From NCBI RefSeq assembly GCF_016097555.1, contig NC_054704.1:73446327-73510326 (forward strand): 64,000 nucleotides of DNA, read 5' to 3'. The notes beneath the pieces were generated by a model. The model saw only the letters and a list, made by a program, of their open reading frames with translations, was not told the DNA's origin and searched no databases. Positions 1 to 64,000 of this stretch are shown piece after piece. Within the stretch, counting starts at the first letter, position 1. Every line of letters starts with the position of its first letter. Source of the stretch: Gigantopelta aegis (Eukaryota > Mollusca > Gastropoda > Neomphalida > Peltospiridae). A program made the position numbers and the translations under genes.

Positions 1-572
1 TGAACGGCATGATTAATGACGGGGAGGTAATAACACCACTAATGGCAGCTGCAATAAGAAAAGAACCCGATGTGGTTCTCACACTTCTCCGGTATGGAGC
101 CGATCCTTTGGTGCTATCAGGGGACGAAGAATTGAATGCCCAAACGCCCATTCATTACATTATAAACTGCCTCAACAGCATATCTGTTATTAAAAGTTAT
201 ACATGGCTACACGCCCAGAATGATGTTGCAGTTGAGGAGAAAAAAGCTTTGGAAATATTCAGTTGTTTTTTAAGGGCTGTTTTACACATTGATATCCGAG
301 AGACTGTAGAACTAAAACCCAGTTTTGAAGGCGATGAAAAAGAACCTCAATACTACAGTGCGCATCCCAAACTGGCAGAAAGAATCAACATTTCTGAGTT
401 CAGAAATCCACCGAATCTTCATCACATATGTAGGTACAACATCCGGCAGTTCATCAAGACCGCAGCAAGAGACACCATTCCAGAATCCATTAAGCTTCTG
501 CCTCTTCCAGTTCCAGAACAAGAGTACCTTGACTTGAAATCATTAAAAAATCCAATTGGTCTCCAACTTTAA
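1..572 (+). CDS. Ankyrin repeat and SOCS box (ASB-type) protein, 3'-terminal exon, 5' incomplete
   Basis: The reading frame is open from the window edge (frame of the codon at 3) to the TAA at 570-572; the ATG at 9 is internal and not a convincing start. Residues just after it (ITPLMAAAIRKEPDVVLTLL, then RYGADP) match the second half of an ankyrin repeat. The C-terminus carries a SOCS-box signature: NPPNLHHICRYNIRQFI followed by IPESIKLLPLPVPEQEYL, the BC-box and cullin-box type arrangement of ASB family proteins. Known of the family: the SOCS box recruits Elongin B/C and Cullin5 to form an E3 ubiquitin ligase, and the ankyrin repeats bind substrate. About 190 residues are visible; most ankyrin repeats should lie upstream. 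Which ASB member it is cannot be decided from this part. Confidence 0.85.
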   Translation, partial: NGMINDGEVITPLMAAAIRKEPDVVLTLLRYGADPLVLSGDEELNAQTPIHYIINCLNSISVIKSYTWLHAQNDVAVEEKKALEIFSCFLRAVLHIDIRETVELKPSFEGDEKEPQYYSAHPKLAERINISEFRNPPNLHHICRYNIRQFIKTAARDTIPESIKLLPLPVPEQEYLDLKSLKNPIGLQL

Positions 573-1630
573 AATAATGTCATACAATGTTCAAGGATGT
601 GTTGTATTGTTTACATATTTGATTCTTCTTCTTACAAAACACACTAATGATGTGTGTCACTCCATCTGGAAGATGTTGATATCCTAAACCAGTGAATGAG
701 AACTTGATGCCCAAAACCAAAGGTGGATCAACAAACATCCATTGTTTGGTGCTCAATAATAAAAAAAAAAAATGAAGTTATTATAATGAAATAATGTATT
801 CATTAATGTTAAAATGAAATAATTTATTCATTAATCTCTATATTTATTAATTATATTTTATCAATACAGTATTTTTACTATATCATCTAGTTCTATTTAT
901 GTACATAGAATTTTTACTTGTTAAGAATATGATTTGTCCTTTTTATTGAATTTGTCCATTTTAACAATTTAAGCAGCATAACATTTGGGTTTACCCTATT
1001 TGTTTCTAACACGGTTTAAGAATGTATGCCTCTTCCAAATTACCTTTACTGCTACCTTACTACTGGTATATTAATTTATGATATATGTAAACTGTTGCTA
1101 GATATAACCATAAAAACTGACAAGTAATGGAGTAATTCATGTATCTGGCTTACAATAATAACCATATTACTAATGTTATCCAAAGCTGAAATCTACAGTA
1201 TATTTTTTTTTATTATTTAACCATTCAGGATAGATCATCCACATTAATTTTACTGCCATCATACACAATTCTTCAATATCTTATGGCTACAGCTTTTGTT
1301 AATTTAGGTCATATAACATTATTTTCCATTTTAATATTAAATGTTTCTGTTTCATGATATTTCTAAAATGAATACATTTATTTTGTGTAAAAGCATTTCA
1401 CAAAAACTACTGACAGCAAAGACACACCAGCTTACTCAAACTACAGCTGTATTTGTATTTTGTATTAGTAAACAAATCTTAATCTTTAGAGTGCAACATG
1501 TAGTTCTGTTTATAAACAAATCAGAATACAACTGATTCAATACATTAGGAATAACTGTAATGGACTGATTTATATCTAGACAGTTATCTGTGGTATAATT
1601 TCAATCTATTATAATCAAACCATAGATGTC
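573..1630 (+). other. Probable 3' UTR and flank of the ASB-type gene
   Basis: AT-rich sequence without coding potential follows the stop codon. An AATAAA at 758-763, running into an A-rich stretch, is the nearest candidate polyadenylation signal. Others are at 1949-1954 and 3949-3954. Which one is used cannot be told from sequence. Confidence 0.45.
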
Positions 1631-1797
1631 CTACCAGCTAGCTATGGGTCAGCAGAAACTTTTGCCAAATTATCTGTTAAACTTCGAAAATCCAGTTATT
1701 TTGTAATTGTATCAAAATATCAATTATTACGATTTGCATAAAATTATTTCGCCAAATTAAAATAAAATTCGCCAGTTGGCGAGTCCCAGAGCTAACC
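1630..1797. mobile_element. MITE-like repeat, family E, copy 1
   Basis: Shares its internal part (TTTTGCCAAATTATCTGTTAA-like sequence, AATTAAAATAAAATTCGCCA) and its GAGTCCCAGAGCTAACCCTG end with 22096-22284. The other copy begins with CAGGGCTATCTCTGGG, so the family has inverted ends of the CAGGGCTAGCTCTGG type. No coding sequence. Confidence 0.55.
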
Positions 1798-2071
1798 CTG
1801 GATGTTTACAAAATACTAGATTATACATATTTAATTGTGTACTTAATATTAATTATTTATATTTACTCAATGCTACTATTATATTTATTGATACAAAGCT
1901 TTTAACCAAATATTTATTTAGTGTATCTTAAAATACTGTAAACTGTTCAATAAAATGTCTGAATCAGTCACCAGCATGATTCTTTTAACACCTGTAACTG
2001 TTAAAATGGTGGTCGTGGCTTGACCCTAACTAGCTACAATTATACAAAATGAAATGATTTTAAGGGACAGA

Positions 2072-2251
2072 CAGTGTTTCTGCCAGAAAGAAATTTTTGG
2101 GTATGGCGATATGGAACTGGGGGGGGAGGGCGCTCCCCCAAGAAAATAGGTTACGTTTAGGAGAGTTAAGAAAATCATACAGTAATGATAAGAGTAACCA
2201 ATTTTGTTTGAAATGGCGCCATACCCGTTTTACCCTCTGGCAGAAACCCTG
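2072..2251. mobile_element. MITE family H, copy 1
   Basis: About 180 bp bounded by GTTTCTGCCAGAAAG and the inverted CCTCTGGCAGAAACC. The interior (AAGAAAATCATACAGTAATG) is shared with the copy at 51648-51883. Non-coding inverted-terminal element. Confidence 0.7.
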
Positions 2252-4132
2252 ACAAATTATTTATTTATTTATTTCTATACTGCTAAAGTAATGTCTTACA
2301 ATAAATGGTAAAAACAGTATTAATGTATTAGAATTGTATATTATCAAGTCTTAAATTTATGAGACATTTTAACACATTTCTTTTAAAAACTGATTGCAGT
2401 GTAAAGAATTTCTGAACTAACCAAATAGAATGAAATTGATTTTAAAGACCGACTATTTATTGAAATGTAGGTGGTCTTATTATTTAAAGGTATGAAGTTT
2501 AATGAAATATTTTTTACAAATATTTAAAGAGGTTGTGGCTAAATATCATCATAATTTTATTTATTTATTTATATTAGTTAGTTACTATTTATATTAGCTA
2601 TTTATTGCAATCCTAAGCCTAAGGCATACATTTTATTTTTATTTAATGAAGTCTTAAATATGATAAATATATGCTAAAAACCAAGGTATCTGTTCAAGAC
2701 CAATTGGTAATACAGAGTATGCAAAACAATCTACATGTTGAACAGGTTGATTATAATCTGGTTTTGTTGTTGTTTTTAATTATAGACTTCTTCTAGTTCT
2801 ACCCTCTTAATATGCAAGGAGAGGGCTAAAGGAATTATTTAGGTTTAAAAACTGTCAATTTTGACAACAAAACAGGGGACTAATTCACAAAGGTCTCTTA
2901 GGCTCCATTAGACAACAACGCATTCTCTTTTTAAGTCATTTAGCATTGCACTGCGAGATCGCAAAGTTGCGAGAGTTTAGTGAATTAGGACCCAGATCCC
3001 TTTAGCTCGATTATTTTTGAGTTCACCCACGAAATGAAACACACACATTGTACAAATGCTACAAGAAAGGCGACAGCCCTCTCTCAAACAGGATGACTGT
3101 GTTTAGGCTACGCAGAGCTTTAGTTCACACTAATTTGGACATAACAGACTTTTTGTCTGTTCTGAGCACACCAAGCTCTTTTTAGTGCAGTAATGTTAAT
3201 AACAGCTGGTATGGAGTTGTACATATTCAGAAATGCATTTCATGTTATTTTAATCTAATTATAGCATAACATTCCATTGATTTTGAGGCCAAATGTTTTG
3301 AGATTTGCATGTTTGTACTTAATTTGGGCTTGCTTATTGTCGTATACTTATTTTTGGGGCACACCCTTTACTGCCTCAGCTTTGTAGCAATCTCTAGCCC
3401 TGATACTGATGCTGCATTTCCTCTTGTAGCATTTGCATGTAATGTCATGTGTGAACTTAAAACCCCCATCGAACTAATGACCAGTAAAGAATTAATCATA
3501 AGCATAAAATTGACAGATATTAAGAGACAATTGACACTCAAAATACACAACATGGGTTTTCATAATCAATTTCACAAGCAGGTTTTGCATTAAGAAATTT
3601 GTGTCATCTATATTATCATTAGAACAACCAATATTAAAATAGATATTGCATAAAATAAGAGTGAATTTTGTCAATGTGGCTTGAAACTGCTTCTCAATTT
3701 CGAGCATTTGCTTTTACTACCAGGTAGTTTTAGATTATGATGTCAAAAGCAGATTACTTTTCATTCCACAAAAAAAATTTGAGCCCAGAAATTGCTACCT
3801 AGAGAATTGTATTTCATTTAACCCATGTTAATTAAATCTACATTGTGTGTTTTAATTTTTACATCACAAGATCCATTGTATTTATGTATTTATTTGTTTT
3901 TATTGAACAAGCATAATTGTACAATATTTACCTTGTATTTTAACCAGAAATAAAAGATGCATGACTTATGAATTTGTTTGTTTTTACTACTTCAAATGAT
4001 TGAATGTGGGTTTTTTGTTATCAGAAATCCAAATAACGAGACAAAATCTGAAAAACGTTTCAGTGACTTAAAAAATATAGTGTTATTGTAAACTTAGACC
4101 AAAACAGGGTGTTCCAGACCTCCCCAGGAAAA
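2252..4132. other. Intergenic, no gene seen
   Basis: AT-rich sequence with short ATTTATTT runs (2560-2580, 2259-2276) and a candidate AATAAA at 3949. The longest ORFs (about 94 codons around 3309-3593) lack recognisable motifs and overlap on both strands; I do not call them. Confidence 0.5.
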
Positions 4133-4275
4133 CATATTGAGGGGAGTGATTAATTGATCTACCTACCTCAGACCATGGGGTGCCATTTAAGATGATATCA
4201 TACTGATACCATATAAATTCACATGCTAATGGGAGCTACATATCATTCGCCTTGAACACTTGTGGCGATTGATGG
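4133..4275 (+). repeat. Dispersed repeat family I, copy 1
   Basis: Begins GGGGAGTGATTAATTG and ends near GGGAGCTACATATCATTCG. A second copy with the same beginning and end is at 57390-57550. Non-coding, unclassified. Confidence 0.5.
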
Positions 4276-5100
4276 GGGGAATATTTTCACTTATTACAGA
4301 TCATGTGCAGATGCATATTTTGTAGATGAACAGTTAACATGAAATTTCATGCACCATTCATGCATTATCTCCCGACACTTTGTTCAATTTAGTGATCTTG
4401 CCCAGTGGTGCGGTATACTTTAGCATGCTCATATACCATGAAGATTTCGAGCATGTCCGCCCCAGGGTTCGGTCTCTGGGAAGCCAGGGGCCCAATCCGG
4501 GGCAGATCTTGCCCAGCACTTCTATTTTAAATAATGACCATGTCAGGAAAATTACTTCTAGTTTCTATTTAATCACACAGTTTTGTGCTAAAATAGAAAA
4601 AATACATGTATTCAACACCATATCTTTGTTCTAAGTTTTGCCTAGAAATCAATTTTGTATGGGGACAACTGTTTGATGCCGAACATATGATTATATGGAA
4701 ACTTGGTCTAGAGAGACATGGCTGTGGTGGGGTGGGAATCTGCTGTGACTACTTGTGCTGCTACTACTGAAAAGAAGCAAGGGATAATCATCTTGTACCT
4801 GCACTTTCCCATAGGACAGTACATACCACAGGCTCTAATGTAAAAAAGGCACTGGTTGAGACAGGAAAACCTCCAGATTGAAACAAGAATGATTAACTAT
4901 GTGACCCACTGGACCTCTGGTAAGTGCTCTACTGATGGTCTAATACTACATCCAGCAGTCATTCAAAAGAAGGAAGAAATCTGCTGTTGTTCAACAACAC
5001 ACCCAATAAATTTTTTATTAACAATAATATGGTCTCAGTTGAATTGTTAAAGACCAAAAATAACGAGAGAAGAAACACACTGCCACAAGCTACTTTGAAA

Positions 5101-5270
5101 TTTTTTTATTACATGTAGTTGTGGGATCTTTACATGCACCAATCTACACACACGATAGAACATAGCAGGGCCTTTGTAAAAGACTAGCTAGAACAAGAAT
5201 TAGTCCAATGGGATGGGACCACTGATGGGGATCAGGTGAGTGCTTCGCCATTGGACCACATCCTGCACCT
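5101..5270 (-). mobile_element. Degenerate tRNA-SINE fragment (A/B type)
   Basis: Decayed version of the SINE core: GGGATCTTTACATGCACC, then an AGCAGGGCCTTTG block and a head with GGACCACTGATGGGGATCA. Lies downstream of the POLR1E stop codon. Confidence 0.6.
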
Positions 5271-5454
5271 GTCCACCAAAAGAACATAATTTATGGGATA
5301 AAGGAATGGACATATGGAAGGCATGTATGCTGAACAAACTAAACTAAAAAAAGTGCATACTGAAATTTTTTTTGCCAAAGGCTGTAAGAGGTTCTTAATT
5401 TATTTGTCAAATGAGGTACAACATAAATCAGCTTGTCTCTTAATTTTCCTTTTA

Positions 5455-5714
5455 ACTTATTTTTGTGCTTATATTCAATTAAGGTTCAAGCACGCTGTCC
5501 TGGGCACACCTCAGCTATCTGAGCTGTCTATCCAGGACAGTGAGTTAGTGATTAGTTTGTTAATGGTTAGTGAGAGAGAACAGGGTGTAGTGGTCTTACA
5601 CCTACCCACTGAGGCGTTAGAACTTGCTCCTCGGTGGGAGCCAATACTGGGCTGTGAACCCTGTACCTACCAGCCTTATGTCCAATGGCTTAACCACGAA
5701 GCCACTGAGGCCAG
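5455..5714 (-). mobile_element. SINE type D
   Basis: Reverse-strand copy of the D family. The head at the right end reads, on the minus strand, as a tRNA-like A box (AGTGGCTTCGTGGTTAAGCC) and a B box near GGGTTCACAGCCC. The body has the TTAGTGAGAGAGAA and TGTCCTGGGCACACCTCAGC blocks, and the tail ends AATTGAATATAAGCAC. The ORF that spans it is a translation of the SINE. Confidence 0.85.
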
Positions 5715-5793
5715 TGTCTCTTAACTAGTCTTTCACTGCCATAAGAAGGGGAGTAAATGTTTGGTTTTATCAGCACCGTTGTTTTGTCATAAA

Positions 5794-5953
5794 CTAGCGA
5801 TATTTCTTTGATTTTGAAGCTTTCACTTTGTAGTCCAACATTGGCTGCAGTGGAATAGAAAGTGTTGCAATGTAGGTGTCATTTGATTGGACTCCATTGG
5901 GATCTTTCTGCTTCGTGATTTTACAGCCAAGCATCTGGTACAGTATCAATAAT
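5794..5953 (-). CDS. POLR1E: POLR1E exon 12 (stop codon)
   Basis: TTTTCAG acceptor; encodes LLILYQMLGCKI, a spacer, then TYIATLSIPLQPML and a basic tail KASKSKKYR before TAG at 5794-5796. The MLGCKI and A-L-xPL motifs close the family fold. Confidence 0.93.
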
Positions 5954-8900
5954 CTGAAAATTAATGGACAGGAAAATGTATGTAGTGATGACATTTGCAA
6001 GATTACAATGTAGTATTATATAATGAGTGTTATGAGAATGAGTATCATGCAAAATGAGTAAAAAAAAAAAAAAAAAATCTGTATATATCAGAAACTGAAG
6101 AGTGTTTTTACGAAACATATTAAATCTTTGAGGTGGTAATTAGAGAACAAGCCTTCTGAGAGTACTGCTAAAGCAATACATGTCTCCTACCAGGCCCAGC
6201 ACATTGTCATATCTCCTAGATTCAAGGGCCATAACTCTGTCAAAAATGGGCAAATCTCTGAAAGTCAAAGTTGATCTATAACTCCACATGATAAAGCTAT
6301 ACACAAAATTTCAATTCAATATCATGAGACACTGCAAAGGGAAAAAAAAAGTCCTGAAAACTATGTAGTTCTCTCCTGTACTGAGACAAAACCTGTAGTT
6401 TCCTATGGTTGTAAGCTATTAAGTGCAACAAATTTAATAAGAATACATTTCAGGCTTTTTGTGTGTGTGTGTATGTGTGTGCAAGTTACTTTTTAACAAA
6501 TTTTTAATCTTGAATTCTAAGCTTACTTTTTTTGCCCAATCCTGAGATCTTTCTGGAAGTACTGTAGGTCTGTGCTGAAATGATCAATGATGAGACCAAG
6601 AACAAGGATATAGTACGCTAGCTTGTCCTTCACCCAGGCTGACATACATCTGAAAAAAGAGAGAGAGAAGAATAACAAACACATTTATACAGTTGAACCT
6701 ACTTTAAAAGTTTGTTGGTTTTGTTTAACGACATCACTAGAGCACACTGTGTTATTAATCACTGTCTACTGGATGTCCAACATTCTGTAATTTTAACATA
6801 TAGTATTAGAAAGGAAACCCACTACATTTTTATATGCACCATCCCACAGACAGGATAACATATACTGCGGCCTTTTATACACTAGTCGTGGTGCACTAGC
6901 TGAAATGAGAAATAGCCCAATGGCCCTTCCAGACTGCATCACCATCCCTCTGCTATAAAACAGGGTTGAAAATTAGCAGTTGCCCGGTCGCCCGTGGCGA
7001 CCTTTATTGGCTAAGGGAGACTAAGAATTTTACAGAGGTAGTCCAGTGGGCGACCATTGATTTTAGAGTCTGGTTTTAGAGTACTAGTTAAAAAAGAAAC
7101 GCATTGAAAGTGAATCGAATGTGATGAAACACACCGCGTCTGTGCTGGAGCGAACTACAGATCTGGCCGCAGACAGTATTACAGAGTATGCTCTATATTT
7201 TGACAGGGCCAGACTGACCAGATCCAATCTCAGCTTCTGCGATTTTGGTTTGGGGCTGTAACCAAATATAGCTTAAAACGTATTGCAGACACTTCATTTG
7301 GGGGTTTTTTAAAGTCGTTGGCTTATTGTAACGGACTGGATACGTCATAATTATCTAGTGGACCTACTTTTTGACATTATTAAATGTTATGGTACAAATT
7401 AATCCTATTTAATTAGCTTACTAGTATTTTATTCTGGGACACAATCAAAATTTATCTTGTAGTTTTAACTGACATTAACAATGGAATTTTCCGTAACTTC
7501 ATGAATTATTCCAAAAGTCAGTTCAATGGAATATAAAGGTAAAATTCATATAAAAACATATTAAGTTATTAAATTGTAAACCCATACAATCTGGAATAAC
7601 TTTTTATGGAAGTTCAGTGTAAATAAAAAAATTGTTAAAATAAAACTGCATAGGTTAAATCTTTTCTAATACAGGTTTTAAAGCAACTGATGGAACTTCC
7701 AAAGTAATCTGAACGACAAAACCGGAATACGAGATCAGGGTCGTATCTCGCACAATGCAGAGTCGAATGGGTATTTGGTGCCTTTATCTAGTGCCTTCTC
7801 TATAGGACAACCACTCCTGAGGAAATCCTTTATCAGAGAATTCATCCCTCTTGCATCTGTGTGGTCCTTAACCATATGTCTGACGCCATATAACCGTAAA
7901 TAAAATGTGTTGAGTGCGTCGTTAAATAAAACATTTCTTTCTTTCTTTCTTTCCCTCTTGCACTGCCATAAAGAGGACTGCCACTCATACTAATTTACTA
8001 AAATGCCCAGTTGTACCTTTAGTCTCTCTGTACTACATTATCGATTACTTCAGAGACCATGCAAGTGAAGCTGTATACCTTGGCTGTTCTAGCATTTTTC
8101 GTTACACCTGTATTAAAAATTGTATTTAATCTGTATCATTTAATGGTAACTTGTAAATTAACATTTATATTTATACTGGATTCTTTTTTTCTTTAAATGT
8201 TATTTGGGTTGGTATGGATTTAAAAATTAATGATATGTTTTTCAATATGAATTTTAACTTTATTCATTATGAAGTTACATGCCAATTCATCGTTTTCCTT
8301 TTGACGCAAACGGACTATATACATGGTCATTATTCAACAAAGAAAATTCTAGTTTTGATTTGAGCTGTGCAGTTAAATTGGAGGGCTAGTTGAATTTGAG
8401 AAGGGCCAGTAAGATTTGTCTTCAACTGGCCCTGCTGACGACCATCTTTTTCATTTTAATTTTCAACCCTGATAAAAGAACATCTTGTATAATAATTACC
8501 TATCTCCAAAGAACATTTCAAAATTATGTTGTACAATAATTACCCATATTCAAAGAACATTTCAAAAACATCTTGTACCTATTAATTACTCTTTCTAAAG
8601 AACATTTAAAAAACATCTTGTATAATAATTATCCTCTCCAAAGAACATTTCAAAAACATCTTGTATAATGATTACCCATCTACAAGTAACATTCCAGATT
8701 ATCACAAAATTTGTGCATTTCTGTGGATGCATATTTCATGTTTTTCCTTTATATCAACATCACTAGCCCACAAAAGCCATGCTTGGTAGATACAATAGGT
8801 AATTTCTCATGAACACTTCACTGGCCTCGGTGGCGTCGTGGCAGGCCATCGGTCTACAGGCTGGTAGGTACTGGGTTTGGATCCCAGTCGAGACATGGGA

Positions 8901-11900
8901 TTTTTAATCCAGATACCAACTCCAAACCCTGAGTGAGTGCTCCGCAAGGCTCAATGGGTAGGTGTAAACCACTTGCACCGACCAGTGATCCATAACTGGT
9001 TCAACAAAGGCCATGGTTTGTGCTATCCTGCCTGTGGGAAGCACAAATAAAAGATCCCTTGCTGCTAATCGGAAGAGTAAACCCATGTAGTGGCGACAGC
9101 AGGTTTCCTCTTAGATCTGTGTGGTCCTTAACCATATGTCTGACGCCATATAACCGTAAATAAAATGTGTTGAGTGCGTCGTTAAATAAAAAAAATCTTT
9201 CTTTCTTTCATGAACACTTCACTACAGTTTTATAGGACATGAAATGAGGTACCAGTTGGTACTATTCAAAATTATTTCATAAGAGTCATAAGCTTGATAT
9301 AAAATTTCTTAAATCATCCAAACTCAAAGTTAAAGTTTGAACAACACCACTGGAGCACATCGATTAATTAATTACTGGCTATTGGATGTCAAAGTTTGGC
9401 AATTCTGACTCGTTGTCATCAGAGGAAACCCGCTACATTTTTTCTAATGCTGCAAGGAATCTTTTAAATGCACTTTCCCACAAACCGGAAAACATACCAT
9501 GGCCTTTGTCAAGTTGTGGTTGACGAAAGCACCTCAAGCGAGCACTCAACCGACTGAGCTAAATCCCGCCTCATCCAAACTTGTGTGCTGCCCCTTTTAA
9601 ACATGTCATTTGAACTTATTTTCGTACCTATATCAAAGTAATGTTCAAGCACACTGTCCTGGGCACATGCCTCAGCTATTTAGGTTGTCCGTCCAGGACA
9701 GTGGGTTAGTTGTTAGTGGTTAGTGAGAGAGAAGAGGGTGTAGTGGCCTTACACCTACCCACTGAGTCGTTAAAACTTGCTCTGGATGGAAGCCGGTACC
9801 TGGCTGCAAACCCTGTACATACCAGCCTTATGTCCAATGGCGTAATCATGGTGCTACCAAGGCCAGTCATGTTAAAGAGGTAAAAGGTTTATTGAAATAT
9901 TTTATCACTTCGCTAGTTAAAAGTATGAATGGTATTTCAATATTGTTTTAACAAAAGAATTGATAACTGAATAATCCAAATGTAAATTTAGGGAGAAAGA
10001 AACTAACCTCACTGGCTTTTTTTTATTTGTCCCTTCTACTAGTAGTGTAAATCTGTTGAGCAATGATGTTTTCACCATATCAGGGCAGTCATCAGGAAAT
10101 ATTTCATCTAAAATAGATAACAAATAGAAATTGACTGACTACCTGACATGTTGTTTATTCTTCATATACATAAAAACAAGTAAGAAAAGGAACAGGAAAC
10201 ATATTATACCTTCACTGACAAATAAATAACAAGGGTGTAGGAAGGTGCCAAAAAGTGAGGGGGCACACACATATATATAAAAATACATGTATAAACATAT
10301 AAAAACAATCACTGCTGCTACAAAGTGAGGGGCACATGCCCCCCCCCACACCCCACACTTCCTAAACCAGCAAATAAAACATTTATTAAAAAAAATTATA
10401 ACTTGTACAAGGTGTAAAATACTTAAATGGTGCAAACAACCTACAAAGACTAACTTTTATCTCACCAAAGTACACATAATTTAATAAGACTGAGTCATGT
10501 TGCAAGAAGCATTTAATTGTGCCCAACTGTTCTCTGCAACTGTGGAAAGGAAAGGAATTTGTTTAATAACACCTCAGCATATATTAAATAATTACTATTT
10601 GAACAGTTACATTATTTATTAATAATTGGCTATTGGATGTCAAACATTTGGTAATTTGACATATAGTCTTAGAGAGGAAACACACTACATTTTTCCATTA
10701 GTAACAAGGGTACTGTAGATTCTGAAATTAACGCATCCCTAAATTAATGCGAGTGATGGTGGGCAGACTAAAATGCGACATGAAATTAATGCGAGTGGCC
10801 TCCCTTTTCTAAAAATGCACGTCTGTGTACTTTTTGGTTAAATCCGAGTTAAAGGTCTCTTCAATGAGATCAACTCACTAACATGTCTGTGTACACATCA
10901 ATTACCCTGTTTAATACCCTGTGTTTTTGGTGAGATAAACTTAAAGCATATGTTTTTAGGAATCATTTACGTAATGTGTATATTTAGCTAAATCTGGTTA
11001 AACATGTATGTACTATTACAACTGTATTTTTATCTGTGAATGGTGATTTCAAAGTCATAATGAAAGAACAATTCACCCGACAAAGTTGCATCAAACTTGA
11101 ACAGTAAAAACAAAGAAACTGTCGACCTCAGGATTAGCGTGCTAAAACACTTCCACATGTGATGGATCATGTTGGCTATTGAAAGGGTGGCCAAAGACCC
11201 TACAATCGTCACAAGTGGCTGGCAGCTTGCTGAACTATTGGACAATTAGTCTGTCTCGCCTACAATGGATTGTTTTCCAGTTGTGTGTTATAAATATATT
11301 AGAATTTTAATCTTTGTTTTGTTTTAATAACATGGGGCACATAGACAAAAATATATAAATAAATGTGACATATTATTAATGCGAATAACACAATTCGCAT
11401 TTTTTGCATTACTATTATGATCGCATTAATTTCAGGATCTACAGTATTTTAAATATACCATCCCACAGACAGCATTGGTATAGAGAGTGAGAGAAAAATC
11501 CACTTTTTTCACACAACCTACTTCTAAGCACCGAACACATTTTATTTATAGTTATATGGCGTCAGACATACATGTATGGTTAAGAACGACATATATATTG
11601 CAAAAGGAAAACCATTGTCGCCACTTCATTGGCTATTCTTTTTGATTAGCAGCAAGGTATCTTTTATATGCACCATCCCACAGACAGGATGGTACATACC
11701 ACAGCCTGTGTTATACCAGTTTTGTCACAGCCTTTGATATTTCACTAGTGGTGCACTGACTGGAATGGAAAATAGCCCTATGGATAACTATTTCATGTCT
11801 TAACATTGCTTGTTTTGACATTTGGTCAAGAGAGAGAGAGAAAAAAGTTAGTTTGTTTTGTTTAATGACACTACTAGAGCACACTGATGTATTAATCATC

Positions 11901-14900
11901 AGCTATTGGATGTCAAACATTTGGTAATTTGACATAATATAGTCTTAGAGACAAAACACACTACCTTTTTCCATTAGTAGCAAGGCATATTTTAAATATA
12001 CCATCTCACAGGCAGGATTGGTCTAGAGAGTGAGAGAGAAATCCACTTCTTCCACACAGCCTACTTCTTTCTACCTAATGGCAAGATGAGATCTTTTATA
12101 TGCATTTCACCAACCGGCCTTGGTTGTGGTATGGTTAAGCCATCGAACATAAAGCTGGTAGGTACTGGGTTCGCAGCTCGTTACCGGCTCCCACCCAGAG
12201 CAAGTTTTAACGACTCAATGGGTAGGTGTATGGCCACTACACCCTCTTCTCTCTCACTAACAACTAATAACTAACCCACTCTCCTAGCCAAAATGTTCTA
12301 ATAGTTGAGGCGTATGCCCAGGACAGTGTGGTTGGACCTTAATTGGATATAAGCACAGAAATAAATTGAAATGAATGCATTTCACCATTGACAGTACAAC
12401 ACATAACATGGCTTTTGATGAACAGTCATTGGACACTGGCTGGGATATAAAAAATACTACAGAATGAATGAACGAAATGTTTAACGACACTCCAGCACAA
12501 ACTATATATTGGCTATTGGCTACAAATCCGCTTAGTGCAATTTAGTCCAACAACCCAGCTCATCTCAGGTGTGTGATCTACAATTCAGGGGTTTCCCCAG
12601 GGCCGTTAGGCGTAGCGGCCCAACACACCTTGGTCCGTAAAGTAAGCGCTTTGACGGCGTGGAAGCGCCTTAAATCAATTGCCGCTACGCCTTGATTTGA
12701 AGTGCTTTAGAAAAACAATTATTACAAGTACTAGCGTGGCAGTCGACTACCTCTTGCAAACAACTTGTGTACCAGTATATCATGCACACCTAGTCACTAA
12801 GACAGGTAAAACACTTCCTAAATACCTAACAATGGACCAGTCACAATTGGTGTTTGGTCATTTTACCACATCTACTGGGACCGCTAATCCGTCAGGAAGG
12901 CGCTTACGTGTAACGGGATTCCCGTGCTGAGCAATCAATTGCAAGTTTCAAGGCTGATCAAAGAAGATGCCCATTGACAGAATCAACTGTACTATTTAAC
13001 TGAATAAACGATAGGTGAAGCACTTTTTAAAAGTACAGTTAAGTTTGCAATCAGTAATTTCTATCCTAACATCCCTATCCCAAAACACACTGAAAACATC
13101 CAGGGCTCGCGCTGTCGGTAACCAATTTAGCCATTGGCTAATTAAAAATAATTTACAAAAAAAAATGGCTAATAAAATTTGCAAGTGGCTCAACTTTTGG
13201 CTGAGCCATTTTCTATCTTCTGATGTGAACAAACGGATACATAATTTATCCGACACCTCAAACATAATAATACCAATTTTTTTATTAGCGTAATAGTGAT
13301 CTCGCTATCGGTAATGAGACACAGTGTTATCCAGAATACAACGTATGCCTTATGATGTTTGCTTATTTTAATAATCAAGGTTATTAATTTTAACGGCAGG
13401 TGTTCGACATGTATGACAGCAATGTGACGGTGATTCAATGTCTGGAAGATATGTAACTTATTATTTTAATTTTGAAAAGTCTTTGAACCAAAGTAATAAA
13501 AACAAAGCGACTATGCGTGTCAATTTGAATACACATGCCAGTTCAGGGCCGAAAGACACGTAGGCTATCCCAAGGGCTGTGTTCAACCAGACCGAGATAA
13601 AAGAAAACGTTCGCTACACTGGTTTATGCGCTTCAAGTTAAACGAAATGGACACGACAGACACCAATCAAATAGTTTGTGAACGTTAGGAAGAACGTTCG
13701 TTGGCTGAACTGAGGAAAGCTCTCGGTGCAAATAAACGTCACGCTTCAGTGTCAGCTGACACCCACGTGTCAAGAGGCTTCGTTGCGGACATTAACAATA
13801 CGATTACACAGAAGTAAATTTGTAGAAAAACAATAGTTGGTTGCATCAATGAATACCTAACTGCAGTTTCGGTTATTTCCTTTGTCTTTGTTAATTTTGT
13901 ACCTATGGTCGAGAGCACGCAAGCAGATCACGATCGCGGGAAATGAACATGCAGTATTTATACAAATTGCAGTTAAACGTACACTGAATTAGTTTACAAT
14001 AATCATATTTGTTAGATAATGTTAGATATATAAGTGTAAAACTGTGAGGTGACATTTAATAAGTTAGCTGGATTTTAAAAAGGGTTAATTTTATTAACGT
14101 TTTTTTTTTTTTTTTTTTTAATAAATGGAAAATACTGTGAAATCGGCATTCTTAGCCTAGGTATTTTACAAGCAGAAATCACAACAAGCATTTAACATGA
14201 TGCTGAAATCAACAGCAACAAGATGGCGCAAATTATGAAATTGTTGGGTTACTTTAAAAAAACCCCAACATGATTAGATGAATTGAAGGCAAAACACTTA
14301 ACTGTTTTCAATCCACTACCCCACTTCTTTTGGCTTGATTTGTGTTATAATGATGCTAAATATGTAAGCGTCGTACAAAAATCCTGGGGAAAGACCTGCA
14401 ATTCTAATTCAACACATTTGTTAGAACGAATCTGATTGGATCTCTACTAAAAATTTCAGGTGGTAAAATCACTGATATATCGGTCACAAATTTTCTGGCA
14501 GAAATACGTCATAGGTTAAGCAAAGAACCAGGTTGTTTTGTAATGACGTCATAAAGACTATTTCTGTAGCTTTCATATTACATACAGAAGTCGTTAAATA
14601 CTGAGAGGTTTTTATGTCAGAAATGAACATATTATTCTTTATTAGTCATTATCTAATCATTGGAGCAGATTAAATATGTCAAATTACACATCTATGTTCG
14701 AGCCGCTAACTGTCCGACCCTCCATCATCTATTAATGGGCTGCCTAATGACGTCACTAGCTGGTGACATTTATATGCTTATTCTTACTAAAAATGTGACA
14801 ATTTCCTATTTAAAATCAATCAGCAAACAGTTTAATTTGCGACAGTAAAACCACCGATATACGTCCGCAAATCGGAAAACACAGTATGGTTATCCCCTAA

Positions 14901-17900
14901 CTGAGACACAATTTGCTGCTTGTGTTAATTAAATTAACTCACAATTCACATGATTGAATGAATGATAGTTTAACAGCACCTCAGCATGAAAAACACAGCA
15001 GCTATTGGGTGTCCAAAGGTAAGTACAGTGAAACCTCCCAAAACTGGACCCTCTGTAAACCAGAATTCACTTAAAACCAGACGTTTTTCATGGTCCCTTT
15101 TTAAAAATGAGTACAGAACGTAACCTTTCTAAACTGGATACTTCTTATAACTGAACATTTTACTTGGTTTCAAAGGTGTCTGGTTTACAAGTTTCACCAT
15201 ATATGAATAAATTAAATTGACTTTTTTTTGGTAACATCATTCACCATCAGTTAAGATGCCTGCAAATTAACACCAGACATCATGGAATTGCCCACTTTAT
15301 AGTTATGGCATCAGGCCTGTTAGAATTAAAAGTGACAATTTGTTTTCAGGTAACCCATTTTATTTTGCATAAACAGTTACAAATGTATTATTATTTTGAA
15401 CATTGACAAATGATGGTGTCAAATATTTTTAATGTCTTTATTTTTTCTGGCGAGAACAAAAAATGGGTAACACAAAACTAGATATGCGTGATTGACGCGC
15501 GAGTGAAACAATCGTTCGTGCAATTTTCAGAGGCCCGTGGCATAGCCAACAAAGCAATTAGCTAATATTAATTAAAAAAACCTTCAGATCAGTAAGAAAC
15601 AAATATTTCACAGAAACTTTTACTAGTAAATGTTATAGTCCTGTATTTCAGGTCTGATTTTTTATTTAGTAGTTACACTATATTAAAAAAAAGACATTTA
15701 ATACCATAAACTCTGTAAATTTTAATTCTGCCCGTTTTGCTGCAATATTATTAAACAGTATGATCATAAAGTCAACTCACATATTTTGTTCATCTGTTTA
15801 GCATTGACTAGGTAAAGTCTGCATAAATATTTCATAAAAAGAAGACATTTTGAATGCCACCATCTTGCTTCTTCGTTGAGGGGGAGATAAGCGAGACGTG
15901 TGAGCACAAACTGCGGACAACTGAAATAAAAACAAAACTATAAAGTCATTTATTTTTTTCAAACTAGTCATTAAGTTAAGTTATAAAGTAACAGACACTG
16001 GTTTTTAAACACTACCATACAAAGGTATATTTTTCACTATTAGATCCATTTTGATAATTGAAGGAAGGAAATATTTTATTTAACGATGCACTCAACACAT
16101 TTTATTTACAGTTATATGGCATCAGACATATGGTTAAGGACCACGCAGATAATGAGAGGAAACCCGCTGTCGCCATTTCATGGGCTACTCTTTTCGATTA
16201 GCTGCACGGGATCTTTTATATCCCACAGACAGGATAGTACATACCACCCCCTTTGTTACACCAGTTGTGGAGCACTGGCTGGAACAAGAAATAGCCAAAT
16301 GGGTCCACCGATGGGGATCGATCCTAGACCGAGTGCACATCAAACAAACGCTTTACCACTCAGCTAAGTCCCGCCCTTTTGAAAATTGAAATCAGACATT
16401 ATTTAATTATCATTTCCATATATTCATGTTTTTGGTCATTGGTACTAATACTGTAAAATGTATTTTTCATAATTCTAAAAATTATAAGTAATGGTTATGG
16501 AGACAAGCTATATCTATTTTTAGCCCCCATTTGAACATCAAAGATCTTGTTCTACTCTATTTACAGGTTTGTAGATTAACCAATGTTAGAGTTAATGTTC
16601 ATGGGCTGAAGCTAGGATCTGCAATTTTGACAATAAGATGTAACAAAATATCAATGATCAATGATACACTCATATGAATTCAACTAGAATTCAGGGTCAT
16701 GGCCAGGGTCGCAAATTTTAACGAACGTTTGTTTGTTCTGACACCACTAGAGTGCATTGATTTATTAATCATGAGCTCTTGGATGTCAAACATTTGGTAA
16801 TTTTGACATATAGTCTTAGAGAGCACATACCACAGCCTTTGATATACCAATATGCACCAGCTGGAACAAGAAATGGCTCTATGGACCCACTGATGGGGAT
16901 CGATCCCAAACAGACAGCACATCAAGTGGGCGCTTTACCAGATGTAAAAAAACATTAAGCATTCATCGAGGTAAAAAAAAATATCACATTATTTAATTAA
17001 AAAATTTCTACATAATTCTTCGAGCTAGTAGTGCTTAAGTACTATACGAAGTACTGTACTAAATAAAAATTAATGGAGATATCAAATATACTAAACGGCA
17101 AAAGTTATTATGACACACAAAAGACAAAGATAATTGATATTTTTTTCTGCCGTGTATGAAACGTTATAACATGGAAAGAGAAATGTCCAAAGGTATGGAA
17201 ATGAGCAATAGTCCAGAAAAATGGCGCACATGCCATATGCAAATGAGCCACATCACTAGAGGGGGTCCAGAGCGAGGTTTACACAGTCAGTAGCAAGTGT
17301 GTCCACCTTGCACCGTCGTCTCATTGAGGCCACTAAACGCTGGAGAAAGTTCCCGGTAATGCCATTCCAGTTCTAAGGAAGGATCTGTTTCGCAGATGTG
17401 TGGTTCAGATCCATGTGTCTTGGTATGGGGTTGTCACAGGTGGTTGGCCACTACGGGGACGGTCCCTGACCTGGTTGTTTTGTTGATATTGTTGCCATAA
17501 GTGCCATATAGTGTTTCTGTGGACGCTATGACTCGCCATCTGTCATTTTCACTGACTCGCCATTTGTCATTTTCACTGAGGCATGGCATGACGAAACTGC
17601 ATCAAACAGTTCACTAATGGTGTTTTTCTGACTTCTGGACTTCTGCAAGCTGCACAGAGTGGCAATGATTTGCGACTGAATGTCTGGCTTTTTATGGTGA
17701 ACACTGGACAGGATTTCTCCCGAATATTCCATGTTTCTTTTCAAAGCATGCAATCGCTACAACAACTGCTTGGTTGCATTTCTTTAAGCTGTTTCATGCA
17801 CATTTTCTGTGGTTTACATCCATAAATCCATTCACAAATTTATTACTCCAAACAATCCATGTCACAATAACTTTGCCTTTCAGTATACTTTTTTCATGGA

Positions 17901-20900
17901 AAGGAAAGGAATATTCAATGAACACATTCTAGCAATATCTCGACACAACCATATTAGTCTGGAGACTGTGAGAAGAAACCTGCTGTTATGTTATAATACT
18001 TTTACAAGTCAGCAATAAGGGATCTTATAGTTTTATCTATACCAAATAACATCTGGCCTGGTCAAAGTGCATTTAACTAGTGTGGAATATATATAAAAAA
18101 ACCCATCCTATTATATATTGAAAAAGAATCATAAAAGGTTCCGCTAATACTTTGGAGGAAAGTTTTGTAATGTTCATATTTATGGGTTATAGTTTGGTTT
18201 ATCTCATGCATGTAGTATTTTTAACCATACACATTGACATTGTCACCTGTGGGATTTTATTTGGTATAAGCATTTCCCCATAGACAGGACAGCACATTGG
18301 GCTCTGACAAAAGAGAGCAAGAGAGCAAGAGAGAGAGAGAGAGCAAGAGAGAGAGAGAGAGCGATAGAGAGAGAGAGCGATAGAGCGAGAGAGCGAGAGA
18401 GAGAGAGAGCATAAACCTTTTTGCCTGTTCCCACTGTTTGATCTGTTCTTGTGTGCTGTCGTAAAATGTTTTCGCAGGATCTGTCAGAGCTTCCATCTCT
18501 CCTGGAGAAATAACTGAAACAAAAATACACAACATCTTGAATATACATCAATATTACCAGACTATTAAGAGATGAGTTTATTAAACGCGGGGTGGAGGCA
18601 GGGCAGAATATTACAATTGTATAAACGGATCCGATAAATAAATCAGTTTATGGACATAATTATGTGTCACTAGCTTAAATAAAAAAAATGAAATTAATAT
18701 CAGCTTTTGTTTTGTTGTTCTGTACAACCATCACAAGGGTTCAATGGAATTTTATGTACTCTGTGAGTGCTCTTTTATTCCAAGCCAAAGGGTACATAGA
18801 AATCCATTTACCGTGAGTGATCCGTATACAACAAATGTATTTATCTTACCGACATGTTAACAATATAAAGTTAAAGTCTGTTTTGTTTAGATACACAACT
18901 AGAGCACATCGATTTATTAATGATTTGACTGCCTATGCAATAATAATAATAATAATAATAATAATGTTTATAATAGATGTTTAACGACGATCCAGCATGA
19001 AAAATACATTGGCTATTGGGTGTCAAACTATGGTAAATGTAAACAAATAAGACTGCCTATGCAGTGTGAAACATTTTGTCTTAGTGTAAATAACCAATGG
19101 GATTAAGATATTTTACATGTATGAAGATGAGATCAATATACAAAAATACCCAGTGGAGCACCCAGCACTCCCCTTTTTGTTTTTAAAAAACAACCGTACA
19201 TTCCAGAGGTTTCAATTCAGTTGAATTGAATTTATTGCATATTACCAAACAAGCCTGTGTGTCAGCAAACAGATAAGAAAAACAAAAAAATAAACATACA
19301 ACTTCAATAATAACAACAACAATTAATAATAATAACAATATTAATGTACATGCCAGATGGAGAAACAAAATTTGTATTATATTTGTAGGAATAAAGTATA
19401 TTATAAAAATAAATGGTTAAAGTACTTGGAAATAATTAAATTAAATTACTGCCCCACTGATAGCTGGAACAAGAACTTTACGTTTAGAAATACAGCCCTC
19501 AATAAATGTTAATACATGGCTGAGAATTTCAATGTCACCATTATTGTATGACATAATAAATATAAATTGTAAATTGCTATTTAGAGTAGAGAAGTTGGAA
19601 AAGGACTTTAACTTATCTAACATGACCTCAATATTGGCTGACATCATACCACACATATAAATTATTAAAATATTAAAAACCAACTGTACACTTCGGAGAT
19701 TGAATCTAACATGACCTCAACCTTGGCTGACATCATACAACACATATAAATTATTAAAATATTTCACTCACTATCATCGAGGTTATAAACATATTCTGGA
19801 AACTCAGCATCCCGATTGCATGGAGGAATAGTGGTAACTTCATTTACATTTTTGTTCATTCCTTAAAAACATATAAAAAGTTTTGTTTATGAAACAAAAT
19901 AACATTTTGGACACTTTATCTGTTAAATGTGTAGACAATGCACAAAGAGAGCTAAATGTAACACAACTATTATTTGAATTGTTAAAATCCAAACAAAAAT
20001 GATATTGAATGTACCATACGATTTTTCATCATACAATTATTAACTGTATGTTAATTATAATAGAGTTTATAGATTATTTTTTTTATCACCAATATACCAG
20101 TCTGCGTATTCTAACACAAACTGAAAAGCCCTTCAAAATCAGACCCTCTATAAAATGAAATTCCCTCAAAACCACAGTATTTCACGGTCCCTTTTTAAAT
20201 ATCAGTACAAAAAATAACCTCTCTAAACCAGATACCTCTTAAAACAAGACTTTTCCAGGGCTCGAAACTCGCCAAAACATATGGTGGCCCAAAAAATAAT
20301 AATGGATGTTGGCAAATTATGGTAAGAGAACCATGAGCAAGATTTTAATGTGGAATACAAATATTAATAGTGGCTCATATGTTACAGCTCTGAAGAAGAT
20401 CGACCACATATTATTATTTGGGCGAATAACACCTTTATTTTTTTAATATTTAAGTTGCCCAAATGGGATATTGGTCGCATTTGGTAACCTGGCCACAAGC
20501 TATTTCGAGCCCTGCTTTCACTTGAACCATGGGTCTGGTTTTATCAGTTTTCACTGTATATGTTTTTATGGATTCTAACAAACAGTGAAAAAGGAGCCTA
20601 CCACTCAGTGTTAATGTTTGTTTTTTCGAACATACCAAATTACTGTTTGTGCTATCACAAACATTAGGCGCCAAATTTACAAAGCCTATTTACGTTTTAC
20701 AAACATCTAACTATATACATTTGCAATGCTTAAACACCTGAGTTTAAGAAAAACAGGCTTTGTAAATTTAACCCTTTATGTTTGGAAGGGTATGTACATC
20801 GCCAGTATCCTCCCCCTGTGTATTAGTTTGTTTTGTTTACCGACACAAATAGAGCACATTGTTTTATTAATCATCGGCTATTGGATGTCAAACTTTTGGT

Positions 20901-23900
20901 TATTTTGACATATACTCATAGAGCAAACCCGCTACATTTTTCCATTATTAGCAAGAGATTTTTTATATACACTCTGCCAGACAGGATAGCATATACCATG
21001 GTCTTTGATATACCAGTCGTGGTGCACTGGCTAGAACATGAAATAGCCCACTGATGGGCATTGATTCTGGACAGACTGTGCATCAAGCGAGCACTTTTAC
21101 CACTGGGCTATGCCTGTCCCCTCACTGTATATATACATTTGGTAGACATTTCTCACCTGCCAGTAGTTTGCTGCCGCCTTCTTTGAGAGCACGATCTGCT
21201 GCAGCTGTCAGTGATTTTTCAAACGAGTCACCTTTGACCTGTGTCTGCAGACGTCTAGTTACACCTTTCTTCTGCTTGGCACTGCCAAAAGCCGTTGTCA
21301 GCAGGTCAGCCTATTATGAAAGACAAATCTGAATCAGACTTCAGGAAAACTAAAACAATTAAAAAACTCATAAATCTTTAGAAATAAAGGAAAGGAAGGA
21401 AATGTTTTATTTAACGACGCACTCAACACATTTTATTTACGGTTATATGGCGTCAGACATATGGTTAAGGACCACACAGATATTGAGAAAGGAAACCCGC
21501 TTTATTTAACGACGCACTTCATTGGCTACTCTTTTCGATTAGCAGCAAGGGATCTTTTCTATGCACCATCCCACAGGTGGGATAGTACATACCACGGCCT
21601 TTGTTACACCAATTGTGGAGCACTGGCTGGAATGAGAAATAGCCCAATGGGTCCACCGACGGGGATCAATCCTAGACTGACCATGCATCAAGCGAACGCT
21701 TTACCACTGGGCTACGTCCCACCCTTATTATGAATGAAAACATGAATGAGACTTCAGCAAAACAAAAACCCCACTAAGGGCCAAATATACAAAACATATA
21801 CACGTGTGTAACAACATACATTTATAATGGTTAAACACCTGCGTTTAAGAAAAACAGGCTTCGTAAATTTGGCCCATTATCTTTAATAAGCACAAAGAAA
21901 CAGAAAAAGAATGTTTGCTTTAAAATCAAACTTTAGCACATTTTAAACTATTACTATTTGGTTAAAACACAGTTTCTCTTATCAAGCTTTATCAAAATGA
22001 ACCTATAAATAAACTTCTGTAAACGTCAGTGTAATTTAAGTGTACAAGTAGTTTACAATTACATTGTGTACACCATGAAATATCAATAATAACAGGGCTA
22101 TCTCTGGGTTAGCAAAAAATTTCACCAAATTACCTACTAAACTTCAAAAATGGCAGAAACCCAGTTATTTTCTGAAAAAATATAATTTATTTCAAGAAAT
22201 TATTTTGCCAAATTAAAATAAAATTCACCAATTGTATTTGAAATTCACAACTGGCAAATTTGGCGAGTGCCAGAGCTAGCCCTGAATAAAACAACTAACA
22301 CACAAATGATAGTTTTCAAAACACAAATGTACAATGTCAACTTACAATAACTAATTCACATACCTTTTCTCTGAAGCTCATATTAGACTGGTCTTCATCA
22401 AAAACTAACTCAGCAGGTCCATCTGATAAATAAGGAAAAATATACTGATACTTACAAAAATAATCCTCCTCCCCACCCAACAGTTTTCATAGCTGTGGTG
22501 TGTGCCTAAAACATTGCTGCTATTTCTATGAACATCAATAAAATATTTTTTCTTTTGAGCTCATTTGTTAAACAAAGTTAAGAGAGGAAGATTTTCTGTT
22601 TCAGATTTTGGCAAATTCCATTTCCCATTTTTTGCCGTTTTTCTTGTTTTGAATTAATGCGAAGCTAAGCTACAAATAACATGAAATTCTTTTATACAAA
22701 TTGATTCTAATGGAAATGCTCGAAGTTTTATGAAAGTAAATTTATGTTGTTAGATGAATGTGTCACATAATTCAAGCATGTATATGAACGACTAAATATA
22801 AAAAACGAAGACGACATGAAAATGGATGCGTAAGCCTGCATTTTTAGTTGAAGTTAAAGAAAGAAAGAAGTGTTTTATTTACGATGCACTCAACACATTT
22901 TATTTACGGTTATATGGCGTCAGACATATGGTTAAGGACCACACAGATTTTTTTTAGAGGAAATCTGCTGTCGCCACATAGGCTACTCTTTTACGACAGG
23001 CAGCAAGGGATCTTTTATTTGCGCTTCCCACAGGCAGGATAACACAAACCATGGCCTTTGTTGAACCAGTTATGGATCACTGGTCGGTGCAAGTGGTTTA
23101 CACCTACCCATTGAGCCTTGCGGAGCACTCACTCAGGGTTTGGAGTCGATATCTGGATTAAAAATCCCATGCCTCGACTGGGATCCGAACCCAGTACCTA
23201 CCAGCCTGTAGACCGATGGCCTGCCATGACGCCACCGAGGCCGGTTAGTTGAAGTTAAAAGACAGAAATGTTTTATTTAATGACGCACTCAAAACATTTT
23301 ATTTACAGTTATTTTGTGTCAGACATATGGTTAAGGACCATACCGATATTGAAAGAGGAAACCCGCTGTCACCACTTCATGGGCTACTCTTTTTGATTAG
23401 CGGCAAAGGATCTTTTATATGCACCATCTCACAGACAGGGTAGTACATACCACGGCCTTTGATATACCAGTTGTGGAGCACTGGCTGGAATGAGAAATAG
23501 CCCAATGGGTCAATCGATGGGAATCGATCCTAGATCAACCGCGCATCAAGGGAACACTTTACCACTGGCTACATCTCGACCACACATGAAAATGGATGCG
23601 TAAGCCTGTATTTTTAGTTGAAGTTAAAAACACAACATGTTTGTAGGTGGTACACATTCAAATTAATCATCCATTAAAAGCTTTTGTATGAGATATCACT
23701 GGCACTATAATTTGTGCGATATTCTCCTTGGAGATATATTGCTTCTTTTATTATGTCAATGTGTATGTTTCAGCGCTAAACCTATCATTAGTGACATAAC
23801 GCCATAGTCGTTCTGCTAGTTAACGAGTCTACCGCTGCCAAATATAGTGACATTCAACCCGCATTACTGACACTGTTTACAATTGTCGCAAATGTAAAGA

Positions 23901-26900
23901 ATGATAACGGATGATAAAAGAACACCCCCCTTGTGTCTTGTGATAAAAGTATAAAAATCCTCAGCAAGCCTCGGATTTTAATATTTTGATCAACTCGTGC
24001 TGATAAATTATGATATCACAAGAGTATCCTATATATATTACAAGTATGGTCTATATCTACAGCAAGCAAGAGAATTAACAAGAACCTCAGTTTTTTGCTG
24101 GTTCTAAAGTATGCAACACCAGTGTTGGCATATGAAAATGTTGCAAGACTTTTGTTAAATAATAGTAAAATTAAATCCACGTCAAAATATAATAAATGTC
24201 TAGATCTGTGTTATTTTGTAAAATAGTAGGCTTATTCTAACAAAAAAATTTAATATTTTAAAATCAGGAATTGCATTATTCCATCCATTTAAACTTAAAT
24301 ATTTTGCTAATCTAATTCCCAGAAAAGGTCAAGAGATAATTGCCTACTAGTGGTGACATATTACAGAAAAAAAATACAGCTAGCAGGATGGTGGGTAAGA
24401 AATGAAACAGCACTTTTTAAGTACTTAAAAGTATCAAAAAACTAAAACAAATTAACTTGTTTAATTTTGAATGCAAGAACAGAATTAACAAGCATTTTGA
24501 GAGTACTGCTAAACAATACACGTCCCCAACCCAATCTCCTAAATTCAAGGGCCAAACATCTGTGGAATGTGGGTAAATAGGCATGAAAGTTAAATTTGAT
24601 CAGTAACAGTACAAGATAAAGCTATATACAAAATTTCACATCAATATTTTTAGGTATTGCAAAACAAAAGTTCAAGGGCCATAACTCTGACAAAAATGGA
24701 TAAATTGCCATGAAAGTTAAACTTCCATCTATAATGGTACATGAAGGAAATGTTTTATTTAACGACACACTCAACACATTTTATTTAGTTATATGGTGTC
24801 AGACATATGGTTAAGGACCACACAGATATATATAGAGAGAGGAAACCCGCTGTCGCCACTTCATAGGCTACTCTTTTCGATTAGCAGCCAGGGATCTTTT
24901 ATATGCACCATCCCACAGACAGGAAAGTACATACCACGGCCTTTGTTACACCAGTGGTGCACTGGTTGGAACAAGAAATAGCCCAAACGGGGATCAATCC
25001 TAAACCGACCGTGCATCAAACGAGAGCTTTACCACTGGGCTACGTCCTGTGCCCCAACAGTACATGATAACCTATATACAAAATTTCTGTGCAATATCTC
25101 AAGGCCTTCTAAAAAAGAAGTCTGGAAAACCAATTTTCACATTGCCTAAGTTCAAGGGCAATAACTATGTCAAAAATGGGGAATCGTCATGAAAGTCAAA
25201 CTTGATTTGTAACAGTACATGATAAAGCTGTACACAAAATTTAAGCTCAATATCTCAAAGCCTTCTGCAAAAAACATCCGGCAAACATATGTGGGACGGA
25301 CGGACAGACAGACAGACAGACAAACAAACAGAAGGATGGAGATGAAACCTATAGTCCCCTCCGGTTGGACAGGTCAGGGACTAATAATTACCTTTCAAAA
25401 CGGGTTGCATTTTGAAAATTTCTGCATCACAAACACTCATTTTGCCAGTAACTTCATTTACAATACCAACATAGTATCTGTAAATTAAAACAAATTTTGA
25501 AAAATATTATATATTTCATAATATTAACTACAAATCTAAACAAACAAATAAGCACACACACACAAACAAATAAGCACACACACACACACAAATAAATAAA
25601 CACACACACACAGAATACAGACACACAAAAAGAGTATAAATTACTGTTACTTGTAGCAGTGTGCAATTTTGAGGAAAGTCCAGGAGCCTGAGGCTCGCAA
25701 AAATTATATACGACTCTCTAGTTTGGCTAGCATACGATCCTGCATGGCTTGTAAAAATTATTTGTACAAATTATGTTGATTCTTCAAAATGACTGTCAGT
25801 ATACATCTCAAAATCCTGGGAAATAGTCTTGAATAGCGATCTTTTCCATGGTTCTACTGGAGATGCACGGCAGGGCTCTAAAGATTTTCAAACAGGGAAA
25901 CTATGGCACTTAAATCTTTTAAACCAAAATCGCACCCTGTGTAGGTTGATGTCTATGAATGGAAACAAATATATTATACATGTATTTTACTCCCGTCAGT
26001 GTTTTTTTGCCACTAATAAAAAGCTAAAAGTCATTAGACACTGGACCACTATTACCAAATATTCCATCAAATAACAATAGGTAAAAAGGTTTTCCTTTCT
26101 GAGATTTATTGAGAAAGAAGTATGCACAGTCAAATCTCGTTGGGTCGAACTTCTCAATTTCTCCATTATCCTGATAAAGATGTAAACTTTACATTCCTTC
26201 TCTCCTATGATTAAATTGAATTAGTTTTTACTCATGATACAAAATATATTTCTTCAAAAGAATGATGTCCTTCTATTTGCTTAATATCTAAATAAATATA
26301 TTGATTAAATTGATAATATTTAGGGGTTTGTACAATATTTGTATTAATATATTTTAAATTTTAACATTATGTACTCACTTGCACTGCCCTTGCAATCCTT
26401 GTGCACCTTCACCAAAGTTTTTCCCAACATAATAAATTTTGTTGGACTCTCCAACCTAAAAATATAAACCTGATTAATAAAAAAAATAAAAAATTATACA
26501 ATGCCATGTATTTTAAGTTTAGCCATCATATATTCACAGTAAGTAAAACAATATGCATATTAGTACTGGAATTTTTGTCATCTTATCAATTAAGTCATAA
26601 TATATTAGTTTATTACTGTGAATTTAGTCAATTTTTAGATAATTTAACAATTTGTCTTGACCTACGATACAGTAGAAAATGAACTTAAAAGTATGGAATA
26701 ATTTAACAATTTGTCTTGACCTACGATACAGTAGAAAATGAACTTAAAAGTATGGAATAATTTAACAATTTGTCTTGACCTACGATACAGTAGAAAATGA
26801 ACTTAAAAGTATGGAATAAGGAAGGAAAATGTTAATTTAACGACGCACTCAACACATTTTATTTACGGTTATATGGCATCAGACATGGTTAAAGACCACA

Positions 26901-29900
26901 CAGATGTTGAGAGGAAACCTGCTGTCGCCACTTCATAGGCTACTCTTTTCGATTAGCAGCAAGGCATCTTTTATATGCATCATCCCACAGACAGGATAAC
27001 ACATACCATGGCTTTTGATATACCAGTCGTGGTGCATTGGCTGGAGCGAGAACCATGGAATAAGATCCTAGACACTAATCTAGCTGACAAAATGCCAACT
27101 GTTTTTGCCGATAGTTGGCTCAAGTCTGCAAGTTGTTTTCAAAAAACCATTTAATATTGTCACAGTATGAAATTACTATAAATTAAGCTGTTTTGTCCTA
27201 TAGTCAGATCATACCACTATCATTTCGTCCCAGATTAATGTTGTTGATGGTTTTGTATGTTTTGTAAGGGCTTTTTTTTTCTTTTAAAGATCCAACTAAA
27301 CAATATCCAGTCATTTAAAACCATGTAATCAAATCGTACCGGAAAAATGTTTCAAATTAAAAAAACATTAAAAACCACATTTATAAATAATATCACGTAA
27401 AAAAAAAATTATCATTGTGACACTGGTAACTTTTTTCCCTTTATTATTATATTATTATTATTTTGATTATATTATGATTATTATTTATGATCCAACAGAC
27501 ACAACAATTGATATCAATTTTTTAAATAATAATATTAAATAAAAATATATACTTTAAAAAAAAAAAAAAAATACAAAATGTACTTTTAGATATGCAATTG
27601 TTGTGTCTTATTACTCTTAATGTGGTTGATTTAAGGAATATTTGATTAGCCAATACCAAATGATATAGACATTTTGTTTAAAAACATAGCATATGGCTAA
27701 TTTGGCAATGGACAGGGTGAACCCTGATATCACAATTTGTAGCATGTCCAAAAGTAAAACATGGCTACAGTGTGGCACAAATGCAAGTGCCTCAATGACT
27801 GTGGTACAAAAAGACCATGGTATGAAATGACTATGATTCAGGGATTCACATCACCACTATCTGCTGTGACCTCTTTCTTGAACTGCTTGTGTTGCTGTTG
27901 CAGAAATGACCCAATCGCAGTTTTGTATGAGCCTTTCCCTTCAGTTTACCAGTACTGCTAAAATCGGCTGAAACACAAACGAAAATACAATGTATAAGAA
28001 GTCCATATTATCATCATAAAAATATCTATGTTGTGCATGTTATGAAACACTTTATTTAAAACAAAAGCATTAATTTTGTATGACAAACATTATGACCATC
28101 AAAAAATTAAAAGATGATCACTTGATTTACAGAGAACAGGATCAAGTTTGTGTGTGGTTGTTATTATTATAGTTATTTTAAAACATTACGTAAACAGTGT
28201 ACATGGTCAACATGAAGTACATATACATGTACTAATCAGAGATTTGTTTAAAGTGTTTTGAGAGTTCAATTACAAGCGGAACATTTCAATATATCACAAG
28301 GCTTTGTGTGTGTAATTAACAAAACATTTAAAAGTTAAAATACCATGATTGTCAAATTGTTCAAAACATCCCATTCAGAATACCTCTGTGACTTTAAGGT
28401 CAACAACAGTCACTTTTTGCACCCTTGTTTTGGCTTTTATACAATAAATCAAATATATCCAACAGTATTCTTTTGATACGATATATTTGACAAAAGGTAC
28501 TTTGTATTTCTTTCATCTTTTAGAACTTTAAATTAATATTGTATCCAGAATTATGAAAAATAAAACAATACCGACATGTAAACAGTGTTGTCTGCTTGTT
28601 ATAGAAGTTTGACAGGGGTCTACCAGTTTTTATTTTAATGTGATGAAGCATTGTAATAATATAGCTAATTTTTAATTTGAATAATGTCAGTAATCCAATG
28701 ATGTCACTTTTCATCTCCTTATAGTAACAATAACCATAGGAGTCCGGCGATTTCGCCACCGGTTGATCTCGTCCGGGTGATCTCGCCACGGGCGAGATAG
28801 CCGTAAATTCCATATACTGTTGGGCGAAATCACTGTACTCTATATACATATAAGCAGACGGGAATGTCACTGTTTATTACAATAAATTGGTTATTATAAT
28901 AATATTTAATTAATGTTTTGGGTTTGATACTGTTCTTTATTCCCAAGCTTTTGTTTTTTCTGTCATTGCTTTTGTTCAGTTTACTCCATATTAGCAAGGT
29001 TGGGTGAGATCGCCGACGTTTTGTGTACCATTTCATTGTACACTTACTTATTGTTTGAGAACATATTAATGTAACAAATTAATAAAATTCAAACTGAAAA
29101 TCCATCTGTCTGTTTTGTCTTCCATACTGTTTCCAAAAAAGTCGGCCCGAATGACAGTACTTTAAGCTTATTATTATTCAGTGCATGTTTTGAGTTTGAT
29201 ATTGGTTTCTCAAAAAGTTGGGCGTGGTCCATTTCATAGTACACTTATATATTACAAATTAATAAAATGTCAAACTAAAAGCTTGTGTATGTTTTCTTTT
29301 TTCAATATGTTCTTTACATCTACGGTTTTATAGAAATTATCACATTAAATTACCAGTAACAGAAAACTAACGAAATAAGATACAAGGACAGATATAAAGA
29401 TATATTGCTTGTTAGCATTTCACAATTTCAGTTTCATTACAGGGAAATTATAATTCATTATAACAGTTTATGTCTATATGTTGATTAGAGTTCACTATTA
29501 ATAGTGTTAATCGTCTTTAAAACGGTATGCACAGTGGTCACTGCGAGAAAACTATACTCACAGAGTCACAAGAAACACTTTAACAGGCAAAGACAAAAAA
29601 AAAGGACACATCACATTTGATTTGAACATTGTTCGTATCATTTCATGCAGTAAATGATAGTAATATAAACATTTTAAATAATAAAATTCCTCTTTAGTTA
29701 AGATATATATAGTACGGCAATTTCGCCCAGCAGTATATGGAATTTACGGCGATCTCGCCACGGTGGCGAGATCGCCCTACTTCTAACTATACACTGGGTA
29801 CCAATTGCAATTGAAATTTTTTGTTTGATCATTACTAATGCACCTGAATGTGTTTGAGAAAAATCTTGTGATAAAAAATTGTACCTTTTACGAAATATGG

Positions 29901-30321
29901 ATTTCAAGTGAAATTGCAGTAAGATATATTATATTTATTGTGTATGAAGCCAAAACAAGGATGCGAAAAGTGACTATCGTCGACCTTAGTTATCCGACAT
30001 TATTCCTGAATCACGCAGTAGTTTATAGTTTTGACGGTCATTTACTTTATTGTCGGGACAGATATTACAAAGATTTGTGTAATAACGACAGCCAGGTACT
30101 GATAAAGCAATCCACTCGCCGAAAGACATTTAAAAAATATATATATCGGGTATCTGAGTGTTTAATCACAGATGACGAAAATTAGTTTCTGACGTAAACA
30201 GATTACATGCCATGGTAATAAATGTGTGCACGTCACCAGTCCGATTGCCTAATTATAGCCATGTCTTACCAACGACAGTTTTCCCATTTTTTCTTTCAAC
30301 ATCAACGGATATTGTGGTCAT
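5794..30321 (-). CDS. POLR1E: RNA polymerase I subunit RPA49 (PAF53), complete 12-exon gene
   Basis: Joining 12 exons on the minus strand (listed separately) gives 1251 nt, 416 residues plus stop, close to the roughly 420 residues of animal POLR1E. All splice sites are GT-AG and all phases agree. RPA49 pairs with RPA34 (PAF49) as a TFIIF/TFIIE-like stalk of nucleolar RNA polymerase I and helps rRNA initiation and elongation. Residues 1-109 form the dimerisation module (VVADFSSTGKLK, SRKRSQQIV, YYVGKNFG, YYVGIVNEVTGKMSV, DAEIFKMQPVL). Residues 110-200 are the linker with a basic stretch (FGSAKQKKGVTRRLQ). About 195-416 is the tandem winged-helix region (IPPCNRDAEFPEYVYNLDD, CPQFVLTRLAYLPLN, VKDKLAYYILVLGLIIDHF, MLGCKI). 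The start ATG precedes an acidic/basic leader and no earlier in-frame ATG is near. Introns make up about 95% of the locus and are full of SINEs and MITEs. It is transcribed away from the + strand gene at 33.7 kb. Confidence 0.93.
6175..6370. repeat. Dispersed repeat family F fragment, POLR1E intron 11
   Basis: Contains TTCAAGGGCCATAACTCTGT, AAAAATGGGCAAAT, ATGATAAAGCTATACACAA and CAATATC blocks that recur in tandem at 24480-25380. Non-coding. Confidence 0.6.
6527..6649 (-). CDS. POLR1E: POLR1E exon 11
   Basis: CTTTTTTCAG acceptor and GTAAGC donor. Encodes CMSAWVKDKLAYYILVLGLI, then IDHFSTDLQYFQKDLRIGQK. VKDKL-YILVL-ID-F-xDL-xLQ-DL is the strongest RPA49 signature in the C-terminal winged helix. 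Confidence 0.95.
6711..6926 (-). mobile_element. SINE type B, head truncated
   Basis: Tail TTGTTTAACGACATCACTAG, AGCACACTGTGTTATTAATC, the core GCACCATCCCACAGACAGGA, and TCGTGGTGCACTAGCTGAAA. The tRNA head is missing. Confidence 0.85.
7490..8325. mobile_element. Family G element, degenerate, left end lost
   Basis: The right end, GCCAATTCATCG...TTTTGACGCAAACGG, matches the inverted ends of 38189-38656, and interior blocks agree in order (GTACCTTTAGT, ATTACTTCAG, CACCTGTATTAAAA, TTTAATCT, AATGGTAA). A SINE tail is inserted at about 7855. Confidence 0.6.
7855..7953 (+). mobile_element. SINE 3' tail (A/C type), 5' truncated
   Basis: Only the last ~100 bp remain: GTGGTCCTTAACCATATGTC, GACGCCATATAACCG, TGTTGAGTGCGTCGTTAAAT, then a CTTT run. 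Confidence 0.85.
8478..8690. repeat. Tandem repeat, ~45-bp unit, about 5 copies
   Basis: The unit AACATCTTGTATAATAATTA + CCTATCTCCAAAGAACATTT recurs with 5-15% divergence. It starts right at the edge of the 6961-8471 element. Confidence 0.85.
8823..9207 (+). mobile_element. SINE type C (chimeric), full length
   Basis: D-type tRNA head (GCCTCGGTGGCGTCGTGG A-box region, GGGTTTGGATCCCAG B-box region), then an A-type core and tail ending GAGTGCGTCGTTAAATAAA and CTTT repeats. An exact 16-bp target duplication TCATGAACACTTCACT is at 8807-8822 and 9208-9223, showing recent retroposition. Confidence 0.95.
9325..9570 (-). mobile_element. SINE type B
   Basis: Tail near 9340 (CACCACTGGAGCACATCGAT), core and decayed head (GAGCACTCAACCGACTGAGC). 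Flanked by an exact 11-bp duplication TCATCCAAACT (9314-9324 and 9571-9581). Confidence 0.88.
9610..9868 (-). mobile_element. SINE type D
   Basis: Minus-strand D copy: AGCACACTGTCCTGGGCACA, TTAGTGAGAGAGAAGAGGG, GGCTGCAAACCCTGTACATA and the tRNA head at the right. Lies beside POLR1E exon 10. Confidence 0.88.
10008..10107 (-). CDS. POLR1E: POLR1E exon 10
   Basis: TTTTAG acceptor and GTTAG donor; encodes EIFPDDCPDMVKTSLLNRFT, then LLVEGTNKKKPV. A nearby GTGAGG donor five bases upstream would break the frame of the next exon, so the GTTAG site is chosen. Confidence 0.9.
10231..10372. mobile_element. hAT-like MITE (CAGTGGCGTA family), decayed
   Basis: Shares GGTGCCAAAAAGTG, GGGGCACATGCCCCCCC and CACACTTCCTAA blocks with 35028-35202. 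Its own termini are decayed. Confidence 0.5.
10556..11500 (-). mobile_element. SINE type B, split by a TIR element
   Basis: Left part 10556-10710 (tail to ATTAGTAACAAGGG) and right part from 11447 (TTTTAAATATACCATCCCAC). The interruption is the element at 10711-11446. The paralogous SINE at 11851 has the same junction without the insert. Confidence 0.85.
10711..11446. mobile_element. Tc1/mariner-like nonautonomous element, 736 bp with TA duplication
   Basis: Inverted ends CTGTAGATTCTGAAATTAA and TTAATTTCAGGATCTACAG, each next to a TA. Subterminal repeats AATTAATGCGAGTG occur twice near the left end, with AATTCGCATT on the right. The empty site in the related SINE copy (CAAGGCATATTTTAAATA, near 11990) has a single TA. 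No transposase ORF. Confidence 0.88.
11530..11795 (-). mobile_element. SINE type A, head truncated
   Basis: ATTTATAGTTATATGGCGTC, GTCGCCACTTCATTGGCTAT, GCACCATCCCACAGACAGGA and GTGGTGCACTGACTGGAATG. The end near the head carries a local duplication of the CACAGCCT(G/T)TG(T/A)TAT block. Confidence 0.85.
11851..12450 (-). mobile_element. SINE type B, paralogue of 10556-11500, split by SINE D
   Basis: Carries the same private TAGAGAGTGAGAGA + AATCCACTT stretch as the copy at 11480-11520, so the two descend from one duplicated source. Interrupted at 12111 by a D SINE; the right remnant resumes at 12387. Confidence 0.8.
12112..12374 (+). mobile_element. SINE type D, full length, inserted in SINE B
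   Basis: Head AACCGGCCTTGGTTGTGGTA...GGTTAAGCCATCG, B box GGGTTCGCAGCTCG, body and tail AATTGGATATAAGCACAG. Exact 12-bp duplication ATGCATTTCACC at 12100-12111 and 12375-12386. Confidence 0.93.
12460..12525 (-). mobile_element. Retroelement 3' tail, family J
   Basis: Minus strand reads toward GTGCTGGAGTGTCGTTAAAC then ATTCATTC. The same tail occurs at 14943, 18966 and 52670. Could be the 3' end of a LINE that shares its terminal sequence with the SINEs (inference). Confidence 0.55.
12580..12945. repeat. GC-richer patch with GCCGCTACGCC inverted motifs, unclassified
   Basis: GGCGTAGCGGCC (12609) and GCCGCTACGCCTTG (12682) are inverted to each other, and further GGCGTGGAAGCGCC and GGAAGGCGCTTACG motifs follow. 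Clearly different in composition from the AT-rich flanks; probably a decayed DNA element. No gene seen. Confidence 0.4.
13098..13210. repeat. CAGGGCT-ended repeat fragment
   Basis: CAGGGCTCGCGCTGTCGGTA followed by AATTTAGCCATTGGCTAATT and AATGGCTAATAAAATTTGCAA. Resembles the CAGGGCT-ended elements at 20256 and 22096. Overlapping ORFs on both strands are not called. Confidence 0.4.
13570..13725. mobile_element. Probable MITE with imperfect inverted ends
   Basis: GTGTTCAACCAGACCGAG...GAAAACGTTCG at the left and GAACGTTCGTTGGCTGAACT at the right are inverted and imperfectly matched. CpG content is higher than nearby. Confidence 0.45.
15025..15200. mobile_element. Tigger/pogo-like MITE, CAGTGAAACCTC family, copy 1
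   Basis: Starts ACAGTGAAACCTCCCAAAAC and ends GGTTTACAAGTTTCACC. Interior blocks GGTCCCTTTTTAAAAAT and AACTGGATACTTCTTA are shared with 44889-45066. Confidence 0.75.
15781..15920 (-). CDS. POLR1E: POLR1E exon 9
   Basis: TTTCAG acceptor and GTGAGT donor. Encodes CPQFVLTRLAYLPLNEEARW, then the helical segment KCLLFMKYLCRLYLVNAKQM. Family-typical first winged-helix core. Confidence 0.93.
16061..16378 (-). mobile_element. SINE type A, near full length
   Basis: GGAAGGAA tail, TTTATTTAACGATGCACTCA, core, then CACTCAGCTAAGTCCCGCCC head. An internal deletion removes the TATGCACCA segment. The two overlapping ORFs here are SINE translations. Confidence 0.93.
16727..16942 (-). mobile_element. SINE type B
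   Basis: GACACCACTAGAGTGCATTG tail, ATTTGGTAATTTTGACATAT, a core deletion, then GGACCCACTGATGGGGATCG and GGCGCTTTACCAG. Confidence 0.88.
17080..17770 (-). mobile_element. Decayed DNA transposon remnant
   Basis: Sequence unlike the flanks (TCCAAAGGTATGGAAATGAG, GTCCCTGACCTGGTTGTTTT, TTTCTGTGGACGCTATGACT), resembling a transposase-bearing repeat family I remember from molluscan sequence. The reading frames are broken. A 24-bp unit (ACTCGCCATCTGTC and following bases) is tandemly doubled at 17530-17578. Confidence 0.4.
18298..18411. repeat. (GA)n microsatellite
   Basis: GAGAGA runs with GCAA and GATA interruptions, directly intronic of the POLR1E exon 8 donor. The leucine/serine-rich ORFs across it are artefacts. 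Confidence 0.97.
18417..18513 (-). CDS. POLR1E: POLR1E exon 8
   Basis: TTTCAG acceptor; encodes ISPGEMEALTDPAKTFYDST, then QEQIKQWEQAK. The donor is the less usual GTTTAT, directly followed in the intron by a (GA)n-type tract (CT-rich on the sense strand). Confidence 0.88.
18939..18964. repeat. (AAT)n microsatellite
   Basis: About nine AAT units between a SINE B tail fragment (18880-18930) and a family J tail (18966-19040). Confidence 0.95.
19618..19765. repeat. Direct duplication, ~57 bp, beside a POLR1E splice donor
   Basis: CTAACATGACCTCAA...TTGGCTGACATCATAC...ACACATATAAATTATTAAAA occurs at 19618-19674 and again at 19707-19764 with four or so differences, ending a few bases from the exon 7 donor. 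Confidence 0.9.
19772..19861 (-). CDS. POLR1E: POLR1E exon 7
   Basis: Acceptor TTTTTAAG with a weak pyrimidine tract, and a strong GTGAGT donor. Encodes MNKNVNEVTTIPPCNRDAEF, then PEYVYNLDD. The PPCNxDA-P-VY-xxD pattern matches the family at the start of the winged-helix region. A duplicated intronic segment lies directly beside the donor. Confidence 0.92.
20120..20560. mobile_element. Tigger/pogo-like MITE, split by another MITE
   Basis: ATTCCCTCAAAACCACAG, TTCACGGTCCCTTTTTAAAT and AACCTCTCTAAACCAGATAC match 44889-45066. The right end resumes after 20514 with CTTGAACCATGGGTCTGGTT and TTTTCACTGTA. Confidence 0.75.
20256..20514. mobile_element. CAGGGCTCGAAA MITE nested in the above
   Basis: Begins CAGGGCTCGAAACTCGCC and ends GCTATTTCGAGCCCTG, 259 bp. 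Internal TGGTGGCCCAAAAAATAATA and AAGTTGCCCAAATGG are also inverted-like. Non-coding. Confidence 0.8.
20664..20776. mobile_element. MITE, GGGCCAAATTTACGAAGCC ends, copy 1
   Basis: GCGCCAAATTTACAAAGCC at the left, AACAGGCTTTGTAAATTTAA at the right. The interior ACACCTGAGTTTAAGAAAAA is shared with 21776-21882. Confidence 0.75.
20824..21120 (-). mobile_element. SINE type B, near full length
   Basis: GTTTTGTTTACCGACACAAA tail through CCAGTCGTGGTGCACTGGCT to ACCACTGGGCTATGCCTGTC head (A-box region inverted). Lies 37 bases from the exon 6 donor of POLR1E. Confidence 0.93.
21157..21310 (-). CDS. POLR1E: POLR1E exon 6
   Basis: AATAG acceptor and GTGAG donor. Encodes ADLLTTAFGSAKQKKGVTRR, then a linker ending DRALKEGGSKLLA. 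The LTxAFGxxKQKR pattern is typical of RPA49 linkers and may serve nuclear or nucleolar targeting (inference). Confidence 0.92.
21385..21726 (-). mobile_element. SINE type A with internal tail re-copy
   Basis: Full-length A copy. The sequence TTTATTTAACGACGCACT occurs at 21408 and again inside the core at 21501, replacing part of the CGC-TGTCGCCA segment; this looks like template switching or gene conversion. Confidence 0.93.
21776..21882. mobile_element. MITE, GGGCCAAATTTACGAAGCC ends, copy 2
   Basis: GGGCCAAATATACAAAAC at the left and GGCTTCGTAAATTTGGCCC at the right, near-perfect inverted ends; 107 bp. Confidence 0.82.
22096..22284. mobile_element. MITE-like repeat, family E, copy 2
   Basis: CAGGGCTATCTCTGGG at the left and CCAGAGCTAGCCCTG at the right are inverted. 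The interior contains AATTAAAATAAAATTCACCA as in copy 1. Confidence 0.78.
22364..22422 (-). CDS. POLR1E: POLR1E exon 5
   Basis: A 59-nt exon between a TATCAG acceptor and a GTATGT donor, encoding DGPAELVFDEDQSNMSFREK with the first codon split. Its short acidic content fits the linker start. Support comes from phase agreement on both sides. Confidence 0.88.
22857..23244 (-). mobile_element. SINE type C (chimeric), full length
   Basis: Tail TTTATTTACGATGCACTCAA, core, then a D-type head (GCCATGACGCCACCGAGGCC). Flanked by TTAGTTGAAGTTAAA on both sides (about 22845 and 23244). Confidence 0.93.
23258..23578 (-). mobile_element. SINE type A, full length
   Basis: Complete copy from TTTATTTAATGACGCACTCA to ACCACTGGCTACATCTCGAC. 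Directly follows the C SINE, separated only by the shared ~15-bp target sequence. Confidence 0.92.
24480..25390. repeat. Family F tandem-type repeat (TTCAAGGGCCATAACTCTG), split by SINE
   Basis: About 150-bp monomers with the order TTCAAGGGC(C/A)ATAACT, AAAAATGGG, ATGAAAGT(T/C)AAA, AGTACATGATAAAGCT and CAAAATTT. Ends in a (GACA)n run at 25296-25322 and TCCGGTTGGACAGGTCAGGG. Interrupted by the A SINE at 24741-25052. Abuts the POLR1E exon 4 donor. Confidence 0.8.
24741..25052 (-). mobile_element. SINE type A, full length
   Basis: TTTATTTAACGACACACTCA to ACCACTGGGCTACGTCCTG. GTACATGA-like sequence on each side is the likely target duplication inside a family F monomer. Confidence 0.93.
25392..25477 (-). 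CDS. POLR1E: POLR1E exon 4
   Basis: TTACAG acceptor and GTAATT donor. Encodes YYVGIVNEVTGKMSV, then CDAEIFKMQPVLK. The YVG-TGKM-DAE-F-MQP pattern is diagnostic of the RPA49 dimerisation module. Confidence 0.93.
25555..25625. repeat. (CA)n microsatellite
   Basis: CACACACA runs with AAACAAATAAG interruptions in POLR1E intron 3. Confidence 0.95.
26379..26455 (-). CDS. POLR1E: POLR1E exon 3
   Basis: TTTTAG acceptor and GTGAGT donor. Encodes VGESNKIYYVGKNFGEGAQG, ending LQGQC plus a split lysine. The YVGxNFG motif is one of the clearest family signatures. Confidence 0.92.
26642..26818. repeat. Perfect 59-bp tandem triplication
   Basis: Three identical 59-bp units (ATTTAACAATTTGTCTTGAC... AAAAGTATGGAATA) at 26642-26700, 26701-26759 and 26760-26818, with no differences seen. 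A SINE A copy starts immediately after. Confidence 0.97.
26820..27054 (-). mobile_element. SINE type A, head truncated
   Basis: GGAAGGAAAATGTTAATTTA tail to GTGCATTGGCTGGAGCGAGA; the tRNA head is missing and the sequence then resumes as CCATGGAATAAG, like the end of the 59-bp unit. Confidence 0.9.
27497..27612. repeat. Imperfect inverted repeat
   Basis: GACACAACAATTGATATC at the left and GATATGCAATTGTTGTGTCT at the right, around an A/T-rich centre with an A15 run. May be a small MITE. Confidence 0.6.
27855..27967 (-). CDS. POLR1E: POLR1E exon 2
   Basis: Acceptor TTTCAG at the right end. Encodes DFSSTGKLKGKAHTKLRLGH through SRKRSQQIV. Two overlapping donors are possible (GTGGTG or GTGATG); the second keeps phase 0 and the residue spacing expected between the RKR motif and the YVG motif of the family. 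A plus-strand ORF across the same bases is a shadow. Confidence 0.85.
28741..29783. mobile_element. 1-kb element with long CG-rich inverted ends, POLR1E intron 1
   Basis: The left end (TCTCGCCACGGGCGAGATAG, then CCGTAAATTCCATATACTG and GGGCGAAATCACTGTAC) is repeated inverted at the right (GTACGGCAATTTCGCCCAGC, AGTATATGGAATTTACGG, CGATCTCGCCACGG). The right end holds a perfect palindrome around GATCTCGCCACGGTGGCGAG. The interior has two diverged direct copies (GTTGGGTGAGATCGCC... CATTTCATTGTACACTTA at 29000, GTTGGGCGTGGTCCATTTCA at 29217). No ORF of note. Family not recognised. Confidence 0.8.
30270..30321 (-). CDS. POLR1E: POLR1E exon 1 (start codon)
   Basis: ATG at 30319-30321; encodes MTTISVDVERKNGKTVV and ends in phase 1 before a GTAAGA donor. 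The next exon completes an alanine codon, giving VVADFSSTGKLK, which fits the conserved beta strand near the N-terminus of RPA49 proteins. Confidence 0.85.
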
Positions 30322-30950
30322 TTTGTATTATTTTTCGTTGTTTTGAAAATCAAAACTCACATGTCTGATTTCAAAAAACTAACACTTCTTCCACATGTTT
30401 TGTGTCACTATTTACCCACGTGCTCAGGAACGTGATGCGCAGAGAAATATTCATTAGTTAAAAACATTTAAAATAAAATAAAAAAACTTCAACGACAATC
30501 CAAATTTTACACGTTTAGATAATTTAATAAATTTTCGGTATAGTTTTGTCAGGTATTATCATTCACATTAGTTATTTGTAATATTTAAATACTTTACACG
30601 TTTAAGGACATCATGTATAGACTCGCCAATTTCCGTCAAATTATCGAAACATTCGGACATGTTCGTCAAAACTGCTCCTTGACATCCGTAATCCAATCGG
30701 AACTCCTCGTACATTTCTAGCGTAGCGGAATGTGACGAGGTGTTCCGATTGATCCGTAATCGGCCAAAATGTTCCGAGTTTTCTTGAAAACAGGCGGAAA
30801 TAGTCGAACATTTCTTTGACAATCTCAGCTATTACGTAATTTTCCGTCATAAAAATGTCCACAGATCTTCATCATAAACATGATAAAATAATTATTTGGA
30901 ATACGTTCATCCGTTGATTGTTGGTTATAGAGACTACAAGACTGTCAAGA
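30322..30950. promoter_or_regulatory. Probable POLR1E promoter region, CpG-containing
   Basis: The sequence upstream of the POLR1E ATG is richer in CG dinucleotides than most of the window (30240-30860) and separates POLR1E from the opposite-strand gene. Promoter role is inferred from position; no TATA box is called. Confidence 0.5.
30695..30750. repeat. Hairpin upstream of POLR1E
   Basis: AATCGGAACTCCTCGTACATT (30695) pairs with AATGTGACGAGGTGTTCCGATT (30729-30750) with two or three mismatches around a 13-base loop. Related CGGCCGAGGAGTTCCGAGT sequence at 58867 suggests a dispersed repeat. Confidence 0.75.
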
Positions 30951-32893
30951 GTATCGTTATTAGAAGATAATCCATCAATGTATTTATTTATAATGTGCAT
31001 CTGTATGATTTTTGTAAAACTTATTTTTTATTTGCGAAAACCCCCCACAAAAACAAACAAAAATGTAAATAATAAACCCTTTCAACCTTTGGGTGCGTGA
31101 GCATTAAATATTGAAATTATATCTATAATGTCTGAATGAAAATAAAAAATAAAATAAAATTTAACATCAACATTTCCATGATCGTTTAATGATACCCACC
31201 GAATTTAAAACACTAAATGTAGATTTATTCGACACTTGACTTCACAAAAACATAAAACTTGAATAAGCATTTGACAGTTATCAAAGATTCAAACACACAG
31301 TGATGACTAGAAATTGTTAAATATAAAACAGATATCATAAAATATACAAAGCCTTTCAAACAATATACACAAATGGCAATCCATATTTATTGATGTATTT
31401 AAAACATTTAAATTATTTTTTTCCCTGAAAACCATTTCTGCAAACACTTATAAATAAAAAACTGGAATGTTTTATTTTGTTTGTCTGCAATTGGTAGCAA
31501 TTATTTTCTTTCCAATATCCACATAATTATTATTCATTTATTGATTCGCTTATAATATTATTATATTTTAAAAGTTTTAATATTTCAAGAGTGGTGTAAA
31601 TGCCACCCAGACAGAAAAGTGCAATTTAATACACAAATGCATATGGACACACTAAGCCACTGACTTTTGTTTTGTCTTAGCTCTATAACATTAAATATTA
31701 AAAACAAATGTCATTCTAATTTTGAACTATTTGATATACTATTTTATTTTTAAATCTACTCCTTTTATTTGGCATGCATGCAACTTACAATCAGTTAATA
31801 AGATAATATTTTTTATCTGGATGCTTAGGGATGTGTTTACCTGAGGTGCTTATATTATATGATTGAAATGCTCAGGTGGACCCATTGGGTCCTTTCCTGT
31901 CCTAAACAGTTCTCTATGATTTGGGCTTTGAAACTTGAAACTTTTAATGGGTGATTATCATATTTTGTATGAATTTTACAAAGTGCACGACTGCACACCC
32001 CAGCCCAATGAATGTAACCTCTAGTCAAGGTTGTTTTGGACTTTGTTAAAGTTGCAATAATTGTTTTTAATTCAGAATCCTTTCAGCTGAATCAGATTTT
32101 GTTGAAATATTCATCAGGTGAATCTTTCCTCGCCATAATCCCAGTCTGATAAATGTGTCTCTAAGAGATCAAAGTTATTTGAATTTATTATTATAAATTT
32201 TTTTTTTGACTGCTTTGAACTCATGATTCTTTTCAAAGATGGCTTTCATATTTGGTGCGAGTGTTCAGCAAATGATTAAGTCTTTTAATTACAATAAATT
32301 CATCCCTATATGAATCTGATTCTAGTGGAAGGTCAATGTCAAGTTTAACATTAATTATGGTTTTGTTTAATAGATGGTTGCTCTTCAACTTGAATCCTTT
32401 CATATTTGAATTTTCACCAAGTGATGGCTTTCTCTATGTTTGGGTTAGCATGTAGCTCAGAGGTAGATTACTCATCCGAGATAGGTTGTATATACATATA
32501 GGATCAGTAATTTGATCAGTAAAGTTAAATTTGTAAGACACCTGGACACTTAATTTGTAGTCTTACTTCTCATAACAAAAATATGTATGTATATATATTT
32601 TTTGGTTTTGTTAAAAATACAAATATGCATTTTATATGTAAACAAAAATTAAAAGTGGGTAGTTTTTACATTTAAATTAGGAAGTTTGATTTTAATATAA
32701 TCAGCATTGTCTTTGAGGAATGATGTTGATTTTTAGATTTGAGTAACAAATGTGATAAAAAAAATTGTATGTATGCTCTGCCACCTTCAAATCAATTATC
32801 CATTGTTTATAGTTCATCTGGTGCATACTTCAGATGATAAATCCTGGGCATTAGTTTGATCAGGCTTGAGCTTGTGTCCTGGAAAAATGTTCT
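30951..32893. other. Intergenic, no gene seen
   Basis: AT-rich sequence between the two divergent genes; short poly-A/T runs only. An unseen first exon of the + strand gene may lie here or in 30.3-30.9 kb. Confidence 0.45.
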
Positions 32894-33127
32894 TCAGTCA
32901 GTGCACCATGACTGGCATATCAAAGGCTGTGGTATGTACTACCATGTCTGTGGGATAGTGCATATAAAAGATCCCTTGCTGCTAATTGAAAAGAGTAGCC
33001 CATGAAGTGGTGACAGCAGGTTTCCTCTCTCAATATCTGTGTGGTCCTTAACCATATGTCTGATGCCATATAACAGTGAATAAAATGTGTTGAGTGCATT
33101 GTTAAATAAAACATTTCCTTCCTTCCT
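32894..33127 (+). mobile_element. SINE type A, 5' truncated
   Basis: Begins at CAGTGCACCATGACTGGCAT, complete core and tail to GTTAAATAAAACATTTCC and TTCC repeats. Confidence 0.92.
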
Positions 33128-33692
33128 TAACAAGAGAAGAGTTTGGTCATCATTCATTGATTTATTGCCATTGCGATGACTAAGTTTAGGTTTATCCGGC
33201 CATACTTGGTGTTTTGTTGTAGCTAATTTGAGAATAAAGAAACCACTCGCAGATTGATCATATCATTGATATTTTCACCTTCTTATTTTCTAGTCTGTTG
33301 ATTATTTTGGGTTTTAACAAAAGGAATTTAACAACATCTCACACATTTTTTACTTATTTGTTATTGCTGTTAAACATATATGTAATTTTGATGCTTTATA
33401 TATATATAGCATTATAATTAAAAGACACCTGCTGCCCAAACACCAGTTACAATTATTATTATTATCAATTATCAAGGGATATTTTATGCATTTTCCCACA
33501 GTACATGTATACCATGTGTATATCATACAAAAGTAAATGAGCAGAGAATAAACAAACCGACAAGCTGTTACAGCATGTGGTAAATGTAAATAATAGATGA
33601 TAATATTGGCATGAAAGTTAATAATAGTTAATAATACAATGTGGGTTTTGCCATGCTGTTTAATTATTCATTATTTGTCTCCCATCTTACAG

Positions 33693-34025
33693 GCACTTCA
33701 GCTCACACACCCTTTATAGAACTAAGTCTGGTGGAATATAGACGGAGTAGAGATAATTAAACCAGTGGCGTTGTGATAAGAGTTTACATCAAATTGCTGT
33801 GTTGAAAAACCGCACTGCCTGAAATCAATCAATACATTGATGGTGAACCTGCTCTCCTGGTAGTGGAGTTTCTGGCATTAACCACCTGGCATAGTTTAGA
33901 TGTCTTGGCCCTTGTAACGGAGCGGGCCATTCTCACAGTAAACTGCTGGGAAGAACTGTGCATGGCACCAATACTGGAGAGTTTCTAACAGATGTTGGAA
34001 TATTCCTCAGGACATGTCATAGCAG
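33693..34025 (+). other. Putative non-coding (5' UTR) exon of the + strand gene
   Basis: Preceded by a CCCATCTTACAG acceptor and followed by a CAG|GTATGT donor. No long ORF. It has at least four ATGs with short frames, the last (at 33989) staying open through the donor. It is free of the repeats that fill its surroundings. Exon status is inferred from splice-like borders. Confidence 0.45.
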
Positions 34026-34162
34026 GTATGTTTTTATTGTGGTGTTTAGGGTTATGGGTCGGTGCAATGTGTAACTGCATTAAATGAGATAAGCTAAATT
34101 ATACGTTTTTAAGAAATTGCTGCAAATATTCTTATTGTTCTTTTGATTTATCAATTAAGTCA

Positions 34163-34835
34163 TACCAGGCCATGGTGGTTAAGTCATCAGAATTAAGGCG
34201 ATTTGGTACTGAACCATAGCATTGCCAATTGATGTGAGGATAATAAATTATTAAAAAGAACCAAGAAAAAGCAGCTTATTAGGTATTGGGTTTGTAACCT
34301 AGTAGCCCTGGGTGAGATTTACCTGTCGGTTGAGTGCTCGCCTGAGGTGCTTGCGTTGCAGGATTGAATCACCTCGGTGGATTAATGAGCTGATTGTGTT
34401 TTTTCTCGTTCCAACCAGTGCACCACAACTGGTCAAAGGGTGTGGTATGCGCTTTCCTGTCTTTAAAAAAGTGCATATAAAAGATCCTTTGCTGCTAATG
34501 GGGAAAAATGTAGCAGGTTCCCTCTGATGACCATGTGTCAGAATTACCAAATGTTTTACATGCAATAGCCGATGATTAATTAATCAATGTAGTCTAGTTG
34601 TGTCATTAAGCAAAACAAACTTTAACTTTGTAACCTAGTACTGTATGGATCCCACACCCACACACAGGTTTAATGGCTCAATGGGGAGGTTTAAGCTATG
34701 TACTACACCCAACTTCTCTCCATTAATTTACTATTGTGGACAGATGGCCCACATAACTGAGGTGTGCCCAGAACAGTGTACTTGAATGTTAATTAGGTAC
34801 CCATGTAACTTAAGCACAAAAACCAAGTTCCAATG
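34163..34835 (+). mobile_element. SINE type D, split by SINE B
   Basis: Head CCATGGTGGTTAAGTCATC and B-box region GGGTTTGTAACCTAGTA to 34304; resumes at 34641 with GGCTCAATGGGGAGG, the AACTGAGGTGTGCCCAGAAC block and an AAGCACAAAA tail. Confidence 0.8.
34305..34626 (+). mobile_element. SINE type B inserted in SINE D
   Basis: 322 bp from GCCCTGGGTGAG... to AACAAACTTTAACT. Exact 14-bp duplication TTTGTAACCTAGTA at 34291-34304 and 34627-34640. The opposed ORFs in it are SINE translations. Confidence 0.92.
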
Positions 34836-35027
34836 AATTAAAATCAAGTCATGCTGTAATTTTAATTATTGTTTTGTTTACTTCCAGTATTTTTGTTGCA
34901 ATTTCACTCTTTTTCCTCCTGTAAAAACAAATTATATATGATTCATGTATAATGTACATGTATGGATACAATTTTATTAATCAGTTTAGAGTGCTACAGG
35001 TAACATTAATTAATTATTTTTATACTG

Positions 35028-35202
35028 CAGTGGCGTAACAGGTGCCAAAAAGTGTGTGTGGGGGGAGACACTTTTTATTTACACATTTTAAACTATATTT
35101 AAGCAAATATAAAGCAAAATATCTGAAAAGTTGTGGTGGCACATGCCCCCTTGCCCCCCTTGCCCCCCTTGCCCCCCCCCCACTTCTTACGCCAGTGCAC
35201 TG
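35028..35202. mobile_element. hAT-like MITE (CAGTGGCGTA family)
   Basis: CAGTGGCGTAACAGGTGCC at the left and CTTCTTACGCCAGTGCACTG at the right. Internal TTGCCCCCC is repeated three times just before the right end. Confidence 0.7.
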
Positions 35203-36323
35203 TGTAACTAAAATACCTTTTGCAAATGTATATATTAGTATAATGTTTCATCCAGTTTATAAATTACAGGTTTTAAAGAAAATGTAGCTGAAATGCTGTT
35301 TCAAATGACAGCTCTGTATATAAACAAGCACATATCTGAAATGTAAATATGTTGAGCTGTATTTGAAATGTTTTGCAAGTGTGTTTTAAAAAGAATAAAA
35401 CTGTTTTAAATATATTGCCAGTGACTGAAATGCATCCAACTGTTTTATAATTATACAGCATGATTGCAGGTATGATTGAATGTTAATGTAGCTGTTTTAA
35501 ATTCACGTGGAATGCCAGTGACTGTATAATTGTTTTAAAGTTATATTGCAAGTGTGCTTGGCATTTATTGCAGTAGTTTGAAATATTTTACAAGTGTGAT
35601 TGAAATTTATTTTAAAAATATTGAAAAAACATTTAAAATTTATTTTGACTGTTTTAACATATTGCAAATGTGTTTGAAATTTATTGCATGTGTATAGAAA
35701 TTTTATTACAGTTGTTTTAAATATATTGCAAGAATTTGTGAAATTGTACAGCTGTTAAAAAACCCAGCTATTTTATAACAGCTATTTTTAAACAAATATT
35801 ATGTAGCAGCTATGTTTATATAGATGTCCTAGATGAAAGTTTTCCGGATTTATCCAGAATTCCAGATTTTTAATTGTCTGTACAGTGTTTCTAGTTTTTT
35901 TTCTGTTTATCCAAAACATTTCATATATCCTCCATCCAAAATGTTTGGTTGGTGCTTTGCATACAGTCTGAATGGGGACTACCATTTTAGACCATTGAGC
36001 AACCCTAACCTTAGAGCCAGTCTCACTATCCAACCACTAATAATAAAATGTTCAGATGTTTTGTTTCATAATCCACTTTCATCACTGTATATACAGCAGG
36101 TGCTTTTTAAAAAACATATATATATATACAGCAGCTGTGTTTTACAGGAAGATGATATATGTTGAATTTATGTGTTCAGTAGACCACGTGTGATTTATTG
36201 ATCAGTTTTCTTATCTTTCTTAAGATTTATTTCAAGTGACAGATACTACAGTGATATATGCACAACAATGTCCGTTTGGACATTGAATGATAAAGGGCCT
36301 GTCGATTTTGTGATTGCTTTCAG
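35203..36323. other. Intron of the + strand gene
   Basis: AT-rich; many near-repeats of GTTTTAAA(T/A)TATATTGCA(A/G)GTGT from 35390 to 35730 form a decayed tandem array with roughly 60-90 bp spacing. Otherwise nothing recognised. Confidence 0.45.
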
Positions 36324-36390
36324 TGTTCAGGAATAAAGTTACGTATTGTATTCTGACAGATGTTTTTCTGGAAGAAGGCTAACGTATACC

Positions 36391-36459
36391 ATGGCAGAAA
36401 ATGGATCTACAGATGAAGTGGAAGAAAAGGATTTCAAGGAGCTAAAAGAAAGATGCAAA
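36391..36459 (+). CDS. First coding exon of an unidentified + strand gene
   Basis: ATG in a strong Kozak context (ACCATGG), preceded by a TGCTTTCAG acceptor (exon from 36324) and followed by AAA|GTAAGT, a consensus donor in phase 0. Encodes MAENGSTDEVEEKDFKELKE then RCK: acidic and likely helical or coiled-coil. The next in-phase exon found is the duplicated one at 49474 or 56144, which would give a 44-residue product; internal exons could be missed. I do not recognise the protein. Confidence 0.6.
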
Positions 36460-36946
36460 GTAAGTTGTTGTTTAATTGTAATGTTGTTAAGAAAATTGTT
36501 GTTGAATTATATAGCTGCACAAATGACTATGATAATGCATAAAAACAAAGTTGGTTCCAGGCACTTAGGAACTCGGAAGGTGGACCAGGGGTTGGGCTAT
36601 ATGCCTCCCACACTTTTTGTTCTTTTTTTTTTTGTTCTTTTTTTGTTGTTGAGAAAAACAATAACCTTTAAAACAGCCAAATATTGTCATCAAAAACACT
36701 GCTATGATATTTTACTTTTAAGATGCTAGATCATTGAAATAACAACTTGCTTCCCAAAATTGAAATGGGTCTAGTACTCTCACATCAGATTTTGGTTTCT
36801 ACTAGCCTGGGTTTACGTAACCTGACCTTTCATTTTAGTGGTATCATCCAAATACTCTGTTGTGTCCACCCGCAGTTTTCTTTTTTAACAGATAAAATAC
36901 AGTTCTAACATTAAATTTGTTTGTGGACAAGTACAGGGTACAGGGT

Positions 36947-37617
36947 TCATCCTGCCCACAGTCAAATTAGCTGGTTGCTAATTTTTATACAAAGTGGCTA
37001 CAGCATTCAGTAATTGCCTAATAAAAGTGTTGTTTAAATTACAGTAGCCACTTTTAAATATTTTCATGGAATACCTGTCATCTAAAAATGGGCAAAAACA
37101 AAATTCTTTCTCGAGTGAGCCCTGCAACTGACACGGTGACATTGATTATCCTAAACAGTACAGAAAGTACAGAAATTCATTGTCATATTCTGTAAGAATC
37201 AGGTATGAAATGGTTGAAATGCATCCTACTGCTCAGAGCACTATCAATATATTGTGCAGGGTTCCACCTAGCATCTGGAAAATGGGAGTCATCATGACTC
37301 ACAGAGTTTTATTTTGTTAGTCATGCATTAAAAAATGGGAGTCATCTATGATATATTTCTTAAATCACATAATTCACTGAATAACTGTCTTGTTTAAATA
37401 TATTGATAAGGTTGGGAACCAGTTAAACTGCTCAGCTATTTTTGTTTTGAACTTCGTAGTCATTAGGTTTTTATGTATTTAATTTTTTTTATAATAATGT
37501 AAAATCGATTGACATTGGAAATATTTTGCGTTAACCATGACACACACAAATTATATTTAGGAGTATTTTAGGTAAATATTGCGTCAAATACACAGGATTC
37601 CTGCATCATGTGAAACC
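36947..37617. repeat. Two CAGGGTTC-ended repeat fragments
   Basis: 36947-37127 starts CAGGGTTCATCCTGCC and ends GAGTGAGCCCTGCA. 37257-37617 starts CAGGGTTCCACCTAGC, with GGGAGTCATCATGACTC-type repeats, and ends GTGAAACCCTC. Both look like small decayed TIR elements. Confidence 0.5.
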
Positions 37618-38049
37618 CTCATTGTGTTAATAAATATACAATTTCTGATGTTCATACATCTGATGTGAATAGATAATTGAGTTGAGATGACTTGCGAAGG
37701 AATGCTGGTTTATAAATCATAGGTTAAAATAATAGCCTTGGAATGACAGAATGATGTCACACAGAAGTTATAATGATAGAGAACAAACGTTTGTCATTGC
37801 ATAAGTCATGTTCAGCTACATTATTAGACTTCCAATTATTTGTTACACTTTTTTCGCTTTCATTGTACATGTGTATTAGTAGTTTCACCAAAATGTCAGA
37901 TGTATAATTAGCCAGATCAAAGAGTACAAATTTCTCTGCATCAAATGAAATACAAGTCAACAGTGTCTGACTAACTGCACTGTCAGCACTGGCTGGTGGT
38001 AAGATGTGTGTGGTGAGTCACAGCAAGGAAACAGGGAGACATTTTTGTT

Positions 38050-38770
38050 ATTGTCTTTAGTAACACTGTGGCTAAATCATCGCCGTTTAAGCTGGTAGGT
38101 ACTGGGTTCTCACTCCGGTACTGGCTCTATAATACATAGAGCATGTTTTAATGCCTGCATGTGGATGTGTATATACGGCCATTATATATATAGTCCATTT
38201 GCGTCAAAAGGGAACCAATGAATTGGCATATATAACTGTATAATGAATAATGTTAAAATTAATATAAAAAACCATATAAGTTTTAAACCCATAGCAACTC
38301 AAATAACATTTTTTTGAATAAAAAAGGTTCTTTACAAATTACCATCAAATTGCATACCTGGTACATGTAGGTTAACTCATATTTTTTTGGTACAGGTATG
38401 AATTAAGACAAGTGATGGAACAGTCATGGTAAAGCACACACAGTTCTACCTTTAGTTTCTGTGTACTGCTTTATTGAGTACTTCACCCCTGTATTAAAAT
38501 GAGATTTAATCTAGATATAAATTGATGGTAATTTGTTAAGAAACTATTTTTATTTACATACAATAATATGTTTTAATACAAGTTTTAACATTATTCATTA
38601 TAGAGATATATATGCCAATTCATAGGTTCAGTTTTGATGCAAATTAACTACAGACTGATTTCTTTCTCACTAACAACTAACCACTAACCCACTGTCCTGG
38701 ACAGACAGTCCAGGGTAGAATGCTTGAACCGTAACTAGATATATAAGCACAAAAATTAAATGAAATAAAA
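38050..38770 (+). mobile_element. SINE type D, split by a family G element
   Basis: Head CTGTGGCTAAATCATCGCC, GGTAGGTACTGGGTTCTCAC, to 38188; body resumes near 38657 with TTTCTCACTAACAACTAACC and ends AAGCACAAAAATTAAATG. Confidence 0.82.
38189..38656. mobile_element. Family G TIR element, ~468 bp, inserted in SINE D
   Basis: TCCATTTGCGTCAAAAGGGA...AATGAATTGGCATATATA at the left and TATATATGCCAATTCATAGG...TTTTGATGCAAATTAACT at the right: about 40-bp imperfect inverted ends. The same family is at 7490-8325. Non-coding. Confidence 0.85.
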
Positions 38771-38879
38771 TGAACCTCTTGATACAATAATTATACTGAC
38801 AAACTATTGATATTGGTATAACAGGGGACATTTTGTTCAGTATCATGCCATAATTTGCAATGCACGTTGCAGAGATCAA

Positions 38880-40203
38880 TACAGAATTCTAAAATATTAA
38901 ACAGCAGGTGCTAATCTATTTTTGATTGAGTTAAACTGTTGTTGATCAACATTTTTAAAACAAAATGTTTTCTACATATTAGTTTTTTCTTGGAATCTTA
39001 CTGATTCATATAAGCGTAAAAAATGCTTACTGGTATGATATTTTGATGTCTTTGTATATTAACATAATAAAATAAATGGCTGCACATAAAGTATGTTTAC
39101 CCAGTTTTGTTTTCCAATTCCAAGCTATATTGTAGCCTTCTCTATTTTATACCTTACTGGCTTGTGTGCACACCAGTTTGTTTGTTTATTTTTCTGATAA
39201 TCTTAGTTTTCACACTGACAAAATGTCTAATATGTTAAAATATTTTTAGATAAATTTAATTTTAAGGTGGTTTCAGTGGAAACAGTTTTTAAAAACTTTT
39301 ACCATTATGGAAAATGTGAGTGTCCAAATGGTTCAGGAGGCCGTCGGTAAAACTCCTTAACAATGGAAACATTTATATACCTGGGCCTGTGCTTATATAA
39401 CTTTTAAGAGTCCAGACTCAATCTCTAATGATGTCACACACATGCAATTTGTATGGCGTTGTCATGACATTAGTGTCTCAGACTCTATTACAGTCTTGAG
39501 TCTACTCTAAAAGTTTTATAACCACCAGGCCTTTTGTACATTATCTGCCAATATTTAACATTGGCACATTTGAAATATGTCTACATACAGCAAAATAACC
39601 TTTCAGTCATGTTTATTTGCTGCAAATGTCACTTTTAACAAAATTGCCATAGGCAGGCTCAAAATTGCCGTCGGTGGACTGTTTCACCCATGGCAATTAA
39701 TTCTTTTAAAAATTGCTGTGGGAGACCAATTATTCAGTTCAAGCCCTGTTTAAAAGATGCCTTGCTGCTCTCTAGACCAGATGTTAAAATATCCATATTT
39801 TTGGTATTCACCAAATAGCTGTAGTTTAAAATGTGCTGGTAAATAATTATTGCTTTTTTTTCTTCTATTAGTATTAATGGCAATTAAATGCTGGTTTATA
39901 CTTTGACCTAATAATTATAGCAAAATTACTCAGAGGCAAATGCTGGAACAGTTGGATAGAGTGCTTTGTTTCCTACATGTATTTCTCCTCAAGTGGAATG
40001 CTAATCTGTAATAAGACCAGCCATGTGGTTGTTGCATATTTCTGAATATACAGTGTACTTGTAATATCTGTTCAAGGCATGCAGGCCGTACTGACATGCA
40101 TTATGAGTTATGTACCCATGAAAACATACTTGAACCTAAATTGAATATAAACTGGAGGAGCTACAGTGTCATTAATGTACAATCTTGTCATCTAGTTTAT
40201 TTA
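38880..40203. other. Intronic, no gene seen
   Basis: AT-rich sequence. A CAAAATTGCC(A/G)T(A/C)GGC(A/G)G cluster at 39640-39720, ending TTCAAGCCCTG at 39756, suggests a decayed CAGGGCT-type element. Confidence 0.4.
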
Positions 40204-40512
40204 TGGGGTGGGATGTAGCCCAGTGGTAAAGTGCTTGCTTGATGTGCAGTCGGGTTGGGATCGACCCCCATTGGTTGGCCCATTGGGCTATTTCTCGTTC
40301 CAGCCAGTGCACCACGACTGGTATATCAAAGGCCGTGGTATGTGCTATCCTGTCTGTGGGAAAGTGCATGTAAAAGATCCCTTTCTGCATTAGAAAAAAT
40401 GTAGCTGGTTTCCGCTGGTGACTACTTGTCAGAATTGCCAAATGTTTGACATCCAATAGCCGATGATTAATTAATCAATGTGCTCTAGTGGTGTCGTTAA
40501 ACAAAAGAAACT
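40204..40512 (+). mobile_element. SINE type B, full length (reference copy)
   Basis: Head GGGGTGGGATGTAGCCCAGT with A box TAGCCCAGTGGTAAAG and B box GGGTTGGGATCGACCCC, core GTATATCAAAGGCCGTGGTA, tail CCAATAGCCGATGATTAATT, then TCTAGTGGTGTCGTTAAAC. Best copy for defining the family. Confidence 0.95.
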
Positions 40513-41028
40513 TCTTCTATTTTATTTAATTTTGAGTACTCTGAAAACCTGTATGCTATCAGTATGGAATAAGGTGTTTGCTTCAGCATTTTACCAACTA
40601 ATTGTGATGTCAGTGCAGTAATCCATTATTTGTTAGTCATCAACAGCTCTTGGGAAACAAACATTCCAATGTTGAATTTGATTTCCGGTTGAGAGACCTG
40701 GAGATTGATTAATACATGGGATATGGTTCCAGGATTATTGCAAACAATACTTTATCCATAATTAATTATTGTCAAGCATATTTCCGTGAACTGTTCAGAT
40801 AATGAAATCCCTCCTGCATACAAATGGCTGAGTACATAGAGTAAAACCATGACTGTCTTGGTGGCCACACATGGGAATATTCAAAAGTGACTTTTAATTT
40901 TTTTTTTAAATGTGTTTTATTTTTACTGTCTATGCTATTAATTATTGGGTGTGTTCTCATAATTTACTGTAAATCAATTTTTAAAATGTTGACTTAAAAA
41001 ATTTGATTGTTCATTCTTTAAACAATTG

Positions 41029-41299
41029 CGTTGGTGGGGCCCACTGGGCTATTTCTCGTTCCAGCCAGTGCACCATGACTGGTATAACCAAGGCTGTGGT
41101 ATGTCCTATCCTGTCTGTGAGATGGTGCATATAAAAGATCCCTTGCTGCTAATCGAAAAGAGTAGCCCATGAAGTGGCGACAGCGGGTTTCCTCTATCAA
41201 TATCTGTGTGGTCCTTATCCATATGTCTGATGCCATATAACCATAAATAAAATGTGTTGAGTGCATCATTAAATAAAACATTTCCTTTACTTTCCTTTT
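41029..41299 (+). mobile_element. SINE type A, head truncated
   Basis: From TTGGTGGGGCCCACTGGGCT to AAATAAAACATTTCCTTTAC. Confidence 0.93.
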
Positions 41300-41783
41300 T
41301 TTAAAAACAATTGATAGTGTCTGTACATGTTTTATACCGTCACAGTATAAAAGTTCAGAGGTGACAGATGTCAGGTACCACACGGTCACATTTCCTTAAT
41401 TGATAAACAGTGTAGATGTCAGATGGAATGGATACAGAATATGAATGTGTGATAATTGCCTATTTCCGGTACCTGGTCGCTATTGTGTGAAAGGATAAAT
41501 TTATAGAACAGTAATTGTTTTTTTACTATAGCCGTTTAACACATGTATTTTAATGATTTGGGATCTGATTTAGGTGGCTGCTGGCCATGTTAGACAGGTG
41601 ACCACTTAATGCTGAAAATCATGTGGAAGAAATGTTAGTAGCCACAGGTGGCTGTTTGCATGGCAGGTTTGACTGTAGTTTGTTTTCATTTCCTAAAATT
41701 GTCCATAAAAACATCCTTTAATCAAATGATTTTTTATTTTGGTTGTAGGTAGTAAATATACCATTTGACACCATTATCACTAT

Positions 41784-42018
41784 CCAACCAGTGCACGACA
41801 ACTGGTACATCAAAGGCCGTGATATGTGCTATCCTGTCTATGGGATGGTGCATATAAAAGATCCCTTGCTGCTAATCGAAAAGAGTAGCCCATGAGGTAG
41901 TGACAGCGGGTTTCTTCTCTCAATATCTTTGTGGTCTTTAACCATGTCTGACACCATATAACCGTAAATAAAATGTGTTGAGTGCATCATTGATTAAACT
42001 ATTTCCTTCCTTCCTTCC
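41784..42018 (+). mobile_element. SINE type A, 5' truncated
   Basis: Starts AACCAGTGCACGACAACTGG; ends TTGATTAAACTATTTCC and TTCC repeats. Confidence 0.92.
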
Positions 42019-42071
42019 ATTATCACTAATGACATACATGTATATTGATAGTAAAATGTCCAATATATATT

Positions 42072-42269
42072 CAGAGCTGGTTTAAGGATCTGCGGGGCCT
42101 GTAACACAAATAACAGTGGGACCACCTTCCCAGGATATATATTTTGCAACCCCCTTGGGGAGGGGAAAAAATTACCTGGGAAAAATAAAGGTACACATCA
42201 CTGCAGGGCCCCCTGACGTGTGGGGCCCATAGCATGTGCTACATGTGTTACTCAGATAAACCGGCTCTG
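42072..42269. mobile_element. hAT-like MITE, 198 bp
   Basis: CAGAGCTGGTTTAAGG at the left and CAGATAAACCGGCTCTG at the right are inverted. TATATATT and TATATATA flank it, compatible with an 8-bp target duplication. GC-rich interior (CTGCAGGGCCCCCTGACGTG). Confidence 0.72.
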
Positions 42270-42430
42270 TATATATAGATCATAGTTACAAATTAAGCCT
42301 GTGAAATACGAACTGTATTAATTGGCTTTCACGAATCTTGAAAGTATTACTTATTTAAAACAAATATTGATTCCAAAAGACAATTAAACAGAATGTATAT
42401 CACAGTATGTCTTGGTTCTTTTGTAATACA

Positions 42431-43098
42431 AAGTTTTTTTTTTTTAATGACACCACTAGAGCACATTGATTTATTAACCATCGGCTATTGAATGTCAAAC
42501 ATTTGATAATTTTGAGAGGAAACCTGCAACATTTTTCCATTAGTAGCATGGGATCTTTTATATGTATCATCTCACATACAACATAGCATATACCACAGCC
42601 TTTGATATACCAGTCATGGTGCACTGGCTGGAACCAACAGGGATCAAAGAAATGTTTTATTTAACGACGCACTCAACACATTTTATTTACGGTTATATGG
42701 CGTCAGACATATGGTTAAGGACCACACAGATTTTGAGAGGAAACCCGCTGTCGCCACTACATGGGCTACTCTTCCGATTAGCAGCAAGGGATCTTTTATT
42801 TGCGCTTCCCACAGGCAGGATAGCACAAACCATGGCCTTTGTTGAACCAGTTATGGATCACTGGTCGGTGCAAGTGGTTTACACCTACCCATTGAGCCTT
42901 GCGGAGCACTCACTCAGGGTTTGGAGTCGGTATCTGGATTAAAAATCCCATGCCTCGACTGGGATCCAAACCCAGTACCTACCAGCCTGTAGACCGATGA
43001 CCTGCCACGACGCCACCGAGGCCGGTCAACAGGGATCAATCCCAGACCAGCCATGCATCAAATGAGCGCTTTACCACTGGGCTACATCCCGCCCCCTT
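42431..43098 (-). mobile_element. SINE type B, split by SINE C
   Basis: Tail 42431-42647, head 43040-43098 (ACCACTGGGCTACATCCCGC). Continuity restores the B consensus across the junction. Confidence 0.92.
42648..43026 (-). mobile_element. SINE type C (chimeric), full length, inserted in SINE B
   Basis: 379 bp from GAAATGTTTTATTTAACGAC to CGCCACCGAGGCCGGT. Exact 13-bp duplication CAACAGGGATCAA at 42635-42647 and 43027-43039. Very close to the copies at 8823 and 22857, so a young subfamily. Confidence 0.95.
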
Positions 43099-43654
43099 TT
43101 GTAACACATGTATATATGTTATATGATATAAAGAGGTTTTTATGATCTTTTTAAATCTGCCATACATACAATGGTAATATTGATCTGCATGTTCGTGCTA
43201 TAGTGTTTGTGTTAATTATTTGTGATAGCCAGGGCCTGACAGGCAGGATGACCAAGAGTGTAACGGCCATTGTAAGCTGCGAGAAATGAGTAGTCAATGC
43301 TGTGGCTGTCAGAGAAAGTGTTTCATGGCTGTGACATGTTTACTGTGAAAAGACTGTGCAGTGTTATATCCTAGGGCTGTTTTAGAAATGATCGTGTGTG
43401 AGATACATGTTGGCAGGCAATTTTCCAGTAACCATCGCCCACAAACCAAAATTAACAGGAAAGAAATGTTTATGGTCGAGGCAAGGCTTGAAATTCATTT
43501 CGTCGAGTGTGAAGCCATTTGTGTTTATCGACTTTAAATTAGGAAGCAAATGCTTATGACACTAAGAAGCAGTTCTATGAAAAAAAGTCTCATAACCATT
43601 TTTACGCTTGTGTATCTTGAAAAATAAAAATTAACAGCAGTGTGGATGACTTGT

Positions 43655-44684
43655 TAGTTTGTTTTGTTTAGTGCTGCAACGATAAACCGGTATACCGCGA
43701 TAATTGATCAGCTCGATACGAACCGCGGTACAGTTTCGCATATCGCGATTTGTACACGCTATTTTTTCCTTGTATCTTATTTGACTTGAAATAGGCAAAC
43801 AAACAAACAAACAGAAACCCCATCATTTTATTAATTGGTGATGACAGGAAATGTAACAATCACGTCAAGCATAGTCGGCTTACTTGTTGACATATGAAGT
43901 GATAGGTCGGTGATACGTGGTTCTAAATTCTAAACAAAAAACGACTAAACAACGATAATTACATATAAATGTTTTGTTACTTACATATTATTATTTATTG
44001 TTCATTTACATTAGAATACGGCTACGGCTATCATCTTCAAAGAAATAAAGCAACAAGTGACGATTGAACTCAGAATACTTCAGCCGATTGTTAAAAATAC
44101 CTTGGCCAATAACCTCTGGTACGGTCGATCTGCCGAAACATTGCGACTTAATATGTACATTTCAGTGTCAAGCGAGCAGCAATGGATAAGCCTGATAGTA
44201 AGGCTGGTGTTCTAGTAGACTAGTATTGTGTTAAAAAATAAAAATATGACCTAAAACATTTAGCCTTACAGCTGAAACTAATAAAGATCATTAAAAAGGT
44301 TATGTCTTCTGCTTTCATAACCCCCCCCCCCATAAATATTAAATTTAAATAATATCAAATATATTGCAATACATATTGCAATACGGTTTCTTATATCGCA
44401 ATATATTGCAATACGGTTTTGACCGTATCGTTGCACCTCTAGTTTTGTTTAACGACACCTCTAGAGCACATTGATTTATTAATCACCGGCTATTGGATGT
44501 CAAACATTTTGACATTTTGACATATAGTCTTAGAGAAGAAACTGACTACATTTTTTCCATTAGTAGCAAGGAATCCTTTATATGCACCATCCTGCACTGG
44601 CTGGAATGAGAAATAATCCAATGGGCCCACTGATAGGGATCAATCCCAGACTGACCACACATCAAGCGAGCGCTTTACCACCTC
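43655..44684 (-). mobile_element. SINE type B, split by a hAT element
   Basis: Tail start TTAGTTTGTTTTGTT to 43668; resumes after 44449 with TAACGACACCTCTAGAGCAC and runs to AAGCGAGCGCTTTACCAC. Confidence 0.88.
43669..44441. mobile_element. hAT nonautonomous element, 773 bp, 8-bp duplication
   Basis: Left end TAGTGCTGCAACGATA, right end TATCGTTGCACCTCTA. GTTTTGTT is duplicated exactly at 43661-43668 and 44442-44449, the 8-bp size of hAT insertions. Subterminal palindromic TACCGCGATA/TATCGCGATT on the left and repeated TATTGCAATACGGTTT on the right. No transposase frame. Confidence 0.88.
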
Positions 44685-44775
44685 TCTAAAAAGGAGAATT
44701 CTGGATATATATGGAGTACTGTCAAAATAAGATGGAAAGTTAAAGCTGCCTGTGAAATTGATTAACAGGAAAAAT

Positions 44776-44873
44776 TAAAGTTTTTATTGTTCAATGACAC
44801 CACCAGAGCACATTGAGTTATTAATCATCGGCTATGAGATATTAAACATTTGGTAATTTTGACATATCTGATT
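44776..44873 (-). mobile_element. SINE type B tail fragment
   Basis: TTGTTCAATGACACCACCAG to ATTTGGTAATTTTGACATAT only. Confidence 0.85.
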
Positions 44874-44888
44874 AACAGAAAGTATATA

Positions 44889-45066
44889 CAGTGAAACCTC
44901 TCAAAACTGGACCGTCTGTAAACCGGAATTCCCCCAAAACCGGAAAAAAATTTCACGGTCCTTTTTTTAAAATCAGTACAGACCTTAACCTCTCTAAACT
45001 GGATACCTCTTAAAACTGGACATTTTACTTTGTCCCTAGGGTATCCGGTTTAGAGGGGTTTCAATG
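44889..45066. mobile_element. Tigger/pogo-like MITE, 178 bp with TA duplication
   Basis: CAGTGAAACCTCTCAAAACT at the left and GTTTAGAGGGGTTTCAATG at the right, each bordered by TA. Interior blocks GGAATTCCCCCAAAACCGG and ACCTCTCTAAACTGGATACC. Best preserved of three copies. Confidence 0.9.
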
Positions 45067-45339
45067 TAGTTCATTTTGAGAGGCATTAATTTTTGCTGCC
45101 TGCCCCTTGAATATTTCATGTCTTGCGTGTACCGTTACGTAATAACATGTCATCTGGGCATGTTTTAAACTACCAGTACAGCTGTTAATCTGGTATCTAT
45201 GGTTATGTTGACACTAAAGAGTCAGAGGGGAAGCCTTTTGTCACCATTAAGAGTACTTCTGTTGAAGAATGAACATTGTTTTATGGACTCCTTGCATTAT
45301 TGGTTTCGAACACGCTGTTCTGGAAATGCAATCGAGAGG

Positions 45340-45556
45340 ACAGGGTAGCCTCTCCAGGATAGGTCTACTGCATGAATAGCTGCAAGACCTGTATCTTTTA
45401 AATAGTCACTTTCCCATAGGCAGGATAGTGCATACCACAGCCTTTGATGTACATGTTGTGTAGCACTGGTTGGGATGGGAGAAAAACCAGAGTTTATCGA
45501 AGACAATTGATCTTTCAAGTGAGTGCCTGACCACTTACATCCTGCTACTTGTACAT
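45340..45556 (-). mobile_element. Degenerate SINE
   Basis: CATAGGCAGGATAGTGCATA, CACAGCCTTTGATGTAC and TGTAGCACTGGTTGGGATGG blocks remain of an A/B core. Confidence 0.65.
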
Positions 45557-45584
45557 CCTGCCCCACCCCCCAAGACTTTCAAAG

Positions 45585-45893
45585 AGTTAAAGTTTGTTTT
45601 GTTTAATGACACCACTAGAAAACATTATTTTATTAATCATCTGCTATTGGATGTCAAACATTTGCTAATTATGACATATAGTCTTAGAGAGGAAACCTGC
45701 TACATTTTTCCATTGTCGGCAAGGGATCTTTTATATGCACCATACCACAGACAAGATAGCACTTACCAAGGCCTTTGATATACCAGTCGTGGTGCACTGG
45801 CTGGAATGAGAAATAGCTCAATGGGCCGGTCCACCACTAGGAATTAATCGACTGCACATCATATGAGCGCTCCACCACTGGGCTACATCCCCC
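45585..45893 (-). mobile_element. SINE type B, near full length
   Basis: GTTTTGTTTAATGACACCAC through AGTCGTGGTGCACTGGCTGG to ACCACTGGGCTACATCCCC. Confidence 0.93.
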
Positions 45894-46133
45894 AACCCCC
45901 CAACAAGACCTTCAATGTCAAAATATTGAAATATATTGATAATTACAAAGGAATCTGATAGTGTTGGAAAATATACTTTAATTTGTTTTACCATACCGGG
46001 CTCACATAGAAAGGTGAAGTGAGCAAAAACATTGCTTTTATCAACTTGATTTTAATTGCCCTGTCAATAACACGAAGGCAAAATTGATGTCACCTTGTAA
46101 AAATAATGAACACTTGCATTGTACACAGTCACA

Positions 46134-46312
46134 AAGGTGGGACAATGCCCAATGGTAAAGTGTTCGCTTGATGCATGGTTGGTCTAGGATCGATCCCCAT
46201 TGGTGGACCCATTGGGCTAGTTCTCATTCCAACCAGTGCTCCACAACTGGTGTAACAAAGGCAATGGTATGTACTATCCTGTCTGTGGAATGGTGCATAT
46301 AAAAGATCCCTT
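46134..46312 (+). mobile_element. SINE type A, 3' truncated
   Basis: Intact head (CCCAATGGTAAAG, GGTCTAGGATCGATCCCC) and core, stopping abruptly after AAAAGATCCCTTG. TACACAGTCACA (left) and TACACAATCACA (right) flank it, so it inserted without its normal 3' tail, which is unusual for a target-primed SINE. Confidence 0.9.
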
Positions 46313-46622
46313 GTACACAATCACAGTTGACTGGTGAAAAACTTGAGGAACACCTACATGTATTCATAGATAATAATTACTGTAGAACCATTATGTATTG
46401 GGTGATGAAAGCATTGCGATTTGCCGACAGTAGTCAAAACTGTGTATAGAAAGTACTGCAATGCATGTCAGCTGTAGCATACATAAAATGTATTGCAATT
46501 CTTTCTGTTACTTAAAAATAATAAACTTAATCCAAAGTCAATTTTATATTGGTTTCAGCATTCAACTGAATGCTTATACAAGCTCGGATGTGACATGTGT
46601 TGTTTCAATTACCCTAATAGGG

Positions 46623-46940
46623 AAGGAAGGAAATGTTTTATTTAACGACACACTCAACACATTTTATTTACGGTTATATGGCATCAGATATATGGTTAAG
46701 GACCACACAGATATTGAGAGGAAACCCGCTGTCGCCACTTCATGAGCCACTCTTTTCGATTAGCCGCAAGGGATCTTTTATATGCACCATCCCACAGACA
46801 GGGTAGTACATACCACAGCCTTTGTTACACCAGTTGTTGAGCACTGGTTGGAACGAGAAATAGCCCAATGGTTCCACTGATGGGGATTGATCCTAGACTG
46901 ACCACGCATCTGGCGGGCTCTTTACCACTGAGCTACGTCC
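46623..46940 (-). mobile_element. SINE type A, full length
   Basis: TTTATTTAACGACACACTCA to GAGCTACGTCCCACC; CTAATAGGGA on both sides is the likely target duplication. Confidence 0.93.
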
Positions 46941-46944
46941 CACC

Positions 46945-47974
46945 CCCTCTAATAGGGATTGGCTTGTTTGTTACAATTACATATTACATACATAAACTTT
47001 ACTAAGTGGTATGTTGATTTATACTTAAACAACAACAAAAAAACAACACATAAAAAAAGAAGAAGAAGAAAAAAGAGAGCACAAAACAACAAACAACAAA
47101 AAACACCCATTTATTATTATGATTATATCTAAATAGTTCAATTCCAAAACATAATATATCAATTTACATCATTTTGAGAAAAAAAACCCATATTTTAGCT
47201 GCAACGTATATCACATATAGAAATGTTAAGATCCTGTTCAATTAATAGACATAGATGAGATTTATTGTTGTATTGTTGAATTGTATTAATATGAGTATAC
47301 GGCTTTATCACTAACTCCAAAATCTGGAAGTTGGTGTATATTGCATTTTATAAATGAACTCTTCATATGCTTTAAGGTAAACAAACACATTTTTAGAAAA
47401 AAATATTTATAATTTATTGTTTTAAATATTTTTTTGTTGCATATTTGCAGTTATATTCATGCTAGTGTTTCTGTTTAGTTGTAAAATAGCTAAAGTTACA
47501 AGTCATTATGTAGTTGTACATGTAACTGTGGGTTAAAACAAACACTTAAAAGGTTATTGAGACAATTTATTATTGTTTTATTGACTTTTACCATGATAAA
47601 ATCAATACCATCACCATTACAGGCATCATGTTTGTTTTGTTTAATGGTTATGGCTATATATCGCAGCTTATTCCATGTCACGTCTGCCCAATAAATAAAC
47701 ATTTTGCAAACCAGTCTAATCCTAGAATGATTTTAGCTTATCTTTACTGGTGTAATTTGCCTGGCTTTCTGTTCATGGCTATTGAAAGGTCATCATGATT
47801 TAACTAAACGGTATATTAATAGTTGTGCATTGTCCATTAATAGTTTGTGGCACGATTATTCTTCCAGCCATGTTATTGCATGCTGGCCGAGTTTGAACAC
47901 TGCAATCTCTGATAAGTTTAAGCATACTATTTTTCTTTTAATACATCCCATTGGTTTTCTGTTAAATCTGCTGT
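46945..47974. other. Intronic, low-complexity and unclassified
   Basis: A-rich tract with AAC and GAA repeats at 47028-47110, otherwise AT-rich. No gene signal. Confidence 0.45.
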
Positions 47975-48680
47975 CAACACTGCAGCTTAATGCATGGAAC
48001 TGTCATCATTTCCACCGATGGCTATGAAAGCATCACAATGTCCCTGGTTAAATGGTAATGATGTAGATAAGATTAAATCTTTGTTGTCATGAATCATTCA
48101 GTATTATTGAGAAAAAACCCCATCTCCCTGTTGTCTGCTCCAGTATAAAAAAGAAAGGCTCAGACTCACAGCCATATAATGATTTGCATGTGCATGTTTA
48201 TTATGCTTAAGTCCTTGACAATGAAAACTAAACAGACCATAGTAATTATAGAAAAAAATAAATGTTTTTGTAAACAAAATTAAGAGAGATTATCTCGCCT
48301 TCATGTAAAATTCTTTAATCTCATTGGTTGTTTGCCGTTGGACAAATCCCTTATACCCCTGTGGGCGGAGCCAAATTCTCTTATACCCCATCTGTAATTT
48401 CCAACAGTTTCCAGCCACCCCAGTTAATGCTAAAGCAATAATTATATTATAAATAACATTGATAATCAATCAAGTATATTAATATCTGTTTCAGACAATT
48501 TCGTATTACAAACATTTGAAGTTAAAAACTCGTTTATCGATGGAACTATTTTTCGTCACTGGCAAGTGGTTTCGTTCGCGTCCGCGTGGTACGGCTCCGT
48601 TAATAAATTGTTAACAATTATTGTCTGGCGTTATTTTGATTATTTGGCTATATGATTTAACATGTCGGCAAGATAAATTC

Positions 48681-48820
48681 GTTGTAGAAGCATCTCTCGG
48701 GGTATATGGCTTTTTATGTACCCTCTGTGTGCTCTTTTACTCCCTCGCCTTCGGCTCGGGGTAAAAGAACACACAGAGGGTACATAAAAAGCCATATACC
48801 CCTCGTGATGCTTCTACAAC
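48681..48820. repeat. Long near-perfect hairpin, 64-nt arms
   Basis: GTTGTAGAAGCATCTCTCGG ... TATGGCTTTTTATGTACCCT ... GCTCTTTTACTCC on the left pairs with its inverse ending CTTCTACAAC, with a loop near CTCGCCTTCGGCTCG. Only a few mismatches. Absent from copy B of the duplication. A half-like relic is at about 18750-18810. Confidence 0.95.
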
Positions 48821-49473
48821 TTATAATGTTTCTTCAGTAAATGCCAGAATTCACCAAAGTGAAAAATACAAAGTGAGCACTGAGGTTAAAGTGACAGACC
48901 CTAGTTTGTAAAGATTACAACATATTTTTCACTATTAAAGACGTTTTTGATAATTTAAATTAGAAAGTACTTATATTTTATTATTTAAAATATTCATTTT
49001 TTCACACCTGAAGTAGTACTTGTCATCCAGATTTTTGTAATTCTCAAAATACATTTTGCATAATTCTGAAAATGCATGTTTGTCTGAGAAATAATGGTTA
49101 TATCGAGAAGAGCTATAGTTATTTGTAGACAGTATGTCTCCATTTAAACATCACATATTTTAGCTTCTCTCTGTTATGATCTTATCCAAATGTGTTGCAG
49201 ATTTGTAAATTAACTCAATTCAGTGTCCATTTTCATGGTCTGAAACTAGGGTCTGCGCCTTTAATAAATTTAGTGAATGTTTAGCATGCACACGCTAAAT
49301 GTCAAATTCAGAATTAGCAGGATTAATATACACATGTACTTGTACCTGGTACTTTATATGCCAAGAAAAAATGAAATTTGATTACCCATTTACAATTTGT
49401 TATTTGTTTGCCAAACTGCTGTCTCAATTTTTTGGCCATATTAGTCACTGATGTGTAATTATTTTACATGCAG

Positions 49474-49539
49474 GACAGAGATTGCATCATCGACAAGATT
49501 AACCCAGCTGTGCCAGCAGTTCCATTAGAAATTGTGTAG
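49474..49539 (+). CDS. Alternative terminal coding exon, copy A
   Basis: TTTTACATGCAG acceptor, then 22 codons in phase 0: DRDCIIDKINPAVPAVPLEI, V, TAG. In frame with the 36391-36459 exon. Identical to the copy at 56144-56209 over 92 nt that include the acceptor, while the flanks differ. A GTGTAG at the stop could be read as a poor donor, giving a 60-nt phase-0 exon, but the stop reading is simpler. Confidence 0.6.
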   Translation, partial: DRDCIIDKINPAVPAVPLEIV

Positions 49540-49996
49540 TTTTCAGTTATAATCCAAACTGGCATTGATGTATTTAGTGCACATTTCACTTTTCAATTAT
49601 ATTCAAATCGACGTCAGCATGTGTACGGTAGTGCATTTTATTTTTTACGATTTTCAATTATATTCAAATTGAAATAGAACATATTCAGGTTATGTCCTAT
49701 AATTTATCTTTTAGTTTACTCATAATATCCATGTTATAAACCCATTTGATATTTATGATTATTAATCCAGTTAAAACTTTTTTTCTGTCAATGGGTCAAG
49801 TTTTCAAGACCTGTATATCTGAGCATAATGTTTTGATAAGACTTATTTAAAGTATGTGAGGTCAAACTACATTTGTGCTAATCTCGATTACGTCATATTA
49901 CTGATGGAGACAATTTTAGAACTGTGATTTACTAAATATCAAATTAAAATGTTATTTTAGAAATGTTATAGGATAAATAGAATTCGCTACTTGTGT

Positions 49997-50103
49997 TTTT
50001 TAATATGGAAAATATATAGTTAATTAATCAGTATTTGTCTCAGCAGAGCCTCAACAAATACTGATTAACATAAACTCGGTTGATATTTTCCATATTAAAA
50101 AAC
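49997..50103. repeat. Hairpin, ~45-nt arms
   Basis: TTTTTTAATATGGAAAATAT, then TAATCAGTATTTGT, pair with ACAAATACTGATTA and ATATTTTCCATATTAAAAAA. Confidence 0.9.
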
Positions 50104-50260
50104 TCTTGATGAATCCTTTATATATATATATATAAGATAACCCAAGTGAAAATACAATTGGGATCCTGCCGGGATAAAATGATGGGATTTCCGGTTGTCC
50201 CTGTATATAGTGTATGTGTATGCATGCTACTAGAATTGTTATGAATTAAGTGTAACCCAT

Positions 50261-51405
50261 TTATTATATAACATTTAGTGAAATATCTTAAAATATCAGT
50301 GAAATAAAAGTGTTATCAGTCAGTCACTCAGTGATGATAACACATTTGAGTGAAAATTTCACTATTTCACTCTAAAATATGTTATCGTTACTGTAGAAAG
50401 TGTTATCTTCTCTTTAAGAAAGCCGGAACTATTTTGCTGCTGGTGTTTTAAAAATAAAGGTAAATTGCCAAAAGTTATATAATAAATAGAAAATTTCATG
50501 TTTTTTGTCAGATATGATTTATATCTCATCGAGTGAAATTTGCAATCATATAACACTCGTCGTGCAAGCACGACTCGTGAGATATGTTTGCAAACTTCAC
50601 TCGATGAGATATAAATCATATTTGACAAAAAACATGAAATATCGTCTATGTATTCTATGTTGCACAGTAAGAAATGTAAGTGATTTTTATGTTCCAATTA
50701 ATATTGATCCATTTAAGGTACAGAAATGTAGGTCCCGTATGTCTGTGACAGTGCAGTACTAACTTGATCATTTGACTGGTTTGTTTGCCGAGATGAGATA
50801 TCTGAGAGTGGCCATCCCATTAACAGTGTCATTCATGCAAACTCAGTTAATCTTTCTTACTTCCTCAGGTATCAAAATAAATCCAGAATTGATTGTTTGG
50901 ATTGCCAGGATGTTATCACATATATTGTATATTAATAAAGTTGAGAATGGTAATTCGTTTTCCACACAATCTTATTAAACAAAAACTACACTACCTAAAT
51001 TTGGATCATTTGTGTGTTGTTCAGACATAAAATACATAGAGGATATTTCATGTTTTTTGTCAAATATGATTTATATCTCATCGAGTGAAATTTGTAATCA
51101 TATCTCACGAGTGTAATATGATTGAAAACTTCACGAGATGAGATATAAATCATATTTGACAAAAAACATGAAATTTTCTATTTATTATATAACTTTTGGC
51201 AATTTACCTTTATTTTTAAAATGCCAGCAGAAAAATAGTTCTGGCTTTCTTACAGTGAAGATAACATTTTCTGCAGTGACGATAACACATTTTAGAGTGA
51301 AATAGTGAAATTTTCACTCTAAAATGTATTATCGTCACTGAGTGACTGATAACCCTTTTATTTCACTGATATTTTAAGATATTTCACTAAATGTTAGATA
51401 ATAAA
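50261..51405. mobile_element. Foldback-like array: long inverted arms with nested palindromes
   Basis: Arms of about 360-380 bp (50261-50640 and 51047-51405) are inverted. Order on the left: TTATTATATAACATTTAGTG, AAAATATCAGTGAAATAAAA, a CACTCAGTGATGATAACAC palindrome, AAGAAAGCCGGAACTATTTT, AAATTGCCAAAAGTTATATA, ATTTCATGTTTTTTGTCA. Each arm itself ends in a hairpin (50493-50640; 51047-51175). The ~400-bp spacer carries duplication-unit sequence shared with 58258. Confidence 0.9.
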
Positions 51406-51523
51406 CGTGTATACATGTACAAGAATTATTACCAGAACAAATCATTTCAGTATCTTATATCTGTGATGGGATTTTATTGTAGTAAGAATGGGAATTGTAA
51501 ACGTCTTCTTCATACTTTTTTCA

Positions 51524-51998
51524 TGCTTGTATCCAATTAAGGTTCACGAAGCACACCGTCTTGGGCACACACCTCAGCTATCTGGGCTGTTTGTCCATAA
51601 GAGTGGGTTAGTGAGAGAGAAAATCTGTGTAGTAGTCTTATATCTACTAGTGTTTCTGCCAGAAAGACATTCTTGAGTATGGCGCTATGGAATTGAATGC
51701 AACCACAGTCATGGATGGCCTCCCCCAGAAAGAAAATGGGTTAAGTTTAGTGTTAGGGTTAAGAAAATGATACAGTATTGATAAGAGTAATTAATTTTGT
51801 CAAGAAGTTGACTTTAAAAAATAAAATATGCATAAAAATTTGGTTATGGTGCAATACCCATTTTACCCTCTGGCAGAAACCTGTCTACCCATTGAGTTGT
51901 TAAAACTCACTCTGTGTAGGAGCTTGTATCGGGCTGCGAACCCAGTACCTACCAGCATTATGCCCAGAGACTTAACCATTACACCACCGAGACCGGTA
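51524..51998 (-). mobile_element. SINE type D, split by MITE H
   Basis: Left part to 51647 (TTGGGCACACACCTCAGCTA, GTGAGAGAGAA), right part from 51884 (CTACCCATTGAGTTGTTAAA) to the CACCGAGACCGGT head. Confidence 0.9.
51648..51883. mobile_element. MITE family H, copy 2, inserted in SINE D
   Basis: GTGTTTCTGCCAGAAAGAC at the left and CCCTCTGGCAGAAACC at the right; TCTAC on both sides may be the target duplication. The interior matches 2072-2251. Confidence 0.85.
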
Positions 51999-52477
51999 TT
52001 GTAAACTTGATAAATGAGTCTTAACATATACATATAGGCCTGTAATTTGTGGTAACCTGTACATGGGTTATCATGAAGAGTCTATGCTTAGTTGTTCCTT
52101 TTAGTTAATTGTGCATCTTTTGTGTGGGAATAAAACCTCGATTTTTATATAATTTCTTGACTTGGACAGAACTCTGGTAAAGTCAGAGGTGGTGTCCACA
52201 ACAGGTAGGAGACATGGCAAAGGATGGGAAGGTCAATCAGAATGCAGGATTTGAAAAAACACAGGCCTTGAATTTGGCAAAGTAGAGGGCAAGGCCATTT
52301 GGCCTAGACTAATCTAGATTTTTTAGGGCATTACGGCCAAAAGGCAGAACAAGGAAAACTTCAACAAGTATCTTAATATAACACATCAGCACATATTCAA
52401 ATTTTAAAAAAGTGTGAATGGTTTCATGTTTTCGTAATAAGCTATAGGCCAGTTTTGCCAGGGTATTAATAACTGCA

Positions 52478-52480
<3 letters not shown>

Positions 52481-52551
<71 letters not shown>
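52481..52551. repeat. (TA)n microsatellite
   Basis: About 35 TA units with one TTA interruption. A further (AT)n stretch is at 52874-52890. Confidence 0.98.
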
Positions 52552-52554
<3 letters not shown>

Positions 52555-52669
52555 CTAGGGTACTGAGGAAACATATGCCTTTCTTTATGCCTGTTTTTTC
52601 TATCTTTATTAAAAATATTTTTCATTCTTTATTTTTTAATTCTTTCTTTCTTTCTTTCACTTACCATTT

Positions 52670-52776
52670 GTGACACACAGTAGCTGATGTGTATTTTTGT
52701 GCTGGGGTGTCGTTAAACATTCATTCATTCATTCATTCATTCATTCATTCATTCATTCATTCATTCATTCATTCAT
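52670..52776 (+). mobile_element. Retroelement 3' tail (family J) with (ATTC)n
   Basis: GTGCTGGGGTGTCGTTAAAC followed by about 15 ATTC units. The same terminal sequence, minus the microsatellite length, is seen at 12460, 14943 and 18966. Confidence 0.7.
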
Positions 52777-53515
52777 TCTTTCTAATGTCTTTCCTTCTTT
52801 TTTTCTTTCTTTGTTCATGTTTTTTTTCTTCAAAACATTTGTCAAATTACTGAGAATACCTAGAGCTTCAGAATATATATATATATATATGACACTACTG
52901 ACTTAAGATCTGTTCATTTCGGCACCAGCATATTGCAAATCGCTGATAGCAAGACTATAAGACTGGCGGAATTCTGACCATATTGATGCCGTGATTATCG
53001 AGACTGTGTTGCTCACGAGTCTTGTCAAAAGATGACTCATCGTGGTTACAATGAATTCCAGAACCACTCCAAGATGCACACATATACACCCGCTGGCTCT
53101 GAGTGACTCTCAGAATATCAATAAGCATACAAAAGGGTTATTTGCATCACAACCGCTATATGGCTGCTGCATTACATGTTGTAGCTGTGTTAGGTGAGAG
53201 AAAGAAATGCTTCTCAGACAGGTTCATATAATTTTGTGTCCAATATATACAACAAAAAAACAAATATGAATTTGCATTAATTTCATGTTTAAAAACCCCC
53301 ATTTGTCTCTACTTCTTATTGAAGTATTTTAAATTTGATTCCTATAGTCAGGGAACTGGGTTTAAAAAAAAAAAATCTTGATTAGTAATATATCTAGTCA
53401 ATTGAAAATTGATTAGCAACTACTGTTTAATGTTTTAGAATTGTGTAGGGATCTCTGAAACTTGAGTAGCGAATCACGATGCGATATTGAACAAAATGTT
53501 CCTTGATAGTTATAA
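52777..53515. other. Between repeats, no gene seen
   Basis: Pyrimidine-rich start (CTTT runs), then mixed sequence to 53260 of higher GC without splice-flanked ORFs, then AT-rich. Confidence 0.4.
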
Positions 53516-53528
53516 TTCTGATTTCTGT

Positions 53529-53858
53529 GGAGCGGTACGTAGCCCAGTGGTAAGACGCTCACTCGATGTGCGGTTGGCGTGGGGTCGGTCACCGTCGGTG
53601 AGCCCATTGGGCAATTTCTCGTTCCGGCCAGTGCACCACAACTGGTATATCAAAGGCCATGGTATGTACTACCCTGTCTGTGGGATGGTGCATATAAAAG
53701 ATCCCTTGCTGCTAATCGAAAAAAGAGTAGCCCATAAAGTGGCGACAGCGGGTTTCCTCTCTGAATATCTGTGTGGTCCTTAACCATTAGTCTGATGCCA
53801 TATAACCGTAAATAAAATGTGTTGAGTGCATCGTTAAATAAAACATTTCTTTCTTTCT
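53529..53858 (+). mobile_element. SINE type A, full length (reference copy)
   Basis: 330 bp: A box TAGCCCAGTGGTAAGACGC, a diverged B-box region GGGGTCGGTCACC, core, tail AAATAAAACATTTC and CTTT repeats. Exact 13-bp duplication TTCTGATTTCTGT at 53516-53528 and 53859-53871. Confidence 0.96.
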
Positions 53859-53896
53859 TTCTGATTTCTGTATACTGTGGCACTGAATACATAATT

Positions 53897-54234
53897 AAGA
53901 GGTGGGATGTAGCTCAGTCAGTGGTGCACTTGCCTGAGGTCTTTTGAATGCAGGATCATAGGATCGAACCCCATAGGTGGAGCCATTGTCTGATTGTTTG
54001 TTTTTTCTGTCCCAACCAGTGCCACATTTCTGATATATCAATGGCCATGGTATGTGCTATTCTGTCTGTGGACATATAACATATTTTGATGTTAAAGGAA
54101 AAATGTAGTGGGTTTCCTGTTGGACTTTACAACTATATGTCAGAATTACCAAATGTTTGACGTCCAAGAGACGATGTTTAATAAACAATATGCTCTAGTG
54201 GTGTTGAAATTAAATAAACCAAACTACCCACCTT
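53897..54234 (+). mobile_element. SINE type B, full length
   Basis: A box TAGCTCAGTCAGTGG, canonical B box GGATCGAACCCC, B tail ending GTGGTGTTGAAATTAAAT. Exact 13-bp duplication TGAATACATAATT at 53884-53896 and 54235-54247. A 26-base gap separates it from the A copy. Confidence 0.95.
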
Positions 54235-54247
54235 TGAATACATAATT

Positions 54248-55017
54248 TTAACTCTTTGAAGAACATTATTGCCGGTGCAAGTGAGCTCTATTGACTAGAG
54301 TATATGGTCAGAGCAAATGAACTATACAGAATTAGTCCATAAATGAGACAAATTTTGTCCAAATTTAACAGAAGTAAATTTCCATACCGGTAATCAGGCA
54401 TGATGAAGTAAATAACTCAACTGATCTATGATAAATATGTGGGAAAAAACCCAATGAATCTTACTTGCGTAAATTATAATGTGTGCAAACCAAGAAGGTT
54501 GTGCAATTTCTTTACGTACAGTATTTTGACAAGAAAATTAGAAAATGGCAGACATACATAAATGAGAATTTAAAAATAAAGACTGATATAAATGATACAA
54601 AAATCAGTGTGTGTATATAAAATTTGGTTAATTAGTACTCAGTGTGTATACATAAAAGAAGACAGTCAACTTTTAACTTGAAAAATAAAAATATTAATTT
54701 ACAAGAGGTTGATTTTTTTTTTTGTGATAGTCTTGTTAAACTAGAATGTGTAGATTTTCAGGATTTTCAGGATTTTTTATTTTTTATTTTTATTAATTTA
54801 TTTTTTTATTAAACTAGAGACTCTGAGTTTTAAATCCATGGCATCATTTATCATCTTCAAAGATCCCAGTACTTTTCTTTTAAATATGTGAGATATTCAG
54901 GAGGCTGAGCACTCACAAATAATTTGACTGGTACCATCATCTACTATCATATCAAATTCCTCTTACATTAGGCATAAAAAACCAGTCTAGTGAGTAACCG
55001 TGGCCATCCTGAACATG
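54248..55017. other. Between repeats, no gene seen
   Basis: AT-rich; TTTATT-rich run at 54770-54810. No feature supported. Confidence 0.45.
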
Positions 55018-55444
55018 CATCAGTTGTCAATACTAATACATGGAACTGTCATCATTTTCATAAATGGCTATAAAATCACCACAGTAGTCTAATGGTAATG
55101 GTAAACATGTAGCTGCGTGGACAAGATTACATCTTTGTTGTCATGATTCATTCAGTATTATTGAGCAAAAACGTCTCCCTGTTGTTAAAAACCTCAGTAT
55201 AAAACTGAATGGCACAGCCACAGTGATTTGCATGGGCATGTACAGTAGGCTTGAATCCTTGATGATCAAAACTAAACAAACCATAATAATTACACACACA
55301 AAAATTTAAAGAAATCTTTTTGTACATTTTCTGAAAAGATATATATGACAGAAAATAGATTTTAAAATGAAAAAATGTTTGTTGAATAAATGCCAGGGTT
55401 CACCAAAGAGGAAAAATCAAAGTGAGGTTCAATTTAGTGAATAT

Positions 55445-55971
55445 ATACTCTTCCAAAAAAGTAGGGGAACTCTAATAAGAATTTACAATTGCCAAAATTG
55501 TAAGGTATAATAACTGTGGGGAATGGTTATATGATAATAGTGAATTAATTGGGCAAACATTATAACCGGTAGTTCAGTATTACAATAGGTTTTATGAACA
55601 CCAAAGATCTTGAAGGATGATTGGGGTCAGAAGTGAAATTTGATAGTTGACGGGGTTTTTTATCAGTAAATAGAAAATTCAAACAATAAAAATGACTAAA
55701 AACAAAACAATAACAACTGTATGATCAACAGAATGAAAAACGATTGATAGAAATAATGTTCCACAGTGATTAATGGACCTTCCTGGAAATTCTCAAAATC
55801 GAGAATGACACCCCACGCACATGTACGGGGCAACTGGAATGTGTTTCAGTGTGTTGATAAACAGACTTGAATGTTCCTTACTAGGATGTCTGTGGTCAAA
55901 ACATATGTTCGGTCTAATAGTTGATATTAACATTAATATTTCAGGTTCCCCTACTTTTTTTGAAGAGTATA
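55445..55971. mobile_element. Tc1/mariner-like relic, 0.53 kb
   Basis: Ends TACTCTTCCAAAAAAGTAGG and CCTACTTTTTTTGAAGAGTA form ~26-bp inverted repeats beside TA. Too short for an intact transposase; no long frame. Inserted only in copy B. Confidence 0.88.
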
Positions 55972-56143
55972 TTTCAAGATTATTGTTTTGCTAAAATGCC
56001 AAATTTAGATTGAGCAGGATTAATGTGTCTTTACCCGGTACTTTGTGGCATTTTGATTATCCCATTACAAATGAATTTTGCCAAACTTCTGTCTAAATTT
56101 AGTGGCCATATTAGTCACTGGAATGTAATTATTTTACATGCAG

Positions 56144-56209
56144 GACAGAGATTGCATCATCGACAAGATTAACCCAGCTGTGCCAGCAGTTCCATTAGAA
56201 ATTGTGTAG
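56144..56209 (+). CDS. Alternative terminal coding exon, copy B
   Basis: Same 66 nt as 49474-49539, with the same acceptor TTTTACATGCAG and the same TAG. In frame with 36391-36459. Perfect retention in a diverged duplicate suggests selection or recent gene conversion. Confidence 0.6.
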   Translation, partial: DRDCIIDKINPAVPAVPLEIV

Positions 56210-57389
56210 TTTTCAATTATATTCCAAACTGGCATTGACATGTTTAGTGCATATTTCACTTTTTAGTTATATTCGAGCTTGTATTGACATGTTTTAATGC
56301 TTTAATGCTGTTGCGATGTCAGCTAAGGTGATTTGTCATGACACAATTTGTAATTACTGGAATGATTTACACAGGAAATATTATGAGTGGCTGTTACATG
56401 TATATAGATACCATTTATCTTACTAGTTGTTTCAAATATATCAAACAAATGAAAGCAAGTTGAATACATTTCTAAATGAGTTGTAGAACAAATGATAACT
56501 AACAGACAGGAATGTTGTATTCTATTTCTTATATATATATATTGGGGGGGGGGGGTAAATTTAGGTTTAAAATAAATGTCTTTTCCAACAAAAAATGTAC
56601 TTATGTTACTTGTGCTTGCAGTTAACTTACATATGTGTGTCGGTGAACTGATATGTCACAGAGTAATCAATTTTGATAATTCTTATTTCACTGGATAACT
56701 GTATGACTGTGCTTACCTAGGGAGCAGCCAATCATATATCTTTAAACTGATACCACACGTGTGTTATTGACATGTGATATCATAAAAACTTGTATGATGT
56801 TCTCAACAATGGGTGTGTAAGAGAGTGTGTAAATGATTTGTCAGTCAGGGTATATCCTATTATATCTTTAAAACATTCTCACTACAGGTATTATATACGT
56901 ATAGCAGAGTTTTATTTCTAAAATTTGACATGACACCCATGGCTTTGAAATTGGGAATTTTAGCGTCTTTTTACCAAAAATTGGAACTTTTCAGTTTCAT
57001 TTCAAAAACATCTTATTAAGCCAAGTTAGAATAAAAAAAGTAATGCTATATATATATATGTATATACTGTACTTGTGTTTATTCAAATAAATATATCTAT
57101 TGTGCATTACAAAATGTTATTGGGGAGGGAAGGTTTGTCAAGTGAATAAGATTTGCATTCAGATTGGGACCTTTTTACTCCAAAATTGGGAATAAAAAAC
57201 GACATAGCCTCTGTAGAATGGTGGGGAATGGTGCCCATTAACAGAGTCTAGAAACATAGGTGATAAAACCCTGTATAGTGAACTACTTAAATTGTTTTCA
57301 ATGTTTGACACATGCTTTCTATGTATGTTGCACAGTAAAACTCAAAATCTAAGCAATCTTAAATTCAGACCTCACTGTAAAGCATTTTT

Positions 57390-57550
57390 TAGGGGAGTGA
57401 TTAATTGCTCCCCTAACTTAGATTATATATAGTGAGCCATTAAAGATGTTGCCATATGGAGCATTAATAGTTAATCCTTTGGTAGTAATTATTTCTTTTT
57501 TTAATTCAAATACTAAGGGGAGCTAAACATTACTCGCCTTGGACTAATTT
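57390..57550 (+). repeat. Dispersed repeat family I, copy 2
   Basis: GGGGAGTGATTAATTGCTCC to GGGGAGCTAAACATTACTCG, matching 4133-4275; followed by a further AAGGGAGTGATGAGAACCC block. Confidence 0.55.
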
Positions 57551-57622
57551 TAAGGGAGTGATGAGAACCCAGAGTGATGGCTCCCCTTAAATAGCAAGCT
57601 GTGGATCTTTTTGTTCCAATAC

Positions 57623-57821
57623 CGGCCTCGGTGGTGTTGTGGTTAAGCCATTGGTTATACTGGTAAATACTGGGTTTCACAGCCCTCTTCTCTCTCACTA
57701 ACCACTAACCCACAGACCTGGACAGACAGCTTTTTTTAGCTGAGGTGTATACCCAGGACTGCGTGCTTCAGCCTCAATTGGATATAAGCACGAAAATAAG
57801 TTGAAATGGAATAAATGAAAT
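57623..57821 (+). mobile_element. SINE type D, internally deleted
   Basis: ACCGGCCTCGGTGGTGTTGT head, then a deletion of the GGTACCGGCTCC region, CTCTTCTCTCTCACTAACCA and a GGATATAAGCACGAAAATAA tail. GTTCCAATA and GTTCCAGTA flank it. Confidence 0.92.
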
Positions 57822-57903
57822 GTGTTCCAGTATCAATTTCACTTAAGGCATAGGAATGTAGATACTGAGCATGCGATAGATATGCCTAAACCATGTTTGG
57901 ATA

Positions 57904-58190
57904 GGAAATATTTTATATAACGATGCACTCAAAACATTTTATTTATGGTTATATGGCATCAGACATATGGTTATGGACCACACAGATATCGAGAGAGGAA
58001 TCCCATTGTCGCCACTTCATGGCTACTCTTTTTGATTAGCAGCAAGGGATCTTTTATATGCATCATCCCACAGACAGGATAGTACATACCACAGCCTTTG
58101 TTACACCAGCCCAATAGGTCCACCAATGGGGATTGATCCTAGACTGACTACACATCAAGTGAATGCTATACCACTGGGCTACGTCCTGCC
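57904..58190 (-). mobile_element. SINE type A, internally deleted
   Basis: TTTATATAACGATGCACTCA to ACCACTGGGCTACGTCCTGC, lacking the block between TTACACCAG and CCCAATAGG. TTTGGATAG on both sides is an exact target duplication. Confidence 0.93.
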
Positions 58191-58430
58191 CCTATTTGGA
58201 TAGAGACACGTTAATAAAATTACTCAGCTCAACCTCTGACTTCACCAGTGATTACGATACATGTCTGTGACAGTGCAGTGAGAAATTGATCATTTGCCTA
58301 GTTTGTTTGCTGAGACATATGAGACATATCTGAGAGTGGCCATTTAATTAACAATGTCAGTCATGCTTGCTCTAAGTTAATCTACCTTGTTTCCTGTTAG
58401 TTGATTGTGCCATCTTTTCTGTGGGAATAG

Positions 58431-59202
58431 TATTTATCCCTTCTTTCCTTCCTTGTTAGTTTCATTTTATTTCTGTCCACCCCTACCAGTGCTCAAGTTT
58501 AAGGATTTTGGTCGCTTGCCCGGAGGTTCACATTGAGGTTGCCCCTCCAAAAATTTGGTTGCCCTGATTTCATCCGTGTTTTGAAACTAGAGTTGTATTT
58601 ATATTCCAATAAAACAGCAACCAATAGTTTTGGAATTAATATGGTGTCAATGTAAAATGTAATATGTACTATCTGACAATAAAATACATTACTTTTTTAA
58701 TAATGTTTTTAAATGTTTGTAGTTATACACATGCTAATTTTGTGATTTGGCGATACATCAGCTATTTTCTAATCGAATGCACTCGATGTTCCAATCGAAT
58801 GCACTGAAATGTTTACTATTTGGAATACTTCAGCCGATTACGATTTCCCCCGATGTCACACAGAATCGGCCGAGGAGTTCCGAGTGGCAAACAAACCCAC
58901 GTGATTTCCACTGATTGACTGACGCTTTAAGTTTAGATAACGACAATTTAAAAGCAATTGTGGGTAAGAAAACTGCACATTATTATGCGACACAACTCAC
59001 CTTTTGGTGTAAAAAAAAAAGTAATTCGTCCAACGGTCAACTAGTATCATAGAATTAAGTTGCCCGACTGAATATTACGTCGTCACAGACGACTGGACAA
59101 CCGTAAAAATTGAGTGCTGCCTACATTCTGATACTTGTCATGGCATGATGCCAACAGCAACAATGTAACTTAAATTGCGACCACCTGCAATTTCTCATCT
59201 GC

Positions 59203-59204
<2 letters not shown>
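58431..59204. other. Unclassified flank, higher CpG 58740-59110
   Basis: GTTCCAATCGAATGCACT is near-repeated (58776, 58790), and CGGCCGAGGAGTTCCGAGTG resembles the POLR1E upstream hairpin. No gene signal. Confidence 0.4.
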
Positions 59205-59207
<3 letters not shown>

Positions 59208-59259
<52 letters not shown>

Positions 59260-59928
59260 CAAACTTCGATAACTCGATCTTGAAGGGGACGAGGAAATAG
59301 TTCGAGTTTCAAGGAGTTCGAATTTTTTAAATTAATATACGAGTTCAAATTTTAAACTTCATTGCAGTTGGATGATTTTATTATTTTAAATTATTTACAT
59401 TTTTAATTTTTATTATTTCAATTATTTCAAATAATAAAAATTATTAAAAAGCACTAATGCAAATCAGGTACTAACATTAATAACCCACCTACCCCAATGC
59501 TAACTATGACTACAAGTGCTCTCTGAAGATAACCAGACTGTGTCTGTTAGTGTGTATTACGTAGAGAGGCCCTCCGCCATGTACGGACACCGACAACCAA
59601 ACACTGGATCATTTCCTTCTGGTTAATCCTCGATAGCTCAGACCACCTAAGACAGGTGCGCTTCGTCTGATTGATCTGATTGACAATTCATTCGTCTTTA
59701 AAATACTATCAGCAACGATAGTTTGGTCAATCCACACGCGTCAAGTTTCAGAGGTGCACAATCTGTTAAATCTTTGTCAGGACCAAAGAATTAGGTCAAG
59801 AGATCGAGTTTATTGAGTGTTCAAAGTTTGAGTTTTCGAAGGCTGTTATTACTAGTTTGTATAGCAATTTGGCCGGGACCGTCGCTTCAGTTCGAGAGAT
59901 CGAAGGTGGAGTTATCGAAGTTTGACTG

Positions 59929-60012
<84 letters not shown>
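59208..60012. repeat. (TA)n microsatellite split by a transposon
   Basis: TA runs at 59208-59255 and 59929-60012 lie on either side of the element at 59256-59928. Confidence 0.95.
59256..59928. mobile_element. Pogo/Tigger-like TIR element, 673 bp, in a TA microsatellite
   Basis: CAATCAAACTTCGATAACTC at the left and GTTATCGAAGTTTGACTG at the right are inverted, bordered by TA. Subterminal TCGAG-type motifs (GTTCGAGTTTCAAGGAGTTC; AGTTCGAGAGATCGAAGG). No intact transposase frame. Confidence 0.88.
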
Positions 60013-60013
<1 letters not shown>

Positions 60014-60028
60014 CGATGATACCAGTTA

Positions 60029-60126
60029 TTATCAAATTTATGTCACGAGTGAAATCATTTTCAGTTGTCACAAGCTTTAGCAAGTGACAACTGAAAATTA
60101 TTTCATGAGGGACATAAATTTGATAA
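60029..60126. repeat. Hairpin, ~42-nt arms
   Basis: TTATCAAATTTATGTCACGA...TTTTCAGTTGTCAC pairs with GTGACAACTGAAAATTATTT...GACATAAATTTGATAA. The loop includes AAGCTTTAGC. Confidence 0.93.
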
Positions 60127-60585
60127 AAATGGGTACCGAGTTTGTTATTCTGTTCATTACCTCGGCTATTTTTTCTCTGAAAGCCTTTATTTTCAATGCA
60201 CTTGCATGAAGGCCAACCTGTATAGAAACGATGTAAACCACTTTACGCACTGTTCGGAGAATTGCTACAACTTCGTAATTTAATCACATTCATAGATAAT
60301 TTTCAAAAAGAAAAGTTCTCATTATTCTGCTACAAAATCTATAAGGAATTGCATTAAAATGACATTTTGTTATAAATTTACACCAAAAACAGAGAGCCGT
60401 AAATGCAAAATTGCATCGAACAATCAAGTCTACTAGATTTATGACATTTTGTAAACGTTAAATAAACCATTTCCTTCTTTTGTAAACGAAGTACATGAGG
60501 TATCAATCATAGATGTCTTTAACCAAAGAATGATTAGACTGACAGTGAATGAGTCGAGATTATACTAATATATTTAATAATGGTC

Positions 60586-60838
60586 TGTGACCGACCCACG
60601 TCGGTGGCCCCATTGAGCTATTTCTCATTCCAGCCAGTGTACCACGACTGGTATATGATATGCCATGGTATGTGCTGTCCTGTCTGTGAGATGGTACATA
60701 TAAAAGATCCCTTGCTACTAATGGAACAAATTTAGCGGGTTTTCTCTAAGACTATATGTCAAAATTACAAAATGTTTGACACCCAATAGCCAATGATTAA
60801 TAAATCAATGTGCTCTAGTGGTGTTGTAAAGCAGAACA
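60586..60838 (+). mobile_element. SINE type B, head truncated
   Basis: Starts CTGTGACCGACCCACGTCGG, core, tail CCAATAGCCAATGATTAATA and GTGCTCTAGTGGTGTTGTAA. Confidence 0.92.
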
Positions 60839-61384
60839 TATTTCGATACAACGACAATTTCTATATAATGACAAAGTGACCCAGGGACGAACGTGGTCGT
60901 TGTAACGAGGTCTGTCTATACATGTATATATTGATAGAATATATATTTATTTCATTTATTGTTTTCTGAAACTTTGGGAGGACCTAATAACCACCATATA
61001 ACCGTATTATATTATTAATCATTGATAAAACTTTTTTTTTTCCTTTTTTGTGCATGGTGTATATAGAATGAGTCCCAATATGTTTTTTTTTCCTGTCCTG
61101 GACGGAGGAGCCCAGGACAGGTGTGCGCTACAATAGCTTGCTCTGAATGTGCATATTAAACACTTTGGTCTTGGTCCTGGTCATGTTTTGTTGGGGTTTT
61201 TTTGGAGGGGGTAGAGGAATTGTCCATATTTAATGGATGTCAATTTATATGACCATGATTTCAAAGATATGACATATGTCACATGCACTTGCAGGATTTC
61301 AACATACAATTCATAATGCATGTTTCAAACCCTTGTGACCCTAACTCATCTGCAATTTCCCTTCAGCTTTTTATATTACCAAGT

Positions 61385-62026
61385 CAGTGTTCGAGATTAA
61401 TGGTATCCCAATATCCCGGGGATACCAGAATTTAATTTTGGATACCAGACTTCAAGAACCCAGTATCCCACCGGGATACCATATAAGGTTCTTGGTTTTT
61501 TTAATCCTGCATTTTTATTTTTTGCTGAAACAGTGAAGTTAAGTAACAGTATTTTTGAGCTCTTACTCAGTCTAATGCTATGCCGTAACAATATCTCCCT
61601 TAACTCGTACTCAGTCTAATGCTGGGAACCGCTAAATCTCTTTGTTCTTGTTGGATGTTTCCTCCCTTCAAATTTTATTTGCGATATTGATCGATTCCAC
61701 ATCTGCAGAAAATTGATACAGGTAGGTTTATCGTTAGTAATGTCAGAAACACTTATTGATTACTGCTAAATATTAATTTATGTCAATATTATGCAAAAAT
61801 AAATGCAGATCTTTTTGCCAATTCCGTTTGATTGCGAATTTCATGAATTCTGTGATTTTGCGGTGTAGCAATAGATTGGGAATGAGAACAGTGTCATCCA
61901 AATTTGTTATGATGTTATTTATGAATTTCATTTAAGTGGGATACTAAATTCTCAGGTGGGATACCAGATTTTGAATTGTTAGTATCCAACTGGGATACTG
62001 CCCAAAACTTTTAATCTCGAACACTG
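61385..62026. mobile_element. CAGTGTTCGAGATTAA TIR element, 642 bp
   Basis: CAGTGTTCGAGATTAATGG at the left and TTTAATCTCGAACACTG at the right are inverted. Both ends carry repeated GGGATAC/GTATCCC motifs (eight or more), giving a strongly foldable terminus. Target duplication not evident. No transposase. Confidence 0.83.
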
Positions 62027-62235
62027 CTAGTAGAATATATTTTATTTATTTTATTCTGAAACTTTTAGCAAATCTGATGGAAATTATGCTCGCTTTATAT
62101 ATTAAAATATTATGTTATTTGGCAATTCCAGTGTAGTGTACACTGCAGTGCATATACATTGATCTCAATCCTGTTTTTAATAGAATTTTATACATTTTTA
62201 TTAACCACAAACCAATAATAATTGATATATAGAGG

Positions 62236-62378
62236 TTATTACCAGAGTGTTTTTCGGTATCGTCAATATCATAAATTAGGAATAAAAATTGTATTATGTG
62301 AGCTTCTGGCGAGCATAATACATTATTTTTATTCCTAATGTATGATATTGACGATACCGAAATACACAAGGGTAATAA
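62236..62378. repeat. Long near-perfect hairpin, ~64-nt arms
   Basis: TTATTACCAGAGTGTTTTTC...GGTATCGTCAATATCAT...TAGGAATAAAAAT...GTATTATG pairs with its inverse to GGGTAATAA, loop near GAGCTTCTGGCGAG. Confidence 0.95.
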
Positions 62379-62842
62379 TCTCTTTATCATATAATCTCAA
62401 GCTTAATATAACATGTTTTTGTAAACTGTACATGCAACTTTAATTCCAGTCAGCCATTACGCGATATTCAAATGATGTAAGAATATGTGGCACGGTGTAT
62501 TTTTGAATGGAAATGACGTCAAACTCGAATGACGTCATTTTGTATGTCCTTACATCAAAATAAACTAGGGCCTAATGTTTTTTTGTTTTCTGAATGCTGG
62601 ACAGCTTTCAGTGTAAAATTGCTATTGAAATGTTTTTATTTGATGACTATGAATGCATGCGTCAATTATGGAGTGTCACCCATGTGCGTTTGCTTAAATG
62701 TCAATAAACCTAGTGCCGTGACCTCCATTAATTTACATCTAATGCAAAGTTATCAAATTGTTAAAGTATGTGATCAGAAAAATATCACATACTTTGATTG
62801 CACTGAAAATGTAAGATATTATATGATAAATATTACTACCTA

Positions 62843-63298
62843 CCCACTGAGTCATTAAAACCTGCTCTCGGTGAGAGCCAGTGCCGGATCGCTAACCCAT
62901 TACCTACCAGCCTTATGGCCGATGGCTTAACCACGAGGGCGGGACGTAGCTCAGTGGTACAGTGCTCTCCTGAGGCGTGATCGATCTAGGATCGATTCCC
63001 GTCGGTGGCCCATTTGGGCTATTTCTCATTCCAGCCAGTGCTCCATAACTGGTGTAAGAAAGGCTGTGGTACATGTATGTACTATCCTGTCTGTGGGATG
63101 GTGCATATAAAAGATCCCTTGCTGCTAATCGACAAGAGTAGCCCATGAAGTGGCAGCAGTGGGTTTCCTCTCTCATATTTGTGTGGTCCTTAACCATATG
63201 TCTGATGCCATATACCCATAAATAAAATGTGTTGAATGCGTTGTTAAATAAAACATTTCCTTCCTTCCTTTACTTAACCATGACACCACCACGAGGTG
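62843..63298 (-). mobile_element. SINE type D fragment, split by SINE A
   Basis: CTACCCACTGAGTCATTAAA to GGCTTAACCACGA, then after the insert CACCACCACGAGG. The D body beyond CTACC is absent. Confidence 0.88.
62937..63272 (+). mobile_element. SINE type A, full length, inserted in SINE D
   Basis: 336 bp: GGGCGGGACGTAGCTCAGTG head with A box TAGCTCAGTGGTACAG and B box GATCTAGGATCGATTCCC, core and complete tail with TTCC repeats. 11-bp duplication CTTAACCACGA / CTTAACCATGA (62926-62936, 63273-63283) with one difference. Among the most intact copies. Confidence 0.96.
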
Positions 63299-64000
63299 GG
63301 CGAGTTGAAACTTTTTAATCCCTGGAATATATACAGTTCAGGGTCTGAGTAAATGAGATGTCTACGTGATGAGTGTGAGAAGAATTATAATTAACCTCTT
63401 GAAAGTGTCTCTTTGAGAAGCATACAGATGGCTATAGCCACATGGTCTATACAGTCTCATTAATCAGGCATTGGATTGGGGGATTTAGTTTTAAGATTTG
63501 GCTAGAATCATAAAAATACTGTAATGTTGTTATTTTGGGATTCTAAATCATAATTTTACTCTCCCAAGCCAACATCTGGAATTTGTAGCTTCATGGAATT
63601 CTGGTAAATTTGTAGCTTGACGTTAGTCTTAGTTTTAGGCTTGGAAAAAGAAGAAAAAGAAGAAGAAAAACATTTTTTAAAACAATAGATAACAAAAATA
63701 CATTTTATTTAAATTTAGTTATTTTGTTTGATTTTTGTTTTAAATGTATCACATATGATGATATATGTAACTTTTATGATACCAGCGATCAAACTTCTGC
63801 AGTCATAAGCATGAAATCCAAACATGGAAGTTGCTCAGAAATGCATGTAGCTTTACCAACACAAAGCACCAGTGATAGAGCATAGATAAAAATATTATAA
63901 GAAAGAATATCCTTTTTAATGGTATGTAATTTCAAACTGATAAAATTTTCATGAAAATATTAAGAATATTATAATTAAAATATGGCTTTTTGTGGTCTAC
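63299..64000. other. Window end, no gene seen
   Basis: AT-rich, with an (AAG)n-like tract at 63644-63670. No splice-flanked ORF recognised. Confidence 0.45.

Follow-up and report, generated by a model that had tools for sequence, protein, structure and literature searches.

Two candidate last exons with identical coding sequence inside an eroded same-strand duplication of Gigantopelta aegis

Exon duplication is known to be enriched at terminal exons, and 77 of 236 human tandem duplicated exon substitution events swap a C-terminal region (PMC9741552). As described there, such events involve adjacent homologous exons that are used one per transcript and give rise to homologous but different protein regions. 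In the salamander Nav1.4 gene, duplication of the 3' end has placed a second copy of the last coding exon downstream in the same orientation (exon 26a/26b), and conversion between both exons is reported (PMC8476164). The Dscam exon arrays contain many diverged alternative exons duplicated within one gene, and no conversion was found in the two arrays studied (PMC3236188).

The locus considered here lies within a stretch of 64,000 nt of Gigantopelta aegis DNA (the window; bases 73446327-73510326 of contig NC_054704.1). Two candidate terminal coding exons, A (49474-49539, plus strand) and B (56144-56209, plus strand), are homologous, share one strand and are placed 6.67 kb apart, and are probably part of one gene. 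Each has an intact acceptor and phase 0, as the exons of substitution events do. In contrast to those events (PMC9741552), the residues encoded by A and B are the same, and a switch between them could alter nothing but the 3' UTR; the pair is of the tandem duplicated exon type, minus the defining feature of different protein regions. In axolotl ~180 kb separate the Nav1.4 copies, and the duplicate is reported as expressed (PMC8476164), whereas the candidate exons A and B lie 6.7 kb from one another and are fully identical; compared with the many diverged exons of Dscam (PMC3236188), only two identical terminal exons are present. In the titles and opening lines of abstracts searched, we encountered no pair of last exons that share their coding sequence exactly while the DNA around them has diverged. 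Our reading is that a small gene has had its terminal coding exon duplicated, a known type of structure with an unusual degree of identity. The feature is real and ordinary in kind, and its identity is striking.

Direct comparison and alignment show that the plus-strand blocks 49454-49545 (copy A) and 56124-56215 (copy B) agree at 92 of 92 nt, with the next base differing on either side. The initial annotation had given this identity at the same coordinates, and it proves both exact and maximal. Within each block the acceptor TTTTACATGCAG precedes the coding part and, in both exons, scores above 98.6% of plus-strand AG sites. The coding part translates in each copy as DRDCIIDKINPAVPAVPLEIV, in phase 0 relative to the putative start exon at 36391-36459, and ends in TAG. 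The coding tail described in the initial annotation is thus present, with a length of 21 codons plus stop rather than 22 plus stop, the latter figure having counted the stop itself. The identical run takes in the 20 nt upstream of exon A and extends to 6 nt past the phase-0 stop, while the two other frames of the block close inside the run, after 17 and 8 codons. By our own arithmetic, the overhang of the run beyond a 15-nt acceptor approximates that expected at 15-17% divergence (a mean of ~5 nt per side).

The surroundings of the block are considerably less conserved. In its close flanks 7 of 46 and 9 of 60 columns differ (16 of 106 in total), which agrees with the rate of about one base in seven noted previously; over all three homologous pieces described below, excluding the block, the divergence is higher, at 93 of 543 columns (17%, gaps ignored). 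The result is a sharply bounded tract of identity within diverged duplicates, 92/92 against 450/543, a pattern predicted by gene conversion and by selection alike. The longest identical run outside the block spans 24 columns, again ignoring gaps. A uniform-rate simulation reached a run of at least 92 in 1 of 20,000 alignments, and two estimates put the probability of 92 identical columns by chance at 3e-7 or 3e-8. Under uniform rates, the identity of the block is far beyond chance. Most likely, either selection protects both copies or one has recently been copied over the other.

The duplication that carries the block can be followed through five collinear same-strand pieces, 47966-52132 against 55019-58429, with insertions that differ between the copies. 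The main homologous stretch, defined by alignment on the plus strand, extends over 47966-49606 in copy A, including insertions, and 55019-56276 in copy B, including one insertion. It comprises piece 1 (47966-48290 and 55019-55340), piece 2 (48825-48877 and 55374-55426) and piece 3, which holds the block (49295-49606 and 55980-56276), all on the same strand and together amounting to 690 nt in copy A and 672 nt in copy B. Further downstream, 50739-50865 is 80% alike to 58261-58395 (both plus strand), and the short piece 52095-52132 (38 nt) aligns to 58391-58429 on the same strand with 90% likeness over only 39 columns. The collinearity of these two outer pairs allows for a larger, eroded head-to-tail duplication. 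Spacing between paired pieces varies from 6.3 to 7.5 kb, indicating that indels are frequent in the duplicated unit. Other same-strand matches between the two stretches belong mostly to a repeat family at 53532-54228.

On the simplest reading of the alignments, this would be an old same-strand duplication, perhaps of a head-to-tail unit of ~7 kb (the left edges are 7053 nt apart), broken up by indels. A shorter duplication whose intervening DNA is unrelated is also conceivable. Beside the main stretch, the ~1-kb tails score no higher than shuffled sequence: those to the left reach 33.7, where the best of 20 shuffles gave 37.6, and those to the right 37.7, compared with a shuffle best of 39.0. 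The diverged tandem duplication proposed earlier is therefore borne out as to its collinear same-strand pieces, in an eroded form only and with uneven spacing. Neither a third copy of 47966-48290 nor a third copy or other notable match of 50739-50865 was found in the window or in the 30 kb that follow it.

Both copies have acquired insertions of their own. Between pieces 1 and 2 of copy A lies a hairpin at 48681-48820, with 63-nt arms that are 92% complementary and with similar sequence at 18721-18860. Copy A is interrupted a second time by a repeat insertion at 48885-49249 that is 72% like L005:3170-3520, downstream of the window. Copy B instead carries an insertion at 55443-55972 with 28-nt terminal inverted repeats, and a 19-nt end of this insertion matches L004:6266-6284. 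Frames beside this match, at L004:6526-7589, and others at L005:7007-7741 resemble Tc1/mariner transposases. The separate insertions in otherwise homologous DNA indicate that the duplication is not recent. Between the exon copies there is also an inverted pair of ~400 bp each, 50251-50666 and 51018-51415, with 87% identity.

Searches of the whole genome place the block at this locus only. With a 121-nt probe over the block, the 1.149-Gb assembly (5216 contigs) returned at least two matches, at 100% and 96%, both in the window; two candidates were scored, very common words are skipped in this search, and its counts are lower bounds. The idea that the block might be a high-copy repeat, raised by the initial annotation, finds no counterpart in this genome-wide count of two, itself a lower bound. 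With the same probe and the same lower-bound count, other contigs gave no match, and no further copy of the block occurs in the 30 kb downstream of the window. A search of the genome with the predicted 44-residue product (E up to 10) recovered three matches, namely the start exon, exon A and exon B, and 36391-36459 was the sole genome match of the start-exon part. As block and product match nowhere else at the sensitivity of the tools, a retrocopy, a paralogous gene or a repeat family was not seen. The duplication, the identity of the blocks and, at this sensitivity, their singleness in the genome are observations.

The initial annotation had matched the product to no family it knew, and the searches agree. 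Pfam gave no match to the 44-residue product, PDB yielded two chains only (E 2.1 and 2.5, both dTor_3x33L), and a protein collection of uncertain animal coverage contained zero candidates with three shared words. To our knowledge, the product has no counterpart among known animal proteins. Pfam domains were absent at E 1 or better from the three plus-strand frames of 34001-63999, and a text search of the literature with six peptide pieces retrieved no paper. In the 30 kb downstream, a weak and partial minus-strand match to the product at L003:1704-1754 reaches 38.7% across 31 columns, with an E of 0.003 for 30 kb and a short-match matrix, and was judged to be due to chance.

The candidate start exon (36391-36459, plus strand) consists of 23 codons in phase 0 and ends AAA|GTAAGT. 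It has a good context, ACCATGG, and a donor that scores above 98.7% of plus-strand GT sites; this score and those of the acceptors of A and B derive from approximate metazoan weight tables. The window contains 8 phase-0 start exons, 4 per strand, that combine a good context with a good donor; this one is the longest, and the remaining three on the plus strand likewise lie upstream of exon A. An ATG in another frame at 36360, upstream of the start, would open a short overlapping frame. Of the 18 acceptors scoring at least 3.9 in 36460-64000, 10, among them those of A and B, are followed by at least 21 open phase-0 codons. The shared phase of A and B with 36391-36459, which the initial annotation had pointed out, is thus weak evidence for the connection. 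What sets A and B apart from the other phase-0 acceptors is their conservation. We infer that 36391-36459 is joined to A or B, that the frame is translated and that both exons are used.

If so, a transcript from 36391 would either include exon A and terminate at a poly(A) site beyond it, or skip A in favour of B, and one 44-residue protein would be made from either last exon, the choice altering the 3' UTR only. AATAAA first occurs 764 nt past the stop of A and 362 nt past that of B, and ATTAAA is found 404 nt past the stop of A; the window is AT-rich and poly(A) hexamers are common in it. The candidate 3' UTRs align well over their first ~67 nt only, and those used with A and with B would consequently differ. 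A motif like TTTTCAATTATATTC recurs three times after the stop of A (49540-49690, at ~50-60 nt spacing) and twice after the stop of B. The predicted RNA fold of the block is ordinary (z 0.17; 106 of 200 shuffles as good) and Rfam has no match in the window; both results argue against an RNA element.

The fullest explanation, to which we assign a probability of roughly 45%, is that of a duplicated last exon with both copies under selection, giving one protein with alternative 3' UTRs. A small gene would have had the DNA of its final coding exon, together with the acceptor and 3' UTR of that exon, copied to a downstream position in the same orientation. The two copies may then have gained separate insertions, lost pieces and accumulated ~17% substitutions in non-coding DNA, while purifying selection, acting in each copy on the splice signal and on the tail it encodes, kept exon and acceptor identical. 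Selection on the exon is favoured by the close fit of the identity to acceptor, 21 codons and stop. Protein selection alone would leave all 14.7 synonymous sites unchanged with a P of 0.09 at 15% divergence and 0.06 at 17%. Such an outcome would be uncommon without being prohibitive, and any constraint tied to splicing would make it likelier. A chance of 6-9% also leaves room for conversion or an extra nucleotide constraint. In addition, exons with the same tail should be able to stand in for one another, and selection on either would be the weaker for it unless their UTRs or uses differ. The stronger form of the proposal, in which A and B are interchangeable last exons with the same C-terminus, both selected at the nucleotide level and with splice choice changing the 3' UTR only, appears unlikely.

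The strong rival to selection is gene conversion, in which a recent short tract overwrote one copy of the exon; the identity would then be young and say little about selection. We regard it as a serious possibility, albeit one that tentatively takes second place. Conversion readily accounts for the identical synonymous sites, which otherwise have the P of 0.06-0.09 given above, and for identity flanking the exon on both sides, and it has a precedent in the two terminal-exon copies of salamander Nav1.4 exon 26 (PMC8476164). The position of the tract is more difficult to reconcile with it. By our own arithmetic, a random 92-nt tract within 635 aligned columns covers the 81 nt of acceptor and coding sequence in ~12 of 544 placements, or 2%, so that conversion needs luck, or selection as well. 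Moreover, conversion was not found between the Dscam exons examined (PMC3236188). We infer that selection rather than conversion keeps A and B equal, and lean toward selection on the coding exon, bearing in mind that both can act together. These are the same two alternatives that the initial annotation proposed, and both are still the live ones for a block that is confined to a single locus at the sensitivity of the search.

Conservation of the block for a reason other than this protein, whether as regulatory DNA, as an RNA element or as an exon belonging to a different transcript, with 36391-36459 unrelated to it, seems doubtful. Such a reading gains from the frequency of chance phase agreement (10/18) and from the lack of a homologue of the product in the protein collection. 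It is opposed by the absence of an Rfam match in the window together with the fold z of 0.17, and by limits of identity that fit an acceptor and a phase-0 stop. It is highly improbable that two alleles of one exon were assembled in series as a false duplication. Allelic exons would indeed match while their introns differ, but 17% substitutions along with gaps and large insertions are extreme for alleles, and no additional match of the block was counted on other contigs (a lower-bound count).

Provided that both exons are used, the locus would be a clean case of exon duplication diversifying the 3' UTR with the protein unchanged. It would also offer a compact test of selection against conversion, as the divergence of non-coding DNA, the identity of the exons and the independent insertions are all measurable within ~10 kb. 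If conversion alone is at work, it would be an ordinary instance of a known process.

The remainder of the window holds an RNA polymerase I A49 subunit gene that runs away from 36391. One minus-strand exon at 6527-6649 matches Pfam PF06870 with 35.6 bits (cut-off 27) and another at 21157-21310, also minus strand, does so with 15.4 bits, short of that cut-off. Two more frames of the minus strand, near 22364-22422 and 26379-26469, are presumably further exons of this gene. A SINE-like family of ~200-340 bp occurs in many copies on both strands, at 21385-21724, 46621-46945, 53593-53860, 62937-63268 and more, which are ~83-92% alike among the pairs listed. An element of ~380 bp is present in three copies (8823-9200, 22864-23245 and 42646-43023) that are 92-97% identical, and within one of these ARAGORN places a tRNA-like gene whose anticodon is unclear, at 23170-23241 on the minus strand. 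At 26639-26819, a 59-bp unit is repeated in about three perfect copies (100% matches).
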